Source: a bacterium BMS3Bbin13 (lineage in GTDB: Bacteria > Pseudomonadota > Gammaproteobacteria > 21-64-14). Taken from it: a DNA stretch of 60,867 nt. The notes beneath the pieces were generated by a model. The model was not told the DNA's origin. It searched no databases and was given only the letters and a program-made list of their open reading frames with translations. The stretch covers positions 1 to 60,867 of the forward strand of contig BDTW01000003.1 of NCBI GenBank assembly GCA_002897735.1, written 5' to 3'. Of this stretch, positions 1-60,867 are shown piece by piece; positions within the stretch are counted from its first letter, which is position 1; every line of letters starts with the position of its first letter. The position numbers were made by a program, and so were the translations under genes.

Positions 1-2
1 GG

Positions 3-578
3 CGAGCCAAGGGCAAGAAGGTCTTGACCGGCATCGCGGTGGAGATCCGGGAGCCGAAAGGATTCGGTCGTTGCCGGATGCTGCCGCTGGCCGATGCGTC
101 TTCCGCCTCGCTGCATCCCTTCGTGACCGATCGCGTCGAGCCGGGCGCGACGCTCATCACCGACGGTTGGCAGGACTACCGAGGGCTGGAAAATCTCGGC
201 TACGTCCACGACCGGCGCAGCCGGCAGGCGGCCCGCGGGGAGGACCCCGGCGGGCTACTGCCCGCGGTGCACCGAATTGCTTCGCTGGCCAAGCGGTGGT
301 TGCTGGGTACTCATCAGGGTTCGGTGGACGACGCGCACTTGGCCGGCTACCTCAATGAGTTCGTGTTCCGCTTCAACCGCCGCCGTTCCCATAGCCGCGG
401 GATGGGGTTCTATCGGGTGCTCGAACTGGCCGTCGTTCATGATCCGGTGTGCTACCAGGATCTCATCGCCACCAAGCGACCTCGCCCTGTGGCGCCCACA
501 CCGCCGCGAGGACGAGGGCACCCACCGAGCCTGGAGCCGCCCCCCCAGCGAACCGCCCATGGCGAGCTGCGGATCTAA
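3..578 (+). pseudogene. IS1595-family (ISXO2-like) transposase, 5'-truncated by the window edge
   Basis: The reading frame is open from the first bases of the window, so the start lies outside. The visible part has the DDE-type IS1595 layout: a conserved stretch ending in TDGWQDYRGL carries an acidic catalytic residue, and the C-terminal part (HLAGYLNEFVFRFNRR) is the usual end of the family. The last 40 residues are basic, proline-rich and degenerate, which suggests an altered 3' end. About 20 bp after the stop, GGTTAAATGGATACCCC (588-604) resembles an IS1595-type terminal inverted repeat. Transposition function is unlikely to be judged from this fragment alone; family assignment is fairly secure. 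Confidence 0.75.
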
Positions 579-587
579 GCCGGTCCG

Positions 588-604
588 GTTAAATGGATAC
601 CCCA
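588..604. repeat. Possible right terminal inverted repeat of the IS1595-like element
   Basis: GGTTAAATGGATACCCC follows the transposase remnant. Its reverse complement begins with GGGG, as IS1595-group ends commonly do. The other end is outside the window, so this cannot be confirmed here. Confidence 0.35.
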
Positions 605-648
605 GTCGTGACTTATTGGCTTGGCAGCTATAGCAAAAAGGCGATAGA

Positions 649-975
649 ATGACTTGGACGGTTGAGACGCTGAACGCGGCGGTCGATGTTGAACTGGATG
701 CGCTGCCGGTATCGTTGCGGGCGCGGTTGGCGCGCATCGTGGATTTGATCAAGGCCGTAGGATTGGAACACGTCCACGAGCCACACGTAGCGCATATCGA
801 AGGCAAATTATGGGAGATCCGCGCAAAAGCCAGGGAAGGAATTGCACGGGCAATCTACATCACCGTAACCGGCCAGCGGGTGATAATCCTGCACGCCTTC
901 GTGAAAAAGAAACCCAAGACCCCAGCCGGCGACTTGAACCTTGCCCGCCGGCGTTTGCGAGAGGTGAAGCCGTGA
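649..975 (+). CDS. higB: HigB/RelE-type toxin (phage Gp49-like family)
   Basis: 108 residues, the usual length of Gp49/HigB toxins. The central LWEIRAKAREGIARAIYI stretch and the downstream HAFVKKKPKTP motif are typical of this family of ribosome-dependent mRNA interferases: basic residues in the beta-sheet core followed by a KKxxKTP turn. It overlaps the antitoxin start by 4 bp (GTGA), the reverse gene order (toxin first) typical of HigBA. It probably stabilises the element. The functional assignment rests on family motifs and context. Confidence 0.85.
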   Translation: MTWTVETLNAAVDVELDALPVSLRARLARIVDLIKAVGLEHVHEPHVAHIEGKLWEIRAKAREGIARAIYITVTGQRVIILHAFVKKKPKTPAGDLNLARRRLREVKP

Positions 976-1262
976 CCCGGTTTACCGAGATCAAAAAGCG
1001 ATGGATGAAAGACCCGGCGTTCCGACGCGAATACGATGCGCTGGGAGATGAGTTCGATGTGGCCTTGGAATTGATCAAAGCGCGCGCCCGCGCCAAGCTG
1101 TCGCAGGCGCAGGTGGCCGAACGCATGGGCACTACGCAATCCGCCATCGCGCGACTGGAAAGCGGCGCGACCAAGCCGAGTCTGCGCACGCTGGAGCGTT
1201 ACGCCCGCGCGACCGGATCACGCCCGGTGGTGAAGCTTGTACAGGCGCGAGGCCAAGATTGA
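972..1262 (+). CDS. higA: HigA-type XRE antitoxin
   Basis: About 96 residues from the GTG that overlaps the toxin stop codon. The C-terminal half is a helix-turn-helix domain of XRE type (LSQAQVAERMGTTQSAIARLESG), as in HigA antitoxins that bind both toxin and promoter. The N-terminal helix (WMKDPAFRREYDAL) is typical of this subgroup. The stop codon is the TGA of TGACATCCTCCCCC, the start of an IS605-like terminus, so the last residues may have been set by an insertion there. Confidence 0.88.
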   Translation: MTRFTEIKKRWMKDPAFRREYDALGDEFDVALELIKARARAKLSQAQVAERMGTTQSAIARLESGATKPSLRTLERYARATGSRPVVKLVQARGQD

Positions 1263-1300
1263 CATCCTCCCCCGCTTAAAGTCGGGGACTTTCTATGGCG
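1259..1300. repeat. IS200/IS605-type terminal hairpin remnant
   Basis: TGACATCCTCCCCC followed by a GC hairpin (CCCCCGC TTAAAG TCGGGG) matches the family of ends seen again at 23805 and 46299 in this window. Only one end is recognisable here. Positions 1301-1490 hold no gene I can support; a 74-residue frame from 1358 runs into the opposite-strand gene and its first 40 residues match nothing I recognise. Confidence 0.5.
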
Positions 1301-1490
1301 CTCAGTGCGGCGCATGGTTGCGTGCGATTCTCAACCAGAGGCTAATGGTACGAGCTTATGTCTGAATATGCTCGTTTAATCGGCGACGACGGTAACGCCA
1401 GGGCTATCGCTTGTATCAGTAAGTTGATTGCGGAAGGACTCGACCCGAAGCGTTTCCGTTATCGGTGTATAGACAACATCAGTGTTGGAT

Positions 1491-2339
1491 TTATATCCCC
1501 AGCCCATAATCGATCATCAGATGCGCAGGCCCCAATCGCTTCGCCAGCAACACCACGATCCTCCATGCTTCATCGAAGTTGACGGCAACGAGCCCATCGG
1601 CCCAAGGATTGAACGACTCCGGCAACCACTCATCCACCGAGAAAGGTTGCCTGATTGGCAACCCTGCATCGTCACGGACCCCGAATATCAAGCCGATGCA
1701 ATACGAGTTCCTGCCGGGAGCAGAGAGTTCTATTTCTAAATGGCCGGCTGGAATTTCCTGGTTGCCGGCGTAGGGCGGAGTCCCGCCTCCGATGCTCATG
1801 CACCACTCGGCTTCATCGGGCAACGCGCGAAAAATTTCCGTCACCGTGGCCTCGGCAAACGCGTGGCTCGACATCGGACAATAAGTAGCCTTGGCGTCGT
1901 AGTGTGCCAAGGTCCCGTGCCCGCCCTTTTGCGAGATTAGCGTGTCGGTCCCCATCATCATTTTCGCTGCGGGCGGCCGCACCTGATAGTCCGCCTCCCG
2001 GTTGCCGTCGCGGCTCGATGGAAACGTCGCGAGCGACCCCTTAAGGTCGAGCCCGAGCGCCGTCACCGCCCGCGCGGCGGCGTGCTCGTATGCGACGCGT
2101 CGCAGCCAGTGGTGCAACCCGCACCGAAAAAATTCTTCCGGCTCGGCGATACCAAGCGATTCCAGGAACTCCCGGAACAGCGCCTCGTTGCGCTCGATAA
2201 ATGCGGCAGCAAGCATCTCGGCCCCCCGCTCGCCGTAAGAGTAGTTCTGGTCCTCTCGAATCATTGCCAAGCACATGAAATCCTCCGGTTTTGAGGATGC
2301 GTCGAATAGATTCGCGAATGGTAGCGTAGTGTTTGCCAT
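1491..2339 (-). CDS. Protein of unknown function, 282 aa
   Basis: A long frame with balanced composition and a plausible ribosome site (GAGG about 8 bp before the ATG). No signal peptide or membrane segment is seen. The N-terminal half is helical and acidic; the C-terminal half contains a beta-rich segment (GHLEIELSAPGRNSYCIGLIFGV) and ends in an LGPAHLMIDYGLGI tail. A GGG-rich turn (MSIGGGTPPYAG) might be a ligand or structural loop. I do not recognise the family. It stands alone, opposite in direction to the HigBA pair, with a TTGACA box at 2465-2470 (minus strand) about 125 bp upstream that could be its -35 element. Confidence 0.7.
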   Translation of the reverse strand: MANTTLPFANLFDASSKPEDFMCLAMIREDQNYSYGERGAEMLAAAFIERNEALFREFLESLGIAEPEEFFRCGLHHWLRRVAYEHAAARAVTALGLDLKGSLATFPSSRDGNREADYQVRPPAAKMMMGTDTLISQKGGHGTLAHYDAKATYCPMSSHAFAEATVTEIFRALPDEAEWCMSIGGGTPPYAGNQEIPAGHLEIELSAPGRNSYCIGLIFGVRDDAGLPIRQPFSVDEWLPESFNPWADGLVAVNFDEAWRIVVLLAKRLGPAHLMIDYGLGI

Positions 2340-2624
2340 GACGTAGACCTCTACTCTCTCGATTTGTTGTGAATCCGTGCGTGTGATCGAATATTAGCGG
2401 CTATCCGCTTCGATATACGGTCAGGAGGGTTTATTTCGAATTCTGCGAGACTAGCGGTCCCAGCGGCTGTCAAGCTCCCGAATACCCGCCCCTGGCGTCC
2501 GTTTTTCGATGCGGGCGGGGGATCGTCGTCGAAAGCGGGGGCAAAGGAGGGGGGCGCGGCCACTTGGCTCCCTAGACACGAATCCGGAGAGCACGCGGGG
2601 TTGCAAGAAGCCCCTCTGGCGCGC

Positions 2625-2654
2625 AAAAAAAACCCGGACCGTTTAGGGTCCGGG
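2625..2654 (-). terminator. Rho-independent terminator of the 2685-3032 gene
   Basis: On the minus strand an 8-bp stem CCCGGACC/GGTCCGGG with a 6-nt loop is followed by eight T. It lies about 30 bp after the stop codon. Confidence 0.9.
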
Positions 2655-2684
2655 CGAATTCCCACGAAAGGAAGCAAAGAAAGG

Positions 2685-3032
2685 TTATTGTAGCCGAATG
2701 TCGTTGTTGCGGCGACGGGTAATCGTCGGCGTGTCGTAGTACGCCCACTGTGCCTGGTCGGGCGTAACTGTCGTTTGGGGCGCGGCGTCGGCCCTGTATT
2801 CCTCGGTGGCAACCGGCTCCGGCGATTCCATGGGTTCTGCAGGCTCTGGCTTCTCAGCTTTGGCGGCCCGAAACTCTGCGTGGGTCTCCCGGATCGCCGA
2901 GGCGGCACCCATCACCCTACGCGACAACTTACGAATGCGGTGGGGGCCGAACAGCGCCGAGGCAAAGACGACCAAGACCACCATCGATACCGCCATTGAG
3001 ATCAGCCCCATTAGGGCATTCACCAGTTCCAT
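2685..3032 (-). CDS. Small single-pass membrane protein, unknown function
   Basis: 115 residues with one N-terminal hydrophobic segment (residues about 5-28, MGLISMAVSMVVLVVFASAL), then a basic stretch (RIRKLSRR) that predicts the rest stays in the cytoplasm. The middle is an E/P/A-rich linker and the tail is charged. An AGGAG lies 8 bp before the ATG and a strong terminator follows, so this is a monocistronic gene. No homologous family recognised. Confidence 0.7.
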   Translation of the reverse strand: MELVNALMGLISMAVSMVVLVVFASALFGPHRIRKLSRRVMGAASAIRETHAEFRAAKAEKPEPAEPMESPEPVATEEYRADAAPQTTVTPDQAQWAYYDTPTITRRRNNDIRLQ

Positions 3033-3226
3033 TCTTAGGCTCCTTCTATGAGCCCGGGCATTCCAACCCCCCTACCGGGGATTGTCCCCGGGTGGGGGTG
3101 GTTAATAGCCGGATAAACTTGTCCGGCGGCAAGTCCCGGTAACGGGAGGTACGGTTACCTACCCTACCACCACCCTCGGTTCACCTTCACACGAATACCC
3201 GCCTCATACCGCCGTTATTCCCGAGC

Positions 3227-3253
3227 TTGCATTTCCACACCCCCCTTTATGCT
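3227..3253 (+). promoter_or_regulatory. Promoter-like TTGCAT-N15-TATGCT
   Basis: TTGCAT at 3227-3232 and TATGCT at 3248-3253 with a 15-nt spacer. It lies upstream of the outer-membrane protein gene and matches the pattern found at several other operon starts here. The surrounding divergent intergenic region 3033-3345 also holds a CCCC/GGGG hairpin near 3070-3100 of unknown role. Confidence 0.5.
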
Positions 3254-3345
3254 GACTTCGTTGAAGTTGGTGCTTGAAGAACTCCGGCACGCAAATCGCC
3301 ATTGGTCTCGCGAACTATTTCTTGTGGTTTTTGGAACGACGAATA

Positions 3346-4008
3346 ATGCGCATTCTGAAGACCACCCCTATCTTCCCCCTGCTGCTTCTTCTCTTGCCCA
3401 CTCTGGCTACGGCTGGCCCGCCGGTTGCGCTTGTCGGCCAAGCGGGCACGCTCGGGGTAGGAGCCGTTATTTACCTGGGATTCCCCCACAGCGTAGACCT
3501 GCGTTTCGGGTCCAATGTTTTCTTGATTCGCCGCGCAGTCGATTCCGGCTCCACCCAGTACCGCGCAAGGATGCGCCTTGAGTCGTTTACCCTTTTGGGG
3601 GACTGGCATCCGTTTCGCGGGGTTTTCCGGTTCACCGCCGGGGTGATCGACAACCAAAACCGATTCTTCCTGCGCGCCACTCCCCGTGGCGGGACCTACA
3701 CGATCAGTGGGACTACCTACACCTACGCCGCTCCGCAAGCGGGGGGTGGGTCTCTGGTTGGCACGGTGACCTTTGCCCCGGTGGCTCCTTATGTCGGCAT
3801 CGGGTTCGGTAATCCATTCCGTGGTGGGCACTGGACGGTCGGGCTGGATCTTGGGGTCGTGTATCAGGGCGCGCCGAAGGTTTCTTTGTCCGCGACCACG
3901 TTATCGATGGCCGCTAACGTGCCAATCGCTCAGGAATCACTTCATAAGACCTTTGACGCGCTCAGGTGGTATCCGGTTGTCATGTTCTCAGGTGGATACC
4001 GATTTTGA
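3346..4008 (+). CDS. Predicted outer-membrane beta-barrel protein
   Basis: From the ATG at 3346 the product is 220 aa and begins with a clear Sec signal peptide: MRIL, a leucine-rich core, then LATAGP as the likely cleavage area. An upstream in-frame start at 3274 would add 24 residues before the signal and is less likely. The mature part alternates aromatic and polar residues in beta-strand fashion, rich in G/T/S, and ends in VVMFSGGYRF with a C-terminal phenylalanine, the usual signature for BAM-dependent outer-membrane insertion. No function can be named. Confidence 0.75.
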   Translation: MRILKTTPIFPLLLLLLPTLATAGPPVALVGQAGTLGVGAVIYLGFPHSVDLRFGSNVFLIRRAVDSGSTQYRARMRLESFTLLGDWHPFRGVFRFTAGVIDNQNRFFLRATPRGGTYTISGTTYTYAAPQAGGGSLVGTVTFAPVAPYVGIGFGNPFRGGHWTVGLDLGVVYQGAPKVSLSATTLSMAANVPIAQESLHKTFDALRWYPVVMFSGGYRF

Positions 4009-4123
4009 TGAAATTCTTCGATCAATCTTCAGGCTCGACTGCTTTCACTGGTGTGAAGTGTTACCCCACTCCTATTCCGCCTCCCGTAAGGTCAACCGCA
4101 GATAAATCCTTTTCGGTCAGATT

Positions 4124-4149
4124 CTTGCATCGTTGTTCACGGAATATTC
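4124..4149 (+). promoter_or_regulatory. Promoter-like TTGCAT-N14-TATTCC
   Basis: A variant of the recurring pattern with a spacer of about 14 nt, upstream of the ParB-like gene. Weaker than the other examples. Confidence 0.35.
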
Positions 4150-4186
4150 CCGTCATTCCTCCCCCTACGATTATAGGAGAATTTTC

Positions 4187-5164
4187 ATGAAAGCGCCCTC
4201 TTTCCACCTCGATCCCGAATTCGTCTCCCTCGTCCCGGAGCCCGACGCCGATACGTTGCAGGTACTCGAGGAATCGCTGAAAACGGACGGATGCATGGAC
4301 CCGATCGTCGTATGGGCGGAAGAGCAGATCCTGCTCGACGGCCACCATCGGTACGAAATCTGCAAGCGATTGGGCATCGACTTCGATGTCCGCCTGAAAA
4401 GCCTTCCCGACCGCGACCACGCCATCCTCTGGGTTTTGCAACATCATCTTGCGCGGCGCAATCTCACCCCCTTCCAGCGCACCGAAATCGCGCTACGCAC
4501 GGCCACGATCCTGGCCGCCATCGGCCGCCAGCGCCAGCAAGACGCCGGCGGTGACCGGCGTTCCTCCCGAAAGAAGAGTAGCGACACGAAGAAGGCCACT
4601 GACGGGCCCTTTGATAAACGCGAGCACGTCGCGGCCATCGCTGGTGTGAGTAATGGCACAATAGACCATGTTAAGCGCGTACTCGACCATGGCATTCCCG
4701 CGCTGCAGCAGGCGGCCCGATCCGGGGATATTTCGGTTGCCGCGGCATCCGAATTGGCCGATCTGGCGCCAGAGGAGCAAGAACAGGCCGTTGCGGCCGG
4801 TCCCGCCGAAGCCCGCCGCGTCGCCACCCAACATCGCTCGAGCAAGCGCGATGCCAAAGCTCAGCAGCGCCAAGCCGACCCCCTTTCCATGATTCAGCAC
4901 GCCGTTCGCGCCACCCCGGATCTGGAACGGCGGGCACCTTTCGCGATCTATACCTTGACCCGTATTTGGGACGAGTCGTTGCGCGAGCCCGGCTACGGCG
5001 GGGGGGAGTGTATCGCTCACCTCGACCGCTTAACGACCGAGGAACGCGCGCTCGTCACACGATACCTGCGCCCGATGCACGCGTGGTTGGCGGATGCCGT
5101 TGCCGAACTGGATCTCAAAGGCGTTTCCTCGTCCTCGTCCTCGTCCTCGTCCAAGCACGCATAA
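4187..5164 (+). CDS. ParB-like nuclease-domain DNA-binding protein
   Basis: 325 aa from the ATG at 4187, which has AGGAG about 8 bp upstream. Residues about 20-90 form a ParB/Spo0J N-terminal domain: the ILLDGHHRYEICKRLG motif is the ParB box II/GxxRxxA-type loop, here with HHR. A basic linker (DRRSSRKKSSDTKK) precedes a helix-turn-helix-like region (EHVAAIAGVSNGTIDHVKRVL). The C terminus is a tract of nine serines from a TCCTCG microsatellite. No ParA partner is next to it, so it may act as a transcription regulator rather than in partition. Confidence 0.8.
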   Translation: MKAPSFHLDPEFVSLVPEPDADTLQVLEESLKTDGCMDPIVVWAEEQILLDGHHRYEICKRLGIDFDVRLKSLPDRDHAILWVLQHHLARRNLTPFQRTEIALRTATILAAIGRQRQQDAGGDRRSSRKKSSDTKKATDGPFDKREHVAAIAGVSNGTIDHVKRVLDHGIPALQQAARSGDISVAAASELADLAPEEQEQAVAAGPAEARRVATQHRSSKRDAKAQQRQADPLSMIQHAVRATPDLERRAPFAIYTLTRIWDESLREPGYGGGECIAHLDRLTTEERALVTRYLRPMHAWLADAVAELDLKGVSSSSSSSSSKHA

Positions 5165-5170
5165 ATTATC

Positions 5171-5536
5171 ATGTATACGCCCAACCTTGAAATCTCGTGG
5201 CAACGCGACGTGCAACGGTTGAACCTGCTCTATCTGCGCTGTTGCCGCGAGATCGCCAAGCACGACATCGACGTGGCCGTTCTCATCACGAGATTACCAC
5301 GGTCATTCCTTTCCGCACTCGCCGCCACGCCGGTCGACCGGATGGAAGAGTGCATGCGGAATCTGCGCATACCCGCTTTTGCGCCCTACCTGCCACGGTC
5401 CGCGTTGCAGGATCTCCAGAGGGCACTAAGTGACCCTGACAGCGATATCGGAGAAATAGCAACACGCATCTCCCAATTGCTAGTTGCCCAGTGCGCGCCT
5501 GGTGCAGCCAGACCACCCGCAATCGAACCAGGTTAA
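5171..5536 (+). CDS. flhD: FlhD-like transcriptional activator subunit
   Basis: 121 aa. The pattern EISWQRDVQRLNLLYLRCCREIAKHDIDVAVLI followed by LPRSFLSALAATPVDRM matches the FlhD core (INLSYLLLAQRLI ... LGI ... L-A-LT). FlhD forms a heterohexamer with FlhC and activates sigma-70 promoters. It starts 7 bp after the ParB-like gene and is followed 10 bp later by an FlhC homologue, so the pair is co-transcribed. On conjugative elements FlhDC relatives (SetCD, AcaCD) activate transfer and excision genes; a similar role here is inference. Confidence 0.8.
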   Translation: MYTPNLEISWQRDVQRLNLLYLRCCREIAKHDIDVAVLITRLPRSFLSALAATPVDRMEECMRNLRIPAFAPYLPRSALQDLQRALSDPDSDIGEIATRISQLLVAQCAPGAARPPAIEPG

Positions 5537-5546
5537 TTTCAAATTG

Positions 5547-6065
5547 ATGAACTCGCATGTAGATTCGATACCCAACGGTCCGACGGTTGCGGAAATCATT
5601 TCTCGCATCGACTTGGCGATCGCCATGCTTTCATCCGGAATGCGGCCGCCGCTTATCGCGCGTCACCTGCATTTACCGGGGCATATGCTGCGGAGATTGT
5701 GGGAGCAAGTAAATGGACGGCCCGCCCCGCGCGGGCAGTTCCCGCCGGATTCCACCCGGTTGCTAACGGCTCCCGGCGCCACAACCGAGGCCGTCGCCTG
5801 GTGGTCAGTCTATTATCGGCTCGGGTCAGACGCCGGGGTGAACGTGCATCGCGCCATCGACCTGACTCTGCTGCTGCGCGCGCACCGGCAATACCGCCTG
5901 CTGTTCCCTCCCAAACCCGACAGGGGATTGTCACTTCAGGGGACGTATTTCATCGCACGCGATATTGTGACGCACACCGTCGAAGTTCGATACTGCAAAT
6001 CCTGCCGTATCCACTATCTCTATCACCTACAGGCATCCCTGGTCTCCTGTCCGTTTTGCGGATAG
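5547..6065 (+). CDS. flhC: FlhC-like transcriptional activator subunit
   Basis: From the ATG at 5547 the product is 172 aa. The FlhC signature is visible: a helical N-terminal region (IDLAIAMLSSGMRPPLIARHL) followed by LRRLWEQVNGRPAPRGQFP, a central YYRLGSDAG segment, and a zinc site made by CKSC and CPFC near the C terminus, which in FlhC holds the DNA-binding cluster. Length is close to FlhC (about 190 aa). It pairs with the FlhD-like gene just upstream. The stop is followed by a terminator that serves the opposite-strand operon. Confidence 0.85.
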   Translation: MNSHVDSIPNGPTVAEIISRIDLAIAMLSSGMRPPLIARHLHLPGHMLRRLWEQVNGRPAPRGQFPPDSTRLLTAPGATTEAVAWWSVYYRLGSDAGVNVHRAIDLTLLLRAHRQYRLLFPPKPDRGLSLQGTYFIARDIVTHTVEVRYCKSCRIHYLYHLQASLVSCPFCG

Positions 6066-6077
6066 CCTCATCTTCTC

Positions 6078-6112
6078 AAAAAAAAGCCCCGGGGGAGATC
6101 ATCCCCCGGGGC
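6078..6112 (-). terminator. Rho-independent terminator ending the minus-strand primase operon
   Basis: Minus strand: GCCCCGGGGG/CCCCCGGGGC stem, 7-nt loop, then eight T. It lies 12 bp after the stop of the 6124-6375 gene. Confidence 0.92.
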
Positions 6113-6123
6113 GGTCTTGGTAG

Positions 6124-6375
6124 TTACGGATACAAATGTGCAAGAATTTCTTTTGCCTGGGTACTCCATGCCCCCTCGAAATGCACATCTGCGTCGGGTC
6201 GGGCGTAGGCCCTTGCCCACGCAAGCAGCACCGTTCGATAACCCGGTGACCGATACCGCTCTCGCATGAGGGCGCGATACGCGGACTCATCTCCCTCCCA
6301 GCCCTGTGGAGGCGAGAACGGGTGATTTTCTCCCGCGCCCGGGTCAGTGATGATTCTTGAGAAATCGTAAAACAT
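6124..6375 (-). CDS. Small protein of unknown function, 83 aa
   Basis: The ATG at 6375 lies 4 bp after the primase stop codon, so it is the last gene of the primase operon. The sequence is acidic/aromatic (GWEGDESAYRALMRERYRSPGYR, then VLLAWARAYARPDADVHF) with no membrane segment. A longer in-frame start at 6453 would overlap the primase gene. Family not recognised. Confidence 0.65.
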   Translation of the reverse strand: MFYDFSRIITDPGAGENHPFSPPQGWEGDESAYRALMRERYRSPGYRTVLLAWARAYARPDADVHFEGAWSTQAKEILAHLYP

Positions 6376-6379
6376 CGTC

Positions 6380-7510
6380 TTATCCCGTGGCCGCAAAAGC
6401 GCGCCGCCACCAACTCCGCCGGAAGCCGCCGGCTCCGTGCTTGGACCAAACATCGGCCCAATCCATGCTTGAGCGCCCGTCTGGAATCGGGCCGGCCGGT
6501 AGCATCATCCGGACCTCGAAACCTTCACGCCGCAGCCGCTCGGCCAAACGCTTGGCCTGTTCCTGGCCGGCATTGGAACGGTCCCTGTCCGCCCAGACCA
6601 CGACACTTGCCACTCCGCTCGGCGGAGACCACCGTCCCAGTAGTGACGCATTGAGCACGCTCCAAACCCGGTCATCGGTCGCCAGAGTGACCGCCAACGC
6701 GGTCTCGATTCCCTCTGTGAGCCCCATGCAGGCGGCTCGTCGGCCCAGGCGGATAGCGCTGCCTCGCAACGATCCCCCTTCGGCCACCGGATAGAGCTTG
6801 CGGGCCCCCCCCGGCACGTCGGCCTTCCCGAGCCCGTCCGTGGAGAGGTAGGTACGGTGTACCGTCACCGGAGTCCCCTTCGCATCCTGTACGATGGCAA
6901 CGAGGGCCGGGAATTTGTCAACCAAGACGAGAGACTCGTTCTCGACCGTGTAGTAAGGTAACTCAGGATGGAACCTGAGTACCCGATAGTGCCCCGGGAT
7001 CGCCTGAACAATACGGCCGACCGGGAGGTCGCGGGTCTTGAAATACCGCCAAAGCGGTTTCGCTCTCCGATCCGTGATCGAGACGGTCTCGCGCACGATT
7101 GCCGACAGCCGAGCCCTGGTGTTTTTTTCACCCGTAGGGCGCCGGCCCGGGACCGCCGCGGGCGCCGGTTTCGCCTCCGACCGCACCGGTCTACGACCCT
7201 CCTCCCGGGCGATCCCGAGAAGCTCCCCGATCGCTTCCATCGTCTCCGGATAGGTCCATCCATTGGCCCACTGTAACAATGAGAATCCGTTCGGGTAGGA
7301 CCCGCAGGTATTGCAAATCCCACCCCCCGTTTCCGACACATCCCGAAATACCCGGAATCCGTCGTTGTGCCGACCACCGTGGACCGGACACCGTACGTGG
7401 CGCCCGGCCCGATCGAGCGCCGGACCCAGTTGTGGGGCCAGCACGCCGAGCACGGACAGCCAGCGGCCCTGGACCGCCGCTCGAATCTGTTCGGTCTCTC
7501 GTTTATTCAT
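6380..7510 (-). CDS. Toprim-domain DNA primase (plasmid/phage P4-like)
   Basis: 376 aa. The N terminus carries a zinc-binding CHC2-like finger: CPVHGG followed by CNTCG, with F/Y-rich strands typical of primase zinc domains that read the template. The C-terminal third has a Toprim fold: LTEGIETALAV gives the catalytic glutamate and VVVWADRDRSNAGQEQAKRLAERL the DxD metal site. It would make primers for replication of the element. An AGGAG precedes the ATG. No helicase domain is fused; DnaB is encoded separately at 37.7 kb. Confidence 0.85.
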   Translation of the reverse strand: MNKRETEQIRAAVQGRWLSVLGVLAPQLGPALDRAGRHVRCPVHGGRHNDGFRVFRDVSETGGGICNTCGSYPNGFSLLQWANGWTYPETMEAIGELLGIAREEGRRPVRSEAKPAPAAVPGRRPTGEKNTRARLSAIVRETVSITDRRAKPLWRYFKTRDLPVGRIVQAIPGHYRVLRFHPELPYYTVENESLVLVDKFPALVAIVQDAKGTPVTVHRTYLSTDGLGKADVPGGARKLYPVAEGGSLRGSAIRLGRRAACMGLTEGIETALAVTLATDDRVWSVLNASLLGRWSPPSGVASVVVWADRDRSNAGQEQAKRLAERLRREGFEVRMMLPAGPIPDGRSSMDWADVWSKHGAGGFRRSWWRRAFAATG

Positions 7511-7524
7511 GTCATTCTCCTAAT

Positions 7525-7902
7525 TCAAACACCCCAGGCGTGATTCGGCACCGGGAATAACGCTCTTTGATGGGTATCGCGCGGGCGCCGCACGCGCGGC
7601 GCGGGTTTGGCTCGAAACTGCCGACGCATGGCATAGTCGAGGAGCCGTTCGCGCAGCTCGTCCGCATCCACACCCTGTTCCGCGCAACAGGCACGAAACG
7701 TGAACGGTCCCCACGCGTCGTTTTTGATCCACATGAGATCCTCTTCGTACTCCTGCCGACTTACGCGCTGGTCGACCAGCGACCTGGCCGCGTCCGCCAG
7801 CACCATAAAACGCACTTCCCGTATCTCTTTCTCCGACCACTGGAACTCCGCGGCGGGTGGCGCCTCGTCCAATGTCCAGAAATGTTTCTGCGTTACACTC
7901 AT
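7525..7902 (-). CDS. Protein of unknown function, 125 aa
   Basis: Soluble, acidic/aromatic N-terminal half (FQWSEKEIREVRFMVLADAA), Cys pair at FRACCAEQG, basic C-terminal tail (RAKPAPRVRRPRD). It lies 15 bp before the primase start, so the two are probably co-transcribed and it may act with the primase. No family recognised. An AGAGGTG lies about 6 bp before the start. Confidence 0.6.
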   Translation of the reverse strand: MSVTQKHFWTLDEAPPAAEFQWSEKEIREVRFMVLADAARSLVDQRVSRQEYEEDLMWIKNDAWGPFTFRACCAEQGVDADELRERLLDYAMRRQFRAKPAPRVRRPRDTHQRALFPVPNHAWGV

Positions 7903-8086
7903 TTGGGCACCTCTTTAAGAAGAGCCCATAGAGGCCGCCCCTCGGGGCGAACCCCGATGGGCGATTTTTACGACGAATTGCCTGGTTTTCCGACAGGCGG
8001 CGGGTCGCCAACGGCGGCTGAAGAATGCTTTTCGCCGCGCCGCGATGTGTCCGCTGAATGGACACCGATTTCGGCGCGATGAAAAG

Positions 8087-8114
8087 CCCCCTCCCCGGTA
8101 TCAAGGGAGGGGGG
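8087..8114 (-). terminator. Rho-independent terminator after dnaN
   Basis: Minus strand stem CCCCCTCCC/GGGGAGGGGG followed by CTTTTC, just after the dnaN stop codon. The stretch 7903-8086 holds no other gene I can support. Confidence 0.75.
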
Positions 8115-8119
8115 TGTGG

Positions 8120-9247
8120 TTATAACGTCACGGGCATAACGACGTACGTTGACGCCCACTTTTCGATGGTCGATGCCTCATCGATCCGGACCACCGAACC
8201 GGCGTCCAAGATGAACAGGTTCATCGCCCCGGTTCGACTTACCTCCAGCACGTCTCGGAGGTAATCAGGATTGAAGAGGATTTCACAATCCCCCCCGGTA
8301 ACGTGTGCGGGGATGTATTCGTCGGAGTTTTCGTTCAGGTCATTCTGCGCGGTGATATGCAGCCCCTTTTGCGAAAAATGAAAATGCACCAAGCGTTTCT
8401 CATCGTGTCCCAGCAGCAACAAGGTCGCGCGGGTCAGCGCGTCGAGAACCTCCTGCGTGTCGATCTGTACCCTACGCTCGGTTGGCGCAGGGACGATGCG
8501 CTCGTAATTGGGGTACTTCCCGTCGAGAAGCCCCGTAAGGAACTGATAATCACCAATCGTCACTCCGAAATGACGATCACCGAACTGCATCTCCACCACT
8601 CGCTCTTCATCTTTCTCGATACTGAGCAGACCGAGCAGGTCCCCGATTGCGTCTCTGGGGACAATGAAATTGCGGGACGGAAGGCTCTGGCACGGTGCCT
8701 CGATACTGCATTTCGCGAGGCGATGCCCGTCTGTGGCGACAACCTGGAGACACCCATCCAATGGCTCGAAGAGACACCCACACAGATAGGTGCGGACATC
8801 GTCCTTGGCCATGGATGCGGCCACGCCCTTCACCAGCAGGCGAAAGTCCCTGACTGGAATCTGCATCCGCTCTGGTTTCTCCTCCATCGCATCCAGCGCC
8901 GGGAACTTGTCCGGATTCAAGCTGTGCAGCTTGAACCGGCTCTTCCCGGACTTGACGCGGATGAAATCCGCGCCCTTCATCTCCTCCACTTCGATGGGCG
9001 CCTCGCTCGGAAACGTTCGCACGATTTCATGAAACTTACGTGCGGGAAGGGTAATGCGTCCCTCATCGAGGGAAGCACCCGCCAGGTTGAACCGGATCTG
9101 GCGCATCAGATCCGTGGCGGTCAGGGATACATCCGACCCCGCGGATTCCACCAACAAGGTGGATAAGATCGGGTCGGATTTCGATGCGATCATCGAGAGC
9201 CGCTGGAGCGGCTTCTCGAGATCTTCTTTCGTGAAATGGAATTTCAT
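8120..9247 (-). CDS. dnaN: DNA polymerase III beta subunit (sliding clamp)
   Basis: 375 aa from MKFHFTKEDL at 9247, with GGAG about 11 bp upstream; the longer start at 9262 is less likely. The three tandem clamp domains are evident (LPARKFHEIVRTFP in domain 1, ATDGHRLAKCSIE in domain 2, NPDYLRDVLEV in domain 3, ending YVVMPVTL like the usual MPMRL end). The clamp tethers polymerase III to DNA. As an extra copy on a mobile element it could bias replication toward the element. Its divergence from chromosomal DnaN cannot be measured here. Confidence 0.95.
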   Translation of the reverse strand: MKFHFTKEDLEKPLQRLSMIASKSDPILSTLLVESAGSDVSLTATDLMRQIRFNLAGASLDEGRITLPARKFHEIVRTFPSEAPIEVEEMKGADFIRVKSGKSRFKLHSLNPDKFPALDAMEEKPERMQIPVRDFRLLVKGVAASMAKDDVRTYLCGCLFEPLDGCLQVVATDGHRLAKCSIEAPCQSLPSRNFIVPRDAIGDLLGLLSIEKDEERVVEMQFGDRHFGVTIGDYQFLTGLLDGKYPNYERIVPAPTERRVQIDTQEVLDALTRATLLLLGHDEKRLVHFHFSQKGLHITAQNDLNENSDEYIPAHVTGGDCEILFNPDYLRDVLEVSRTGAMNLFILDAGSVVRIDEASTIEKWASTYVVMPVTL

Positions 9248-9412
9248 CGCTAATTGCTCCACGTGAGCGCCGGCGGCATGCCGCGGCGAAATGTGTTCTG
9301 AAATGGGTTCGATTACAGGGATGCCCCGTTTGATTACGCGTCGAGGGATGCGCGGGCCTTTACGGCCGGAAGACCTTCAGCTTTCCGTGGCGCCGGAAAG
9401 TCCGGCGCCAGG

Positions 9413-9443
9413 AAAAGCCCCACCCGCCCGAAGGCCGGTGGGG
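9413..9443 (-). terminator. Rho-independent terminator after the vWA gene
   Basis: Minus strand CCCCACC/GGGTGGGG stem around a GGCCTTCGGGC apex, then CTTTTCC. It lies about 15 bp after the stop of the vWA-domain gene. The remaining 9248-9412 holds no gene. Confidence 0.75.
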
Positions 9444-9456
9444 AGGGGGACGCTAG

Positions 9457-11328
9457 CTACGCCGCCGCCTTGGTTGCAAGACGTTTGCGCAGCAGTGCGA
9501 ATAATGTTGAAGCGAGATCCTCAACGCGGTTGATATATACCGCGCTTGGAAACAACGAGTAAATCCCGGGACTCCCAATGCCAATCCCGATGCATTCGAT
9601 CCCTGAACGCTCCATCTTTTCAATGATGGATTTTGTGCCGTCCATGTCATTGGGTTCCCCGTCCGTCACCACGAAACAGAGTTTCCGGGTCTCGGGGCGA
9701 TAAACGAGCCGAGAGGCAACCAGCCACAGCGCCTCGGTCATCGGAGTACCACCCTCGGCGTTTATTCCGAATTCGGCTGGGTTTGTTCTCGCGCCGAATC
9801 TCTTCAGCCTATACACCTCCTGAGGGGTTCCTCCGGGGAACGCGCTCACTTCCACTTCTGTCTTCGGGATGCCTGCTAGGGCGATCGTGACCGCAAGGAC
9901 GGATTCCACCGCCATCCCGATCCCACCCGACATCGAACCGGAACGGTCCAACAGGATCGAGACCGCCGTATCGTGTTTCACGACACGTTCCTTACCCCGG
10001 AATATCCTGGGATCCCCCGTAAAGATGCGTGGGAGACGACGGGTGTCCAGACGCCCCACCCGGCACAATCTCCGCCGTTCCAACCGGGTTGCCTGAACCA
10101 GGCCGGCAAGTTTCGCACGGATTCCCGCGCTAACCTGACGAACCTTGGCTATGTCCGGAGTACTGGATATCTTTGGAGCGCCACCGTATCCGGCGATGGT
10201 AATCCCCCGGTTGTTTGCGGTTACTTCCTTCTCCACGGACTGTTCCAAGTTTTGGGCCGTAACCTCACTGACCCCCTTGGGGAGATCGTCTTCCGTGGCG
10301 TCAGCAACTCGTTTGGCGGCTTTCACCTTTTCATCGGGTTCCTCGGATTCGCCGGGTTCGCCGGGTTCGCCGGATTCGCCGGGTTCCTCGGGTTCCTCGG
10401 GTTCGCCGGGTTCGCCGGGTTCCTCGGGTTCCTCGGGTTCGCCAGGTTCCTCGGGTTCGCTGGATTCTTCGGGTTCGCTGGATTCTTCGGATTCTTCGGA
10501 TTCCTCGGATTCCTCGGATTCCTCGGGTTCGCCGGGTTCCTCGGATTCCCCGGGTTCCTCGGATTCCCCGGGTTCCTCGGATTCCCCGGGTTCCTCGGAT
10601 TCCCCGGGTTCGCCAGGTTCGCCGGATTCGCCAGGTTCCTCGGGTTCGCCGGATTCTTCGGATTCTTCGGGTTCGCCGGGTTCGCCGGGTTCTCCCGGTT
10701 CCTCGATCTCGGGTTCCTCGGGTTCCTCCAGTGATTTCAGGATCCGCTTGGCGAGAGCCAGGCTTTCCGCTGTCGACTCCAGGGATGGAATCTTCCCGAT
10801 CAATGCTCGAATTCGAACTGCGGCGCCTCTCGGGAACGTCTGTTCCAATACTTTGGTCGCTTCTTTCGCAACCGGCTCGAGAACTGGGCGATTCCGGAAT
10901 CGGTAGGATCCCTCCACCCAGACATATCGGAGCAAAATGTTCGCTGGGTGAGAATTTTCTTGGGGTGACGAAATCGAACCGTCTTCTACCAGACGGTCGA
11001 CCAATTTTGCCAGATTCGTCCGGCACCCGGGATAATGGGCCTCCATGAGACCTTCAATTCGAACATCCTCAATCACGCTCGTGAGGCTATGTTCTACCGG
11101 TGTGGCGCCAGCCACCGTCATATCCGTGAACCGGATATGGCCCGACTCGTGATCGATGTATCCGCGAGCCAATATCTCACAAGTGTCGCTGTCCTCCGGG
11201 AGAGAGGGGAGGACAATCATCTTTCCATCCGTATATGCTTGGTTCCCACCGATCCTCACATCGACCCCGAGCTTGTCGCCCAGGGCGCGAGCGACGATCG
11301 GTAGAGACCGCAGTAATGTCGTACGCAT
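9457..11328 (-). CDS. CobT-like vWA-domain protein with long acidic repeat linker
   Basis: 623 aa from the ATG at 11328 (AGGAG 8 bp upstream; the frame is open further but lacks a better start). N-terminal region has a zinc-metalloprotease-like motif ([12 protein letters not shown]). The C-terminal third is a von Willebrand A domain with a MIDAS motif ([11 protein letters not shown], then TDGEPNDM). Between them is a roughly 150-residue tract of E/P/G/S repeats, encoded by hexamer-like DNA repeats, that opens several shadow frames. It belongs with the DUF3150 and AAA+ genes upstream, as in CobS/CobT-type modules. True cobaltochelatase activity is not implied. Confidence 0.8.
10330..10735. repeat. 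Low-complexity repeat tract inside the vWA gene
   Basis: A run of imperfect 6-18 bp units (GGTTCCTCG, GGATTCGCC) coding for E, P, G and S. It could expand or contract by slippage without breaking the frame because the units are multiples of three. Confidence 0.85.
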
Positions 11329-11534
11329 AGCGCGTCTCCTCATTGCCCGGAAACTCCGGGCGATTTCATGTTGCAATAGCGGGAACGCCCCGCGGGCGGG
11401 GCCGTGGGCGGCCCGGGAAGAAACTCGCATGAGGAGACGTGACCGTCGGCGCGGTCCACAAAACCTTTCCGCGCCCCCTCGCGGGGAGGGGCCCTGGAAA
11501 GGCCCGGCGCGTACGCGCCGGGCGGGAAAGTCCT

Positions 11535-12512
11535 TCAGAAAAACCAACCAACCGCCTTTTCCAATGGCGGCTCTTCGTTTTCGGTATCGGTATCGGTGCT
11601 GTCATCCTTTGGCGCAAGGGCCGGCCCCGAGTCGGACGAATCCTCCTCCAACGGGAGTTCCGGCGCATCCGCCGGGAAGATGCCGGCGATATTCGTCTCC
11701 GGTTCTTCTCCCTGGGCGATTCTCAGGAGGGCGTCCTTGTCCTGCATTACCAGGACCAATGCGCAGAATGCACGCAGATCGTTTCCCTCCACGTTTCCGG
11801 CCTTCGGTAGGGCGTTAAGGCCTCGCTCGACCCAATTGGCGGACTTTCCGATGCCCGCGTCCAACATCGCGAGTCCCTGCAGCTTTTTGTGCAACCTCCG
11901 CACCACCGTGACGGCCCGCTGGGTGACCTTGTCCTTGGCCGAGGTCCGCTCCCAGAGAATCTGCGCGTCGGCGGCAATCTCCTGGAACAGTTGCTCCGGC
12001 AAGGAGTTAACCGCCTTGGTGAAGGCGGCCCCGGATTCCTCATCCAGTCCGCCTACGGCGCGTGCCTGGAAGACCTGGAAGGAAAAATCGAGCGCATTGC
12101 TTACGTATTGTTTTTCCACCCTGGCACGATCGAGAACTTCCATCCATTCCGGATTTGCCCGCACCCACTCATCGCAGGCCTGCTCGTAGCGCGACAGGAA
12201 TTTCCTGGTTTCCTCGTCGAATTGCGCTTTCGCCTCATTGAGAGGCCCCAGTGCCTCTTGGAACCGTTCCTTGGGAACCGCCACTCCACCGAGGAACCGC
12301 ACGCCCACCTCCCGGCAGGCGCGCTCCGCCCGGTTTTTTAACCGGCTGAAGATAAGGAGTTCCTCCGGAGAAATGACCTTCTTACTCCCCAGAGACGCAA
12401 CCTTGTCGGCCCCCTCGGGAAGACGGACGCCATGAAGATCCTCCAGACGCAGCTTGCGCCGGCCAGACCAGATTTTCACATCCAGATGGATGAGATAGAG
12501 ATTTTCCAACAT
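11535..12512 (-). CDS. DUF3150-family protein
   Basis: 325 aa. The helical architecture with LENLYLIHLDVKIWSGRRKL at the N terminus and the central FLSRYEQACDEWVRANPEW segment matches DUF3150 proteins, which occur next to CobS-like ATPases and CobT-like vWA proteins in phages and plasmids. No catalytic motif is visible; a scaffolding role between the ATPase and the vWA protein is inference. AAGGAG precedes the start. The last 50 residues are acidic (DTDTENEEPP). Confidence 0.75.
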   Translation of the reverse strand: MLENLYLIHLDVKIWSGRRKLRLEDLHGVRLPEGADKVASLGSKKVISPEELLIFSRLKNRAERACREVGVRFLGGVAVPKERFQEALGPLNEAKAQFDEETRKFLSRYEQACDEWVRANPEWMEVLDRARVEKQYVSNALDFSFQVFQARAVGGLDEESGAAFTKAVNSLPEQLFQEIAADAQILWERTSAKDKVTQRAVTVVRRLHKKLQGLAMLDAGIGKSANWVERGLNALPKAGNVEGNDLRAFCALVLVMQDKDALLRIAQGEEPETNIAGIFPADAPELPLEEDSSDSGPALAPKDDSTDTDTENEEPPLEKAVGWFF

Positions 12513-12563
12513 CGGAACACTCCTTAAAAGGCACCGGGGGCCGAGGCCCCCGATGCCACGAGA

Positions 12564-12935
12564 TTAGATGAACCATGGATTCCCGGGCTCTCCTTTTCGT
12601 GAAAGAACCGAGGAAGTAAGCGAAAGAAGTCCAAGATCCTCCGCCTGTTGGCGCAACACATCCGAAAGCGGCATTCTCTTTAATGTCTCGATCGGGTGGA
12701 GGTCGCTTCCATCGTCGTTCGCGACCGAAACACGGGCGCCGTGGACACTCAGCACAATCGCCGAGACATACCGCTCGACATCCGCCTCGTCTTCCACAAT
12801 GAAGGAAACAGAATCACCGGAAGACGTGCCTTCCAGGAGTTCCTGGAAAGCGTCAAGCAGGTTGGCAGGAAGAATGGCTTTCGCTTGTTCCGCGCCGGCG
12901 ACCACATCGACGTATAGCGGGAACGGCGCACTCAT
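12564..12935 (-). CDS. Small protein of the AAA+/vWA module, unknown function
   Basis: 123 aa. The start overlaps the AAA+ stop codon (ATGA), so translation is probably coupled. The sequence is acidic with alternating hydrophobic strands (VSFIVEDEADVERYVSAIVLSVHGARVSVAND). No family recognised; its place in the module suggests a partner or inhibitor. A GC hairpin (GGGGGCC/GGCCCCC) lies just after its stop at 12536-12554. Confidence 0.65.
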   Translation of the reverse strand: MSAPFPLYVDVVAGAEQAKAILPANLLDAFQELLEGTSSGDSVSFIVEDEADVERYVSAIVLSVHGARVSVANDDGSDLHPIETLKRMPLSDVLRQQAEDLGLLSLTSSVLSRKGEPGNPWFI

Positions 12936-13906
12936 GTCGCACCATCGCCCTTGCCGAAGTTATCGTCACCGAAATGACGCTGTACCAGCTCGTGCAGTGC
13001 CTTGCGCGTCGTCGGCTCCGCCCGGAACGCAACCGCGCGGTCCAGGCCATGGAGGAAGGGATTGACCCCGGAGGAGGCGAGCGCCCGATAGAACCAGGCA
13101 AGTCGGCCCCAACGAATCAAGCTGCGGGTCGAAAGCGTTACCTCGATCGAGCCGGGATTCTCGTCACTTCCCACGAACAGATTGCGCACTTCGTTTGCAA
13201 TCTCCACCATCCGGGACCGAACCAGCCTCGGAAGATCCGGAACGGCCTTCGCGAGGATCTCCTCTTCCTCGCTCGGTTCCGGGTACGTGAACCGTAGGAT
13301 CCATCCACGGTCCATCAGGGCCAGATTCTGGCGCACCGTACCCTGGTACATCCCGGACTCGTCACCGTTTCCGGCGGTGTTGCCGGTGGCGACAAACCGG
13401 AACTCCGGGTGCGGCTGGATAACCTCTCCACCGTTTTCGGGAATAACCAACGGGGCGCCTTCGAGCACCCCGTTCAGCCCAGCCGCCGTACCCGGATCCA
13501 GAAGGTCGAACTCATCCAGGAGAAAGAGATGGCCCACCTTCATCGCCCGGGCCAGCGGCCCGTGGCAGAACCGCATCGATCCGTTCACAATCGTGTGGGA
13601 TCCGACCAGCTCGGGGAACTCCAGGCGCGAATGCGCCGATACCCGTTGCAGCGGGAGATTCAACTTCGCCGCCACCTGGGAGACCAGGGAGGACTTCCCG
13701 CACCCGGTCGGGCCGGAGATATAGAGGGATTCCCCCCGGCCTTCCTTCAGCCAGGCAAGGAAATCGGACAACGCCGCGCGCCGAAACCGATAGTTCGGAT
13801 CCGCCGGCGGTGTGAATTCGCTCGGGGCGTCATACCCCTTGATTTTCACTCCCTTGGGTACGCCGGGGAGCGCGAATGTCTCGGCGATCGAGAAAAACTT
13901 TTCCAT
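12932..13906 (-). CDS. CobS-like (MoxR-type) AAA+ ATPase
   Basis: 324 aa from the ATG at 13906 with AGGAGG upstream. Walker A is SGPTGCGKSS, Walker B LFLLDEFDLLD, sensor-type RFVATGNTAGNGDESG, and an arginine-finger region in the C-terminal half. The order and spacing match CobS/MoxR ATPases that act with a vWA protein (here 9457-11328) to remodel or insert a metal or cofactor. In mobile elements such modules have unknown targets. It heads the four-gene module and follows a 226-bp leader without a gene. Confidence 0.85.
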   Translation of the reverse strand: MEKFFSIAETFALPGVPKGVKIKGYDAPSEFTPPADPNYRFRRAALSDFLAWLKEGRGESLYISGPTGCGKSSLVSQVAAKLNLPLQRVSAHSRLEFPELVGSHTIVNGSMRFCHGPLARAMKVGHLFLLDEFDLLDPGTAAGLNGVLEGAPLVIPENGGEVIQPHPEFRFVATGNTAGNGDESGMYQGTVRQNLALMDRGWILRFTYPEPSEEEEILAKAVPDLPRLVRSRMVEIANEVRNLFVGSDENPGSIEVTLSTRSLIRWGRLAWFYRALASSGVNPFLHGLDRAVAFRAEPTTRKALHELVQRHFGDDNFGKGDGAT

Positions 13907-14132
13907 GGTGCCTCCTGATTGGACAAGGGGGCCGCTCCCATCCGGGGGCGACGCCCCGGATGGGGTGTGGAATTGCGCTGTAATCCAGCGCGCAAGGGAT
14001 ATAGCGGAAATAACCGATCCGCGACGGAGCCACAAATGGCTGGGAAACTGGAGGACAAAAGCATTCGTTTTTCAATGCCCTCTCGGGAAAGCATTGAAAA
14101 TACCGTCCGGCGCGTGAACGCCGGACGTGTGC

Positions 14133-15131
14133 TCAATAGAACCATTCGTTGTTCTTTTTCTCTTCCTCTTCGCGGGGACCGAAATGCAGCGAAATCCCGG
14201 CCTCCTCGTGAATCGTTATTCGCACACCCTCCGCGGAACGCTTTCGATATTGATCAAGGTCAACCTCGATCTTGTTTTCCTTGAGCAGGCGCTTGTAATC
14301 CACCGTCCCTTTCCTTGCATAGCGCGTAACGGCGAGATGCTCGGCATCCGCCATCAAAAACTCGCCCATCATCTCGACAAGCGTTTTTTTAATGGACTCC
14401 TGTTGTACCTGTAGCGAATCCAGGTTGGTCTTGAGTTCCGACACCCGCTCGCTGCGTTTGAGGTACTCCTTCGCGAGTGCCCGCCACTGCATGGCGGACT
14501 CCCCGGTGGGGACGAACAGGTCGCGCTCCGGATCGGGGGTGGGTTCTTTGTCCGGAACGAACTGTTCGGCCCAGAACCGTTCGCCCGCCTCAATGATCTT
14601 TTGGATCATTTCGTCATCCCTGGCGACCATGAAATGCCGGCAGGTGGTTCCGTCGGGGGACAGGAACGCCAAGATGCCCTCGGCGGCCTCGATGACGAGG
14701 AGTTGCTCCTGCACCTGGGGCACGTATCGCCGATACGCGACACTGTTCTCTGCATTTTCCAGGATATCGTTCCAAACCTTTTCCGAGGGGGATTTCAGTT
14801 CCGTCGGCCGCCCTCCTTCGTCTACTCCGTCAAGCGATGCGCGGAAAAGCGGGTTCTTCTCCCACTCAACGCACACGGGGAGCAGGGGCCCGAGGTTCAA
14901 CTCTGCTTCGAGCCGGTCTCTGGCGACCGACTCCATTCTCTTTCCCCTCCGTATATTCGGGTTGCGACTGATATCCGGCTCGACCACGCGACCGGTTTTC
15001 TCCATCCACAGCCGCCAAATGGTTTTTTTATCGGACACGCCAAGAAGAACAGCCGCGTCGGATGCGGTCAGACCACCCTTTCGCCAAGTAAGCCATTCCG
15101 GACTCCCTTGGGCTAAGTTTATGACTTTCAT
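14133..15131 (-). CDS. YqaJ-like viral recombinase (lambda exonuclease family)
   Basis: 332 aa. Opening residues GSPEWLTWRKGGLTASDAAVLLGVS are the YqaJ/lambda-exonuclease signature. Catalytic residues of the PD-(D/E)xK site are visible as RASLDGV and TELKSPSE, followed by YVPQVQEQLLV. The enzyme degrades one strand of duplex DNA so that a partner annealase can load. RecT at 19.1 kb is that partner. A long C-terminal helical extension is present. A conserved leader repeat (15160-15285) lies directly upstream. Confidence 0.88.
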   Translation of the reverse strand: MKVINLAQGSPEWLTWRKGGLTASDAAVLLGVSDKKTIWRLWMEKTGRVVEPDISRNPNIRRGKRMESVARDRLEAELNLGPLLPVCVEWEKNPLFRASLDGVDEGGRPTELKSPSEKVWNDILENAENSVAYRRYVPQVQEQLLVIEAAEGILAFLSPDGTTCRHFMVARDDEMIQKIIEAGERFWAEQFVPDKEPTPDPERDLFVPTGESAMQWRALAKEYLKRSERVSELKTNLDSLQVQQESIKKTLVEMMGEFLMADAEHLAVTRYARKGTVDYKRLLKENKIEVDLDQYRKRSAEGVRITIHEEAGISLHFGPREEEEKKNNEWFY

Positions 15132-15159
15132 CGTCTAATTCTCTCCGTTGTCAATCCCT

Positions 15160-15285
15160 CTGTTGTGGGTTCTCCCTGGACCCCGTGCGTCACTGGGGAA
15201 GCCGGCCAGTTCCGGACCGCGCAGGGCGGCTTGAAACATTTCCTATCGGCCGCAGTGCGACGCCATAGGGAATATCTCGAGTACT
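15160..15285 (-). ncRNA. Structured leader repeat, copy 1 (upstream of the exonuclease)
   Basis: About 115 nt, roughly 80 percent identical to 18632-18750. On the minus strand it folds into an ATTCCCTAT/ATAGGAAAT stem capped by CGCACTGCG, and a GGTC/GGCC arm; differences between the copies keep pairing (C-G changes to U-G). In both cases the repeat is upstream of a minus-strand gene. No known riboswitch class is recognised. The rest of 15132-15473 includes GTGCCCACG/CGTGGGCAC and CGATACGGGT/ACCCGTATCG hairpins. Confidence 0.55.
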
Positions 15286-15473
15286 TTTCTGAAAAGGAAG
15301 GGGGTGCCCACGCAGTAGCGTGGGCACCGAAGGCACGATAAAAATAGTGTTTTCGATCGATACGGGTTTTGTTCTACCCGTATCGGCGGGTACGCCCCCG
15401 ACCCCGTCGAGCGGCGGGTGGCGCCGGAAGAATCCGCGACCAGATGCGGGAAGTGAAGAGGGACTTCGGTACG

Positions 15474-15557
15474 TCAGGTGAGACCCAACGCCCGAGAAAC
15501 CCGGATTACGGGGATCGACAAAACGACTCCCGTCAAGATGACCGTGATGAGGAGCAT
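15474..15557 (-). CDS. Possible 27-residue hydrophobic peptide
   Basis: ATG at 15557, GGAG about 12 bp upstream, TGA at 15474. The product MLLITVILTGVVLSIPVIRV... is a single membrane-spanning segment. Upstream, ACACCTCCCGG can pair with the GGGGGAGGTGT that precedes the start. Short and unsupported by homology. Confidence 0.3.
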   Translation of the reverse strand: MLLITVILTGVVLSIPVIRVSRALGLT

Positions 15558-15696
15558 GCCCTTCTCCACACACCTCCCCCGTCCGGGAGGTGTGAAATAA
15601 CCTCCCGGGACGGCGGGGTGTTCGGGTCGAGCGATTCCGACTCAACTCGTCAATGGAAACGGTTTCACCGTGCCCCGGAAGGGTGGTTGGACTGTT

Positions 15697-16167
15697 TTAC
15701 AACGGCAGGACGCGAACGGTACCCGATTGTCCCCACCTGTTTCCGGGTGAGTAAATCACCTGGACCTGCTGTCCGGGCGCGAAGTTAAATTCCTTTTCGA
15801 CGACGGCGATGATGCGACCGTCGCGCAGGCGGATTGTGATTTGATTCACCTCCTGCTGCGCGAAGTGCTGTTCTACCCGGGAGCCGAAAATTCCCCCGAA
15901 GATTCCTCCAGCAACGGTTGCAAGTAATTTACCCGCGCCATGGCCGACCTTATTGCCAAGGGCGAGGCCGGCGATACCACCGATCACGCTACCGAGGTTC
16001 TTGGCGCCGGTGCTGCCGTGGACTGGCTGCACCGCAATCACATGGCCCAAGAGCACATTATTCTGGGTCATGCCGTTGTAATACTGATGGGGGTTGTATC
16101 GGGCAGCCATCGCACTTCCGGACAAAAGGCAGAGCGACAGACCAACGATCATTCCGAACTTCTTCAT
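15697..16167 (-). CDS. Glycine-zipper outer-membrane/lipoprotein-like protein
   Basis: 156 aa from the ATG at 16167 (AAGGAGG upstream). It begins with a Sec signal peptide (MKKFGMIVGLSLCLLSGSAMA). The central region is a glycine zipper (GGIAGLALGNKVGHGAGKLL, then AGGIFGGIFGSRVEQ), as in the 17-kDa antigen/SlyB family of cell-envelope proteins. The C-terminal half is a beta-rich domain (ITIRLRDGRIIAVVE). A longer start at 16281 would put about 38 residues ahead of the signal and would run through the leader. Its leader is duplicated upstream of the next gene. Confidence 0.75.
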   Translation of the reverse strand: MKKFGMIVGLSLCLLSGSAMAARYNPHQYYNGMTQNNVLLGHVIAVQPVHGSTGAKNLGSVIGGIAGLALGNKVGHGAGKLLATVAGGIFGGIFGSRVEQHFAQQEVNQITIRLRDGRIIAVVEKEFNFAPGQQVQVIYSPGNRWGQSGTVRVLPL

Positions 16168-16240
16168 TTCCGCCTCCTTCAAATCCGGGAGGCGCGGATA
16201 CCCCGTGTTACCGGGATATAGCCTCCCCGGTATTGGGGTT
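16168..16240 (-). promoter_or_regulatory. Leader that can sequester the ribosome site, copy 1
   Basis: On the minus strand GCGCCTCCCGG can pair with the downstream GAAGGAGGCG that contains the Shine-Dalgarno sequence, or with the upstream CCGGGGAGGC. A third hairpin (ATATCCCG/CGGGGTAT) lies between. The two exclusive pairings look like an on/off translation switch. Copy 2 is at 16403-16475. Confidence 0.6.
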
Positions 16241-16246
16241 TCAGTG

Positions 16247-16402
16247 TTAGTCGATCTTCCGCAATTCGCGCATATCCGCACGGAACTTCACGACGAGTTG
16301 CCTCGTCGTGACACGTAGGTTTTCCCAATCAGAAATGATTTCGCGATAAATCTCCGATATTTCACGCAGCAGATCACCGCGACGATTATGAACCTCTTTC
16401 AT
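16247..16402 (-). CDS. Small protein, 51 aa
   Basis: ATG at 16402, TAA at 16247; product begins MKEVHNRRGDLLREISEIYR and ends MRELRKID. Highly charged and helical, with no cysteine. It is preceded by an almost exact copy of the leader of the downstream gene, with the same AAGGAGGCG and spacing, which supports it as a real gene. Function unknown; a regulator or DNA/RNA-binding peptide is possible. Confidence 0.6.
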   Translation of the reverse strand: MKEVHNRRGDLLREISEIYREIISDWENLRVTTRQLVVKFRADMRELRKID

Positions 16403-16475
16403 TTTCGCCTCCTTCAATCCGGGAGGCGCGAATACCCCGTGTTACCGGGATATGGCCTCCCCGGTATTGGGGTTT
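16403..16475 (-). promoter_or_regulatory. Leader that can sequester the ribosome site, copy 2
   Basis: About 90 percent identical to copy 1 and keeps all three pairing segments: CCGGGGAGGC, GCGCCTCCCGG and GAAGGAGGCG. It starts right before the 51-aa gene. The stretch upstream (16476-16662) holds a terminator-like GGGG hairpin at about 16580-16611 for the coiled-coil gene. Confidence 0.6.
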
Positions 16476-16662
16476 GAGATAGCTGAGATAGCCGGTGTTT
16501 ACGTGCTCGGCGACACGGCCCTATTTCCATAGGACGGAAAAACTTCTTGCGTGCCTCCGGCTCAAACCGAAGGCACCTAAGAAGCCCCCGGATAAAATCC
16601 CCGGGGGGCGGAGGGTATCGCTGTTATCGAAGAAGGGGCGCACCGAGCGGCACGCCAGGGAA

Positions 16663-17142
16663 TTAGTGCAGCAGAAACTTCGACAGATGTAGGATATGCA
16701 ATGCGATTGGATTGGTGATCGCGACGATCACGAGTGTCGCGATCATCAGGAACCGCATTGTATCGAATTTGCGATCCATCTCGGAATGGACCTTGGTGAA
16801 CCCCTCGGCCATTCCGGAACGGACCTTGGTGAATTCCTCGGACATTCCGGAACGGACCTTGGTGAATTCCTCGGACATCTCGGAACGAACCTTGGTGAAC
16901 CCCTCGGACATCTCGGAACGAACCTTGGTGAACTCCTCGGACATCTCGGAACGAACCTTCACAAACTCCACCGTCATTTTGGAGTCCAGGTCCTTAATGT
17001 CCTCGTGCGTTGCCACACCTTGCGTAAAAGCCATAATTAAAGCCTCCGCATGGGCGTTCGCGCACGCCTCGTCGATGCCCGCCTTGCGGAGCGTATTTGT
17101 GTACGCCAACGTGTCGAACGGAATTCGCATATTCGTCTTCAT
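16663..17142 (-). CDS. DUF1640-like coiled-coil protein with C-terminal membrane anchor
   Basis: 159 aa. GGAG lies 7 bp before the ATG. The centre is six tandem 11-residue units of the form EEFTKVRSEMS (residues about 58-120), a right-handed or long coiled coil. A single hydrophobic segment near the C terminus (LMIATLVIVAITNPIALHIL) anchors it. N-terminal DTLAYTNTLRKAGID resembles DUF1640/CCDC90 proteins. The repeat is also visible in DNA (33-bp units). Role unknown; a membrane tether for the replication or envelope machinery is inference. Confidence 0.75.
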   Translation of the reverse strand: MKTNMRIPFDTLAYTNTLRKAGIDEACANAHAEALIMAFTQGVATHEDIKDLDSKMTVEFVKVRSEMSEEFTKVRSEMSEGFTKVRSEMSEEFTKVRSGMSEEFTKVRSGMAEGFTKVHSEMDRKFDTMRFLMIATLVIVAITNPIALHILHLSKFLLH

Positions 17143-17399
17143 TGCAATTCTCCAGCACGGTCCAATACCGCCTGGAGGGTGCCCCTGGGGTGCGCCCCCA
17201 AGGGTATCGGAAGTAGAATAGGACGTTTACCACGGCTGCGCAACGCATCGGCGTGAACCGCCGCCCGTTGCCACAAGATCCTTACCGTGAAAGCTTAAAA
17301 TTCACGGAGTTCCAGGTGGCCGCTACCCGTCGAATCAGGTATCCATGAGAACCTTGGCTGTTCCTATTTTTGTTCTCCAATCTTTCTTCCCCTTGGAAA

Positions 17400-17421
17400 T
17401 CCCCGGCGCCGAAGCGCCGGG
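17400..17421 (-). terminator. Hairpin after ssb (likely terminator)
   Basis: Minus strand CCCGGCGC-TTCG-GCGCCGGG perfect stem with a stable loop, followed by a short ATTTCC tail. The U-run is weak, so termination may be partial. The rest of 17143-17454 holds no gene I can support. Confidence 0.55.
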
Positions 17422-17454
17422 AGATTGGTTTTACGTGTTCCCGTTACATAGCCT

Positions 17455-17913
17455 TCAAAACGGGATATCGTCATCGAAGTTGACGGGGGGCGGGGCCTCC
17501 TGCCTACGAGTGGCCGGGGCCGACGCCGGACGGGAACCTTCGCTTTGGGAACGCTGCTGGGGCTGGCCCTGCGCGTCTCCGCGACCACCGAGCATCTGCA
17601 TGTTCCGCGCAACGATTTCCGTCGTGTAGCGGTCGACTCCGTCCTTGTCTTGCCACTTCCGCGTCTGCAGGCTCCCTTCGACGTAAACCTGAGAACCCTT
17701 TCGCAGATATTCCGCGACGACTTCCGCGAGGCGACGGTAGAACACCACCCGGTGCCACTCGGTGCGTTCTTTCTTCTCGCCGCTCGACTTGTCCGTCCAG
17801 GACTCGCTGGTGGCGAGGGTGATATTGGCCACCGCGCCACCGTCGTTGAAATGTCGCGTTTCCGGATCGGCGCCGAGATTGCCGACCAAAATGACCTTGT
17901 TTACGCCTTTCAT
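17455..17913 (-). CDS. ssb: Single-stranded DNA-binding protein
   Basis: 152 aa. OB-fold is obvious from [16 protein letters not shown], through [20 protein letters not shown] and [17 protein letters not shown]. The tail ends in NFDDDIPF, the acidic peptide that recruits SSB partners such as RecO, PriA and exonuclease I. AAGGAG lies before the start. It follows the WGR and NrdD-like genes and precedes the coiled-coil gene, and is a natural partner of RecT and the exonuclease. Confidence 0.96.
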
Positions 17914-17928
17914 TTTTTACTCCTTTCG

Positions 17929-18318
17929 TTAAAAAAACCATTCGGACGGATCCGCTTTCTGCAAAAGGTTCACGTCCAATGGGCGCTCCTTCCGCTTCGA
18001 CCGAACCGTCGGTTTTTGGGTTGGATGCACGGATGATTCCGTGCTCGTATGGCGATGGGAAAGCGCATCAAAGGCCCCCAGTGGGATCCGACGATACCCT
18101 TCCCCCTCCTTCTGCTTGGTACGTACCAGTACTTCAGCAAGGCACGCCGGCAGAGGTCTGGTGGTGTGTGTTGGAAAAACAGATTTCAAACTTGTCCCTA
18201 TTCGCCCATAAAGGATGACGATATGGGATTTTTCTTGTGTTCCTAAAATCCGGATTCTCCAGATCTTGTCGGAGCCGCCGTTTTGAAAGCGGAAAGCCCG
18301 ATCAAAAAGTGTGTTCAT
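17929..18318 (-). CDS. WGR-domain protein
   Basis: 129 aa. The first 70 residues match a WGR domain (KIWRIRILGTQEKSHIVILYGRIGTSLKS), a DNA/nucleic-acid end-binding fold known from PARP-like and plasmid proteins. The C-terminal half is basic (TVRSKRKERP). It overlaps the upstream NrdD-like frame by 17 bp and ends 15 bp before ssb, so it is probably co-transcribed with ssb. A DNA-repair accessory role is inference. Confidence 0.75.
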   Translation of the reverse strand: MNTLFDRAFRFQNGGSDKIWRIRILGTQEKSHIVILYGRIGTSLKSVFPTHTTRPLPACLAEVLVRTKQKEGEGYRRIPLGAFDALSHRHTSTESSVHPTQKPTVRSKRKERPLDVNLLQKADPSEWFF

Positions 18319-18490
18319 CGGTATGCGCCGTCTGCGCGCGTACCTCGCGGAAAAACCGGCGTTCCGCGTGCTCGGACTGTTTGCCGGGATTGAACTCCGA
18401 CACCGGCCGGTGGTAGCCCATTACGCGCGTCCAAACCTCGCAGGGTTGGCGCTCCTCGTCCGTCAACGTGATCGTGGGGTCCTTGCTCAT
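18302..18490 (-). CDS. Small NrdD-like C-terminal domain protein
   Basis: 62 aa containing CEVWTRVMGYHRPVSEFNPG and GKQSEHAERRFFRE, the pattern at the C terminus of anaerobic ribonucleotide reductase (NrdD). Stand-alone short versions exist on many plasmids and phages. The glycyl-radical catalytic part is missing, so this is not a reductase by itself. It may be a remnant or a small regulatory/zinc protein linked to nucleotide supply; a full class II reductase lies 2 kb upstream. Confidence 0.65.
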   Translation of the reverse strand: MSKDPTITLTDEERQPCEVWTRVMGYHRPVSEFNPGKQSEHAERRFFREVRAQTAHTDEHTF

Positions 18491-18609
18491 CAGTTTTCGC
18501 GGGAGACCCCGGCGTTTAAGCCGGGGAGGGATAGCGCGGCGGCAACAGCCGCCCCATTCCCGCTCCTCCTTTGGTCGGCGCTATCTTCGGTTGCATGAAA
18601 TGCGTATAC

Positions 18610-19015
18610 ACATCGCTACGGTCTATTTTGGGTTCGCTCTGGGACCCGTGTGTTACTGGGAAGCCGGCCAGTTCCGGGCCGCACGGGGCGGCGTGAAGGA
18701 TTCCCTATCGACCGCAGTGCGGCGCTATAGGGAATCGCTCAAGGGGTTCTCTTGCGATGAAAGGATGAGCGGTGTCCCACAGCTACGGAAACACCGAAAA
18801 CAGAAAGGCGAGCACAGGCTCCCTACATAGGGAGCTGCCAGCGGTCCCGAAACTAATGCTCCGGGAGGTGGCGGCTTCGCCAAAATGAACCCGACGGCGA
18901 CTGCTCCGGGTTTATGCTCCTGTCCCGCAGAGGCGGTAACAGGGTGGATTCCGTCCGGGTGACCCGGACTCATTAGGGGCCGTTGAACCCCTGGGTTAGC
19001 CTTCCTAACGAGGCA
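18610..19015 (-). ncRNA. Long structured 5' leader / candidate ncRNA (includes repeat copy 2)
   Basis: No credible gene in 18491-19109. A strong promoter at 19022-19051 (minus) would start a transcript at about 19015. Successive perfect hairpins are visible: GTTAG/CTAAC, AGGGG/CCCCT, GTCCGGG/CCCGGAC, CCTGT/ACAGG, AACCCG/CGGGTT and GGCG/CGCC. The part 18632-18750 matches the leader repeat upstream of the exonuclease. It may be a stand-alone RNA or a regulatory leader for the NrdD-like/WGR/ssb genes. Confidence 0.5.
18632..18750 (-). repeat. Structured leader repeat, copy 2
   Basis: See 15160-15285. Here the ATTCCCTAT/ATAGGGAAT stem is perfect, and CCCGTG/CACGGG pairs where copy 1 pairs with a bulge. 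Confidence 0.55.
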
Positions 19016-19021
19016 TACCGA

Positions 19022-19051
19022 GATCAATACCACTCACAAAAGCCACTGTCA
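19022..19051 (-). promoter_or_regulatory. Sigma-70-type promoter (minus strand)
   Basis: TTGACA, 17-nt spacer ending GAGTGG, then TATTGAT (close to TATAAT). The GAGTGG-TATTGATC block is identical at 26280-26293, where it also faces left. Confidence 0.65.
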
Positions 19052-19109
19052 ACCGGAATCATCGAGAAAGAACAGGGGGCCGAAGCCCCCTGGAAATACA
19101 CCCCGGTAG

Positions 19110-20081
19110 TTATTGCTGCACCTCCCGGTAGTCCGCCTCCTCCGCCGGCGGGGGGGAGGGTGGGGCTTCGTTGCCCTCGGTTTCCCTTGCCTTGCGGAGT
19201 TCCCCCAAGGCGTACGCCTGGTCGTGACCGTGAAACTGGGACTTGATATAGTCCTCCGCGGCCTGCCAAGCATTTGCGGCCCTGGCCCGCGCAATGACCG
19301 CCGCGGTTTTGGCCCGGGCTTTCGGTGACGCCTTTTCAGGGTCCTGGTCCACTGTGGTAGCCGGCTCGCTTTCGTACTGGCCGTCAAGTACAAGACCCTC
19401 TTCGTTGTCCTCGTTGAGAATCTTGATCGCCTGCCCGAATCGGCCACCGATACGCGGCCACGTTTTGGCCGCGCGCTTGATGATGACCTTCTTCATCATC
19501 TCGTGCGGCCATGCGGATTCCATCCATGGACCCTTGTTGTTCTGGAAGGCCTTCGAACGGTCGCGGGCCTTGAAGATATCCTCGGCCGTCATCACCTCGA
19601 TCAACACCTCGGACCCGGAGCCAATCCCCGAAATGCAATATCCGCCGATGAACTCCCCGCGATCGGTGGCAAATGGGTTGAACACGTGAACCGGTGCGGT
19701 CGCGGGACCACGGTACTCGAACTTGTCCTTTGAATGTACGAGTTCCGCTTTTGCCCATCGGATGGAATCGCAATCGGTTCCGATCTTTATGAGTCCGCGA
19801 TAGGAGATGTCCAGGCACACGATGCCGTCGCGTGGTACCAGGTGCGCAAGGCTCAACGCCGGATTCAATGTGAGTCCGACGGCGGCCACATTGACCATCG
19901 CCATCCTCAGTGAGACCGGGTTGCCTTCCGCGACCCTCATGAGACCTTTGTTCTTTATGCACGCCTGATAGGCGTACAACGCTTCCGCGTTGTAATCCAG
20001 GCCGGTCTTGGCGGCCAACTTCGAGAACTTCGGCTGTGCCTCCGTAATGGCGGTACGCCACGATTCTGCTGCTTCACTCAT
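19110..20081 (-). CDS. recT: RecT-type single-strand annealing recombinase
   Basis: From the ATG at 20081 the product is 323 aa. RecT core features are visible: LGLDYNAEALYAYQ-like start, then NVAAVGLTLNPALSLAHLVPRDGIVCLDISYRGLIKIG, and GYCISGIGSGSEVLIEVMTAEDI. Such proteins anneal complementary single strands after exonuclease resection. The tail is basic/glutamate-rich. The exonuclease partner (YqaJ-like) is at 14.1 kb; the pair forms a red-like recombination system. The start at 20126 in the same frame is less likely. Confidence 0.88.
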   Translation of the reverse strand: MSEAAESWRTAITEAQPKFSKLAAKTGLDYNAEALYAYQACIKNKGLMRVAEGNPVSLRMAMVNVAAVGLTLNPALSLAHLVPRDGIVCLDISYRGLIKIGTDCDSIRWAKAELVHSKDKFEYRGPATAPVHVFNPFATDRGEFIGGYCISGIGSGSEVLIEVMTAEDIFKARDRSKAFQNNKGPWMESAWPHEMMKKVIIKRAAKTWPRIGGRFGQAIKILNEDNEEGLVLDGQYESEPATTVDQDPEKASPKARAKTAAVIARARAANAWQAAEDYIKSQFHGHDQAYALGELRKARETEGNEAPPSPPPAEEADYREVQQ

Positions 20082-20225
20082 CGCTTTCTCCCGTGAATCC
20101 CGCACCGCAGATACGGTGCGGACCAAAGGTTGATAGGGGGGAATCGAAGGTCGGGCCAGTACATGGGGCGTTCCCTCTCTTCCCTCGCCTGCCGCTTGTC
20201 ATCCTGATAACCGCGGGGCTCGCGG

Positions 20226-20531
20226 TTACCCATCGGTATTCTCACTCACGAGTCTGCGCGCCATCGCAATCAATCCGGAAAGCGCCTTCGCTGAATCCTC
20301 CGGGTCACTTTCTTCCTGCTTATCGGGAGGGGTCAGCCTTGCGACCATCGCAACGAACTCCTGCAAATACCTCAGCATTGTTGCCGCTTTGATAATTGCA
20401 GCCGTCGTTGCGGCAATGTCAGCCGCAGTCCAAATTCCCGACTTTACCTCATCCTCCAAACAGAAGGTGAGCGAGTCGATGGGGCTGGCGCCCACCGATG
20501 CATTGTCTGTGTCTCGTTCATTAAACGCCAT
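20226..20531 (-). CDS. Protein of unknown function, about 101 aa
   Basis: ATG at 20531 with AGGAG 7 bp upstream; an ATG two codons earlier is too near that site. Helical (AADIAATTAAIIKAATMLRYLQEFVAMVARL), acidic, no membrane segment. It lies between recT and nrdJ. I see nothing that names a function. Confidence 0.55.
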   Translation of the reverse strand: MAFNERDTDNASVGASPIDSLTFCLEDEVKSGIWTAADIAATTAAIIKAATMLRYLQEFVAMVARLTPPDKQEESDPEDSAKALSGLIAMARRLVSENTDG

Positions 20532-20713
20532 ATTCATTCTCCTGATTCTCTGCGGGCACTACCTGTGGACCCACCCGCTTTTCGTGATGGCCGCTTATTT
20601 AACGCGCCCGGCAAGCGCAGCCCTTGTGGGCGTGAAAGCCTTTCCGCGTTCTTGCGAACCTGGAAGAACCTGGAAAGGTCCCCGGGGAATGAATCCCCGG
20701 GGTATGACAGAAA

Positions 20714-23572
20714 TTAACCGCAGGTCCCAACGGCGCCGCAAGCGGTGCAGAAATCGCAGCCATCCTTGCGGATAACCGCGTAGTTCCCGCACTCCTCACA
20801 TCGCTTTCCGGGATTGACCTCCATGGCACCAACGGCACGGACTCTGTTTTCGATTCCCACCGCTTCCTCCACCTCCATGGTGCCCATCTTCTCGACGGAG
20901 AAACCTCCTTCATCGAGAATGCCGAGCATTGTGTGGCGATGGATCAGGAGCCGCGCCATATAGGCCACTGTCGACGGATAGGTGGCCTGCCGTTTGCCTC
21001 CCGGCACACGAGCCATGAAGTCCCCTTGCGGCTCGGCGTAATCCAGCAACTGCCGGAGTTTCGCGCCGATCCACGCGGGGTCGATGACCCGCATGTCGAA
21101 TGACAGTGACTTACACAGGCCATCCAGCACCCGAGGATAGACTCCGGAGAGCCACACCGAGTACGGGCGCCGCTGGCCGTTCGGAAGGACCAGCTCCTTG
21201 AGCCCTATCACGAAATCGTCTCCCGTGACCGGGTTGAGCACGTCCACCGTCCAGGCCATCGTCCCATCGGGGCCGGTTTTGGGCTCCTTCGGGCTGAACA
21301 ACGCATCGAGAACCGGTGTACCGGAATCCTCTGTATCGTCCAGGAAGACACCGAGATTACCGCAGCGCCAGAGCACAACCTGTGCAAACCCGGCCACCAG
21401 GCTCGGCATCCGGACAGATTGGCCCTCGGGCGGCATGAGTAAATCGAAAGCGTCGTCCCCGGACAGTTTCGTCAGGGATTCGAGCTTGCGACGCAGCCAC
21501 CCACGATCCTCGGAGCGCAGGTCCATCGAAAGCGATTTAGCCAAACTGCCGAGACCCCGCGGCTGTTCGGCCCCGTTGACCCACACCTCGAACGGCTGCT
21601 TCTTTCCGTTCTCGATATGGCCCACGAATACCGCAAACCGGTACCCATGCGGATGCTCCATCAAGAACGTCCAGGCGGGGTTTCCGGCCGGCAGATTCGG
21701 ACGCTTGCGCCAGCGAAGGCTGGCAAGCGGAGGTTGTGGGATGGCGGAGAGTCGAATTCGTCGATCCGGATCGGATTCGTCGAAATCGGTCTTCTCGTCC
21801 CCTTTGTGATTCTCCTTGCTCGGGCTCTTGACGCTCAGAACCGAACCGGTAACCGGGTTCGGACGGAACGTCGCCAACCCCTTGCATCCCGACTTCCATG
21901 CCTTGAAATAGAGATCCTTGAAATCCTCGTAGGGGTAATCTTCCGGTACGTTCACCGTCTTCGAAATAGACGTGTCGATGAACGGTGCTACCGCGGCAAC
22001 CATCTTCAGGTGATCGATTGCCCGGATGGACAGCGCCGTGACAAAGTAATCCGGAAGATGATCGACCTCTCCACCGTGTTCCCGGTACGTCCTGTACGCA
22101 TGGTCCTCAACAATATATTCCTTCGTTGCACCATCCGCTTCCCGCTTCTTGCGAGTGTAGGACCAGGAGAACGCCGGCTCGATACCGTTGCTCACATTAT
22201 CCGCAAAGGCCAGCGAGATCGTTCCAGTTGGCGCGATACTCAACAAGTGGCTGTTCCGGATCCCGTCCTTGGCGATTGACCTCCGGATGATCTCCGGAAG
22301 CCTTGATGTGAATCCCGACTCCAGATACTCCGGAAGCCGGAACATCGGGAAGGCGCCCTTTTCCTTCGCCAACCCGATAGAAGCCTTGTAGGATTCATCC
22401 CGCATAAATTCCGCAATGCGGGATGCCAAGGCTCTGCCCTCGTCGGCGTCGTACCGCACACCGAGCATAACCAGACAATCTCCCAGACCGGTGAAACCGA
22501 GCCCGATGCGGCGCTTGGCATGCGCTTCCGCACGTTGTTTCTCCGACGGCCAGTAGGTTACGTCGAGGACGTTGTCCAACATGCGGATAGCCACCCGGAC
22601 CGTATCGGCGAACCCATCGAAGTCGAACGATGCATCCGTGGTGAACGCGGACGTGACGAACTTCGTGAGATCGATGCTACCGAGGCAGCAACACCCGTAG
22701 TCCGGAAGTGGCTGTTCTGCGCAGGGATTAGTTGCCTCCAATGTCTCCACATAATGGAGGTTGTTCTCCCGGTTCATCGGGTCGACGAACAGGATTCCGG
22801 GTTCGGCATGGTCGTAGGTGTTCTGCATCACCTTCTCCCACAGATCCCGGGCACGAATTCGCCGATAAACCCACATATCGTCTTCGCGACGGTATGCACC
22901 TTCCTGGATACGTCCCTCATCCGGCTCGGACGAATGAACGAGTTCCCACTTCAGGTCTTTTTCGACTGCGGACATGAACTTGTCCGTTACCCCAATACTG
23001 ATGTTGAATTGCGTGAGACGGCCGGGCTGCTGTTTGGCAACCACGAACGCCTCGATATCGGGGTGGTCACAACGCAGAACACCCATCTGGGCCCCGCGAC
23101 GCGCACCGGCCGACTCCACGGTCTTACACATCGAGTCGAACACATCCATGTAGGATAAAGGCCCGGACGCGCTGGAATGCGTTCCGTGCACCTTCGCCCC
23201 GTGCGGGCGGATATGCCCGAACTGGTATCCAACGCCGCCGCCGCGGCGCATCGTCTCCGATGCTTCCGCGAGGGCATTCATGATTCCGGGGCGGTAGTGT
23301 TCGTCCACGCCCGTCATCGCATCTCCGACTGGCTGAACAAAACAGTTGATCAGCGTCGCCCGAATGTCGGTTCCGGCGGCGGACATAATCCGTCCCGCCG
23401 GGATGAAACCGGAGCGCAGTGCACCGACGAAACACGACGTCCACCGATCCGGATTTCGCTCCACCGCAGCCAGCGATCGAGCGACACGGGCGAAGATGTC
23501 TTCCCGTGTTTGCTCTTCGCCCTTGGCGTATTTCTCTTTGAGAACATCAAGAGAAATCTCTTGTGACTTCAT
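20714..23572 (-). CDS. nrdJ: Adenosylcobalamin-dependent (class II) ribonucleotide reductase
   Basis: 952 aa. The catalytic barrel is clear: INCFVQPVGD, ATNPCAEQPLPDYGCCCLGS, and IAPTGTISLAFADNVSNGIEP. The C-terminal part carries two TSCPD-like modules (YRFAVFVGHIENGKKQPFEVW and the SVWLSGVYPRVLDG copy) and a zinc-ribbon end (CEECGNYAV, CTACGAVG), with the last cysteines acting as the redox swivel in this family. It makes dNTPs for replication without oxygen or a metal cluster partner. No cobalamin riboswitch was recognised upstream. An ATG with AGGAG upstream is used. Confidence 0.95.
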   Translation of the reverse strand: MKSQEISLDVLKEKYAKGEEQTREDIFARVARSLAAVERNPDRWTSCFVGALRSGFIPAGRIMSAAGTDIRATLINCFVQPVGDAMTGVDEHYRPGIMNALAEASETMRRGGGVGYQFGHIRPHGAKVHGTHSSASGPLSYMDVFDSMCKTVESAGARRGAQMGVLRCDHPDIEAFVVAKQQPGRLTQFNISIGVTDKFMSAVEKDLKWELVHSSEPDEGRIQEGAYRREDDMWVYRRIRARDLWEKVMQNTYDHAEPGILFVDPMNRENNLHYVETLEATNPCAEQPLPDYGCCCLGSIDLTKFVTSAFTTDASFDFDGFADTVRVAIRMLDNVLDVTYWPSEKQRAEAHAKRRIGLGFTGLGDCLVMLGVRYDADEGRALASRIAEFMRDESYKASIGLAKEKGAFPMFRLPEYLESGFTSRLPEIIRRSIAKDGIRNSHLLSIAPTGTISLAFADNVSNGIEPAFSWSYTRKKREADGATKEYIVEDHAYRTYREHGGEVDHLPDYFVTALSIRAIDHLKMVAAVAPFIDTSISKTVNVPEDYPYEDFKDLYFKAWKSGCKGLATFRPNPVTGSVLSVKSPSKENHKGDEKTDFDESDPDRRIRLSAIPQPPLASLRWRKRPNLPAGNPAWTFLMEHPHGYRFAVFVGHIENGKKQPFEVWVNGAEQPRGLGSLAKSLSMDLRSEDRGWLRRKLESLTKLSGDDAFDLLMPPEGQSVRMPSLVAGFAQVVLWRCGNLGVFLDDTEDSGTPVLDALFSPKEPKTGPDGTMAWTVDVLNPVTGDDFVIGLKELVLPNGQRRPYSVWLSGVYPRVLDGLCKSLSFDMRVIDPAWIGAKLRQLLDYAEPQGDFMARVPGGKRQATYPSTVAYMARLLIHRHTMLGILDEGGFSVEKMGTMEVEEAVGIENRVRAVGAMEVNPGKRCEECGNYAVIRKDGCDFCTACGAVGTCG

Positions 23573-23739
23573 AAGAATATCTCCTGTATTGGAACCCCCG
23601 AATCAGGGGGTCGTTCTGTCCCTGGTTGGGGTTCTGCTCTGCTACTGTTTCTTTATCCTCCCCAGCGGGAGTGCCCATTAGGGCGAAAAATCCAAAAACC
23701 TTTTCGCTGCCTTTGCGGTTGGACACAAAGGCACTGAAA

Positions 23740-23763
23740 AGCCCCGCCCTTTGAGAGCGGGGG
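23740..23763 (-). terminator. Rho-independent terminator before nrdJ (ends the upstream small-gene unit)
   Basis: Minus strand CCCCGC ... GCGGGG stem followed by CTTTTC. It would end transcription coming from the genes to the right, so nrdJ probably has its own promoter between here and 23573. Confidence 0.65.
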
Positions 23764-23804
23764 GATGTTAATCTACGATCTTCATGGTTCCGCCTTCGGT
23801 TCCA

Positions 23805-24044
23805 TTGACATCCTCTCCGGACTGAAGGCCGGAGATTCCTACGGTGCTCAGGGGCGGCATCGAGCCGCCCCTGAGTCGCTTCGGCTGCTGGCGGCATTAC
23901 CGCACCGCTCACTTCACAGGCGAACCGGGCGTGTCCCGCCCTTAAAACACTCGCCATAGCAGAAAACTCCGGGAAACGGCACAGGACGGCTACGCCGTCC
24001 GCGCTATCCTTCCCCGCCCTCAACGGCGGGGCTTGCCGCGCACC
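23805..24044. mobile_element. Palindrome-associated mini-element with IS200/IS605-type ends (no transposase)
   Basis: About 240 bp. It begins TTGACATCCTCTCCGG, then holds a perfect CTCAGGGGCGG/CCGCCCCTGAG hairpin, GACGGCTACGCCGTC and CCCCGCC/GGCGGGG, and ends GCTTGCCGCGCACC. No coding capacity. Layout is that of non-autonomous elements mobilised by TnpA of the IS605 family. Confidence 0.65.
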
Positions 24045-24047
24045 GGG

Positions 24048-24269
24048 TCAATCGATCCTCGGGTCCATAAGTACATCGAGGACACATTTAACGTCCTTGA
24101 CTACCGTACGGATGCGAAATCTCGCATCGTCTATGGATTGGCAGTCCTCTTCGGTGGAAAGCTCGCGCATCAGGAAGTTAAACAGGCTGTCGCCGTCCGT
24201 CTTCTCCAGGCCGTCGTATTCCCCAGCGGCATAAGTTTTTGCACAGATTTTCTGATAGGCGTTCAACAA
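24048..24269 (-). CDS. Small protein of unknown function, 73 aa
   Basis: Start TTG at 24269 with a strong GGAGG 6 bp upstream. Acidic and soluble (DGDSLFNFLMRELSTEEDC, then VVKDVKCVLDVL). It precedes the mini-element that separates it from nrdJ. Not recognised. Confidence 0.6.
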   Translation of the reverse strand: MLNAYQKICAKTYAAGEYDGLEKTDGDSLFNFLMRELSTEEDCQSIDDARFRIRTVVKDVKCVLDVLMDPRID

Positions 24270-24379
24270 TTCGCCTCCTCATGGTTGAATCATCGTTTTT
24301 GCGGCGTTACAGGCCACCGCGCGACAACTCTCCAGTCCGTCCGCTAGGACGGCCGGGAAAATAATCGGCGGTTGGTAAA

Positions 24380-24407
24380 CACTCCACCGGCTTTAGTCGG
24401 TGGAGTA
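24380..24407. repeat. IS605-like hairpin ACTCCACCGGCTTTAGTCGGTGGAGT
   Basis: A 10-bp stem with a GCTTTAGT apex, in 24270-24428. Such hairpins occur at the ends of IS605/omega-RNA elements, but it could equally be a terminator for radC on the minus strand. Confidence 0.4.
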
Positions 24408-24428
24408 CTCCCCGGGTAGGGAGTGCGA

Positions 24429-24941
24429 CTAGATAAGCCCCAGTTCGGCGAACGAGACACTTTCGGTTGCAGAAACAACAAAGTGGTCCAGCACTCGCAC
24501 GTCGATCATTGAGAGCGCATCTGCCAGCCTTTTTGTGATGCTTTTATCCGCACGGCTGGGTTCCGCCACCCCGGAGGGATGGTTGTGGTAGAGGATTGCG
24601 GCGCTGGCGTTATATTCCAACGCCTGTTGTACGACGACGCGCGGATAAACCGAAGCGCCGTCGATAGTTCCTTGGAATATTTCACGCACCGCGAGAACCC
24701 TGTGCCGAGTATCCAAGAACAGAGCCCCGAATACTTCGTTTCGATACTCGGACATACGAAGACGCAAGAAATCTCCCGTCTCTTTCGGGTTTTTTAGGGA
24801 TTGTCCGGCTCGATGCTTAGCTGACAATACCTTCATTGCCAGTCTGACAACGGACTGTTTTTCCCGGTCATTCAGATCGGATAGCGTCAGACCGGATAAC
24901 CGATCCGGTTTTTTGTCCTTCATTTTCCTCATTTGATCCAC
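24429..24941 (-). CDS. radC: RadC-like JAB/MPN-domain protein
   Basis: 170 aa. The MPN core shows NEVFGALFLDTRHRVL, then the metal site HNHPSG and a downstream TKRLADALSMIDVRVLDHFVV. RadC proteins are common on mobile elements; the metal-binding fold is that of deubiquitinase-like hydrolases, though a real repair role is disputed. The first part of the frame overlaps the next gene upstream; an ATG at 24923 is a possible alternative start. Confidence 0.85.
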   Translation of the reverse strand: MDQMRKMKDKKPDRLSGLTLSDLNDREKQSVVRLAMKVLSAKHRAGQSLKNPKETGDFLRLRMSEYRNEVFGALFLDTRHRVLAVREIFQGTIDGASVYPRVVVQQALEYNASAAILYHNHPSGVAEPSRADKSITKRLADALSMIDVRVLDHFVVSATESVSFAELGLI

Positions 24942-25143
24942 CTTTCTCGTGATCCACCAGGACGCGGAACCAGTCGCGCATCGGGAGGGCGATTAGCCGG
25001 AGGCTGAATTTTGCCAAGACCTCGCGGGATTCCGGCGACAACCGGGAATTTACGGTCGTGGCGGCCTCCTGCCGGTTTTCGGCAAACCCGAGGTGGGCCC
25101 CGGATTCGATGTCGGAATAGATGTATGCAATTGGCATACTCAT
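24868..25143 (-). CDS. Protein of unknown function, about 91 aa
   Basis: Start at 25143 chosen because GGAG lies 7 bp upstream; the frame is open to 25155. The first half (PIAYIYSDIESGAHLGFAENRQEAATTVNSRL) is soluble; the C terminus overlaps radC by about 70 bp. Family unknown. Confidence 0.5.
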   Translation of the reverse strand: MSMPIAYIYSDIESGAHLGFAENRQEAATTVNSRLSPESREVLAKFSLRLIALPMRDWFRVLVDHEKGGSNEENEGQKTGSVIRSDAIRSE

Positions 25144-25304
25144 AGAGTTCTCCATCTTCGGTTACTGGCGCGACGCGCTCATGCCGGCCTTGTCATGGGT
25201 AGCCGGCACTGCGTTTACCGTATTTTTGGTATTAGCAAGAAGCCTCGAACCGAGGCGAATGGCTGGTTGACCGGCCAGCGCCGGAAGGCCCTTCAGGGTC
25301 TTGA

Positions 25305-25344
25305 TTTTCCCGGAACCGCCTGGGGTGCGGCGGTTCCGGGAAAA
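25305..25344. repeat. Perfect 16-bp inverted repeat with 8-nt loop
   Basis: TTTTCCCGGAACCGCC and its exact complement flank TGGGGTGC. It lies in the intergenic region between the minus-strand 24868 gene and the plus-strand 25433 gene. No run of T follows on either strand, so it is not a standard terminator; an operator or RNA hairpin is possible. Confidence 0.7.
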
Positions 25345-25432
25345 CTCGGCAAAAGCCGAAACCCGAATGGGTTGCGCGGAGCACGTTGCATGGTACGATC
25401 TTGTGCAACTGGGAAATCTGCGGAGAGGGGAA

Positions 25433-25606
25433 ATGAACAACATCATCCAAATTGCCATTGCACGGGCGAGGCGCAACCGCGCGAGAATGAACCGACTCTG
25501 GGGCTGGGTGATTACCCGGCCCCCGAAGCAGAAAGATGCCTATCTTCGCCTCCTCGAGGCGGTTTTCGAGAAAGACGACCCGCCAACCACAAGCGGGCGG
25601 AATTGA
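25433..25606 (+). CDS. Small basic protein, 57 aa
   Basis: ATG at 25433 with GAGAGGGG upstream. Product MNNIIQIAIARARRNRARMN is arginine-rich, then WVITRPPKQKDAYLRLLEAVF. A single plus-strand gene inside the minus-strand half; it has its own bidirectional terminator. DNA- or RNA-binding is suggested by charge only. Confidence 0.5.
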   Translation: MNNIIQIAIARARRNRARMNRLWGWVITRPPKQKDAYLRLLEAVFEKDDPPTTSGRN

Positions 25607-25610
25607 ATTT

Positions 25611-25639
25611 GAGAAAGGGCGCCGCGAGGCGCCCTTCTC
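25611..25639. terminator. Bidirectional rho-independent terminator
   Basis: GAGAAAGGGCGCC-GCGA-GGCGCCCTTCTC; a 12-bp stem between convergent genes. T-rich flanks are short. Confidence 0.7.
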
Positions 25640-25647
25640 TTATTGCC

Positions 25648-25869
25648 CTATTGCATCATTTCCGCGAGTTCCACACGCAATGCGCGATTGACCTCGTTGA
25701 ACGTAGCCCGATCCAGGCCACAGTCCTCGGGCTGGATTTTCTCCAAGCGGTTCAAGACCCATTCCGGGTCCGCGTACTGGGTTTTCTCCTGCAGGGAATC
25801 CAGTTTCGGGGTGGATTCCCCCGCGAAAAAGGCGTAGACCGCGCCTGAATGATCGTGATGAATGGCCAT
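25648..25869 (-). CDS. Small protein, 73 aa
   Basis: ATG at 25869. Product MAIHHDHSGAVYAFFAGE... continues EWVLNRLEKIQPEDCGLDRATF. The frame is open further but upstream codons are G/P-rich and unlike a protein. It is the first gene of the minus-strand run, just left of the divergence point. Function unknown. Confidence 0.55.
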   Translation of the reverse strand: MAIHHDHSGAVYAFFAGESTPKLDSLQEKTQYADPEWVLNRLEKIQPEDCGLDRATFNEVNRALRVELAEMMQ

Positions 25870-26479
25870 TTTCTTTCTCCGTCGCACGCCGGAGTTAAAA
25901 AAGGCCCACGGGACGTGCGTTCCCGGGGGCCAAGATAAAGCCCGGAAGCGCACGTCTCCCCCAAGTGGGGGCGAGCGCGCCCCCGGACGGGGTAAAACCA
26001 TAAAGGTGCATAGCAATACGGCGTTCCTCTCATGCGGATTGCCTCCGCGTAGGAACGACCCCATTCGGCCATGCGCCGGGAATTTTAGCGACCCCGCGCT
26101 GAATAACGCACCGGTCCGCCCGCTTTGAAGCCAGGACGATTGCCCCGGCTCAATCTTTATCCGCTACGCGTGGTGGCGGATTCATCTCTCGGCCATGATG
26201 CTGACCGGGGATTTCCAATGCGCGGGTTATTTTTCGTGGCCCGCGGGCCGCGTCCGTCCTAAGACGGAGACTACGCCACGATCAATACCACTCCGGGCTC
26301 CGGTTTGTCAAACCCGATTCCCCCAACGTCGCCCATCCGGCACCTCGTTTACGAATACCTCGCCCAAAACTCACGTATTCATTATCAGATGGGTGTTTCT
26401 TGCGCGGCATACTCCCCCCCATCCAAGCGGCGGCGGGCTTTCGGCTCGCTAAAAATAGGTCGAAATCCAGGGGGATGTC
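25870..26479. other. Divergent intergenic region (transcription split point)
   Basis: No gene is supported here. All genes to the left (except 25433) read left and all to the right read right. It holds GGGGGC/GCCCCC-type hairpins near 25918 and 25960, a GCGGGCCGC palindrome near 26245, and a strong minus-strand promoter at 26287-26317. Confidence 0.6.
26287..26317 (-). promoter_or_regulatory. Sigma-70-type promoter (minus strand), same block as at 19022
   Basis: Minus strand: TTGACA, 18-nt spacer ending GAGTGG, then TATTGATC. It would start a leftward transcript toward the 25869 gene. Confidence 0.6.
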
Positions 26480-27295
26480 ATGGCGGAAGACCAAGATTCC
26501 AGCACGGCTCGAAACACCCAGAAAGGCCCGCGGCGCTCGCGGCGCATCAACTTGACCCTGAGCTATCCGGCGCTCCTGCAACGCGTGACGTTCGGAACGC
26601 CAGAGGTGCAGACGCTCTACCAAGTGGCGTTCAACTCCGCCAACGCAAGCCTTGGGAAAATCGTCAAATTACGCGTCAACGAAGGGGTGCCGGAATCCAT
26701 CCACCAGTTGGAAACACTGTACCGGGGGATACTCGACGAGCGCAAGTCCACCCTGGACACGGAGCGGACACGCATCCGGTCGCTCATTGAGGAAAATGGC
26801 ATTGACGCGGAAATCGATCACTCGGAGGCGATCGAGTTCCAGGCCCGCCTAACCACGCCCTGGTCGCGTGGGTACCTCGAACTCTACCGCCTACTCGATG
26901 CGGCACTGCTAGACCTGCGGTTGCTGTGGCTGGCGGAGATCATCGACACCCAGCAGTTCCAGCGCGATGTGAAGTCACTGCGCCGCTTGGTGCTTGGGGT
27001 TCGCGGCTTGGTGATTTCCGCCGTCAACACCGCCTTCCAGGAAGCAAGCGTCCGCGACGGCGGCGAGCCCCCCTCTCCGTCCGACGACGATGCCGCTCCC
27101 GCGCCCAAGCGGGCCGCCCGCAAAAGAAAGACCCCGAATGGGGGCAGCGCTCCCAAGGAGGAGGGTGATGTCCACGACGAAGCCGGCGCTGGCGTGTCCG
27201 GGGGGGATGGGAAGGTTGGAGAAAGCGACGCGCCGCCGGTGACGGGCGATTCACCGCCCTCCATCGAGTCCGTAGGCGAGTTCCCATCCACTTGA
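26480..27295 (+). CDS. DUF1845 / PFL_4669-like protein (AcaB-related, tentative)
   Basis: 271 aa. A long helical core (SIHQLETLYRGILDERKSTL, RGYLELYRLLDAALLDLRLL, IIDTQQFQRDVKSLRRLVL) resembles the ICE PFL_4669/DUF1845 family, whose member AcaB is a DNA-binding co-activator on IncA/C plasmids. The C-terminal 80 residues are a low-complexity tail (KRAARKRKTPNGGSAPKEE). If correct, this fits the FlhDC-like pair at 5 kb. It is the first gene after the split point. The similarity is judged by eye. Confidence 0.5.
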   Translation: MAEDQDSSTARNTQKGPRRSRRINLTLSYPALLQRVTFGTPEVQTLYQVAFNSANASLGKIVKLRVNEGVPESIHQLETLYRGILDERKSTLDTERTRIRSLIEENGIDAEIDHSEAIEFQARLTTPWSRGYLELYRLLDAALLDLRLLWLAEIIDTQQFQRDVKSLRRLVLGVRGLVISAVNTAFQEASVRDGGEPPSPSDDDAAPAPKRAARKRKTPNGGSAPKEEGDVHDEAGAGVSGGDGKVGESDAPPVTGDSPPSIESVGEFPST

Positions 27296-27303
27296 CTCCG
27301 AAT

Positions 27304-27330
27304 TTGCATTCTCAGCCGTTTCGATATCCT
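27304..27330 (+). promoter_or_regulatory. Promoter TTGCAT-N15-TATCCT with GGTTGAC/GTCAACC operator
   Basis: Boxes at 27304-27309 and 27325-27330. A 7-bp inverted repeat GGTTGAC-6-GTCAACC (27334-27353) covers the expected start point, where a repressor could bind. Confidence 0.6.
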
Positions 27331-27378
27331 TGTGGTTGACCATTCTGTCAACCCAACTTAACGAAGGAGTTGTTGCCC

Positions 27379-28251
27379 ATGAAGAAAAACGCCCTGTTCT
27401 CCCTCCTGTCCGCCGGGGCTCTGTGTATCGCACCGTTCGCGGCCTCCGCCGGGACCGCCCCACTCAACCCGGCCATCGCCAAGACCCTGAGCGCGGTTTC
27501 CGTGGCCGGCGGTGGACTGCATAACCACTATTCGGAGTGGTCCGAAGGTCTCAAGAGCGCCTCCTCGCGGCCCAATTCCCTCGACCACGAAAGCGGAAGC
27601 CTCGGGCTGTTCCGCTTCACGCTCTCCCATCGGTTCCATACCGGCGTCTGGAGCGAGGTCCGCTACGACTTCGGCACCGGGGATACCGCCTACACCGGGT
27701 ATACGCAGTCTGGAGCCCCCACATCGGCCACCACGGGCAATACCGTCCACGACGTGCGCGCCCGCGTGGGCTATCCGCTTGCCCTGGCCCGCAACGTCGC
27801 CCTCCTCCCGTTCCTGGAGGGTGGGTATTACCGGTGGGACCGCACCGTCGACCAGGGCACTCCGCTTGCTTACAACGAACTCTACACGAGCGGCTACGTC
27901 GGTGGCGGCGCCAAGTTCCTCTATGCAATCACTCCGCGGTGGGTGGTCTCCGCAAGCGCCGATGCCGGGTCCACGGTCAACCCCGACACCGACGCATCGG
28001 GATTGGTTAACTACTCCGGCGGGCTTGGAACCCACACCTACGCCGGTGCGGCGTTCCAGGAGGACTACCGGGTGCGTGGCAATTGGCACCTGTTCGCCCG
28101 CATTTCCTATCGCTACTTCGGGTTCGGGCGCTCGAATGCCCTGCCGGCCACCGTGGTATCCAATGGCGCCACCATCAACACAACCGCCACGGAACCCAAC
28201 AGCACCACCGAGCAGGTTCGCTACTCTCTCGGCGTGGCGTATGACTTCTAA
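27379..28251 (+). CDS. Predicted outer-membrane porin-like beta-barrel protein
   Basis: 290 aa from the ATG at 27379 with AAGGAG upstream. Clear Sec signal (MKKNALFSLLSAGALCIAPFAASA). The mature protein has about ten alternating amphipathic strands (VWSEVRYDFGTGD, VALLPFLEGGYYRWD, WHLFARISYRYFGFG) and ends VRYSLGVAYDF with a C-terminal Phe, as outer-membrane barrels do. Substrate unknown. A 285-nt gene overlaps its stop. Confidence 0.82.
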   Translation: MKKNALFSLLSAGALCIAPFAASAGTAPLNPAIAKTLSAVSVAGGGLHNHYSEWSEGLKSASSRPNSLDHESGSLGLFRFTLSHRFHTGVWSEVRYDFGTGDTAYTGYTQSGAPTSATTGNTVHDVRARVGYPLALARNVALLPFLEGGYYRWDRTVDQGTPLAYNELYTSGYVGGGAKFLYAITPRWVVSASADAGSTVNPDTDASGLVNYSGGLGTHTYAGAAFQEDYRVRGNWHLFARISYRYFGFGRSNALPATVVSNGATINTTATEPNSTTEQVRYSLGVAYDF

Positions 28252-28525
28252 GCCGCGCCTCTCCCCTTGCCGCCAGGGACGGCGGCTTTTTTCCTCCCGA
28301 CCCGGGGAGCCCTCCAACCAGGGGAAGCAGGCGGAACAGGAAGTTCGCGAGGTTTGTGCCGCGCTTGCTCTGCGGATTTCCTCTTTTCTCCCGGGCGGTG
28401 TCGGCCGACGCGACAGCAACGAGATGCGCCGCGCATTGCACGATGCAATCTTGGACGACACGCTTTACGCGCAGATGCGTGCCGCACTCGATAACCCCGA
28501 TCTTCCTGTTCCAGGTGAGATTTAG
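28241..28525 (+). CDS. Small protein of unknown function, 94 aa
   Basis: ATG at 28241 overlaps the barrel gene stop (ATGACTTCTAA). The second half is helical and charged (GKQAEQEVREVCAALALRISS, then RRALHDAILDDTLYAQMRAAL). Not recognised. Coupled to the next gene, which starts directly after its stop. Confidence 0.5.
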   Translation: MTSKPRLSPCRQGRRLFSSRPGEPSNQGKQAEQEVREVCAALALRISSFLPGGVGRRDSNEMRRALHDAILDDTLYAQMRAALDNPDLPVPGEI

Positions 28526-28768
28526 ATGCCTACCTTGCTGCCTTTTCCAAGCCCGAAAACCCGCGCATTACGCGAGCGGCGCGTCGAACTTGTAACGCGG
28601 GTTCTAATCGACACCTTGTGCGAGGTTCCGATACCGGCGCTGCTCGATGCGATTGCCGTGGGGCACCGTCGGCTCGCTACCGGAAGCAACGTTTTAAAGG
28701 CGGTGGACGCTGGCGTAGATGCCGCGGAAAACTGGTGTTCCGCTCATTTCGTGGAAATAGCTCCGTGA
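28526..28768 (+). CDS. Small protein of unknown function, 80 aa
   Basis: ATG directly follows the previous TAG. Helical, no membrane segment (TLCEVPIPALLDAIAVGHRRLATGSNVLKAVDAG). Overlaps the next gene by 4 bp (GTGA). A chain of four tightly coupled small genes runs from 28241 to 29504; their products may form a complex, but this is inference. Confidence 0.55.
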   Translation: MPTLLPFPSPKTRALRERRVELVTRVLIDTLCEVPIPALLDAIAVGHRRLATGSNVLKAVDAGVDAAENWCSAHFVEIAP

Positions 28769-28974
28769 AGAGATCCTGTTCCTCCGATCCGGCGACCGTC
28801 ATTCGGCGCCATAACCGGGTGCTGTCCGATTTGGTCGACGAGGCACACGAACGAGCCCGGTTGGACAAGAAATTCCGCCTATCCGGCTATTTACGCGGAC
28901 TCGCCACTGTCGAGCGGTACCCGGAGATCCGCGCGGCCCTATTGGCGTTGGCTCAAAAAGCGCGTCGGTCGTGA
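28765..28974 (+). CDS. Small protein of unknown function, 69 aa
   Basis: GTG start overlapping the previous stop. Product has the helical NRVLSDLVDEAHERARLDKKFR segment and RGLATVERYPEIRAALLALAQ. No family recognised. Confidence 0.55.
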   Translation: MKRSCSSDPATVIRRHNRVLSDLVDEAHERARLDKKFRLSGYLRGLATVERYPEIRAALLALAQKARRS

Positions 28975-29504
28975 TTTCCATCACCCCATTCGGCTTTCCC
29001 GCACAGGGAGCCCCCTCTCGGGCCGGACGGGCGCGATCCCACTTCACCGTTTCCGGACAAAGGAAGCGCCGGCCGGCACTCCCGGAGAACCCAAGAAAAA
29101 ACATGCGTGTCAATCCTCGCGAAATCGAATTTTGTCTCCAACACCTGCGCCTGTGCCGTGCGATCGCTCCACTCCGGGGCGTGTACGCCGAGCCATCCTT
29201 CCTGGCGGCTCGGCTTGCCCAGGTTTTCAACCGCCAGGTCCTCGAAGAATCCTACTGGGCCGCCGCCGAGCGGGAGAATCTTACGCGGGTTTCCCATGAT
29301 GGAATGCCCTTGGTGGAGGTCGACCCCGCATCCGCTTGGGCGTTGGTCGCGGCCAGGAACGAACAGATCGGAAAACCAACCTTTTACGGTTTTCACCCGA
29401 TGCCTACCGTGGAACGTACTCGCGTTTGGTCGCTACGACCGCGCGCGTTACAGGTTTTACGCGTAGGGGACGGGGGTACTCCGCGATGTCCCCCGACCCG
29501 TTAA
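28971..29504 (+). CDS. Protein of unknown function, 177 aa
   Basis: GTG at 28971 overlaps the previous stop; an ATG at 29103 (MRVNPREIEFCLQHLRLC) is an alternative start with no G-rich site. The C-terminal part is arginine-rich. It overlaps the helicase start. Not recognised. Confidence 0.5.
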   Translation: MISITPFGFPAQGAPSRAGRARSHFTVSGQRKRRPALPENPRKNMRVNPREIEFCLQHLRLCRAIAPLRGVYAEPSFLAARLAQVFNRQVLEESYWAAAERENLTRVSHDGMPLVEVDPASAWALVAARNEQIGKPTFYGFHPMPTVERTRVWSLRPRALQVLRVGDGGTPRCPPTR

Positions 29505-31201
29505 GCGGGCTCGACTCCAGCCAGGAGCAGGCGGTTCGCCTGGAGGGGCACGCCTTGATTATCGCCGGGCCCGGCTCCGGGAAGACCCGCACCTTGGCCG
29601 CGCGGGCCGTATGGCTGCTCGCCTCCGGAGCCGGTGACCTCGCGGCGGTAGCCTTCACCCGGGACTCCGCCCGCGAAATCCGCTCCCGTATTCGTTCTGG
29701 AATCGGCGGGCGGGAGGGCAATAAACGGGTGATGGCCGGCACCTTCCATAGCTTGGCCTCCAAGCAGCTCAAAAACCACGGGGTCCGCGTCCGCCTGCTC
29801 GATGAGGCCGGGCGCGCGCACTATGTCTTGCGCGCACGGGAGATTTGCGGCGATGACCTGCCGATTGACGAGGCGTTGCGCCTTATCGACGGATTCAAGG
29901 CCACGACGGCACCCCCTCCCGCCGATGGGGTTGGAACCGCACTGTTCGCCGCCTACCAGCGCCTGCTCGCCCGGGATGGAATCCTCGATTTCTCGGATCT
30001 GGTTCTCAAGGCCGTCTCGGGGATGGGCGATGGGACCATCCAACCACTGCCGGTGCGGTGGCTGATGGTCGACGAAGCTCAGGATCTCGACGACGCCCAG
30101 TACGCCTGGTTGCGTGCCCATGTTCGCGCCGGCGTTTCCATCACGCTGGTCGGCGACGATGATCAATCCATCTACGGTTGGCGCCACGCCTTGGGGTTCC
30201 ACGGCCTCGAGCGGTTTGCCAACGAACTGCGGGCCGCCCGGGCGGTCCTGACCCGCAACTACCGGTGCGCGCCCGAAGTGGCGGAACCCGCCTTGCGGCT
30301 CATCCGGCACAATCCCACCCGATTCGCCAAACCCATCCAGCCGGAACGTCCGGCCGGCGGCGACATCCGGGTGATTCCGGCCACACGGAGAATCGATGAA
30401 GCGGAAATCATCATCCGAAACCTCTTGGCCGAGCCGGGACAATGGGCCGTACTCGCCCGCACCAACCGGCTACTGGATTTCCCGGAACTGCTGTGTGGTC
30501 CCGCCAACCTCCCCGTCCGGCGTCTCGGCGGGCGCAGCTTCTGGGAAAGACCGGCCGCGTCCGCCGTATGCGATGCCCTGCTTTCGATTCAGGACGGCTC
30601 CTGGGTGGGTGTTGACCGCCTGCTGGGACTCGTCGGCCTTCCCCCCTCCACACTGGAGACGTTACGCGGGCAGACATTGGCGGAAATCGTCGCTCATCCG
30701 CCCGATGTGCTGCCTCCCAACACGCCGCACCGGCGCGCCGCCGTCAGCCTTTGCGGCCTGATGCCCCAATGGCGCGAGCTTGCGCACCGCGAGCGCACAA
30801 ACCTGCTGTTGACCGCGCTCTCCCAATGGTTGACCAATCATATCTCCGGACACTTCGTTTCCGAGATTGCCCGGCAGGCCTGCACGGCCCTCGCCCGACG
30901 CGAAGGCTCGCTCGCCGCGCGGTTGGCGGGTGTCCGCGCCAACTCTTCCCGCCCCCCTCGCGAGGACACCCCCCCGGTCATTCTCGCCACGCTCCATGCG
31001 GCCAAGGGGCTCGAGTGGGATCGCGTCTGGATTCTCGCGTGCGAAGAGGGCGTGGTGCCCCATATCGACGCTCCGCTGGACGAAGAACGACGCCTGTTCT
31101 ACGTGGGCATGACCCGCGCCCGTCACCACCTGACCTGCTCCTTCGCGCTCACCGAGGGCGTGCGCAGCCGGTTCCTGGAAGAGGCGGGATTGTTTTCCTG
31201 A
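29486..31201 (+). CDS. UvrD/Rep-family DNA helicase
   Basis: 571 aa from the ATG at 29486. All SF1A motifs are visible: Walker A GPGSGKT (residues about 28-34), DEAQDLDD (II), VGDDDQSIYGWRHA (III), RTNRLLD (IV), LHAAKGLEWDRVW (V) and FYVGMTRARHHL (VI). Such 3'-5' helicases unwind DNA in repair or plasmid replication. It lies in the plus-strand replication region with RecD2 and DnaB. Confidence 0.93.
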   Translation: MSPDPLSGLDSSQEQAVRLEGHALIIAGPGSGKTRTLAARAVWLLASGAGDLAAVAFTRDSAREIRSRIRSGIGGREGNKRVMAGTFHSLASKQLKNHGVRVRLLDEAGRAHYVLRAREICGDDLPIDEALRLIDGFKATTAPPPADGVGTALFAAYQRLLARDGILDFSDLVLKAVSGMGDGTIQPLPVRWLMVDEAQDLDDAQYAWLRAHVRAGVSITLVGDDDQSIYGWRHALGFHGLERFANELRAARAVLTRNYRCAPEVAEPALRLIRHNPTRFAKPIQPERPAGGDIRVIPATRRIDEAEIIIRNLLAEPGQWAVLARTNRLLDFPELLCGPANLPVRRLGGRSFWERPAASAVCDALLSIQDGSWVGVDRLLGLVGLPPSTLETLRGQTLAEIVAHPPDVLPPNTPHRRAAVSLCGLMPQWRELAHRERTNLLLTALSQWLTNHISGHFVSEIARQACTALARREGSLAARLAGVRANSSRPPREDTPPVILATLHAAKGLEWDRVWILACEEGVVPHIDAPLDEERRLFYVGMTRARHHLTCSFALTEGVRSRFLEEAGLFS

Positions 31202-31223
31202 CGCCCCGGGATAGATTTGACCC

Positions 31224-31775
31224 ATGGCCTATCGCAAAAACTTCCATCCCTGGCGGCAGGACCTTGCCGGGGCCGGACTGTTCTTCGCGTTCTCCGTGCT
31301 CTCGCTACGTTCGGCCGATGCCAATCCGCTCTATGTATTGCCCGCCTTGGGTTTTGGGTGGGCCGCGTGGCTGGCCCTCAAAAGCTATTCGCGCCGTACC
31401 CACGGAAAGCGTGTGGAACACGCGGCCCTCATCGATTTGCGCAAGGCGTGTTCGTGGGCGGTCGCAGTGAATGTCCCCGTTCCCGGCGGGGGAGGAGACA
31501 TCGACGCCGTCGTGGAAGGACCGCGCCGGTTCGCCGTGGAGATAAAATCCTGGGCCGGCCTGCGGATACGGCGCGGGCGCTTGGTGCGCGCATCGGGCCG
31601 CCCCACCGGGGGGCGAGACCCCATTGCCCAGTGCCTGCGCGAGGCCAACGCCATCGGTGCCGTGGCGGTCCTATGGCTACCCACCGCCAAGCGCACATCG
31701 GCCTTCGAGCATCGCGGCGTGCTCGTCGTCAACGGACCGGCACGCTTTCTCAATGAAAGGTTGCATAGCGGATAA
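31224..31775 (+). CDS. NERD-domain protein with N-terminal membrane segments
   Basis: 183 aa. Two hydrophobic segments (residues about 17-52, LAGAGLFFAFSVLSLR and VLPALGFGWAAWLAL) are followed by a NERD nuclease-related domain: VNVPVPGGGGDIDAVVEG and FAVEIKSWAGL carry the acidic D-(E)xK-like active site, then WLPTA and GVLVVNGP. Nuclease activity is expected from the family but unproven. It follows the helicase by 22 bp. Confidence 0.75.
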   Translation: MAYRKNFHPWRQDLAGAGLFFAFSVLSLRSADANPLYVLPALGFGWAAWLALKSYSRRTHGKRVEHAALIDLRKACSWAVAVNVPVPGGGGDIDAVVEGPRRFAVEIKSWAGLRIRRGRLVRASGRPTGGRDPIAQCLREANAIGAVAVLWLPTAKRTSAFEHRGVLVVNGPARFLNERLHSG

Positions 31776-31854
31776 GTCCATCCGGCCAGCTTTTCCCTGA
31801 GTTGCTTTTTCCGGGGAACGCGCGATAAAAATCCACCCCCAAGGAGAAATCCAA

Positions 31855-32487
31855 ATGCCATTACCTCCCCAAGCGCCCGCGACGGTCTTGCCTTCCCCTT
31901 GGGACCCGCCCGGTCCCCACACCATCGAAACTTCATCGGGCGCGCGGGTCGATTTGTTCGACCCCGACCCCGCGAGCCTACGACTCGACGACATCGCGTT
32001 CTCGCTCTGCCGTATTTCCCGGTATACCGGGCACACCCGCGAGCCGTACTCCGTGGGCTCGCACAGTATGTGGGTCGCCCAGTTGTGTCTACGGACCACC
32101 GAGGACCCACGGACCAGCCTTTACGCGCTACTGCACGATGCACACGAAGCGTACATTGGCGATATTCCGACTCCCGTCAAGAACCTCCCCGGGATGCGGG
32201 ATGTTCTGCGCCCGGTGGTCAAACGCTTGCAGAACGCTATTTTTGACACCCTCGGGCTCGCCCCTCCGTCGCCCGAGCAGCACGCGTGGGTCGCGTGGGC
32301 CGATGCACTCGCCCTCGTCGAGGAGTCTCGGTTCCTGATGCCGTCCCGGGGATTCGATTGGGGAGTCCCCGTACCGAAACCCCCGGTCCCTTGCCCGGGC
32401 ACGCCCCCCTTCCCCCCTGTTCTCCCGCAGACGCCGGAATACACCGTTGAGGCGTTTCTATCCTTGTACGGGGAATTGCGCCATTGA
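31855..32487 (+). CDS. HD-domain phosphohydrolase (YfbR-like 5'-nucleotidase family)
   Basis: 210 aa. The HD motif is visible in YSVGSHSMWVAQLCL (His) and YALLHDAHEAYIGDI (HD). The YfbR family removes 5' phosphate from deoxynucleotides or acts on related nucleotides; it may tune dNTP pools with NrdJ. The C-terminal tail is proline-rich (PVPKPPVPCPGTPPFPP). A promoter-like TTGCTT-GATAAA lies upstream near 31803-31830. Confidence 0.75.
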   Translation: MPLPPQAPATVLPSPWDPPGPHTIETSSGARVDLFDPDPASLRLDDIAFSLCRISRYTGHTREPYSVGSHSMWVAQLCLRTTEDPRTSLYALLHDAHEAYIGDIPTPVKNLPGMRDVLRPVVKRLQNAIFDTLGLAPPSPEQHAWVAWADALALVEESRFLMPSRGFDWGVPVPKPPVPCPGTPPFPPVLPQTPEYTVEAFLSLYGELRH

Positions 32488-32625
32488 CGGATATAAGGTG
32501 CTTCGTGTGCACGGTTGGAACGTACCGCGCGGGACGCGCCGCTGGATGCATCGCCGTGCACAGAACCATTGGGATTTAGCTTGTGTCCCGTCTGGTTTCG
32601 GTTGTCCACACCGCGGAGCGCCGTC

Positions 32626-33297
32626 ATGAGTCCACCCGACCGGCTTTTCCCCGAGTGGCTCCCCGGCGAGCTGGCGGGTTCTCCCCTGCTTGAGCAGGCG
32701 TTCACCCACCGAAGCGTAGGTCCACGAAACTACGAGCGGCTCGAGTTTATCGGCGATGCCGTATTGGATTTGATCGTCGGCGTGCGATTGTTCGACTTGA
32801 TGCCGAACGCCACCGAAGGCGTGCTCTCCAAGTCCCGTTCCTATCTGGTTTGCGCCGGCACCCTGAGTGAAATCGCGCGTAAACACGGGATACCGACGCT
32901 TTTGCGTGCCTCGCCCGGCATCGCCGCCACCCCCTCGGTCCAGGCGGATATGGTCGAGGCACTGATCGGCGCTTGCTTCCTCCACGCCGGACTCGGGGCC
33001 GCCGAGAAGATGGTCCGGTTCCTGTATGGCCCCCATTGGGAGCATCCACCGGCGCCCCAGTGCATCCAGGACCCGAAGACCGCACTCCAGGAATGGGCGC
33101 AGCGGCGTAGAATCCCCCGCCCGTCGTATTGCGTGCTCCACACGAGCGGCCCGAACCATAAGCTGATATTCGAGGTCGAGTGCCGGGTATCCACTCTCGG
33201 CGAACCGGCTATCGGGCACGGCCCCACCCGCCGGGCGGCAGAGAAAAACGCGGCGGCGAACGCCCTCCATCGACTACGAGATCGTGGGGGCCGATAG
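32626..33297 (+). CDS. rnc: Ribonuclease III
   Basis: 223 aa from the ATG at 32626. The signature ERLEFIGDAVLDLIV has the catalytic Glu/Asp pair, and the later VEALIGACFLHAG completes the site. A dsRNA-binding domain follows (KTALQEWAQRRRI through AEKNAAANALHRL). Cleaves double-stranded RNA; on this element it may process structured transcripts. An extra copy on a mobile element is unusual but seen in plasmids. A perfect 30-bp palindrome follows the gene. Confidence 0.93.
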   Translation: MSPPDRLFPEWLPGELAGSPLLEQAFTHRSVGPRNYERLEFIGDAVLDLIVGVRLFDLMPNATEGVLSKSRSYLVCAGTLSEIARKHGIPTLLRASPGIAATPSVQADMVEALIGACFLHAGLGAAEKMVRFLYGPHWEHPPAPQCIQDPKTALQEWAQRRRIPRPSYCVLHTSGPNHKLIFEVECRVSTLGEPAIGHGPTRRAAEKNAAANALHRLRDRGGR

Positions 33298-33314
33298 CCC
33301 TTAAGTCGAACAGA

Positions 33315-33344
33315 ACCGCTTTCGCCAAATTTGGCGAAAGCGGT
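33315..33344. repeat. Perfect 30-bp palindrome
   Basis: ACCGCTTTCGCCAAA and its exact complement joined with no spacer, between rnc and recD2. Possible operator for a dimeric repressor, or an RNA stem cut by RNase III. Confidence 0.8.
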
Positions 33345-33364
33345 CCAGCGCAGCCGACGGAAAC

Positions 33365-33391
33365 TTGCATTCTAGATTTTGGTCGCATTGT
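33365..33391 (+). promoter_or_regulatory. Promoter-like TTGCAT-N15-CATTGT of recD2
   Basis: The -10-like hexamer ends 8 bp before the recD2 ATG, so the predicted start point falls at the start codon and the mRNA would be nearly leaderless. Confidence 0.5.
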
Positions 33392-33398
33392 TAGGACG

Positions 33399-35510
33399 AT
33401 GCACGCCACCACCACAGCAAGCGAGCCGGACCGCAAAACCCGACCCATCGCCGGGTCCATCCGCCGGGTAATGTTTCGCGGTCAGGATGGATATTGCGTA
33501 CTGCGCCTGGATGATGGCGCCTGCGTAACCGGCCACCTGATGGACGCGCGCGTGGGCGCGGTCATCGAGGGAGAGGGCGCCCCGGTCGTGCATCCCCGGT
33601 TTGGCGAGCAGATCAAGGCGCACTGGCTGGCCGAACACGTCCCGGAAGACCCCAAGGACTTGCTGGCCTTCCTCTCCCGCGGCGCTTTGCCCGGCATCGG
33701 TCCCCGGCTCGCGCGCCAACTCCTCGACGCCTTCGGCGCCGACCTGCCCAATGTACTGGAACACCAGCCGATGCGCCTGCGCGAAATACGCGGAATCGGC
33801 GCGAAAAAAGCCAAGACTATCGCGCTCTCCTGGTCGAAATTGCGCTCCGTCCGGCGGGTGACCGCCTTCCTGAACCGAATCGGCTTCGGTTCCAATCTCG
33901 CCTTTCGGGTACATAGCACGTTTGGAGAAAACGCCGTCGCACTACTGCGCGCCAACCCCTATCGCCTGACCCGGGTGCGCGGCGTCGGGTTCGAGCGCGC
34001 CGACCAGGCCGCCATGCACCTGGGTATCGCACCGGACGCCCCGCAACGCCTCGCCGCGGCACTGCGCCACACGACGGAAGAACAAGCCCGACAGGGCCAC
34101 ACCACCACTCCGCGCACAACCCTGCTCGCCGAGGCATCCACGTTGACCGGCCAGCCCGCCGAAGCCCTGGCGAGCGTCCTGGACGACCTGTTGGATAGGT
34201 CCCCGCCCCCACTCGTCGAAACGAAAACCGGCGTCAGCTCTGCGCGGCTCTATCACGCTGAACGCACTGTGGCCTCGCACATCGCCCGGATGCTGGGAAC
34301 TCCGGGAATCCTTGGCCGGGTCGACGCCGGCGCGCTGTTGCGCCAAAACGGCCTGCAGCCGGATCCCAGCCAGGCGCGAGCCGTCGAACTCGCCTTAACC
34401 AGCGGCCTGTGCGTCCTGACCGGTGGACCCGGAACCGGAAAAACCACCATCGTTCGCACCGTCTCCGCGGCAGCCGCCAATGCCGGGCATACCGTGCGCC
34501 TATGCGCCCCGACCGGGCGCGCCGCCCGACGGCTCGCCGAGGCCTCCGGGCAAAACGCCGAGACCATCCACCGGCTGCTCGGCGCCCGCGGCGCCAGCCA
34601 CTTCGAACGCGACCCGGAGAACCCCGTCGAGTGCGATTTGCTCATCACGGACGAGTCCTCGATGATCGATGTCTCGCTCCTCGCCAATCTCCTCGCGGCC
34701 TTGCCCGCACACGCCCGCGTCGTGTTCGTCGGTGATGCCGACCAGCTCCCGTCCGTCGGACCCGGCGCCTGCCTGCGGGACTTCATCGCCGGCGGCGTAC
34801 CCACTGCCCATCTCTCGCGCATCTACCGCCAGGAAGAGGGCTCGGGAATCGCCCACGGCGCCCAGCGCCTGCTGGCCGGCCAGCGCCCCGAATTCGGAAA
34901 CGGACTCTGGTTCGTCTCCGAAGACGACCCCGAACAAGCCGCCACGCGCCTGGTCGGCCTCGTTCAGCGCGCCGCCGCCCATCACGGCTCGCGCGCCGTC
35001 CAGGTCCTCTCCCCAATGCGCAAGGGCCCGCTCGGTACCGGAAATCTCAACGCCCTGCTGAGAAAGGCGCTGAATCCACCCGCCCCGGGCGCCCACGAAC
35101 TCGGCGGCTTCCGGGTCGGTGACCGCGTAATCCAAACCTCCAACGATTACGCACTCGGAACCATGAACGGAGAAATCGGCGCGGTTCGCGCAATCAACCC
35201 CGAGGACCGGACACTCCAGGTGGACTACGACGACCGTAGCGTCGACTACGACACCTTCCAACTTCAAAACCTGGAGCCCGCCTTCGCCATCACCATCCAC
35301 AAATCCCAGGGCAGCCAATACCCCTGCGTGGTTATCCCTCTCTGTACGCAGCATTACATCATGCTCAACCGCCCACTGCTCTACACCGGGTTCACGCGCG
35401 CGGAAAAAGACCTCATCCTGGTCGGACAGGAAAAGGCGCTACGCCTCGCCGTTCGCAAACACCACGTCAACGACCGGCGCACGATGCTCGCTAATTACTT
35501 GAAAGTATAA
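33399..35510 (+). CDS. recD2: RecD2-type DNA helicase (stand-alone RecD)
   Basis: 703 aa. The N-terminal RecD2 domains include two helix-hairpin-helix-like segments (LPGIGPRLARQLLDAFG, IRGIGAKKAKTI). The motor has Walker A GGPGTGKTT, Walker B LLITDESSMID, motif III VFVGDADQLPSVGPG, and the 2B/C-terminal AITIHKSQGSQYPCVVIPL and LLYTGFTRAEKDLILVG. It is a 5'-3' helicase linked to repair and replication restart. It does not need RecBC. Confidence 0.95.
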   Translation: MHATTTASEPDRKTRPIAGSIRRVMFRGQDGYCVLRLDDGACVTGHLMDARVGAVIEGEGAPVVHPRFGEQIKAHWLAEHVPEDPKDLLAFLSRGALPGIGPRLARQLLDAFGADLPNVLEHQPMRLREIRGIGAKKAKTIALSWSKLRSVRRVTAFLNRIGFGSNLAFRVHSTFGENAVALLRANPYRLTRVRGVGFERADQAAMHLGIAPDAPQRLAAALRHTTEEQARQGHTTTPRTTLLAEASTLTGQPAEALASVLDDLLDRSPPPLVETKTGVSSARLYHAERTVASHIARMLGTPGILGRVDAGALLRQNGLQPDPSQARAVELALTSGLCVLTGGPGTGKTTIVRTVSAAAANAGHTVRLCAPTGRAARRLAEASGQNAETIHRLLGARGASHFERDPENPVECDLLITDESSMIDVSLLANLLAALPAHARVVFVGDADQLPSVGPGACLRDFIAGGVPTAHLSRIYRQEEGSGIAHGAQRLLAGQRPEFGNGLWFVSEDDPEQAATRLVGLVQRAAAHHGSRAVQVLSPMRKGPLGTGNLNALLRKALNPPAPGAHELGGFRVGDRVIQTSNDYALGTMNGEIGAVRAINPEDRTLQVDYDDRSVDYDTFQLQNLEPAFAITIHKSQGSQYPCVVIPLCTQHYIMLNRPLLYTGFTRAEKDLILVGQEKALRLAVRKHHVNDRRTMLANYLKV

Positions 35511-35614
35511 CGACTATCCGACAGCGCAAACCCCAATGGGGTATCCACGACACCGCCGTGCGCGCCGCCAAGATCCAATACCCCCCTCATCCCACTTTTC
35601 TCACCGGGGCCGAG

Positions 35615-35641
35615 TTGCATTTCTCCCATACGATTTACCCT
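35615..35641 (+). promoter_or_regulatory. Promoter TTGCAT-N15-TACCCT of the initiator operon
   Basis: Boxes 35615-35620 and 35636-35641. It is about 110 bp upstream of the 65-aa gene and the rep gene. Confidence 0.55.
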
Positions 35642-35749
35642 GCGAGATGGGCGTTATTCATTCGCCCGGATACGCGCCGATTCCGGTAGAACAGAACGCG
35701 TCTTACCACGCGCCACGGTTCGGCGCCCCTCGCTAAACAGGATTATCGC

Positions 35750-35947
35750 GTGTCGAACAAAATTGACTTTGCCCGCATGTTCGCAATCGACATTCGCCAA
35801 GCACTCGTTTACCTCGAGTCCGGCCGGGTCGCCAAGGCCAAGGGCCGGCTGGAAGAGTCGCTGTTCTTCGCGATAGCGAATGATGAATCGCTTGAGTTGG
35901 CCGTCGAAGAAGCCGACCGCCGGCTACGCTCCAGGGAGGGGGAGTAA
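35750..35947 (+). CDS. Small protein before the replication initiator, 65 aa
   Basis: GTG start at 35750. Acidic/helical (ALVYLESGRVAKAKGRLEESLFFAIA), no known family. It overlaps the start of the initiator gene by one base (TAATG), so the two are translationally coupled. A copy-number or initiator-helper role is inference. Confidence 0.55.
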   Translation: MSNKIDFARMFAIDIRQALVYLESGRVAKAKGRLEESLFFAIANDESLELAVEEADRRLRSREGE

Positions 35948-37725
35948 TGGATACGCCCTGTAACCCACAACTCGAGGATGGCTACACCCGTGTCGCCAAC
36001 GAGCTGTTTGACGCCATCATTCGAGCCAGACTCAACCGGCGCCAATACGCCGTGTTACTCGCCGTTACCAGAAAGACCTATGGTTACAACCGGAAAACCG
36101 CTCGGATATCCATTCGCCAAGTCGCGGCGATGACGGGTCTTGAACGTTCCAATGTAATCCGGACCATCAATAGGCTGGTTAAGATGTCGGTCCTCATCCG
36201 GAACGAAATGCCGACTTCTCGCGATGGGGCGCAAGTTTTTGAGATGGGTCTTAACAAGCACTACGACCAATGGCGTTTCCCCGGATGCGGCACCGATTCG
36301 GATACGCGCGTGGAAACGGTGTCTCTGGTGGCACTCCCACCCGATCCAGACGGGTGTCAAAACAACACCCGTCTACCTGCCCCTCAGACGGGTGTCAAAA
36401 CAACACCCCTCCCATCTGGGGGGTGTCAAGTTGACACCCGTCTACCCGCCCCTCAAGTGAGTGTCAAAGCGGCGCCCCCCCGTCAGACGGGCGCTCAAAC
36501 GACGTATAGCCCCGTAAACCAGCGCCGTAGCGACACACGGCCTTCCGATGAGCGCTCAGGCGATGCCCGTGACGGGTGTCAAAATGACACCCGTCTACCG
36601 CCTCCTCAGACGGGTGTCAAAACAACACCCCTCCCATCTGGGGGGTGTCAAGTTGACACCCGTCTCCCTCTCCCTCCAGACGGGTGTCAACTTGACACCC
36701 GTAACGGGTGTCAAAACGACACCCCCCCGGGTGTCAACTTGACACCCCCTACTGTTAAAGACAAAAAGATTAAAGACAATACAAAGACAACTACCCCCCT
36801 GTCTGCTACGCAGACATCCCCCCACCTGCGGCGGGGGGAGGCGGAAGGGGCCATCGCGCAGCCAACCACGATGCCGTCCGAGTGCGCCACCGACAGGGGC
36901 CATCCTGGTGTCGTGGAACTCCATCGCAAGACCCCAACCACGTTCCACGTGGAAACGCAGGAAAGCCATGGGGTCGTGTTTCAGGGGGCCGTGCCAACCC
37001 CAGCCTCCGCGGTCGGTTCCTGCCTGGGCGTGGACCCCTCCGACGGTCACGACGCCGATAGGTCCACCGGCGCCGCTCCCAACCACGCGGAAGACCCTGG
37101 CGCGGAGGACGCCGCTAGGGACATGGACTTTGCGCTCTCCCCTCCCCATGGGAACCCGGGCAAGAGAGCCGGCCGCCGCCCACGGAAATCCGGCGACGAG
37201 CGATTCGACCGCTTCTGGGCCGCGTATCCACGCAAAAAATCCAAGATGCAGGCCCACAGGGCATTCAGCCATCTCGCCCCGAGCGAGGACCTCCTCGCTC
37301 GCATTCTCGAATCGCTCGAACGGGCCAAGAAATCCTCGGAGTGGCGCAGAGAAGGCGGGCAATACATCCCCCACCCGGCCACCTGGCTGCGCGCACAGGG
37401 CTGGCTCGATGAGTTCATGGCCGATGCCTACACCCCCGCCCAATTCGCCGTCCTGGAGCAATACAACACCATCCTGGGCGAGGCGGGTTGGCCGCCCGCC
37501 ATCCTGGCCCCCTATTCCGTCGCACGGGCCTCCGGCATCGACGACTTCATCGGTTTTTCGCCCAAGCCGGATATGCCGGAGCGCTATTTCCGCTACTGCG
37601 CACAGGAACTCAACCCCCACGATGGATGCGGTTTCGATTGGCTGATTCGCCGGAATGTCTTTCTCCGCATCCGCGAAGGCGTGATCGCCAAAAGAGAAAC
37701 AACGAGGATTCCTCAATGGGCCTGA
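35947..37725 (+). CDS. Lambda-O-like replication initiator with internal origin
   Basis: 592 aa. Residues about 1-100 match the phage replication protein O N-terminal winged-helix domain (NELFDAIIRARLNRRQYAVLL, TRKTYGYNR, VAAMTGLERSNVIRTINRLV). The C-terminal part has helices and a RKSGDERFDRFWAAYPRKKSK motif typical of plasmid/phage initiator C-domains that load helicase. The middle (about residues 135-275) is encoded by origin repeats and has a repeated, low-complexity sequence. It overlaps the start of dnaB by 10 bp. In lambda, O bound to iterons in its gene recruits the DnaB loader. Confidence 0.8.
   Translation: MDTPCNPQLEDGYTRVANELFDAIIRARLNRRQYAVLLAVTRKTYGYNRKTARISIRQVAAMTGLERSNVIRTINRLVKMSVLIRNEMPTSRDGAQVFEMGLNKHYDQWRFPGCGTDSDTRVETVSLVALPPDPDGCQNNTRLPAPQTGVKTTPLPSGGCQVDTRLPAPQVSVKAAPPRQTGAQTTYSPVNQRRSDTRPSDERSGDARDGCQNDTRLPPPQTGVKTTPLPSGGCQVDTRLPLPPDGCQLDTRNGCQNDTPPGVNLTPPTVKDKKIKDNTKTTTPLSATQTSPHLRRGEAEGAIAQPTTMPSECATDRGHPGVVELHRKTPTTFHVETQESHGVVFQGAVPTPASAVGSCLGVDPSDGHDADRSTGAAPNHAEDPGAEDAARDMDFALSPPHGNPGKRAGRRPRKSGDERFDRFWAAYPRKKSKMQAHRAFSHLAPSEDLLARILESLERAKKSSEWRREGGQYIPHPATWLRAQGWLDEFMADAYTPAQFAVLEQYNTILGEAGWPPAILAPYSVARASGIDDFIGFSPKPDMPERYFRYCAQELNPHDGCGFDWLIRRNVFLRIREGVIAKRETTRIPQWA
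36348..36749. repeat. Iteron array: putative replication origin inside the initiator gene
   Basis: About eleven inverted-repeat units built on GGGTGTCAA-n4-ACACCC; nine are well kept (starting near 36350, 36389, 36419, 36572, 36610, 36640, 36680, 36703, 36728) and two are degenerate (36460, 36486). A 60-bp block is duplicated exactly (36385-36444 and 36606-36665). An AT/purine-rich stretch (36750-36795) with GTTAAAGACAAAAAG follows, like a DNA-unwinding element. Confidence 0.75.
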
Positions 37726-39107
37726 ATCAACCGCAACTCGCGCCGCAATCCCTCGCCCAAGCCGCCGAGTGCCATCTGCTCGGCACGCTGCTGAGAAACC
37801 CACGCGCCCTGGACGACTTGGGAGAGGAGATCCAGGCGGAGGATTTCTCCCACTCCCGGCATCGGAAAATCTACACCGCGTTGCGCGACCTCGACACCGA
37901 TGGCGCGCCCATCGACGTATTCACCGTTGCGGCCCTGCTCGAGCAACGCAAGGAACTTGCTCGTTGCGGAGGCCCCGCCTATCTGACCGAGATGCGCGAT
38001 GGCGTGCCCCCCGCCGGCCACGCCGCCCACTACGCGCGAATCGTGTGTGGCGCCGCCATCGAGCGCCACCTGCTGCAGGCCGCCGAGTCCATCGTCAAGA
38101 CCGTGCGCGAGCCCGGGGAACCCGCAGAGAAACTCGACCGCGCCGGGGCCATTATTGGGTCCATCGCCGAACCCCGAACCAAGAGGGGTCCCATTCTCGC
38201 CCGCGACCTCCTCCCGCACGTCGTGGACCAACTCCAAACCCTGGCCGACGCCGACGGCGAATACGTCGGCCAACCCTCCGGGTGGCCCGACCTCGACCGC
38301 ATGACCGGCGGATTCCGCCCCGGACAACTCGTGGTGGTGGCCGGGCGCCCGTCCATGGGTAAGACCAGCCTCGCCCTCAATATCGCCGAGCACGTCTCAG
38401 TGCATGGGAATCGAACCGCTCTCGTCTTCAGCCTGGAAATGTCCGCGACCGAATTACTGATGCGCAACGTGGCAAGCCTGGGGAACATCGACCTGCAGCA
38501 CGTTTTGTCCGCCAGGATGGACACCGGCGAATGGACCCGGTTTACCGCCGCAACCGCGCAGATACAACGCGCGCGGCTCCTGGTCGACGAAACCCCCTGG
38601 GTAGGCATCCACGACCTGCGAACACGCGCCAGGCGTGTACGGCGTGAACACGGACTCGACCTCGTCGTCGTCGATTACCTCCAGCTCATGGAGGGCCCCG
38701 GCGAGCATCGCACGGCCCAGATCACCGCCATCTCCCGAGGGCTGAAACTGCTCGCCAAGGAACTCAACGTACCGGTGGTGGCGCTCTCGCAGCTCAACCG
38801 CAGCCTGGAGCATCGACCGAACAAACGCCCCATGATGTCGGACCTGCGTGAGTCCGGCGCCATCGAGCAGGACGCCGACCTCATCATGTTCCTCTACCGC
38901 GACGAGGTCTATGACCCGGATAGCCTCGCTGCCGGCTCCGCTGAGATCATCATCGGGAAACAGCGAAACGGCCCTATCGGGACCATCCACTTGGCCTTCC
39001 GCAAGGAGTTTTGCCGGTTTTCATCCTTCTCCGGCAGGCCGCTCCCGCAAGCGCCCGCCAAGGAAAAACCTCTCGCACAAAGGTGGAAAAAAGGATTCGA
39101 ATACTGA
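37716..39107 (+). CDS. dnaB: Replicative DNA helicase DnaB
   Basis: 463 aa. N-terminal helical domain (AECHLLGTLLRNPRALDDL) and the RecA-like motor with Walker A GRPSMGKTSLALNIA, Walker B DLVVVDYLQLM, and LSQLNRSLEHR. C-terminal ESGAIEQDADLIMFLYRDE is the usual DnaB end. Hexameric 5'-3' helicase of the replication fork. It begins within the last codons of the initiator gene, which suggests the initiator loads it directly. Confidence 0.96.
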   Translation: MGLNQPQLAPQSLAQAAECHLLGTLLRNPRALDDLGEEIQAEDFSHSRHRKIYTALRDLDTDGAPIDVFTVAALLEQRKELARCGGPAYLTEMRDGVPPAGHAAHYARIVCGAAIERHLLQAAESIVKTVREPGEPAEKLDRAGAIIGSIAEPRTKRGPILARDLLPHVVDQLQTLADADGEYVGQPSGWPDLDRMTGGFRPGQLVVVAGRPSMGKTSLALNIAEHVSVHGNRTALVFSLEMSATELLMRNVASLGNIDLQHVLSARMDTGEWTRFTAATAQIQRARLLVDETPWVGIHDLRTRARRVRREHGLDLVVVDYLQLMEGPGEHRTAQITAISRGLKLLAKELNVPVVALSQLNRSLEHRPNKRPMMSDLRESGAIEQDADLIMFLYRDEVYDPDSLAAGSAEIIIGKQRNGPIGTIHLAFRKEFCRFSSFSGRPLPQAPAKEKPLAQRWKKGFEY

Positions 39108-39297
39108 ACCCAGGAAAAAAACCGTCTCGTATTGGAGATTTCTCAGGACTTTCATTTTCGATGCATCCGCCAAAGAGGCGATTCGGGACATCCAGTCGCT
39201 CCAAGATCCACCCAGAACTCGCTTTTTTGTGCCGGATACACAGTTTTTTACATGCCAGCCTCTTTACACACCCATTCGTATACCTAGCCGGGCGTGT

Positions 39298-39324
39298 TTG
39301 CATTTTTTAGTGTTTTCATAAACT
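39298..39324 (+). promoter_or_regulatory. Promoter TTGCAT-N15-TAAACT
   Basis: Boxes 39298-39303 and 39319-39324, 34 bp before the ATG at 39358. One of the clearest examples of the recurrent pattern. Confidence 0.65.
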
Positions 39325-39357
39325 GAATGTGTAATCCCTGACTATTTGGAGAGTGCC

Positions 39358-39774
39358 ATGCCCACCGAGAATCCACTCGACGATTTATCCCCCCTTGAGC
39401 GCGCGCGCCGCGCCATGGCCGAGCGTCGCGCCGCCGGCGAGACGATTCGCCACCTCTCCCCCATACAGAAAGCAATTGCAAAACCCAAGTCCAGAACGCT
39501 CGCTATTGCAGCGAATTGTTATGCATGCCAGGGGGGTAGCGCGGATTCGGGAGTCAAGTGGCGGATCGGAAATTGCACTGTCGGTCCACTCCAGGAAAAC
39601 GAGTCCGGGTGCGCACTCTATGGCTTGCGTCCTTACCAACACTTGTGTGGAAAGCCTACTCCCGCCTTGCTCGCCCGTGGGCGCCTGGATGGAAATCCGG
39701 TTGAAACCGACGGTGAGAGCGCGGAGGACGATGCGGAAGACGAGGAAGACATTGCCGGAGATCCCGGGGAATGA
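39358..39774 (+). CDS. Cysteine-containing protein, unknown function, 138 aa
   Basis: ATG at 39358 with GGAGAG upstream. Contains IAANCYACQGGSADSG and later NCTVGPLQENESGCALYGLRPYQ, a four-cysteine pattern (C..C..C..C) like small phage zinc proteins that occur next to DNA methylases. The tail is acidic (ESAEDDAEDEED). It overlaps the cytosine methyltransferase gene by 4 bp. Function unknown; a zinc-binding role fits the cysteines. Confidence 0.65.
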   Translation: MPTENPLDDLSPLERARRAMAERRAAGETIRHLSPIQKAIAKPKSRTLAIAANCYACQGGSADSGVKWRIGNCTVGPLQENESGCALYGLRPYQHLCGKPTPALLARGRLDGNPVETDGESAEDDAEDEEDIAGDPGE

Positions 39775-41372
39775 CCGCGGTCGGCCAAAGCATCCTGGAC
39801 CTGCATCACGAAATCATCGTCGACCTGTTCGCCGGGGGCGGTGGGATGTCCACTGCCATCGAACAGGCCCTTGGGCGCAGCCCCGACGTCGCCATTAATC
39901 ATGACGACGACGCGCTGTCGATGCATCGGGCGAATCACCCGCAGACACGGCATTTCGTTTCAGACGTGTGGGAAGTATCCCCAATCGGGGTAACCCGAGG
40001 CCGGCCGATAGGCTTGCTGCACCTGAGTCCGGATTGCACGGATTTTTCCCAAAGCAAGGGGGGACAGCCCCGCCGAAAGCGGACCCGTTCGCTGTCGTGG
40101 ATCGCCCACCGGTGGGCGGGGCAGGTAGGACCCCGCATCATCACGCTGGAGAACGTGAAACAGATTCAGCGGTGGGGGCCGCTCATCGCCAAGCGGGACA
40201 AGGCTACCGGCCGAGTCGTGCGGCTTGGCGGCACCGTGGCGGCGCCCGGGGAACGAGTTCCGGTACAAGAGCAGTTCCTGGTCCCAGACCGCAAGCGCGT
40301 GGGGAAAACTTGGCGCCGGTTCGTGGCGTGCCTGCGCGGGCTCGGCTATGTCGTGGAGTGGCGGGTGCTTCGGGCGGCCGATTACGGCGCACCGACGACC
40401 CGCGAGCGCCTGTTCCTGGTGGCTCGCCGCGACGGAGAACCTATCGTCTGGCCGGAGCCGACTCACTTCCGGCATCCGACCAAAGGCCAGCCCCGTCGCG
40501 TCGGGGCGAGGGCGTGGCGCTCGGCAGCCGAGTGCATCGACTGGAGCCTGTCCTGCCGCTCGATCTTCGGGCGCAAACGTCCGCTGGCGCCGGCCACGCT
40601 CCGGCGTATCGTTCATGGAATCCGGCGCTACGTTTTGGATGCCGACGAACCCTTCATCGTTCCGCCAGGGGCCGGCTGCTCCGGGGTATATGCCGCCCCG
40701 TGGGGGACTGCCACCCCGCAAGGGGCCGCCTATCTAGCCCAGATGAACGGAGGGTTCAACACGACCCCGGGGCATGATGCGCGTCAACCGCTGAGCACCA
40801 TCACGCACCGCGGCAGCCAGCAGCAATTGGTGGTCGCGCACCTCGCGCATTTGCGCCGCCATTGCGATGCCCGCGACCTCGATGAGCCCTTGCGCACCCT
40901 CAGTGCGGGCGGGCAGCATCATGGGCTGGTTACCGCGACCACGATACCTGGTGGGTTTTCGCCCGAAGATTCCCCGGTCCCGCCGGACGGTGCATTGCGG
41001 GTAGCCGCATTCCTTCTGCGCTATCACAGTTCCGGGGGGCAGTGGAGCGACCTGCACAACCCCATGACCACGGTGACCACCAAGCACCGGCTAGCGTTGA
41101 TCACGGTGATGATCCGGGGCGTGCCCCATGTGATCGTCGATATCGGCTTGCGGATGTTGGTTCCGCGTGAGCTGTATGCCGCACAGGGATTCCCACCCGA
41201 CTACAGGATTGATCGTGGGCATGATGGGCGGGTGTTCACAAAGACGGCGCAGATTCGCATGGTAGGAAACAGTGTATCGCCGCCACCAGCCATCGCCCTC
41301 CTCGCCGCAAACGCCGGGGATCTGGCGATCCACCCCGCGAAGCGCAGAGCCGGCGGCAACGGCCATGTTTGA
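39771..41372 (+). CDS. C5-cytosine DNA methyltransferase
   Basis: 533 aa. Motif I is DLFAGGGGMSTAIEQALG, motif IV SPDCTDFSQSKG (Cys nucleophile in D-C-T), motif VI ITLENVKQI, motif VIII-X MVGNSVSPPPAIAL near the C terminus. The target-recognition region lies between about residues 250 and 400. It probably modifies the element to resist restriction, as no paired restriction gene is present. It overlaps the start of the next gene by 8 bp. Confidence 0.92.
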   Translation: MTAVGQSILDLHHEIIVDLFAGGGGMSTAIEQALGRSPDVAINHDDDALSMHRANHPQTRHFVSDVWEVSPIGVTRGRPIGLLHLSPDCTDFSQSKGGQPRRKRTRSLSWIAHRWAGQVGPRIITLENVKQIQRWGPLIAKRDKATGRVVRLGGTVAAPGERVPVQEQFLVPDRKRVGKTWRRFVACLRGLGYVVEWRVLRAADYGAPTTRERLFLVARRDGEPIVWPEPTHFRHPTKGQPRRVGARAWRSAAECIDWSLSCRSIFGRKRPLAPATLRRIVHGIRRYVLDADEPFIVPPGAGCSGVYAAPWGTATPQGAAYLAQMNGGFNTTPGHDARQPLSTITHRGSQQQLVVAHLAHLRRHCDARDLDEPLRTLSAGGQHHGLVTATTIPGGFSPEDSPVPPDGALRVAAFLLRYHSSGGQWSDLHNPMTTVTTKHRLALITVMIRGVPHVIVDIGLRMLVPRELYAAQGFPPDYRIDRGHDGRVFTKTAQIRMVGNSVSPPPAIALLAANAGDLAIHPAKRRAGGNGHV

Positions 41373-43098
41373 TCCGGATCAGTATTTTCCCACTCCGCGG
41401 TCGCTCGCCCTGCGTGCATGGGCGACGTTCTCCGACCGGGACTTCGGAAGCACGCTCGAGCCATCCGCCGGCGAGGGGCATTTAGCCGCCGCGTGTCCCT
41501 CCTCCCGGGACCGGGTCGCGCGTATCGACTGCATTGAACGCGACCTCACCCGCCACGAGATGCTCCGCGCGCGCGGTCTGCGTGTCATCGGGCTGGATTT
41601 TCTCTCGCTACGCAACGCCTCGATGTACTCGAAAATTATTATGAACCCTCCGTTTGCGGAAGGTGTTCGTCACGTATTGCACGCCTGGAGCATTCTTTGG
41701 GATGGTGAGATTGTGGCGATACTGAACGCCGAGACCGTGCGCAACCCGTGCTCCCAGGAACGCAAATATCTCGTCGATCTCATCGCGCGTCACGGACAGG
41801 TCGAGTTCATTGAGGGCGCCTTCGAGTCTAGTGACGCACTACGCAAGACCCGGGTCGATGTGGCGCTGGTCCATTTTACCAAGCACGCCGAGGCAAACGA
41901 GATCCTTGGCGACCTCCTGGCTCGCTGCCGGGTCGACTCCGGAGACGCCGCACGGCCACCGATGGATACCCTCTCCCCCGGCGCCTTGCCGGCTCTGCCG
42001 GTGTCCCGGCTTGAGAATGCCGTGGTTGTATTCGATGCGGCAGTGCTCGCAATGCGTAAGAGCGTGCTCGCCGAGGCCTGCGCCGCACACTACGCCCGCT
42101 TGATCGGCGGGCGTCTCGAGGAAAGGCACAGCGATGCGTCACTGCCCGAGATACTTCCGAAACTTACAGCGGATTGGGTCCGCGAGCACATCCAATCTCG
42201 TTACAAGGATCTCAAGAACCGGGCTTGGGCGAGCGTGCTCGATTCCACCGAAGTGCGCGGGCGGCTCTCGATCGGCGTGCGCCAATCCATGGAGCGCCAA
42301 TTTCAGGATATCCAGGCACTCGAGTTTACTCTGGAAAACATCTACGCCTTTCTGTCCGGGCTCATTGAACAGCAGGGGCCACTTCAGGTTCAGATGTGCT
42401 GTGAGGTTTTCGATTTGTTTGGAAAATACCACACTGACAACCTCTGCTTTTACCGTGGATGGAAATCCAACAATAAACATCGTACCTGCGGGATGAAACT
42501 CAAGAGCACACGGTTCATTTTGCCGGGGCACTCAATGAACTCCTGGCAGAGCCGGCCGTTGTACACCACGCAGGAACTACTCGGGGACATCGACCGCGTT
42601 TTCTATTTACTCGACGGCCAGTACGCGCCTGACCGGAATTCATTGTCCGCGGTTTTCGACGACCGTTTCGACGACCTGACCAACGGCGAGCGGGTCTCGT
42701 CCGAGTATTTCGACCTCCGCTTCCACCCCGGGATCGGAACGATTCACTTTTTTCCTAGGCGCAAGGATCTCGTCGACCGGCTCAATCGTATCGTCGGGCG
42801 GGCCCGGCAATGGTTGCCGCCGGAGGAGGTACGGGTGGACAAGGCATTCTGGCTCCAATACAAACACGCCGACGAGGTATCCCAGGATCTTCGCCGGGAG
42901 GTGAACCAGCGCGCAGGGACCAGCCGCTGGAAAAACCCGTTCGGCAGGATTCAGAGCCCCGACGACGCACATGCGTCGGCTGCCACCGACACGATCCTCG
43001 GGGCACTCGACACGGTACTGGCACGACGGGGGCTCGTGACCTCACTTTCCGGCCCCAGCGAGCGCGACGCCCGGAGTAGCACAACCATGCTGCGGTAG
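41365..43098 (+). CDS. DUF4942 / N6-adenine methyltransferase-like protein
   Basis: 577 aa. N-terminal class I SAM methyltransferase: LEPSAGEGHLAAAC (motif I), ...IIMNPPFAEGVRHVL (motif IV, NPPF) as in adenine methylases. The C-terminal 380 residues match DUF4942 (SLSALRKSVL-like helical core). DUF4942 fusions with a methylase are found on plasmids and phages. Substrate unknown; DNA is likely. Its 5' part is partly repeated after iscB (44849-45127). Confidence 0.75.
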   Translation: MFDPDQYFPTPRSLALRAWATFSDRDFGSTLEPSAGEGHLAAACPSSRDRVARIDCIERDLTRHEMLRARGLRVIGLDFLSLRNASMYSKIIMNPPFAEGVRHVLHAWSILWDGEIVAILNAETVRNPCSQERKYLVDLIARHGQVEFIEGAFESSDALRKTRVDVALVHFTKHAEANEILGDLLARCRVDSGDAARPPMDTLSPGALPALPVSRLENAVVVFDAAVLAMRKSVLAEACAAHYARLIGGRLEERHSDASLPEILPKLTADWVREHIQSRYKDLKNRAWASVLDSTEVRGRLSIGVRQSMERQFQDIQALEFTLENIYAFLSGLIEQQGPLQVQMCCEVFDLFGKYHTDNLCFYRGWKSNNKHRTCGMKLKSTRFILPGHSMNSWQSRPLYTTQELLGDIDRVFYLLDGQYAPDRNSLSAVFDDRFDDLTNGERVSSEYFDLRFHPGIGTIHFFPRRKDLVDRLNRIVGRARQWLPPEEVRVDKAFWLQYKHADEVSQDLRREVNQRAGTSRWKNPFGRIQSPDDAHASAATDTILGALDTVLARRGLVTSLSGPSERDARSSTTMLR

Positions 43099-43470
43099 CT
43101 ACTTCACAGCCGCAGGGCCCCGTGGCCGCCTGGGTCCAGGACGAAGATCATGTATCAGAATTTCCCACCACAACCCGCAACTGTCCATGCGGGTCAACTA
43201 CCCCGCCCTAAAGGGCGGAGCTTGTGAGAGCAGGCTGGGTTGACCAGGGGGCCAAGTAACGTTGGCAGACGTTCGTAACAGGTCGTTCAGACGCACCGGC
43301 GGATGCTTCCTCAGTTCGCCGCTCTGCAAGGTTGGGATCATGCTGGCGAAAGGCAAAGCGCCGAAGGTTTCAGTCGCACCCGTAAGGGTGGAGCCGGTTA
43401 CGGACAACCCCGAGGGGAGACGGGTGGAAACACCCGCGTCACAAGGCCCGTAAGGGCAAAGGTATCGGTA
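43099..43470 (+). ncRNA. IscB omega-RNA region and left end of the element
   Basis: No gene in this stretch. It includes a CCCCGCCCTAAAGGGCGGAG hairpin (about 43202-43221) at the probable left end and, nearer iscB, the conserved GCAAAGCGCCGAAGGTTTC and CACCCGTAAGGGTGGAGCC segments and several GC hairpins typical of omega-RNA (HEARO). The guide should lie at the 5' end, just upstream of the left hairpin. Exact ends are not provable by eye. Confidence 0.75.
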
Positions 43471-44778
43471 ATGGCTGTGTTGATATTGGATAAGCGCAAG
43501 AATCCGCTGATGCCGTGTTCCGAGAAGCGGGCGCGGTTGCTGCTAGAACGAGGCCGGGCGCGAGTCCATCGGAAGGCCCCGTTTATCATCCGGCTGGTGG
43601 ACCGCGGGGTGGAAGATTCCGCCTTGCAGCCTTTGCGGCTCAAGTTGGATCCGGGCAGCAAGACCACGGGTATTGCCCTGGTCCGCGAGCGGGAGACGGT
43701 CGATCCGGCCACCGGGAAGAGCACCCGCGCGCAGGCGGTGGTATTTCTCGCGGAACTCGCTCATCGCGGGCACCTCATCCGGGACCGACTCACGGCCCGG
43801 CGCGCCTTCCGCCGCCGGCGCCGGGGAACTCTGCGCTACCGGGCGCCGCGTTTTCTGAATCGGACCCGGCCTCGGGGGTGGCTGGCGCCCTCTCTTCGGC
43901 ATCGGGTGGACACCACTATGGCGTGGGTCGACAGGCTGATGCGCTGGGCACCGGTGGCGGGCCTCTCGACCCTGCTCCATCGCTTCGACACGCAGGCGTT
44001 GCAGAACCCGGAAATCTCCGGCATCGAGTACCAGCAGGGCACACTGACCGGCTACGAGGTCCGGGAGTACCTGCTGGAGAAGTGGGGCTGGCGCTGCGCC
44101 TACTGCGACGTCGAAAACGTCCCGCTCACCGTCGACCATATCCATCCGAAGAGCCGAGGCGGTTCGGACCGGGTATCGAACCTGGCGCTGGCCTGCGTGC
44201 CTTGCAACCAGCGCAAGGGAAACCGCGACGTGACCGAGTTCCTGCTCCACGACCCGAAGCGCCTGGCCCATATCGAAGCGCAACGCAAGGCGCCACTCAA
44301 GGACGCCGCCGCCGTGAACAGCACTCGCTGGGCGCTGCTCGGTCGGCTGAAGGAAACAGGGCTGGACGTGGAAGTGGGCACCGGTGGACGGACCAAGTAC
44401 AACCGCGCCCGGCAACAATGCCCCAAAACCCACTGGGTAGACGCGGCGTGCGGCGGGCCGCCGGGTGCGCTCGTTCGCCTCGATCCGGAGACGAAGCCTC
44501 TCGCTATCCGAGCCACCGGGCACGGCGAGAGGCAACGCGCCCGCCTGAACCGGTACGGGTTCCCGCGTGGGCACAAACCCCGCCGGCGGTCCTTTCTCGG
44601 CTGGCGGACCGGCGCAATCGCACGCTGCGACAAGCCGGGTGTCCGCGCATTCGTGGGCCGGGTAGCCATCCGGTTCCGGCCGTCTTTCGTGATTACCGGA
44701 CCCGACGGCAAGAAGGCGGAAACCCACCCGAAGTATCTGCACATCGTGCAAAAGGGAGACGGTTATGCGTATGCGTAA
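43471..44778 (+). CDS. iscB: IscB RNA-guided nuclease (Cas9 ancestor)
   Basis: 435 aa from ATG at 43471. The PLMP domain opens NPLMPCSEKRARLLL. RuvC-I is LKLDPGSKTTGIAL (Asp), followed by an arginine-rich bridge helix (RRAFRRRRRGTLRYR). HNH is in CAYCDVENVPLTVDHIHPKS and CVPCNQRKGNRD, with the DHIH core. RuvC-II/III are around EVGTGGRTKYNRARQ and HWVDAACGG. Full-length and apparently intact. It uses an omega-RNA (43099-43470) to cut DNA and is carried by IS605-type elements; no TnpA is present here. Confidence 0.95.
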   Translation: MAVLILDKRKNPLMPCSEKRARLLLERGRARVHRKAPFIIRLVDRGVEDSALQPLRLKLDPGSKTTGIALVRERETVDPATGKSTRAQAVVFLAELAHRGHLIRDRLTARRAFRRRRRGTLRYRAPRFLNRTRPRGWLAPSLRHRVDTTMAWVDRLMRWAPVAGLSTLLHRFDTQALQNPEISGIEYQQGTLTGYEVREYLLEKWGWRCAYCDVENVPLTVDHIHPKSRGGSDRVSNLALACVPCNQRKGNRDVTEFLLHDPKRLAHIEAQRKAPLKDAAAVNSTRWALLGRLKETGLDVEVGTGGRTKYNRARQQCPKTHWVDAACGGPPGALVRLDPETKPLAIRATGHGERQRARLNRYGFPRGHKPRRRSFLGWRTGAIARCDKPGVRAFVGRVAIRFRPSFVITGPDGKKAETHPKYLHIVQKGDGYAYA

Positions 44779-44795
44779 AGGGGGCGGCGCTTCCG

Positions 44796-44825
44796 CTCCA
44801 GCCGAGCCATTGGCTACGGCTGGAG
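44796..44825. repeat. Right-end hairpin of the iscB element
   Basis: CTCCAGCCG-AGCC-ATT-GGCT-A-CGGCTGGAG: a double-stem hairpin 18 bp after the iscB stop. It is about 23 bp before the methyltransferase duplicate. Confidence 0.65.
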
Positions 44826-44848
44826 TACCCGCGCCGAAAATGTGACTG

Positions 44849-45127
44849 ATGGTAGGAAACAGTGTATCGCCGCCGCCAGCCATCGCCCTCCTCGCCGCAA
44901 ACGCCGGGGATCTGGCGATCCACCCCGCGAAGCGCAGAGCCGGCGGCAACGGCCATGTTTGATCCGGATCAGTGTCTTTTCACTCCGAAGTCTCTTGCCT
45001 TGCGTGCATGGGCGACGTTTTCCGCCCGGGGTTTCGGAAGCGTGCTCGAGCCCATCCGCCGGCGAGGGACACTTGGCCGCTGCATGTCCCTACGCCGAGA
45101 CCGTGCGCAACCCGCGCTCCAAGGAAC
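44849..45127 (+). pseudogene. Degraded duplicate of the C5-methyltransferase 3' end and DUF4942 5' end
   Basis: 44849-44972 is nearly identical to 41259-41382 (motif X through ATGTTTGATCC). It continues with about 80 percent identity to 41501, has one extra C at about 45053 (frameshift), then jumps to the segment equal to 41728-41763 with about 227 bp missing. It cannot encode a working protein. Confidence 0.85.
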
Positions 45128-45132
45128 GTTAA

Positions 45133-45720
45133 TCAGGAACGAACGAATTCAAACAACGGGCCATAATCATGATTATCTGCCGCGCAAAGGGCTACGACAT
45201 ATGCTTTCCGTGTCTTACTGGTATCGACCAGGTTGACCCGGCCCCATGTGAAGCGCGGGCGACCTATTGCTGTTAGCAGGAGGTCAGTTGCCAGCCTTGC
45301 ATGGCGGCCATTCCCATTCGGATAAGCATGAATCCATACCAGCTTGTGATGAAGGCGTGCGGCGATTTCATCCGGCTCATAAGTACCGTTCTCAATCCAG
45401 AAGCGACAATCATCGAGAAGCTGGCGCATCTCGGTTGGAATGCGGTAAGCATCAACGCCGATATTTTTACCAGTGTGTCTGTATTCACCAGCCCAGCGCC
45501 ACACCCGGCCATACATCCGCTTGTGAAGGTCGTTCAGAAATCGCTCGCCCAGTACATCACGCTTGCGTTTGAATGCCCATTCTTCGGCTTCAAGAATATT
45601 GGCCTGTTCCGCTTCATTGAGTTCTCCGCGCAGGGTGATATAGGACGGAATCAGACCTTCTCGCTCATCTTTGCTGAGCGGCGTTGCCGCGTCATCCTGT
45701 TCGTAGATCGGGTTAGTCAT
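45133..45720 (-). CDS. Fic-domain protein (mobile mystery protein B)
   Basis: 195 aa. The Fic core is HAYPNGNGRHARLATDLLL (HxFxDGNGR-type, here HAYPNGNGR), flanked by GEYRHTGKNIGV and RFLNDLHKRMYGRVWRW. Fic proteins transfer AMP or phosphate groups to targets. It overlaps the XRE gene by 4 bp. The pair is known as mobile mystery proteins A and B and often sits on mobile elements; a toxin-antitoxin-like role is likely. The start is ATG at 45720. Confidence 0.88.
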   Translation of the reverse strand: MTNPIYEQDDAATPLSKDEREGLIPSYITLRGELNEAEQANILEAEEWAFKRKRDVLGERFLNDLHKRMYGRVWRWAGEYRHTGKNIGVDAYRIPTEMRQLLDDCRFWIENGTYEPDEIAARLHHKLVWIHAYPNGNGRHARLATDLLLTAIGRPRFTWGRVNLVDTSKTRKAYVVALCAADNHDYGPLFEFVRS

Positions 45721-46196
45721 TCATCCTCCCCCCAAATCTCAGAACCAGCATTTTCAAGCAGGCGCTCAATCATGCGCTTGATCTGTTCCTGCTCGTCGGC
45801 TGCCTCAACTCCTTGGGCTTCGAGGGCCATGCTATGGCGTGTCGTTTCCATGCGTTTCTTTGCAAGGCACTCGGCGCGCTCGCAGACCAGTTCGTCGAGC
45901 GGTTTCCTCGGGACGAGGGCATAGACCAAGCAGCAGTCCATGGCATGTGCCGCCTTTTCCAGGCTGTTGAGGGTTATCGCGCCTTTGGCCTCCGCTTGCT
46001 CAATCGCAACCGCGCGCGACTGAACGACACCCAACCGCTTCGCAAGCTGGGTGGTCGTCATGCCCAGCGCCTCTCGGATGGCCTTGATCCAGCCCCGCGA
46101 TGGGCGTGCGAAACTCGCTGAACCCCGTAGGGAATTCAGGCGCTTATCGAGTTGTCGGCGTGCGACGGCACGTTCTTTCGGGCGCATAGCAATCAC
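45717..46196 (-). CDS. XRE-family regulator (mobile mystery protein A)
   Basis: 159 aa. HTH region IREALGMTTTQLAKRLGVVQSRAVAIEQAEAKG, then a helical tail. It is the antitoxin-like partner of the Fic protein, and probably autoregulates the pair. The 46197-46298 leader is AT-rich (TATTAATATAACC) and may hold the promoter. Confidence 0.85.
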   Translation of the reverse strand: MIAMRPKERAVARRQLDKRLNSLRGSASFARPSRGWIKAIREALGMTTTQLAKRLGVVQSRAVAIEQAEAKGAITLNSLEKAAHAMDCCLVYALVPRKPLDELVCERAECLAKKRMETTRHSMALEAQGVEAADEQEQIKRMIERLLENAGSEIWGEDE

Positions 46197-46298
46197 CTTT
46201 ACGTGTTAATATAACCGACCAAGCATCACATATAAGTGAACCGAAGGCAATTATATTATCATATAAATATGATTACAGAACGACATCCTTGACCGCCA

Positions 46299-46338
46299 TT
46301 GACATCCTCCCCGGCCTTCATGCCGGGGAGGATGTCAA
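46299..46338. repeat. Perfect 40-bp IS605-type palindrome
   Basis: TTGACATCCTCCCCGGC-CTTCAT-GCCGGGGAGGATGTCAA: 17-bp arms around a 6-nt loop. Its 5' 14 bp match the ends at 1259 and 23805. Probably a solo element end or a target site. Confidence 0.7.
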
Positions 46339-46357
46339 ACAAACCGGACCTTGGATG

Positions 46358-46385
46358 TTGCATTCCACTCGTTCCTTGCGATCCT
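46358..46385 (+). promoter_or_regulatory. Promoter-like TTGCAT-N15/16-GATCCT
   Basis: Upstream of the 46418 gene. The -10-like hexamer is weak. Confidence 0.4.
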
Positions 46386-46417
46386 GCTTCCAGTCCACTT
46401 GAGAGGGAGATCGCGTG

Positions 46418-46633
46418 ATGATTACCCGAGTTCTTCGGCTACTGTTCTCCGGGGCGCTGTTCGGCGCCGGCTACGCGCTCGGGCGCCTGCTGTTGATGCC
46501 GCTGATGCTGACCGCCTTGGCCGGAGCCGGCTGGGCCTTCGGCTGGTCCTCGCTGCACCATGTCCACTTTCTGCAGGGCGTTCAGCACGTCGTATTCTCG
46601 TTACACGCCATGCTGATGCATCGTGCGGGTTAA
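46418..46633 (+). CDS. Small membrane protein, 71 aa
   Basis: ATG at 46418, GAGGGAG upstream. Two or three hydrophobic segments (LLFSGALFGAGYALGRLLL, LMLTALAGAGWAFGW). His-rich C terminus. It is coupled to the next gene, 17 bp later. Function unknown. Confidence 0.65.
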   Translation: MITRVLRLLFSGALFGAGYALGRLLLMPLMLTALAGAGWAFGWSSLHHVHFLQGVQHVVFSLHAMLMHRAG

Positions 46634-46650
46634 AAGGTAGGAGATTGGAT

Positions 46651-47313
46651 ATGCAATTCACCTGTCCACTCTGCCATTCGCATCACGCCACGCGCTTGGC
46701 GCTCGTCCAGGCCAAGGGGCGCTCGCGCTCGCGTGGCTGGTCGCTGACCGGCGGCGTCGGGGGAATGTTTTCCCTTGCCTTGACCTTCATTTCGCTGCCG
46801 TTCCGATTCTTGGGATTCGGGGGGATTGCCCGCAATCTTTCGTACACCGAGACGGTCCTTGCCAGAGAGACCGCGCCGCCCCACCGTGTGCCGGTCCTAA
46901 AGATGGCGCTGTTCGGTTGGATTCCCGTTTATATTTTCTTCGGACTTCCCCTTACCGGGATGGCGATATCTCTCGCGGCGCGAGACCCCTATTTCGGCAG
47001 CCTGTTCAACAGCTTGATTGGCATAGGCATGCTGGCTTTCTATATTGCCAGCCTCGTCGCGGGCGACTACTACAATCGTAAGGTTTGGCCCCTGCTCGAA
47101 GCCGTCTGGCAACGCACCTTCCTCTGCGGGCGCTGCGGAGCCAACTACATCGTGCCCGACTACGACCCCTGTGGCCGGCGCCCGGTGCGCTCCGACCAGA
47201 TCGGCCAGGGCGGGTCGCGGTTTTCCCGGCGGGACGGGCTACCCAGGGCCAAACAGCCGGAGGCACAGGAACAGGCTCGCGCCAAAGCTGAGCAGGACCT
47301 CGGCCGGTGGTGA
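46651..47313 (+). CDS. Zinc-ribbon membrane protein, 220 aa
   Basis: ATG at 46651 with GGAG upstream. N-terminal CPLCHSHH zinc knuckle and a second CGRCGANYIV near residue 168. Three to four membrane segments between (GMFSLALTFISLPFRFLGFG, GWIPVYIFFGLPLTGMAISLAA, IGMLAFYIASLVA). The end is charged. It overlaps the recJ start. A regulatory or transport role cannot be named. Confidence 0.65.
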   Translation: MQFTCPLCHSHHATRLALVQAKGRSRSRGWSLTGGVGGMFSLALTFISLPFRFLGFGGIARNLSYTETVLARETAPPHRVPVLKMALFGWIPVYIFFGLPLTGMAISLAARDPYFGSLFNSLIGIGMLAFYIASLVAGDYYNRKVWPLLEAVWQRTFLCGRCGANYIVPDYDPCGRRPVRSDQIGQGGSRFSRRDGLPRAKQPEAQEQARAKAEQDLGRW

Positions 47314-49103
47314 GCACTCCACTCATTCAGATCCTTCGCCGACCGGTACTCGCGGAGCCTTCCACCTTTCGCGGTCTAGCCCCCGTCCTGGCTCGCGTCT
47401 ATGCCACCAGGTCCCAAAACGCCGGCGAGACCCGCCTCTCGCTCGAGGCGCTTCCTTCTCCCGACGATCTGTTGGGCATCGAGGCGGCCACCGATCGCCT
47501 CATCAGGGCGGTGCGCACCAACGAGGCAATTTGCGTCGCCGGGGATTTCGATTGCGACGGGGCTACCGCGACCGCCGTCTGCGTCCGTGCGTTACGGGCG
47601 TTCGGACACGGGAATGTGTCGTTTTTCGTCCCCGACCGCGCCCGCCTCGGCTACGGCCTGACCCCCGGCGCCGTCGATGCGATGCGGGACCGAAAACCCG
47701 GACTCATTCTCACCGTGGACAACGGGATCTCTTCGGCTGCCGGCGTTGCGCACGCGCGCGAGGCCGGCATCGACGTGATCGTCACGGATCACCACCTGCC
47801 GCCGGACCGTCTTCCACCCGCCACGGCCACCGTCAACCCGAATCAGCCGGGTGACCCCTTCCCTTCCAAGGCACTGGCCGGCGTCGGCGTTGCGTTCTAC
47901 CTGATGCTCGCCACCCGGCAGGCGCTTCGCAAGCAGGGCCATTTTCATCGGCGCCCTGAACCCAACTTGGCCGAACTCCTCGACTTGGTGGCGCTCGGCA
48001 CGGTCGCCGACATGGTCCCGCTCGACCATACCAACCGCATTCTCGTCGAACAGGGCTTGCGCCGGATCCGCGCCGGCCACGCCAGCCCCGGCATCGCCGC
48101 ACTCCTCCAAGTAAGCGGTTGCAACGCCACCCAAATCGTGGCCTCCGACTTCGGATTCGGTCTCGGCCCCCGGCTCAACGCCGCCGGACGGCTCGAAACC
48201 ATGGATATCGGGATTCAGTGTTTGCTTTCCGATGACCCGGTCCATGCGCTCGAAATCGCCACCCGTCTGGACGCCCTCAATCGCGAGCGGCGCAAAATCG
48301 GACAGCGGATGCGTGAGGAGGCCGAGGCCATCGTGGTCGAACAAGCTGCCACACTGGGCGCGGATTTGCCGGACGGCCTATGCCTGTTCGCGGAAGGCTG
48401 GCACCAGGGGGTTGTGGGCTTGGTCGCCGGACGCATAAAGGACCGCTTCCATCGTCCGGTCGTCGCGTTCGCGGAGGACGGTAATACCGCGGGAAGGTTG
48501 AAAGGCTCCGCCCGCTCCATCCCCGGCATCCACATCCGCGATGCGCTCGCGCGAGTCGACGCCCTGCAGCCTGGCCTCATCGAACGATTCGGCGGTCATG
48601 CGATGGCGGCCGGACTGACCCTTCACGGGGAGGCGCCCTCGTCCTTGGAACGATTCCGGGATGCATTCACGGCGGCCGTCTCGGATCTCGCCCCTCCCGG
48701 AGCCTTCGCGCGCGTGCTCGAGACCGATGGCCCACTCGACCCGGAAGAGATGTCCTTGGACACCGCCCGGATGCTCCGCTACGGGGGACCGTGGGGACAG
48801 GGTTTCCCGGAGCCGATTTGGGACGGCCCGCTTGAAGTCACCGAGGTGCGATGGGTGGGGGACGGCCGCCACGCCAAACTGCGCGTACGTTACGACTCCG
48901 CCATGCCGCCCATCGATGCCATTGCTTTCAATGCCACAGAACTGCCTTCCCTACCGCAGCCGGGCATCCATCACCTCGCCTACCGCCTCGACGTGAACCA
49001 CTACAAGGGCATCAGCCGCCCTCAATTGGTTGTCCAGACCTGCCTGCCTGTGCGCCAAGCGCAGACCACCGCCCCCGGAACCCGGCAGGGGTTCCGCCCG
49101 TGA
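47307..49103 (+). CDS. recJ: Single-strand exonuclease RecJ (DHH family)
   Basis: 598 aa. DHH phosphoesterase motifs: AGDFDCDGATATAVCV (motif I), ILTVDNGISS, VTDHHLPP (DHH) and the DHHA1 end (FGGHAMAAGLTL). It digests 5' ends of single-stranded DNA. The GTG at 47307 overlaps the upstream gene by 7 bp. Adds to the recombination set (RecT, YqaJ, SSB). Confidence 0.95.
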   Translation: MVSTPLIQILRRPVLAEPSTFRGLAPVLARVYATRSQNAGETRLSLEALPSPDDLLGIEAATDRLIRAVRTNEAICVAGDFDCDGATATAVCVRALRAFGHGNVSFFVPDRARLGYGLTPGAVDAMRDRKPGLILTVDNGISSAAGVAHAREAGIDVIVTDHHLPPDRLPPATATVNPNQPGDPFPSKALAGVGVAFYLMLATRQALRKQGHFHRRPEPNLAELLDLVALGTVADMVPLDHTNRILVEQGLRRIRAGHASPGIAALLQVSGCNATQIVASDFGFGLGPRLNAAGRLETMDIGIQCLLSDDPVHALEIATRLDALNRERRKIGQRMREEAEAIVVEQAATLGADLPDGLCLFAEGWHQGVVGLVAGRIKDRFHRPVVAFAEDGNTAGRLKGSARSIPGIHIRDALARVDALQPGLIERFGGHAMAAGLTLHGEAPSSLERFRDAFTAAVSDLAPPGAFARVLETDGPLDPEEMSLDTARMLRYGGPWGQGFPEPIWDGPLEVTEVRWVGDGRHAKLRVRYDSAMPPIDAIAFNATELPSLPQPGIHHLAYRLDVNHYKGISRPQLVVQTCLPVRQAQTTAPGTRQGFRP

Positions 49104-49348
49104 ACACTCATCTGCTATCCCGCTTGTTCACCGCCATCGATGACGAGATGGATGCCGTCGACCGCTCCAATGCCTCGCTCAACCGGCTGCTTGTGAGGGC
49201 GCTGCGCCGCGTGACCACGGCCGATGAAGCGCGGCGGCTCGTCGAACTCATTCCGAACGAACATCCCTATGCCCCGCTGGTCCAGGCACTGTACGACGAC
49301 TTGGCCGGGAATCCGCCACACACACCTCCCTTTCCGATGTCCAATTGA
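49100..49348 (+). CDS. Small helical protein, 82 aa
   Basis: GTG at 49100 overlaps the recJ stop (GTGA). Product is helical (LFTAIDDEMDAVDRSNASLNRLLVRAL, then TTADEARRLVELIPNE). Unknown; translated with RecJ. Confidence 0.6.
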   Translation: MNTHLLSRLFTAIDDEMDAVDRSNASLNRLLVRALRRVTTADEARRLVELIPNEHPYAPLVQALYDDLAGNPPHTPPFPMSN

Positions 49349-49432
49349 GGACCGTTCGCACTCCTCGGTTCCTTTTCCGCTCCGCTCATGATCGGTAAAC
49401 ACGATCACTCTCCTGCGTCCGAGTAAATAAAC

Positions 49433-49460
49433 TTGCATTTTTCCAGGCGCGGACTATGCT
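49433..49460 (+). promoter_or_regulatory. Promoter TTGCAT-N16-TATGCT
   Basis: Boxes 49433-49438 and 49455-49460. Starts the predicted small RNA. It is the same pattern as in the other plus-strand units. Confidence 0.6.
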
Positions 49461-49466
49461 TTCTCG

Positions 49467-49710
49467 CATGTTACGCAGAACCCCCATCGTTAGGAAAGAC
49501 TGTGGCGCGTATGCCATATCCATTTGGCAAGCGCCAGTGATGTCATGCGCGTCGCGTACGATAGCTCCCGCGCAGACACCGGTTCTCCACCTGAACGGAA
49601 GCGAATTCACATAACGGTCCACCAGAATTCCAGGGGGGGCCAGGACCAAAAACCAGGCTCCCCAGACACGAAACCCCGGAGAGCCCACTTGGACTACCGG
49701 GGTTTTTTTT
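49467..49710 (+). ncRNA. Predicted small RNA, about 245 nt
   Basis: From the promoter at 49433 to a strong terminator at 49672-49710, with no convincing ORF (the frame from 49524 is low complexity and overlaps opposite frames). The sequence carries GCGCCA/TGGCGC-type pairing near its centre. It lies immediately before the tRNA array. No known family recognised. Confidence 0.5.
49672..49710 (+). terminator. Rho-independent terminator 1
   Basis: AACCCCGG/CCGGGGTT stem with a 17-nt loop, followed by six more T. Confidence 0.85.
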
Positions 49711-49717
49711 ACGTCCC

Positions 49718-49749
49718 ACCCAGCGCCTACGTTGCCTGGGTTGTTTTTT
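49718..49749 (+). terminator. Rho-independent terminator 2 (tandem)
   Basis: ACCCAG/CTGGGT stem, then TGTTTTTT. A TTGACA at 49748-49753 follows and may start a tRNA promoter. Confidence 0.7.
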
Positions 49750-49833
49750 GACAACCGGGATTCGTTGATTCGTTGTGTTCCCCGTCGGGGGCACGCGGGC
49801 GTCTTGTGTCCGCAGTTTCCCGGCGGGGTCTTC

Positions 49834-49880
49834 AGGCCGATAGCTCAACGGTAGAGCGGTGGACTCCAAACTCATTGATG
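49834..49880 (+). pseudogene. 5' half of a tRNA-Trp(CCA)-like gene
   Basis: AGGCCGA, TAGCTCAACGGTAGAGC (D arm) and loop CTCCAAA with a mismatched anticodon stem. No matching 3' half: the T arm and acceptor are not found nearby, and 49881-50169 holds no tRNA I can resolve. A CGGCC at about 49950 could be a displaced acceptor. Confidence 0.45.
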
Positions 49881-50169
49881 GGGGTTTGGCGCGGAACCGG
49901 CATTCAGATTCCAATGTGTCCGTGAGCATGGTCGCGGCGTGTAGTTGACCGGCCCATACGATAAGGGGGCGCCGTGGCGGAACCGGCTGTTGCGGGTGTG
50001 CCCCAGGGGGAGCCGATCAAACAGTATCGGTTGCGCCTGCCAGGATCGCCCGCCCATCGCCCCCGGGGACTCCCGGCGGACACGGGGCGGGAGTCGCCGG
50101 AGTAACCGGAAGGCCCGCAGCATCTATCTCGTCCGCCCACGACGGAAGAAGTTGGGCCATCGTTTCTAT

Positions 50170-50244
50170 CGCGGGGAGGGTGTTGGCTCCCAATCTGAGC
50201 TCATAACCCGGCCCACGTCGGTTCGATTCCGACCCCCGCAATCA
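50170..50244 (+). tRNA. Initiator-like tRNA-fMet(CAT)
   Basis: Acceptor CGCGGGG pairs with CCCCCGC; anticodon loop CTCATAA; T arm GTCGGTTCGATTCCGAC. The anticodon stem is CTGAG/CCCGG, with an A-C mismatch in the three G-C pairs needed for initiators. The 3' end is ATCA in place of ACCA. Confidence 0.7.
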
Positions 50245-50249
50245 CCTTC

Positions 50250-50325
50250 GCCCCGTTAGCTCAATCGGAAGAGCGCCACCCTGTCACGGTGGAGGTAGCC
50301 GGATCGAAACCGGTGCGGGGCGCCA
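50250..50325 (+). tRNA. tRNA-Asp(GTC)
   Basis: Acceptor GCCCCGT/GCGGGGC, anticodon arm CCACC-CTGTCAC-GGTGG, T arm with ATCGAAA loop, G73 and encoded CCA. Confidence 0.9.
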
Positions 50326-50334
50326 TTCGTACAT

Positions 50335-50408
50335 TGGGAGATCGTCTAGTGGCAGGACCGGAGCCTTTGAAGCTCCAGACGTAGGTTCGAATCCTACTCC
50401 CCCAACCA
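50335..50408 (+). tRNA. tRNA-Gln(TTG)
   Basis: Anticodon arm GGAGC-CTTTGAA-GCTCC. Acceptor TGGGAGA/TCCCCCA has an A-C mismatch at position 5. T arm GTAGG-TTCGAAT-CCTAC; CCA encoded. Confidence 0.85.
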
Positions 50409-50468
50409 CCGGCTAGTGCCGGAGCAAACCGTTTGTACCGATCGCGATACCGACCGATTTTTAGTCTT

Positions 50469-50545
50469 CTGGGTGCAGCTCAGCTTGGTAGAGCCTCTGC
50501 TTTTGGAGCAGAGGGTCGCAGGTCCGAATCCTGTCACCCAGACCA
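50469..50545 (+). tRNA. tRNA-Pro(TGG)
   Basis: Acceptor CTGGGTG/CACCCAG, anticodon arm CTCTGC-TTTTGGA-GCAGAG, CCA encoded. The T loop is TCCGAAT, lacking the conserved T55. Confidence 0.85.
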
Positions 50546-50558
50546 GTTTCGCACGGCC

Positions 50559-50696
50559 TGTGACGTGGCGCGTATTGGCACGCGCTTGCTCATCGTGGAT
50601 GCGCGCTTACACGGTGACGAGAGCGGGGTAGTATCCCCCCACCCCGCGAAACCCGGTAGGGTTTGTTCCAGGTTCGACTCCTGGCATCACGGGCCG
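50559..50696 (+). pseudogene. tRNA-like gene with insertion (3' half clear)
   Basis: T arm CCAGG-TTCGACT-CCTGG and 3' acceptor CATCACG (with TGTGACG at 50559 as possible 5' strand) give 138 nt. Between lie GCGGGGT/ACCCCGC and AAACCC/GGGTTT hairpins. No anticodon loop can be assigned. Confidence 0.4.
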
Positions 50697-50712
50697 TGCG
50701 AATCACAATCAT

Positions 50713-50788
50713 GCCGCCGTAGCTCAACCGGTAGAGCAGCGGTCCTGTAAACCGCAGGTTGCGGGTTCGACTCCTGTCAGCGGCTCCA
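50713..50788 (+). tRNA. tRNA-Thr(TGT)
   Basis: Anticodon arm GCGGT-CCTGTAA-ACCGC; acceptor GCCGCCG/CAGCGGC with one mismatch; CCA encoded. Confidence 0.9.
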
Positions 50789-50794
50789 ATACTC

Positions 50795-50868
50795 GCGGGC
50801 TTGGCCGAGCGGTCAGGCAGCGGTCTTCCAAACCGCACAGGCGGGTTCGACTCCCGCAGCCCGCTCCA
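50795..50868 (+). tRNA. tRNA-Gly(TCC)
   Basis: Acceptor GCGGGCT/AGCCCGC perfect; anticodon arm GCGGT-CTTCCAA-ACCGC; CCA encoded. The D arm (GCCG) is unusual for tRNA-Gly. Confidence 0.85.
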
Positions 50869-50874
50869 TTCGAT

Positions 50875-50950
50875 GCCCGGATAGCTTAGATGGTAAAGCG
50901 CCCGCCCCGTAAGCGGGAGGCCGTGGGTTCGACTCCCTCTCCGGGCTCCA
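50875..50950 (+). tRNA. tRNA-Thr(CGT)
   Basis: Acceptor GCCCGGA/TCCGGGC perfect; anticodon arm CCCGC-CCCGTAA-GCGGG; CCA encoded. Confidence 0.92.
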
Positions 50951-50967
50951 ATCCCACTACTGGTCAC

Positions 50968-51042
50968 GGGTCGGTGGCTGAACGGCCAGGCACGCGGCTG
51001 CAAACCGCGATCAAGCGAGTTCGACTCTCGCCCGGCTCTCCA
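50968..51042 (+). tRNA. tRNA-Cys(GCA), copy 1
   Basis: Anticodon arm CGCGG-CTGCAAA-CCGCG; acceptor GGGTCGG/CCGGCTC with G-T pairs; CCA encoded. Confidence 0.88.
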
Positions 51043-51053
51043 TACATGTCTTT

Positions 51054-51140
51054 TCCGAGGTGGTAGAACTGGTAGACATGCCTGTCTCAAGAACAGGTGG
51101 GAGAATGCCCATGCGGGTTCGACTCCCGCTCCCGGCACCA
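51054..51140 (+). tRNA. tRNA-Leu(CAA)
   Basis: Anticodon arm CCTGT-CTCAAGA-ACAGG and a variable arm (GGGAGAATGCCC), as expected for Leu. Acceptor TCCGAGG/TCCCGGC has two mismatches (1 and 5). ACCA encoded. Confidence 0.82.
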
Positions 51141-51146
51141 TATCAT

Positions 51147-51222
51147 GGCCCGCAAGCTCAATTGGATGAGCACCCGAATCCTAGTCGGGTGGTTGTGGGT
51201 TCGAATCCCACGCGGGCCGCCA
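51147..51222 (+). tRNA. tRNA-Arg(CCT)
   Basis: Acceptor GGCCCGC/GCGGGCC perfect; loop ATCCTAG; T arm GTGGG-TTCGAAT-CCCAC; CCA encoded. Confidence 0.93.
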
Positions 51223-51229
51223 AAGCATC

Positions 51230-51307
51230 GCACCGGTATGTAAAACGGGAAAGGCGGCCGGACCCTCGATCCGGTGCGTGCGGGTTCGAGTCCCGCCCAG
51301 TGCGCCA
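51230..51307 (+). tRNA. tRNA-Glu(CTC)-like, degenerate
   Basis: Acceptor GCACCGG/CCAGTGC one mismatch; stem CCGGA/TCCGG; loop CCCTCGA gives CTC, with C at position 33 in place of the near-universal T. The D arm is poor. Confidence 0.6.
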
Positions 51308-51313
51308 AGTCAT

Positions 51314-51390
51314 GGGCCTGTAGCTCAATCGGTCAGAGCAGTGGACTCATAATCCATTGGTTCCAGGTTCGAGTCCTGGCAGGCCCACCA
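51314..51390 (+). tRNA. tRNA with CAT anticodon (Ile2-like)
   Basis: Acceptor GGGCCTG/CAGGCCC; anticodon arm GTGGA-CTCATAA-TCCAT; CCA encoded. The acceptor resembles lysidine-type tRNA-Ile2 rather than Met. Confidence 0.75.
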
Positions 51391-51393
51391 ACC

Positions 51394-51469
51394 GGTGATG
51401 TAGCTCAACAGGCAGAGCGGGAGACTCATAATCTCCAGGCAGTCGGTTCGAGTCCGCCCATCACCACCA
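51394..51469 (+). tRNA. tRNA-Met(CAT), elongator-like
   Basis: Acceptor GGTGATG/CATCACC; anticodon arm GGAGA-CTCATAA-TCTCC; one mismatch in the T stem; CCA encoded. Confidence 0.8.
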
Positions 51470-51477
51470 GATTTTTC

Positions 51478-51555
51478 GGCCACCTGACTGGAATTGGTAT
51501 ACCTCGCCGGCTTAGAACCGGCGGCTTCCCGGTTCGATTCCGGGGGTGGCTACCA
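51478..51555 (+). tRNA. tRNA with TAG anticodon (Leu), without the long variable arm
   Basis: Acceptor GGCCACC/GGTGGCT; anticodon arm GCCGG-CTTAGAA-CCGGC; T arm CCCGG-TTCGATT-CCGGG. The variable loop is only about five bases, though TAG-type Leu tRNAs have a long one. D arm shows GGAATTGGTAT as in Leu. Confidence 0.72.
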
Positions 51556-51562
51556 ATCACCC

Positions 51563-51624
51563 GGGCCGGTAGCTGAGACGGTTTAGCGCCGGAGAGGGTG
51601 ATTCGAGTCTACCTCTGCCCACCA
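51563..51624 (+). pseudogene. tRNA gene lacking the anticodon arm
   Basis: 62 nt: acceptor GGGCCGG/TCTGCCC, D arm TAGCTGAGACGGTTTAGC, then directly T arm GGTGA-TTCGAGT-CTACC and ACCA. The anticodon arm has been removed precisely. Confidence 0.65.
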
Positions 51625-51636
51625 GGTTCTTTTATC

Positions 51637-51713
51637 GCCCCGATAACTCAACTGGATAGAGCACCGGTCTTCTAAACCGGGGGTTCCAGGTTCGAGTCCT
51701 GGTCGGGGCGCCA
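51637..51713 (+). tRNA. tRNA-Arg(TCT)
   Basis: Acceptor GCCCCGA/TCGGGGC; anticodon arm CCGGT-CTTCTAA-ACCGG; CCA encoded. Confidence 0.93.
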
Positions 51714-51743
51714 CACACGACACAGCGAATCCCGGAGTTGTAC

Positions 51744-51814
51744 GGCCCGCTGACCGAGCGGCGAGGTGTGTGGCTGCAAACCACATCAGGCAGGTTCGAC
51801 TCCTGCGCGGGCCT
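51744..51814 (+). tRNA. tRNA-Cys(GCA), copy 2
   Basis: Acceptor GGCCCGC/GCGGGCC; anticodon arm TGTGG-CTGCAAA-CCACA; no CCA (TTTA follows). Its 3' end is 24 bp before the rtcB ribosome site. Confidence 0.85.
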
Positions 51815-51840
51815 TTATGGCGAGACACGAGGAGAGGATG

Positions 51841-53025
51841 ATGAGTGTTCGAAGGGTGATCCAGGGCGCGCAGGTGCCCATTAAGATTTGGACCGATGAT
51901 GTGGATTCAGCCAGTCTTGACCAACTGCGTGAGATCGCCTCCCTGCCCCTCATCCACCATCATGTGGCGGCAATGCCGGACGTTCATTTCGGCAAGGGAG
52001 CGACGGTTGGATCGGTGATCCCGACCGATCGCGCGATTATCCCGGCTGCGGTCGGGGTGGACATCGGGTGCGGGATGACCGCCGCCAGGCTGTCGTTGTG
52101 CACCGAGGATCTTCCGGATTCCCTGTCTACGGTGCGCGCCGCTATCGAGTCTCGCGTACCCCTGGGTACCGGCGGTGCCCGCCAGACTCCGAAGGTCAAG
52201 GCCGATGATTCGCTCCTGTGCGCTTACCGGGACCTGTTGGAGCGGAACCCCAATTTCGGCGCGCCGGATCCCGCGCGGGTAGCCGCCCAGATCGGCACGC
52301 TTGGCTCCGGCAACCATTTCATTGAGCTTTGCCTTGATGAAACCGGGTGCGTCTGGGTGATGTTGCACTCCGGAAGTCGTGGGGTCGGCCACTCGATCGG
52401 GACGCACTTCATCGAGCATGCTAAGCGTGAGATGGAGCGATGGCATATTCATTTGCCAAACCGTGATCTGGCCTATCTCCCGGAGGGTACCGATGGGTTT
52501 GACCGCTACATCGAGGCGGTCTCCTGGGCGCAGGCGTATGCGGCCCGAAACCGCGATCTGCTTCTCGAAAAGACGATCGAGGGATTGCGCGAGACGCTGC
52601 CGCCCTTCGAGATCGAGGATGAGGTGATCAGCGCCCACCACAACTACGTGGAGCGCGAGCACCACTTCGGCCGAGATGTGTGGCTCACCCGCAAGGGTGC
52701 GATCCGAGCGCGCGAGGGCGACCTTGGAATCATTCCGGGCAGCATGGGGACGCGCAGCTACATCGTGCGCGGTCGCGGGAACCCGGACTCATTCTGCTCC
52801 TGTTCGCATGGGGCCGGCCGTCAGCTCTCGCGCTCCGAGGCCAAGCGGCGCTTCAGCATCGAGGATCTCGCGCGAGAGACGGATGGAATCGAGTGTCGCA
52901 AGGACGCTGGGGTAATCGACGAGATCCCCTCGGCCTACAAGGATATCGAGCGGGTTATGGAGTATCAGGACGATCTGGTTGAAATCGTCCACACCTTGCA
53001 GCAGGTCGTGAATGTGAAGGGTTAG
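51841..53025 (+). CDS. rtcB: RNA-splicing/tRNA ligase RtcB
   Basis: 394 aa from the ATG at 51841 (GGAG 8 bp upstream; ATG at 51838 is also possible). RtcB signatures: AMPDVHFGKGATVGSV, VGVDIGCGM (manganese Asp/Cys), SGNHFIELCLDE, VMLHSGSRGVGH, and SAHHNYVEREHHFG. The GMP-accepting His is in FCSCSHGAGRQLSR. It joins 2',3'-cyclic phosphate or 3'-phosphate RNA to 5'-OH ends, the ends left by anticodon nucleases and other tRNA-cutting toxins. It follows a tRNA array by 27 bp, which supports a tRNA-repair role. Confidence 0.95.
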   Translation: MSVRRVIQGAQVPIKIWTDDVDSASLDQLREIASLPLIHHHVAAMPDVHFGKGATVGSVIPTDRAIIPAAVGVDIGCGMTAARLSLCTEDLPDSLSTVRAAIESRVPLGTGGARQTPKVKADDSLLCAYRDLLERNPNFGAPDPARVAAQIGTLGSGNHFIELCLDETGCVWVMLHSGSRGVGHSIGTHFIEHAKREMERWHIHLPNRDLAYLPEGTDGFDRYIEAVSWAQAYAARNRDLLLEKTIEGLRETLPPFEIEDEVISAHHNYVEREHHFGRDVWLTRKGAIRAREGDLGIIPGSMGTRSYIVRGRGNPDSFCSCSHGAGRQLSRSEAKRRFSIEDLARETDGIECRKDAGVIDEIPSAYKDIERVMEYQDDLVEIVHTLQQVVNVKG

Positions 53026-53038
53026 CAAAGGGTTAGCA

Positions 53039-53650
53039 ATGTCCACTAAGAACAGAACGAAGAGAGTGATGACCCTGGGCGGGGTGTTCCCGCCGGTGCT
53101 GGTAGTCGATCTCGCCGGCCGACCGGTCCATTGGGCACATTGGCAGGAGGCGGTGCGCCACTACGTGCTCGAGCAGATCGCCTGGACGGTGGGCGATCCG
53201 GCCTCGGTCGTACGCGGCGGCATCCAGATGAATGGCGAACGATCCCGGGTGCACCTGCATCCGGTGATCGCGCTGCACGGGGTGAACGGCGGTGTGTTCG
53301 AGGACTACACCCCGGCGCTGTCCAATCCGGCGTTGTTCGCGCGCGACCGGTATCGCTGCCTCTACTGCGGTTCAGATCTCTCCGCGCGCCGTGCGCTTGC
53401 GACCCGCGATCACGTGATCCCGATCAGCCGCGGCGGACCGGATCGGTGGGCCAATGTGGCGACCGCCTGCAGGGCCTGCAACTCGCGCAAGGATGACCGC
53501 ACGCCCGAGGAGGCGGGACTGCGGTTGCTTGCGGTGCCCTACGCGCCGAACTACGCCGAGCACCTGATTCTTGAGAACCGGCGAATCCTGGCGGACCAGA
53601 TGGTTTTTTTGGCGAAACGGGTACCGCGTCGCCGCCATACAACAAACTGA
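53039..53650 (+). CDS. HNH endonuclease
   Basis: 203 aa. CLYCGSDLSARRALATRDHVIPISRGG and ACRACNSRKDDRTPEEAG give a zinc-finger HNH site (C-x2-C and C-x2-C, DH motif). The N-terminal half resembles homing-endonuclease-type HNH proteins. It starts 14 bp after rtcB. DNA or RNA could be the substrate; the RtcB neighbourhood makes an RNA link conceivable but unproven. Confidence 0.85.
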   Translation: MSTKNRTKRVMTLGGVFPPVLVVDLAGRPVHWAHWQEAVRHYVLEQIAWTVGDPASVVRGGIQMNGERSRVHLHPVIALHGVNGGVFEDYTPALSNPALFARDRYRCLYCGSDLSARRALATRDHVIPISRGGPDRWANVATACRACNSRKDDRTPEEAGLRLLAVPYAPNYAEHLILENRRILADQMVFLAKRVPRRRHTTN

Positions 53651-53691
53651 TTGTGGTAGGGGCGCCCCCTTTTGCGCGTCCAACCGCTCAG

Positions 53692-53718
53692 TTGCATTTT
53701 TGCATATATCTTCAATAC
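53692..53718 (+). promoter_or_regulatory. Promoter-like TTGCAT-N15-CAATAC
   Basis: Upstream of the 53761 gene. A second TTGCAT overlaps at 53700-53705. Confidence 0.45.
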
Positions 53719-53760
53719 TCAATTATCGAATTAACCGGACCCTGAAAGGCCCGAAACCTC

Positions 53761-54489
53761 ATGTGCGCATTTCCGGAATTTTCCACTCGTTCGGCTCCAC
53801 CCCGTCGCTGGGGTATTTACGGGTACGCCAATGCGGGGAAATCGACGTTCCTTTCCGCCATGCACCAGCCGCTGCTGGTTATAGACCCGGATGGGCGGTT
53901 TTCCGAAGTGGCGGGGCGATGTCGCGCCCCACGGTCCTTGAGCACCAATCCGCGCGAGCACCGGGATCCACTCGCTATCCATAGAATCCTCTCCTCGAAC
54001 GATTGCTCGGAGTTTGCGACAGTCGCGCTGGATTCCATAACCGCCATCCTTGAGCCGTTGAAGGCGGTGATCATGGAGGAAAACACCCGGGGCCTGCACA
54101 AAAACAAATCCGCCCCCTGGTCGCGGAAGGCTGCCGTGCTTCGAATGATCGTGGATCCGATGGTCGGCTGTGGGCGGGATATGGCGCTAATCTGGCATTC
54201 AGAGGATAGCAGCGATGCATACGGGAAACGGCAAACACGACAGACCCTGCAGAAAGTCGAGGCCCGGAGAATTTTGCGTTGTCTGAATGCCGTGATCCGA
54301 CTGGAACACGTGGGCGGACGGCGCCTTGCGCGCGTGACCTGGAGCCGCAATGGGGTCCAAGGAGTCGCCATTGAGGACACGGACGGTTACTGGCGCGGGG
54401 TACCCGAGCGCATCGAGCGGGCGCTGTATGGTGAGACCGCCACGAATACCGGCACCACACCCCCGGTTTTCCGGACAACCCCACAATGA
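53761..54489 (+). CDS. RecA-like P-loop ATPase (AAA_24 / Sak4-like)
   Basis: 242 aa. Walker A is YGYANAGKST; LVIDPDGRF and TVALDSITAI look like Walker B-like strands. Such small RecA-fold proteins on phages and plasmids act in single-strand annealing (Sak4). RecT is already present, so this may serve a separate step. The C-terminal tail is not conserved. The family match is from the motif layout only. Confidence 0.6.
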   Translation: MCAFPEFSTRSAPPRRWGIYGYANAGKSTFLSAMHQPLLVIDPDGRFSEVAGRCRAPRSLSTNPREHRDPLAIHRILSSNDCSEFATVALDSITAILEPLKAVIMEENTRGLHKNKSAPWSRKAAVLRMIVDPMVGCGRDMALIWHSEDSSDAYGKRQTRQTLQKVEARRILRCLNAVIRLEHVGGRRLARVTWSRNGVQGVAIEDTDGYWRGVPERIERALYGETATNTGTTPPVFRTTPQ

Positions 54490-54572
54490 TCTTTTGGGAT
54501 ACTTTGCAGATGGCCCAGCCGGCGGTGGCCGATAACACCGGCAGCCAGGCACGCGGCACTCCCTTCTCCTGA
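54486..54572 (+). CDS. Possible 28-residue peptide
   Basis: ATG overlaps the previous TGA (ATGA). Product MIFWDTLQMAQPAVADNTGS... . Weak evidence; coupled start only. Confidence 0.25.
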   Translation: MIFWDTLQMAQPAVADNTGSQARGTPFS

Positions 54573-54615
54573 TGTCTCCGCCGCGGGGACTGGCCCTTCC
54601 ATTGCGGAAGGAGTG

Positions 54616-54645
54616 GCGAGGGGGGGGTAACCCCCTCGCTTTTTT
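54616..54645 (+). terminator. Rho-independent terminator
   Basis: GCGAGGGGG/CCCCCTCGC stem followed by six T. Ends the ATPase unit. Confidence 0.9.
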
Positions 54646-54774
54646 GCAGATTTAGCGCAACACCGAATACCTTATTCGGCGAACCTCGTGCGTGGCGGCG
54701 ACGGGACGGTGGATGTGGCGCACCTCGCCGGCGAGACCTGCCGCAGTGGAGGTTACCCGCTGGACAACATCATT

Positions 54775-55527
54775 ATGACATCCCGGCCCCCTGACATCCT
54801 CTGGATGGTAGATCGCCGATACGCCAACTCCCCGGAGTCGCGCGCGATCACCACGCACGCGATGCTCTCCGGGCAGGCGATCCGGTACGTCGATTACGGC
54901 GAAGAACCTCTTTTTTCACGGGGAAAAACCGCCGTGCCGGTCGGGTCCGTCGAATATGTGCGATGGGTTGCCGAGCCGCTGCTCGGATCGCCGCTCCCGG
55001 AGATTCCCGACTACCCAGAACCGCTGCGCGCGTTTTGCGGGCGGCGTATTGATCGGGCACCCCTGCGCGAAGCGCCCGCCGGCAGTTTTGTCAAGCCGAC
55101 GCTGCCTAAACAGTTTGATGCAATTCGGAATTTTGATCCGAGCAAGCCCCCATCAGGGGTCGCCCTGGACACGGGGTGCTGGACCAGCGAACCGGTGCGT
55201 TTTCACGAGGAGTATCGCGTCTATGTGCTTGATCGCGAGGCGATCGGGATCGCACAGTACGACCTGGACAGCCCGGATCGGGGACTCCTCCCGGAGGACA
55301 CGGACCGGATCGCCAAAATGATCGCCGCATGGGAGGACCAGCCGGTCGCCTGGGCGTTGGATGTCGGTCGGGCCGATGGGTTTGAGGATATCCTGCTGGT
55401 GGAGACGAACGACGGCTGGGCCACCGGGTACTACCCGGCGGCGATGTCCGCCGGCGCCTACGCGGAATGGCTCCTGGCGCGCTGGCGGGAGATTCTGTCC
55501 GAAGCGCGGCGCGCCATCGAGGTTTGA
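54775..55527 (+). CDS. ATP-grasp-like protein (DUF4343-type, tentative)
   Basis: 250 aa from ATG at 54775; the frame is open to 54688 (GTG) but neither start has a strong ribosome site. The C-terminal half fits an ATP-grasp: AGSFVKPTLPKQFDA (P-loop-like), SEPVRFHEEYRVYVLDREAIG, and LLVETNDGW (metal-binding Glu/Asn). ATP-grasp enzymes make amide or ester bonds. A TTGCAG-like promoter lies near 54645. Substrate unknown. Confidence 0.55.
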   Translation: MTSRPPDILWMVDRRYANSPESRAITTHAMLSGQAIRYVDYGEEPLFSRGKTAVPVGSVEYVRWVAEPLLGSPLPEIPDYPEPLRAFCGRRIDRAPLREAPAGSFVKPTLPKQFDAIRNFDPSKPPSGVALDTGCWTSEPVRFHEEYRVYVLDREAIGIAQYDLDSPDRGLLPEDTDRIAKMIAAWEDQPVAWALDVGRADGFEDILLVETNDGWATGYYPAAMSAGAYAEWLLARWREILSEARRAIEV

Positions 55528-55530
55528 GTA

Positions 55531-55797
55531 ATGCGGGACAAGCGGGCGTACACCCTGGTGGTCGAGACCGTGCTTGAGATCGAGGCGGATACCCTGGAGA
55601 TCGCTGAGGAGGCGGCGAGGGATTGGGGCGCCGGAGGGCTGGAGCGCACCTCTTTCGGAAGTATCGTCCGGGGTGAGCGATTCATCAGCTATCGCCTGAC
55701 GCCGAAGGCGTCGGGTGTGCGCGATGGGCCAAAAAACTCCACGGCCAAGGTTGCAAAAACCACCCGAAACGTATCATCGGTGTCACAGAATCGATAG
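55531..55797 (+). CDS. Small protein of unknown function, 88 aa
   Basis: ATG at 55531, 3 bp after the ATP-grasp gene. Acidic first half (TLVVETVLEIEADTLEIAEEAARDWGAGG), basic tail. The first 65 residues resemble DpnD/PcfM-type small domains but the match is weak. Coupled with the ATP-grasp gene. Confidence 0.5.
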   Translation: MRDKRAYTLVVETVLEIEADTLEIAEEAARDWGAGGLERTSFGSIVRGERFISYRLTPKASGVRDGPKNSTAKVAKTTRNVSSVSQNR

Positions 55798-55811
55798 TCG
55801 AGGACCGACTC

Positions 55812-56384
55812 ATGCAACGCACGGTATTCGCAATTCTTTTGCTCATTTCGGCGGTTTGGATGCTTCCCGTGGCGGGGGCTGCTTCCGTGGCGACAGGCGT
55901 TTCCGCAGCCCCCGGGATTGCCGCAGCCGCATCCGGACTTCCCGATCCGCGCCTCACGCCCGGTGCGGTCAACCCGGCGGTCACCCAGGCCAATATCCAG
56001 CAGACGATCTGCGAGCGCGGGTACACCAAGACCATTCGCCCTCCCGTCTCCTACACCGAGCCGCTCAAGCGCCGTCAGTTGCGCGAGTACGGTTATGCAG
56101 ACCAACACATCTGGCACTACGAGGAAGACCACCTCGTGCCACTGGAGGTTGGGGGTGCGCCGAGCAATCCGCGCAACCTGTGGCCGGAGCCGCACTACGG
56201 GAAATGGAATTCCTATCAAAAGGACAAGCTCGAGAATGAGTTGCACTGGCGCGTGTGCCACGGCCAGATGCCCTTGCGGAAGGCACAGAAGGTGTATGAG
56301 CGCAACTGGATCGAGGGGTACCGCAAGTATGTAGCAGGTCGCTACAAGGACCCGTATCACTGGGGCTACAGGCGGTTTCGGTGA
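55812..56384 (+). CDS. Secreted HNH-like nuclease
   Basis: 190 aa. Signal peptide MQRTVFAILLLISAVWMLPVAGAAS. The mature part has HYEEDHLVPLEVGGAPSNPRNLWPEP, an HNH/His-Me-type core (DHL ... NLW) found in a family of secreted bacterial nucleases; NPAVTQANIQQTICERGYTKTIRPP precedes it. Export to the periplasm or outside is predicted. It could attack foreign DNA or supply nucleotides. Confidence 0.75.
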   Translation: MQRTVFAILLLISAVWMLPVAGAASVATGVSAAPGIAAAASGLPDPRLTPGAVNPAVTQANIQQTICERGYTKTIRPPVSYTEPLKRRQLREYGYADQHIWHYEEDHLVPLEVGGAPSNPRNLWPEPHYGKWNSYQKDKLENELHWRVCHGQMPLRKAQKVYERNWIEGYRKYVAGRYKDPYHWGYRRFR

Positions 56385-57175
56385 ACAACCCCGTAACCGC
56401 CGACGATCTGCTCGGGCTGTTGGCCGAACGGCACTCGGGGGATGTGTTCGTCCCGGAGTGCAAGGACGGCCCGTCCCAGACCAACGTCCCGCACCGGCGC
56501 ATGGACGCTTGGGCTATGCGCCGATCCTGGGCACAGCCGCGGATCTGTGCCTACGAGATCAAGGTAAGTCGGTCGGATTTCCTCCGCGACGATAAGTGGC
56601 ACCACTATATCGAGTGCTGCAACGAATTCTATTTCGTCTCTCCGCGGGGGGTGATTGCGCCGGAGGAAGTCCCATACGGCGCTGGCCTGCTCTGGGCCAG
56701 CACGAGCGGCAGACGCCTGTTCACGAAGCGCAAGGCGCCAGTGCGCACGGAGCCTATCCGTGAGTCCGTGTTTCGCTACATTCTGATGGCGCGTTGCACC
56801 ATCGGTCGCGACACATCCCCGGAGAACGCTCGCGACTATTGGGAGCACTGGATGGAGAATCGGCGCCTCGATTACCAATTTGGCCAGCAGGTCTCCGGGG
56901 CCATCGCGCACCGGATGCTGGATGAAGTCGGCGCGGTACGCGCTGAGAACCAGGTATTGCGCCGGCGCATCAAAACACTCGAGCACCTTGAGTCCCGCAT
57001 GCGGGATTTGGGGTTAGACCCGAAGGATCCCATTGATAAATGGGATATCAATGGCAGGCTGCGTGATTGGGTCGAGGCGATCCCGCAGGACGTACGACGC
57101 GCGGTCAATCAAGCCGCTAAAGCAATGCCTGTGTTGCGGGAGTTTATCGAGAAAGCCAGCGGGGGGGCCTCGTGA
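56381..57175 (+). CDS. MmcB-like DNA-repair nuclease protein
   Basis: 264 aa; GTG start overlaps the previous stop. The core AYEIKVSRSDFLRDDKWHHYIECCNEFYFVSPRGVI has a PD-(D/E)xK-like ExK (EIKVSRSDF) as in MmcB-family proteins. The C-terminal half is a coiled coil (GAVRAENQVLRRRIKTLEHLESR). The next gene starts inside its last codons. Nuclease activity is inferred. Confidence 0.65.
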   Translation: MNNPVTADDLLGLLAERHSGDVFVPECKDGPSQTNVPHRRMDAWAMRRSWAQPRICAYEIKVSRSDFLRDDKWHHYIECCNEFYFVSPRGVIAPEEVPYGAGLLWASTSGRRLFTKRKAPVRTEPIRESVFRYILMARCTIGRDTSPENARDYWEHWMENRRLDYQFGQQVSGAIAHRMLDEVGAVRAENQVLRRRIKTLEHLESRMRDLGLDPKDPIDKWDINGRLRDWVEAIPQDVRRAVNQAAKAMPVLREFIEKASGGAS

Positions 57176-57933
57176 GCGAGAAATCCGCAATCGAGTGGAC
57201 GGACTCCACTTGGAATCCCACCACGGGATGCACGAAGGTTAGCCCCGGGTGCAAGCACTGCTATGCGCAGACCTTCGCGGAGCGGTGGCGCGGTACGCCG
57301 GGCCACCCCTACGAGCAGGGGTTCGACTTGCGGTTGTGGCCGGATCGATTGGCACTTCCCCTCTCCTGGAGGCGACCGCGAAGAATCTTTGTGAACAGCA
57401 TGTCCGATCTGTTCCACGAGGACATTCCGCTCGACTTCATCCGCCGGGTTTTTCTCGCAATGCGAGCGGCCGACCGGCACACCTTCCAGGTCCTCACGAA
57501 GCGGGCCGCGCGGCTCGCGGCCGTTGCCCCGGAACTGGATTGGCCGCCGAATGTCTGGATCGGGGTATCGGTGGAGAGCGCCGAGTATCTCCCCCGTATC
57601 GATCACCTGCGTAGTGTTCCGGCCGCCTTGCGATTTCTATCTCTTGAGCCACTATTGGGGCCTCTGGGCCGGTTGGATCTCGCCGGCACTCCCTTGCGGG
57701 AGGGCACTCCCTTGCGGGAGAGCATAGGTTGGGTCATCGCCGGCGGCGAAAGCGGCCCTGGTGCCCGTCCGCTCGCCCCGGAGTGGGTGAGGGAGATCCG
57801 AGATCAGTGCATCGAAGCGGGTGTTCCGTTTTTCTTCAAGCAATGGGGTGGAACCCGCAAAAAGAAGGCCGGGCGCGTATTGGACGAAGAAATCTGGGAG
57901 CAATCGCCCAGCATCCGATCCAAAGGGAATTAA
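57172..57933 (+). CDS. DUF5131 (phage Gp37/Gp68-like) radical-SAM protein
   Basis: 253 aa. The radical-SAM Cys motif GCTKVSPGCKHCYAQTFAERW is in the N terminus, and SMSDLFHEDIPLDFI, RHTFQVLTKRA and VIAGGESGPGARPL are family hallmarks. DUF5131 proteins occur in phages and plasmids with unknown targets. An 18-bp tandem duplication (57685-57720) adds a TPLRE repeat. Confidence 0.9.
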   Translation: MSEKSAIEWTDSTWNPTTGCTKVSPGCKHCYAQTFAERWRGTPGHPYEQGFDLRLWPDRLALPLSWRRPRRIFVNSMSDLFHEDIPLDFIRRVFLAMRAADRHTFQVLTKRAARLAAVAPELDWPPNVWIGVSVESAEYLPRIDHLRSVPAALRFLSLEPLLGPLGRLDLAGTPLREGTPLRESIGWVIAGGESGPGARPLAPEWVREIRDQCIEAGVPFFFKQWGGTRKKKAGRVLDEEIWEQSPSIRSKGN

Positions 57934-57936
57934 TCG

Positions 57937-58659
57937 ATGTTGCTGCGCTGCACATTGACTGGAGTGGAACCGGATACCGATCTGGATGCGCTCTGCGCGC
58001 TGGGTGACGCCTTTCCCTTCACCGAGTTCGGCGTGCTGTTCAGCTTCTCGCGCGCCGGCCACGGCCGCTATCCATCGATTAGATGGATCCGCACCTTGGC
58101 TAGGTCGATTGAACGAACGGGTGATTCCGGACGGTGGGCGCTGCATTTATGCGGATCCGCGGTCGACGACTATTTGGCGTTCAACCCGGGTGTGCACCAG
58201 GTTACTAGCGCATTCGGTCGGGTGCAACTCAACCTGAAATCCAGCATCGGAACGGACAAGCGAATCCGCGCGGCGATTCATGCCTCGCCGGGGCAAATAT
58301 TGATCACCCAGCACAACGCGACCAATTCCAGTCTGGCCTATTTGTTGTGCGACGAACCCACCCATTGGTCGCTCTGCGATTCATCAGGCGGACGCGGGCA
58401 AGAACCCCTGTCCTGGCCCGCACCGATTGTGTCCGGAAAACCCTTTGGTTACGCCGGCGGGATAGGGCCGCCGAACCTCGAACGGCATTTATCTACAATC
58501 CAGTCTGTTGTGGGCGGCCTCCCGTACTGGGTCGACATGGAAAGCAAACTACGCGACGCCGATGATCGCTTCGATCTTACTGCGGCACAGCGATGTCTCG
58601 AGATCGCCGCATCCTATACGCAGATGATGACCAAGGCGCGCTCCGCGCTGGACGGCTAA
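57937..58659 (+). CDS. TIM-barrel protein (phosphoribosylanthranilate isomerase-like)
   Basis: 240 aa. The pattern FPFTEFGVLFSFSRAGHGRYPSIRWI and the C-terminal PFGYAGGIGPPNLERHL match a PRAI-like barrel found beside DUF5131 in mobile elements. The usual TrpF active-site pair cannot be confirmed. It starts 3 bp after DUF5131. Role unknown. Confidence 0.6.
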   Translation: MLLRCTLTGVEPDTDLDALCALGDAFPFTEFGVLFSFSRAGHGRYPSIRWIRTLARSIERTGDSGRWALHLCGSAVDDYLAFNPGVHQVTSAFGRVQLNLKSSIGTDKRIRAAIHASPGQILITQHNATNSSLAYLLCDEPTHWSLCDSSGGRGQEPLSWPAPIVSGKPFGYAGGIGPPNLERHLSTIQSVVGGLPYWVDMESKLRDADDRFDLTAAQRCLEIAASYTQMMTKARSALDG

Positions 58660-58677
58660 CCGAACCAACGGAGGCGG

Positions 58678-59844
58678 GTGCGGATGCAGATACTCAACCG
58701 ACATCACCTATCCAAGCCCTCGCGGGCGGCAATGCCCTCGCGGGCGGCAATGCCATGGCCCGCCGAGGCGGTCTACGTCGGACGTGGACATCCATTGGGC
58801 AACCCCTACCGCATCGGTTCGGATGGCACACGCGAGGAGGTCGTCGAAAAGTACCGCGGTTGGCTTGATGTGGGCGTGAGGCGCGGGGACCGCAACATCC
58901 TCGCCGCCCTGCGTACCTTGCGCGAGAACAGCGCCCTGGTCTGCTCCTGTGCACCCAAGCCCTGTCACGCCGAGGTAATCGCCGAGGTCTGGGCGCGTGA
59001 ACGCGAGCGGCTGACCGAGCGCCCGGCGGTCTTCGTGTTCGGCGCCAACCTGGCCGGACACCACGGAGCCGGGGCGGCCCGCTACGCTCAGGCGGTGTTC
59101 GACGCGAGACCTGGCGTTGGGGCGGGCACCACGGGCGACGCCTATGCCATCCCGACCAAAGACGAGCGCCTGAAAACGCTCCCCGTCGAGCGAATCATCC
59201 CCGAGGTCCGGAGGTTCCTCCGATACGCTTCGGAACACCCCGACGCCGATTTCCTGGTCACGCCCATCGGGACCGGGTTGGCCGGCTACCCGGTCGACTG
59301 GATCGCGCCCCTGTTCGCCGCGCCGCCGAAGAACGTGTGGTTCACGGACCCTGAGTTCGACCGGGTGGTGCCGCGGCCGACCGAAACGCGCAGGGTGATC
59401 GTCGCCGGATCACGATCGGGCATCGATCAGGACACGGTGTTCCGGGCACTTGATGCCCTGGCGAAGAAGTGGGGCGGGGGACGGTTCGAGGTCATCTATG
59501 GAGAGGCTTCGGGCGTCGACACCCACGGGAAACGGTGGGCGGAGGCCCGCGGGTGCCCGGCCCGGTCGTTCCCGGCCCCTTGGGGCGATACCGGCATTCC
59601 CGGCGCCGTCATCCGCAAGCGGCACGACGGAACGCAGTACAACGCCAGGGCCGGGTACGCTCGCAACGCCTGGATGGCGGCCTACGGCACGCACCTGGCC
59701 GCTTTCTGGGACGGGGTATCGCCCGGGACCCGGTCGATGATCGAGATTGCGCAGGCATGCGGCCTGCCTGTGTGGCAACCGCCTGTTGGGGAGCCGGTAG
59801 TCGATAACCGCGCGAGAGGTGGGATAATCGATGCTCTCCCCTAA
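58678..59844 (+). CDS. DUF4326 + macro-like + SLOG (DUF2493) fusion protein
   Basis: 388 aa. Residues about 30-110: DUF4326 (AVYVGRGHPLGNPYRIG, CSCAPKPCHAEVI). About 115-220: A1S_2505/macrodomain-like (FVFGANLAGHHGAGAARYAQAVF, GTGLAGYPVDWI). About 245-370: SLOG/DUF2493 (RVIVAGSRSGIDQDTVF, YGEASGVDTHGKRWAEARGCP, AAFWDGVSPGTRSMIEIA). The parts bind nucleotides or ADP-ribose-like ligands, pointing to signalling or NAD metabolism. The first 28 residues contain a tandem MPSRAAMPSRAAM repeat; an ATG at 58750 may be the true start. Confidence 0.85.
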   Translation: MRMQILNRHHLSKPSRAAMPSRAAMPWPAEAVYVGRGHPLGNPYRIGSDGTREEVVEKYRGWLDVGVRRGDRNILAALRTLRENSALVCSCAPKPCHAEVIAEVWARERERLTERPAVFVFGANLAGHHGAGAARYAQAVFDARPGVGAGTTGDAYAIPTKDERLKTLPVERIIPEVRRFLRYASEHPDADFLVTPIGTGLAGYPVDWIAPLFAAPPKNVWFTDPEFDRVVPRPTETRRVIVAGSRSGIDQDTVFRALDALAKKWGGGRFEVIYGEASGVDTHGKRWAEARGCPARSFPAPWGDTGIPGAVIRKRHDGTQYNARAGYARNAWMAAYGTHLAAFWDGVSPGTRSMIEIAQACGLPVWQPPVGEPVVDNRARGGIIDALP

Positions 59845-60055
59845 AAAGCGCGCGGAACAGGATAACCGATTACGCTGGTCGCGATTCTCGACCTGTTCGA
59901 CGTGCTTAGTGGCGCCGATGCGTTCTCCGCCGCCCTGGAAAATACTCATAGTGGTATTTCCCAAGGCGGCGCAGATGATTGGGAGGAATTTGGAAACAAC
60001 CCGGATACATTCGGTGCGCGGGATACCCTCCATTGAACGAGACAAACCACACTGA
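59831..60055 (+). pseudogene. Small frame with possible frameshift
   Basis: ATG at 59831 overlaps the fusion gene. In one frame 74 residues are basic and unlike a protein after 12 residues; in the -1 frame the same DNA gives PITLVAILDLFDVLSGADAF... to TGA at 60036, a more protein-like acidic sequence. A frameshift or sequencing error near 59860 would join them. Confidence 0.35.
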
Positions 60056-60068
60056 TTCGAGGTGAGTT

Positions 60069-60422
60069 ATGGAAAAGCCGGTCCCAGAGGCACATCTCTT
60101 TCCGCCGTCGAGCGAGCACGGAGAAGGCTATATCCTCGCGAACCGACCCGGATTGCGGCGCTTGCTCGAGACGATCCAGTTGGCTCTGGCCAGCGGCGTA
60201 TCCCAGACAGTCGTATACGCCGGTGATGGCGAGGGTTATGACCTGTATGTCGCCCTGGTAGAGGAAGGGTTGTCCTCAGATTCCCCACCTTACGAGGAGG
60301 GTCCGCGCAAGGAAGGAGTTCTCCCCTATGCGCGAGTCTGTCACGAACTGGCTCGGCGCGGATTAAGCGCTCCAGTTCTGCATGGTGGCACGCCCACATC
60401 GCCGGCCGGGCGGACGTGCTGA
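60069..60422 (+). CDS. Protein of unknown function, 117 aa
   Basis: ATG at 60069 with GAGGTGAG upstream. Contains GVSQTVVYAGDGEGYDLYVALVEEGL. No recognised family. It overlaps the broken methylase that follows. Confidence 0.45.
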   Translation: MEKPVPEAHLFPPSSEHGEGYILANRPGLRRLLETIQLALASGVSQTVVYAGDGEGYDLYVALVEEGLSSDSPPYEEGPRKEGVLPYARVCHELARRGLSAPVLHGGTPTSPAGRTC

Positions 60423-60682
60423 TGCTCAAGGGCCGCTTGCGGTTTTTTAATGGTTCCGGCTCCAGGACCGCCGCGCCTTTCCCGTCAGCTTGGGTGGTGT
60501 GGTACGACGTGGCGCGATCCGATTCTCTCGGGCCAGCTCGCCCTGAGATTGGCCGGTCGCGCGTAGGTGGTTTCTTCCCGCTGATCGCGCCGTGGTTCCC
60601 CGCTCCCGGTCCACCGCCGGCGGCCAGGAACCGTCACCCCTCGCGCGCCGACGAACCGCAGCGCCAAGCGTCCGCCCAGTGA
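60328..60682 (+). pseudogene. Fragment of a phage-type N6-adenine methylase
   Basis: A strong GGAAGGAG precedes ATG 60328, but that frame stops after 12 residues. In the next frame, WWHAHIAGRADVLMLKGRLRF and AAPFPSAWVVWYDVA are the C-terminal motifs of Dam-like phage DNA adenine methylases. The N-terminal catalytic part is missing. 60683-60867 holds no gene I can support. Confidence 0.5.
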
Positions 60683-60867
60683 AGCCTGATCACCGTTCCT
60701 GATCACGAATCCAGCACCAGCCCCCCGGGACGCCCGGGCCCCGTCTCTTCCTCCCTGTCGTCCGCTCTCCCACGCCGTCGTCTCTCGCCGCCCGTCCACG
60801 CGCCACAACGTCGGCATCCGAGCGCGCCTGAACCGCTGCGCTTCGCTACGCGAACCCGTCACGCATG

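Follow-up and report, generated by a model that had tools for sequence, protein, structure and literature searches.

A non-coding leader unit occurs twice on the minus strand of the window, the whole stretch of 60,867 nt analysed here, once directly before a YqaJ/lambda-type exonuclease gene and once at the head of a group of genes that includes an SSB gene. The duplication is real and it lies in a plasmid-like mobile element. We favour, at about an even chance, a reading of the pair as a promoter-leader cassette that was duplicated and places the exonuclease and the SSB operon under joint control. The features discussed are listed in Table 1.

Table 1. Positions of the leader copies, neighbouring genes and regulatory candidates in the window
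Feature	Position	Strand	Basis or remark
121-aa ORF in FlhD/AcaD position, just before the FlhC-family gene	5171-5536	+	
FlhC-family transcription activator	5484..6065	+	Pfam FlhC 8.2e-7, over cut-off; genome search 1.7e-7
YqaJ/lambda-type exonuclease gene, directly downstream of copy 1	14133..15131	-	Pfam YqaJ 1.4e-19
Copy 1 of leader unit	15155..15336	-	blastn, alignment, model R1 match 212.9 bits
Hairpin A, copy 1	15303..15328	-	11 pairs, about -25 kcal/mol, terminator-like, poor U tract
SSB gene, third downstream of copy 2, about 0.7 kb on	17455..17913	-	Pfam SSB 2.4e-40
62-aa NrdD-C-terminus-like ORF, first gene after copy 2	18302..18490	-	Pfam NRDD 1.5e-8
13-codon upstream ORF, between copy 2 and NrdD-like ORF	18516..18557	-	sequence
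Copy 2 of leader unit	18618..18803	-	blastn, model R1 match 212.8 bits
Hairpin A counterpart in copy 2, diverged	~18770-18797	-	-11 kcal/mol
Upstream leader found in copy 2 only	18804..19017	-	run of GC-rich hairpins, z -4.2 (on 18804-19013)
Promoter-like site TTGACA-17-TATTGA	19024..19052	-	read from sequence
Terminator-like hairpin after RecT, setting RecT apart from the copy-2 unit	19073..19092	-	
RecT annealing protein gene, upstream of the copy-2 unit	19110..20126	-	Pfam RecT 2.8e-20

The duplicated leader unit

When positions 18610-19040 were compared with the whole 2.69-Mb genome by blastn, the leader unit was found in two copies and nowhere else. Copy 2 matched positions 15159-15281 with 82% identity over 123 nt (E 8.7e-28), and with relaxed scoring the copies were 75% identical over 179 nt (E 8e-29). 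No comparable pair appeared in 100 rounds with block-shuffled leaders. The longest identical run between the copies is 23 (P 0.08), and the differences are scattered across the unit. A preliminary description of this DNA had placed two copies on the minus strand, at 15160-15285 and 18632-18750; blastn bears out the places and the strand, and the coordinates were good. The extent of about 115 nt given there was too short, because a 5'-side hairpin (GGTGCCCACGC..GCGTGGGCACC), which has diverged in copy 2, belongs to the unit and brings it to about 175-180 nt. Model R1 was built from both copies, hence its high scores on them, and its other rows in the window were weak chance matches or the same palindromic hairpin as read from the opposite strand.

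Both copies are non-coding. They differ by one-base and five-base indels, and the substitutions between them are spread over the codon positions (4, 6 and 7). In the single plus-strand frame that is open in both copies, changed residues outnumber silent changes, and the ORFs overlapping the copies have no match in PHROG. On these grounds the unit is not a protein-coding gene. The preliminary description had recognised no Rfam-type riboswitch, in agreement with a scan of 14900-19300 with Rfam 15, which returned no family at the gathering cut-off; with E up to 10, the scan returned one sub-threshold row (19.2 bits against a cut-off of 30). A hammerhead-like string near 18975 (CUAAUGAG) has neither the conserved core nor Rfam support and was discarded.

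No homologue of the unit was found by blastn in phages and plasmids (72,556 plasmid records, E up to 1) or in 55 related genomes, and exact unit patterns found none in viral and genome contigs. Two sets of viral pattern matches, of five and two, were rejected, since they had the pattern alone in common or lacked a convincing model R1 match. Searches with model R1 found no homologue in 369 genomes of the same class and 398 of the same phylum (overlapping samples, stricter filters), in the orders to which two hosts of related elements belong, or in loci around related RecT/YqaJ genes and plasmid modules. Two weak model R1 hits (17.7 and 22.8 bits) are inside reading frames, one of which reads as NuoF, and they were attributed to chance.

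Genes around the two copies

Both copies, the only two, stand immediately before minus-strand genes that belong to one module, which speaks for a cassette. The gene after copy 1 also matched the RecE-like group of PHROG and the lambda-exonuclease family of NCBIfam. Its ATG is about 30 nt from copy 1, whereas the NrdD-like ORF starts about 130 nt from copy 2, and this inequality speaks against a cassette. A predicted outer stem would hide the exonuclease Shine-Dalgarno (P up to 0.9), but it was rejected as it disappears when the assumed transcript ends change.

After copy 2, the NrdD-like ORF is followed by a weak WGR-like ORF and then by the SSB gene. The preliminary description stated that both copies precede genes of DNA recombination or ssDNA handling, which is correct for the exonuclease directly after copy 1 but less so for SSB, only the third gene after copy 2. 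The 13-codon ORF has a very strong Shine-Dalgarno (AAAGGAGGAGCGGGAATG). The 62-aa ORF is free-standing, matches only the C-terminal part of the anaerobic ribonucleotide reductase NrdD, and has no clear Shine-Dalgarno. A hairpin common to 23984-24040 also sits between copy 2 and this ORF.

Copy 2 starts about 215 nt past the promoter-like site. In this site, TTGACA is a perfect -35 (19052-19047) and is followed by a 17-nt spacer, but TATTGA is weak (3/6 against the -10 consensus), and the site was absent from the output of a consensus promoter scan. To call it a strong promoter, as had been done, was thus an overstatement.

Folding of the leader unit

On the minus strand the two units folded better than shuffles (z -4.13 and -4.70), compared with -3.16 and -1.93 on the plus strand, and the strand preference of folding is weak. 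Among 19 pieces of 180 nt from the coding background, the mean z was about -1.4 and the extreme -4.4.

We asked how many pairs survived the differences between the copies, with several tests on one sequence pair, so that all P values in this paragraph are uncorrected. For the copy-1 fold, 48 of 59 pairs were kept against 43.4 with random substitutions (P 0.04), and in its core 34 of 40 were kept (P 0.02); the reverse direction gave P 0.29 and, for the core, 0.02. The energy on the expected fold gave P down to 0.002. The consensus fold contains four two-sided (compensatory) changes, and such changes showed no excess over chance (P 0.12-0.80). In RNAalifold, the opposite strand and the minus strand had equal numbers of one-sided changes (6 and 6), with two-sided changes at 2 versus 4. 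The observed differences give mild support for pairing, and a structure is suggested, not proven. Pair-preserving differences, as noted in the preliminary description, do exist, but they exceed chance only mildly (three of the four comparisons gave P 0.02-0.04). The covariation it claimed was overstated, given the two-sided changes and the equal one-sided changes on the opposite strand. What stands of its interpretation is that the two copies are non-coding, match no Rfam family and have folds that beat shuffles; the covariation as stated does not. Its further suggestion of a stand-alone RNA found no support.

Element context and the FlhC-family regulator

The minus strand of the window carries genes for a CobT-like VWA protein, DUF3150, a CbbQ-type ATPase, the YqaJ exonuclease, SSB, RecT and ribonucleotide reductase, and the plus strand carries helicases, an O-like replication protein, DnaB, a methylase, RecJ, an HNH nuclease with a HEARO RNA, and 16 tRNAs. 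The set ssb-RecT-exo-CbbQ-DUF3150-VWA is the module of MobH conjugative plasmids, which in Vibrio p123 and Marinobacter pHL2708Z5 runs ssb, RecT, exonuclease, ATPase, DUF3150, VWA and toprim primase, and it speaks for a cassette. Judged by its genes, the element resembles MobH conjugative plasmids. A MobH-type relaxase is encoded on another contig of the genome, and it may or may not be part of the element.

The window also encodes an FlhC-family regulator, of the same family as AcaC/SetC, which matched plasmid-borne FlhC-family regulators with tblastn E values down to 2e-13. The 121-aa ORF before it matched no family. By analogy with AcaCD/SetCD, the regulator is a candidate master activator of the element. 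Outside the unit, the window shows no clear enrichment of any 20-nt piece of it, which speaks against a cassette, and an element-wide operator inside the unit was rejected for lack of such enrichment.

Several other features of the window were observed. The HEARO RNA and the HNH/RRXRR (IsrB/IscB-like) nuclease that follows it (43193-44778, plus strand) are flanked by a 204-nt direct repeat (41259-41462 and 44849-45052, 92%), as if insertion had accompanied a duplication of the neighbouring sequence. A related contig (G263:C4) encodes a nuclease 60% identical to that of the window. The array of 16 tRNA genes is followed by an RtcB-type RNA ligase (50169-51814, plus strand). A long array of 9-nt repeats lies within the CobT-like VWA gene (10254-10830, minus strand), and 33-nt repeats lie within a coiled-coil gene (16744-17007). 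Short repeats resembling IS200/IS605-type ends (ATTGACATCCTCCCCGG..CCGGGGA) are scattered at 1258-1305, 18498-18554, 23802-23851 and 46296-46329.

Leader repeats in related elements

By self-comparison, six of nine related plasmid loci carried repeats shared by the leaders of different genes, which counts for a cassette; 49 kb of E. coli K-12 contained no such repeat. The three loci without such repeats count against a cassette. Loci with repeats of their own are those of an IncA plasmid, a Salmonella island, Vibrio p123, Microbulbifer pTHAF38_a, Marinobacter pMAD49a and pQBR55. In the IncA plasmid (L059), a repeat of 136 nt (96%) precedes both the ATPase gene and the DUF3150 gene, with an identical offset in each case, and a 59-nt part of it stands before a third gene (repeat positions 4732-4866, 9053-9188 and 13505-13563). 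The leader repeat of the Salmonella island (L065) is 134 nt long (97%). In both, the 96-97% repeats precede AAA ATPase and DUF3150 genes and have no Rfam match; the two are close relatives and count as one case. Leader repeats were also found within the element of a genome of the same class (G090; locus L014 on contig G090:C1). There, a GC-rich double hairpin is present in four copies (11280-11427, 12528-12580, 13583-13633 and 17750-17901), which stand before RecT, ribonucleotide reductase and neighbours.

The repeated leaders of the relatives have no sequence in common with the unit of the window, which again counts against a cassette. Their final hairpin often contains the Shine-Dalgarno together with the start codon. 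Such a hairpin is absent from copies 1 and 2 but present in a second leader pair of the window (16182-16244 and 16416-16478, minus strand, 95% identical), where a GC-rich hairpin is followed by a Shine-Dalgarno hairpin (GCCTCC..AGGAGGC) and then ATG. This second pair speaks for a cassette. Mean pairing of the Shine-Dalgarno for module genes was 0.60-0.72 in related plasmids versus 0.51 in E. coli; a general hiding of Shine-Dalgarno sequences across module genes is not compelling overall.

Possible functions of the leader unit

Under the favoured reading, the promoter-proximal 5' leader of a MobH-plasmid-like element would act as a cis-regulatory cassette, one copy of which was duplicated and retained before a second operon. 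The lambda-type exonuclease and the SSB operon would thereby come under the same control, probably via the FlhDC-type activator of the element or another element-encoded factor acting on the unit. Its transcribed part would fold into several hairpins, and these would most likely govern translation or elongation of the genes that follow. In IncA/C plasmids, bet/exo are directly activated by the FlhDC-like AcaCD (PMC4207636), and therefore repeated promoter regions would have a published explanation there; in SXT ICEs, the recombination operon has SetCD bound in front of it (PMC4344509). The FlhC homologue of the window and the folding of the units (z -4.1 and -4.7) also count in favour of a cassette. 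The alternative of duplicated promoter/operator DNA is, in the relatives of the element, at least as well grounded as an RNA reading.

The readings overlap, and their likelihoods should not be added up. Somewhat short of an even chance, and overlapping the cassette reading, is a structured cis-acting RNA, in which the transcribed fold and not the DNA is selected, for example as an operator of translation to which SSB, RecT or some other protein of the element would bind. The minus-strand z values (-4.1/-4.7 versus -3.2/-1.9 on the plus strand), the kept pairs, the fold energy, the two-sided changes of the consensus fold, and the exonuclease and SSB genes downstream are all consistent with it. 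However, the two-sided changes are at chance level, the opposite strand has the same number of one-sided changes in RNAalifold, the hiding of the exonuclease Shine-Dalgarno is lost under other assumed transcript ends, and no repeats of the UUAAA type of the T4 operator were seen by eye in the exonuclease leader. The unit could instead be a neutral leftover of an old duplication or a small mobile element, with folding ordinary for GC-rich DNA. The absence of homologues from the sequences searched, the scattered differences with a longest identical run of 23, the coding stretches of the window that fold equally strongly (z to -4.4), and the other transposon remains in the window would fit such an origin. 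We nevertheless consider it unlikely, as two stretches of non-coding DNA at equivalent places are still 82% identical; moreover, the second leader pair (95%) and the comparable pairs of related plasmids point to a function.

Two further readings draw on particular systems. As a put-type antiterminator, the nascent RNA would bind RNA polymerase and let it pass terminator-like hairpins in the operon. Two diverged copies head two operons, copy 2 begins about 215 nt downstream of a promoter-like site, and terminator-like hairpins occur downstream (for example, 14127-14104 after the exonuclease gene, and 16613-16599); yet neither model R1 nor blastn found a match in HK022 26000-40000, and the unit is more than twice the put length, so we regard this as very unlikely. 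Still more improbable is a single-strand DNA promoter of the Frpo/ssi type, which would become active on entry of the transferred strand into a recipient. In its favour, the copies are diverged, rich in hairpins and on one strand, with an ssb operon downstream, in an element like a MobH plasmid, but nothing in the plasmid collection is similar, and the TTGACA/TATTGA site is outside the unit and largely unpaired in the DNA fold.

More broadly, the unit might be the first-seen member of a new class of cis-acting RNAs that coordinate the recombination genes of conjugative elements, through protein sensing or antitermination. The sequences of such RNAs would evolve fast and be specific to each element, and the unrelated leader repeats of IncA/C-type plasmids and other MobH plasmids would be counterparts in function. 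Nothing searched outside the element matches the two copies, which therefore do not establish a new class of RNA, and we consider this a rather improbable proposal. Should the favoured reading be true, a copied leader would link exonuclease and SSB expression in elements of this group. The design would then be open to testing in IncA/C-type plasmids, which are tractable and have long, almost identical leader repeats. Repeats shared by leaders within a single element also offer a simple clue to regulatory cassettes in mobile elements whose close relatives are unsequenced.

Comparison with known systems

T4 gp32 binds a translational operator on its own mRNA. Copy 2 is similar to the gene 32 operator in being a structured leader before an SSB gene. 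That operator combines a 28-nt pseudoknot with UUAAA repeats located at the ribosome site (PMC535899), and no UUAAA repeats were seen by eye in the exonuclease leader. The putL and putR sites of HK022 are about 70 nt long with two stem-loops, one adjoining the promoter and the other about 270 nt downstream (PMC9378689). Similar to the unit, they are two diverged structured copies at the starts of two operons, but they are shorter and have two stem-loops only. Neither model R1 nor blastn gave a significant match in HK022 26000-40000, a record in which the put sites are unannotated.

Frpo sequences are found just upstream of ssb genes (PMC11541004). Like the unit, Frpo/ssi sequences are hairpin-rich, repeated and located before ssb operons of conjugative elements. 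The -35 and -10 boxes of such a promoter would be paired in the folded single strand, whereas the promoter-like site of the window is largely unpaired and outside the unit, and the search of the plasmid collection (72,556 records, E up to 1) gave no match.

At the AcaCD/SetCD promoters of IncA/C plasmids and SXT/R391 ICEs, an element-encoded FlhDC-like activator drives recombination genes, and the window has an FlhC homologue. A promoter of this type would carry the binding motif of the activator next to its -35 box. Even SetCD and AcaCD differ in their binding motifs (PMC4344509), and the window has no clearly enriched shared 20-mer as a candidate operator. The IncA/C-type leaders (for example, those before the AAA ATPase and DUF3150 genes of pPSKoxy4_2) have no sequence similarity to the unit, and in them, unlike in copies 1 and 2, the Shine-Dalgarno and start codon often lie within the last hairpin. 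Nevertheless, these leader repeats of about 60-136 nt lie just upstream of module genes and, like the unit, they are non-coding, form GC-rich hairpins and belong to the same module.
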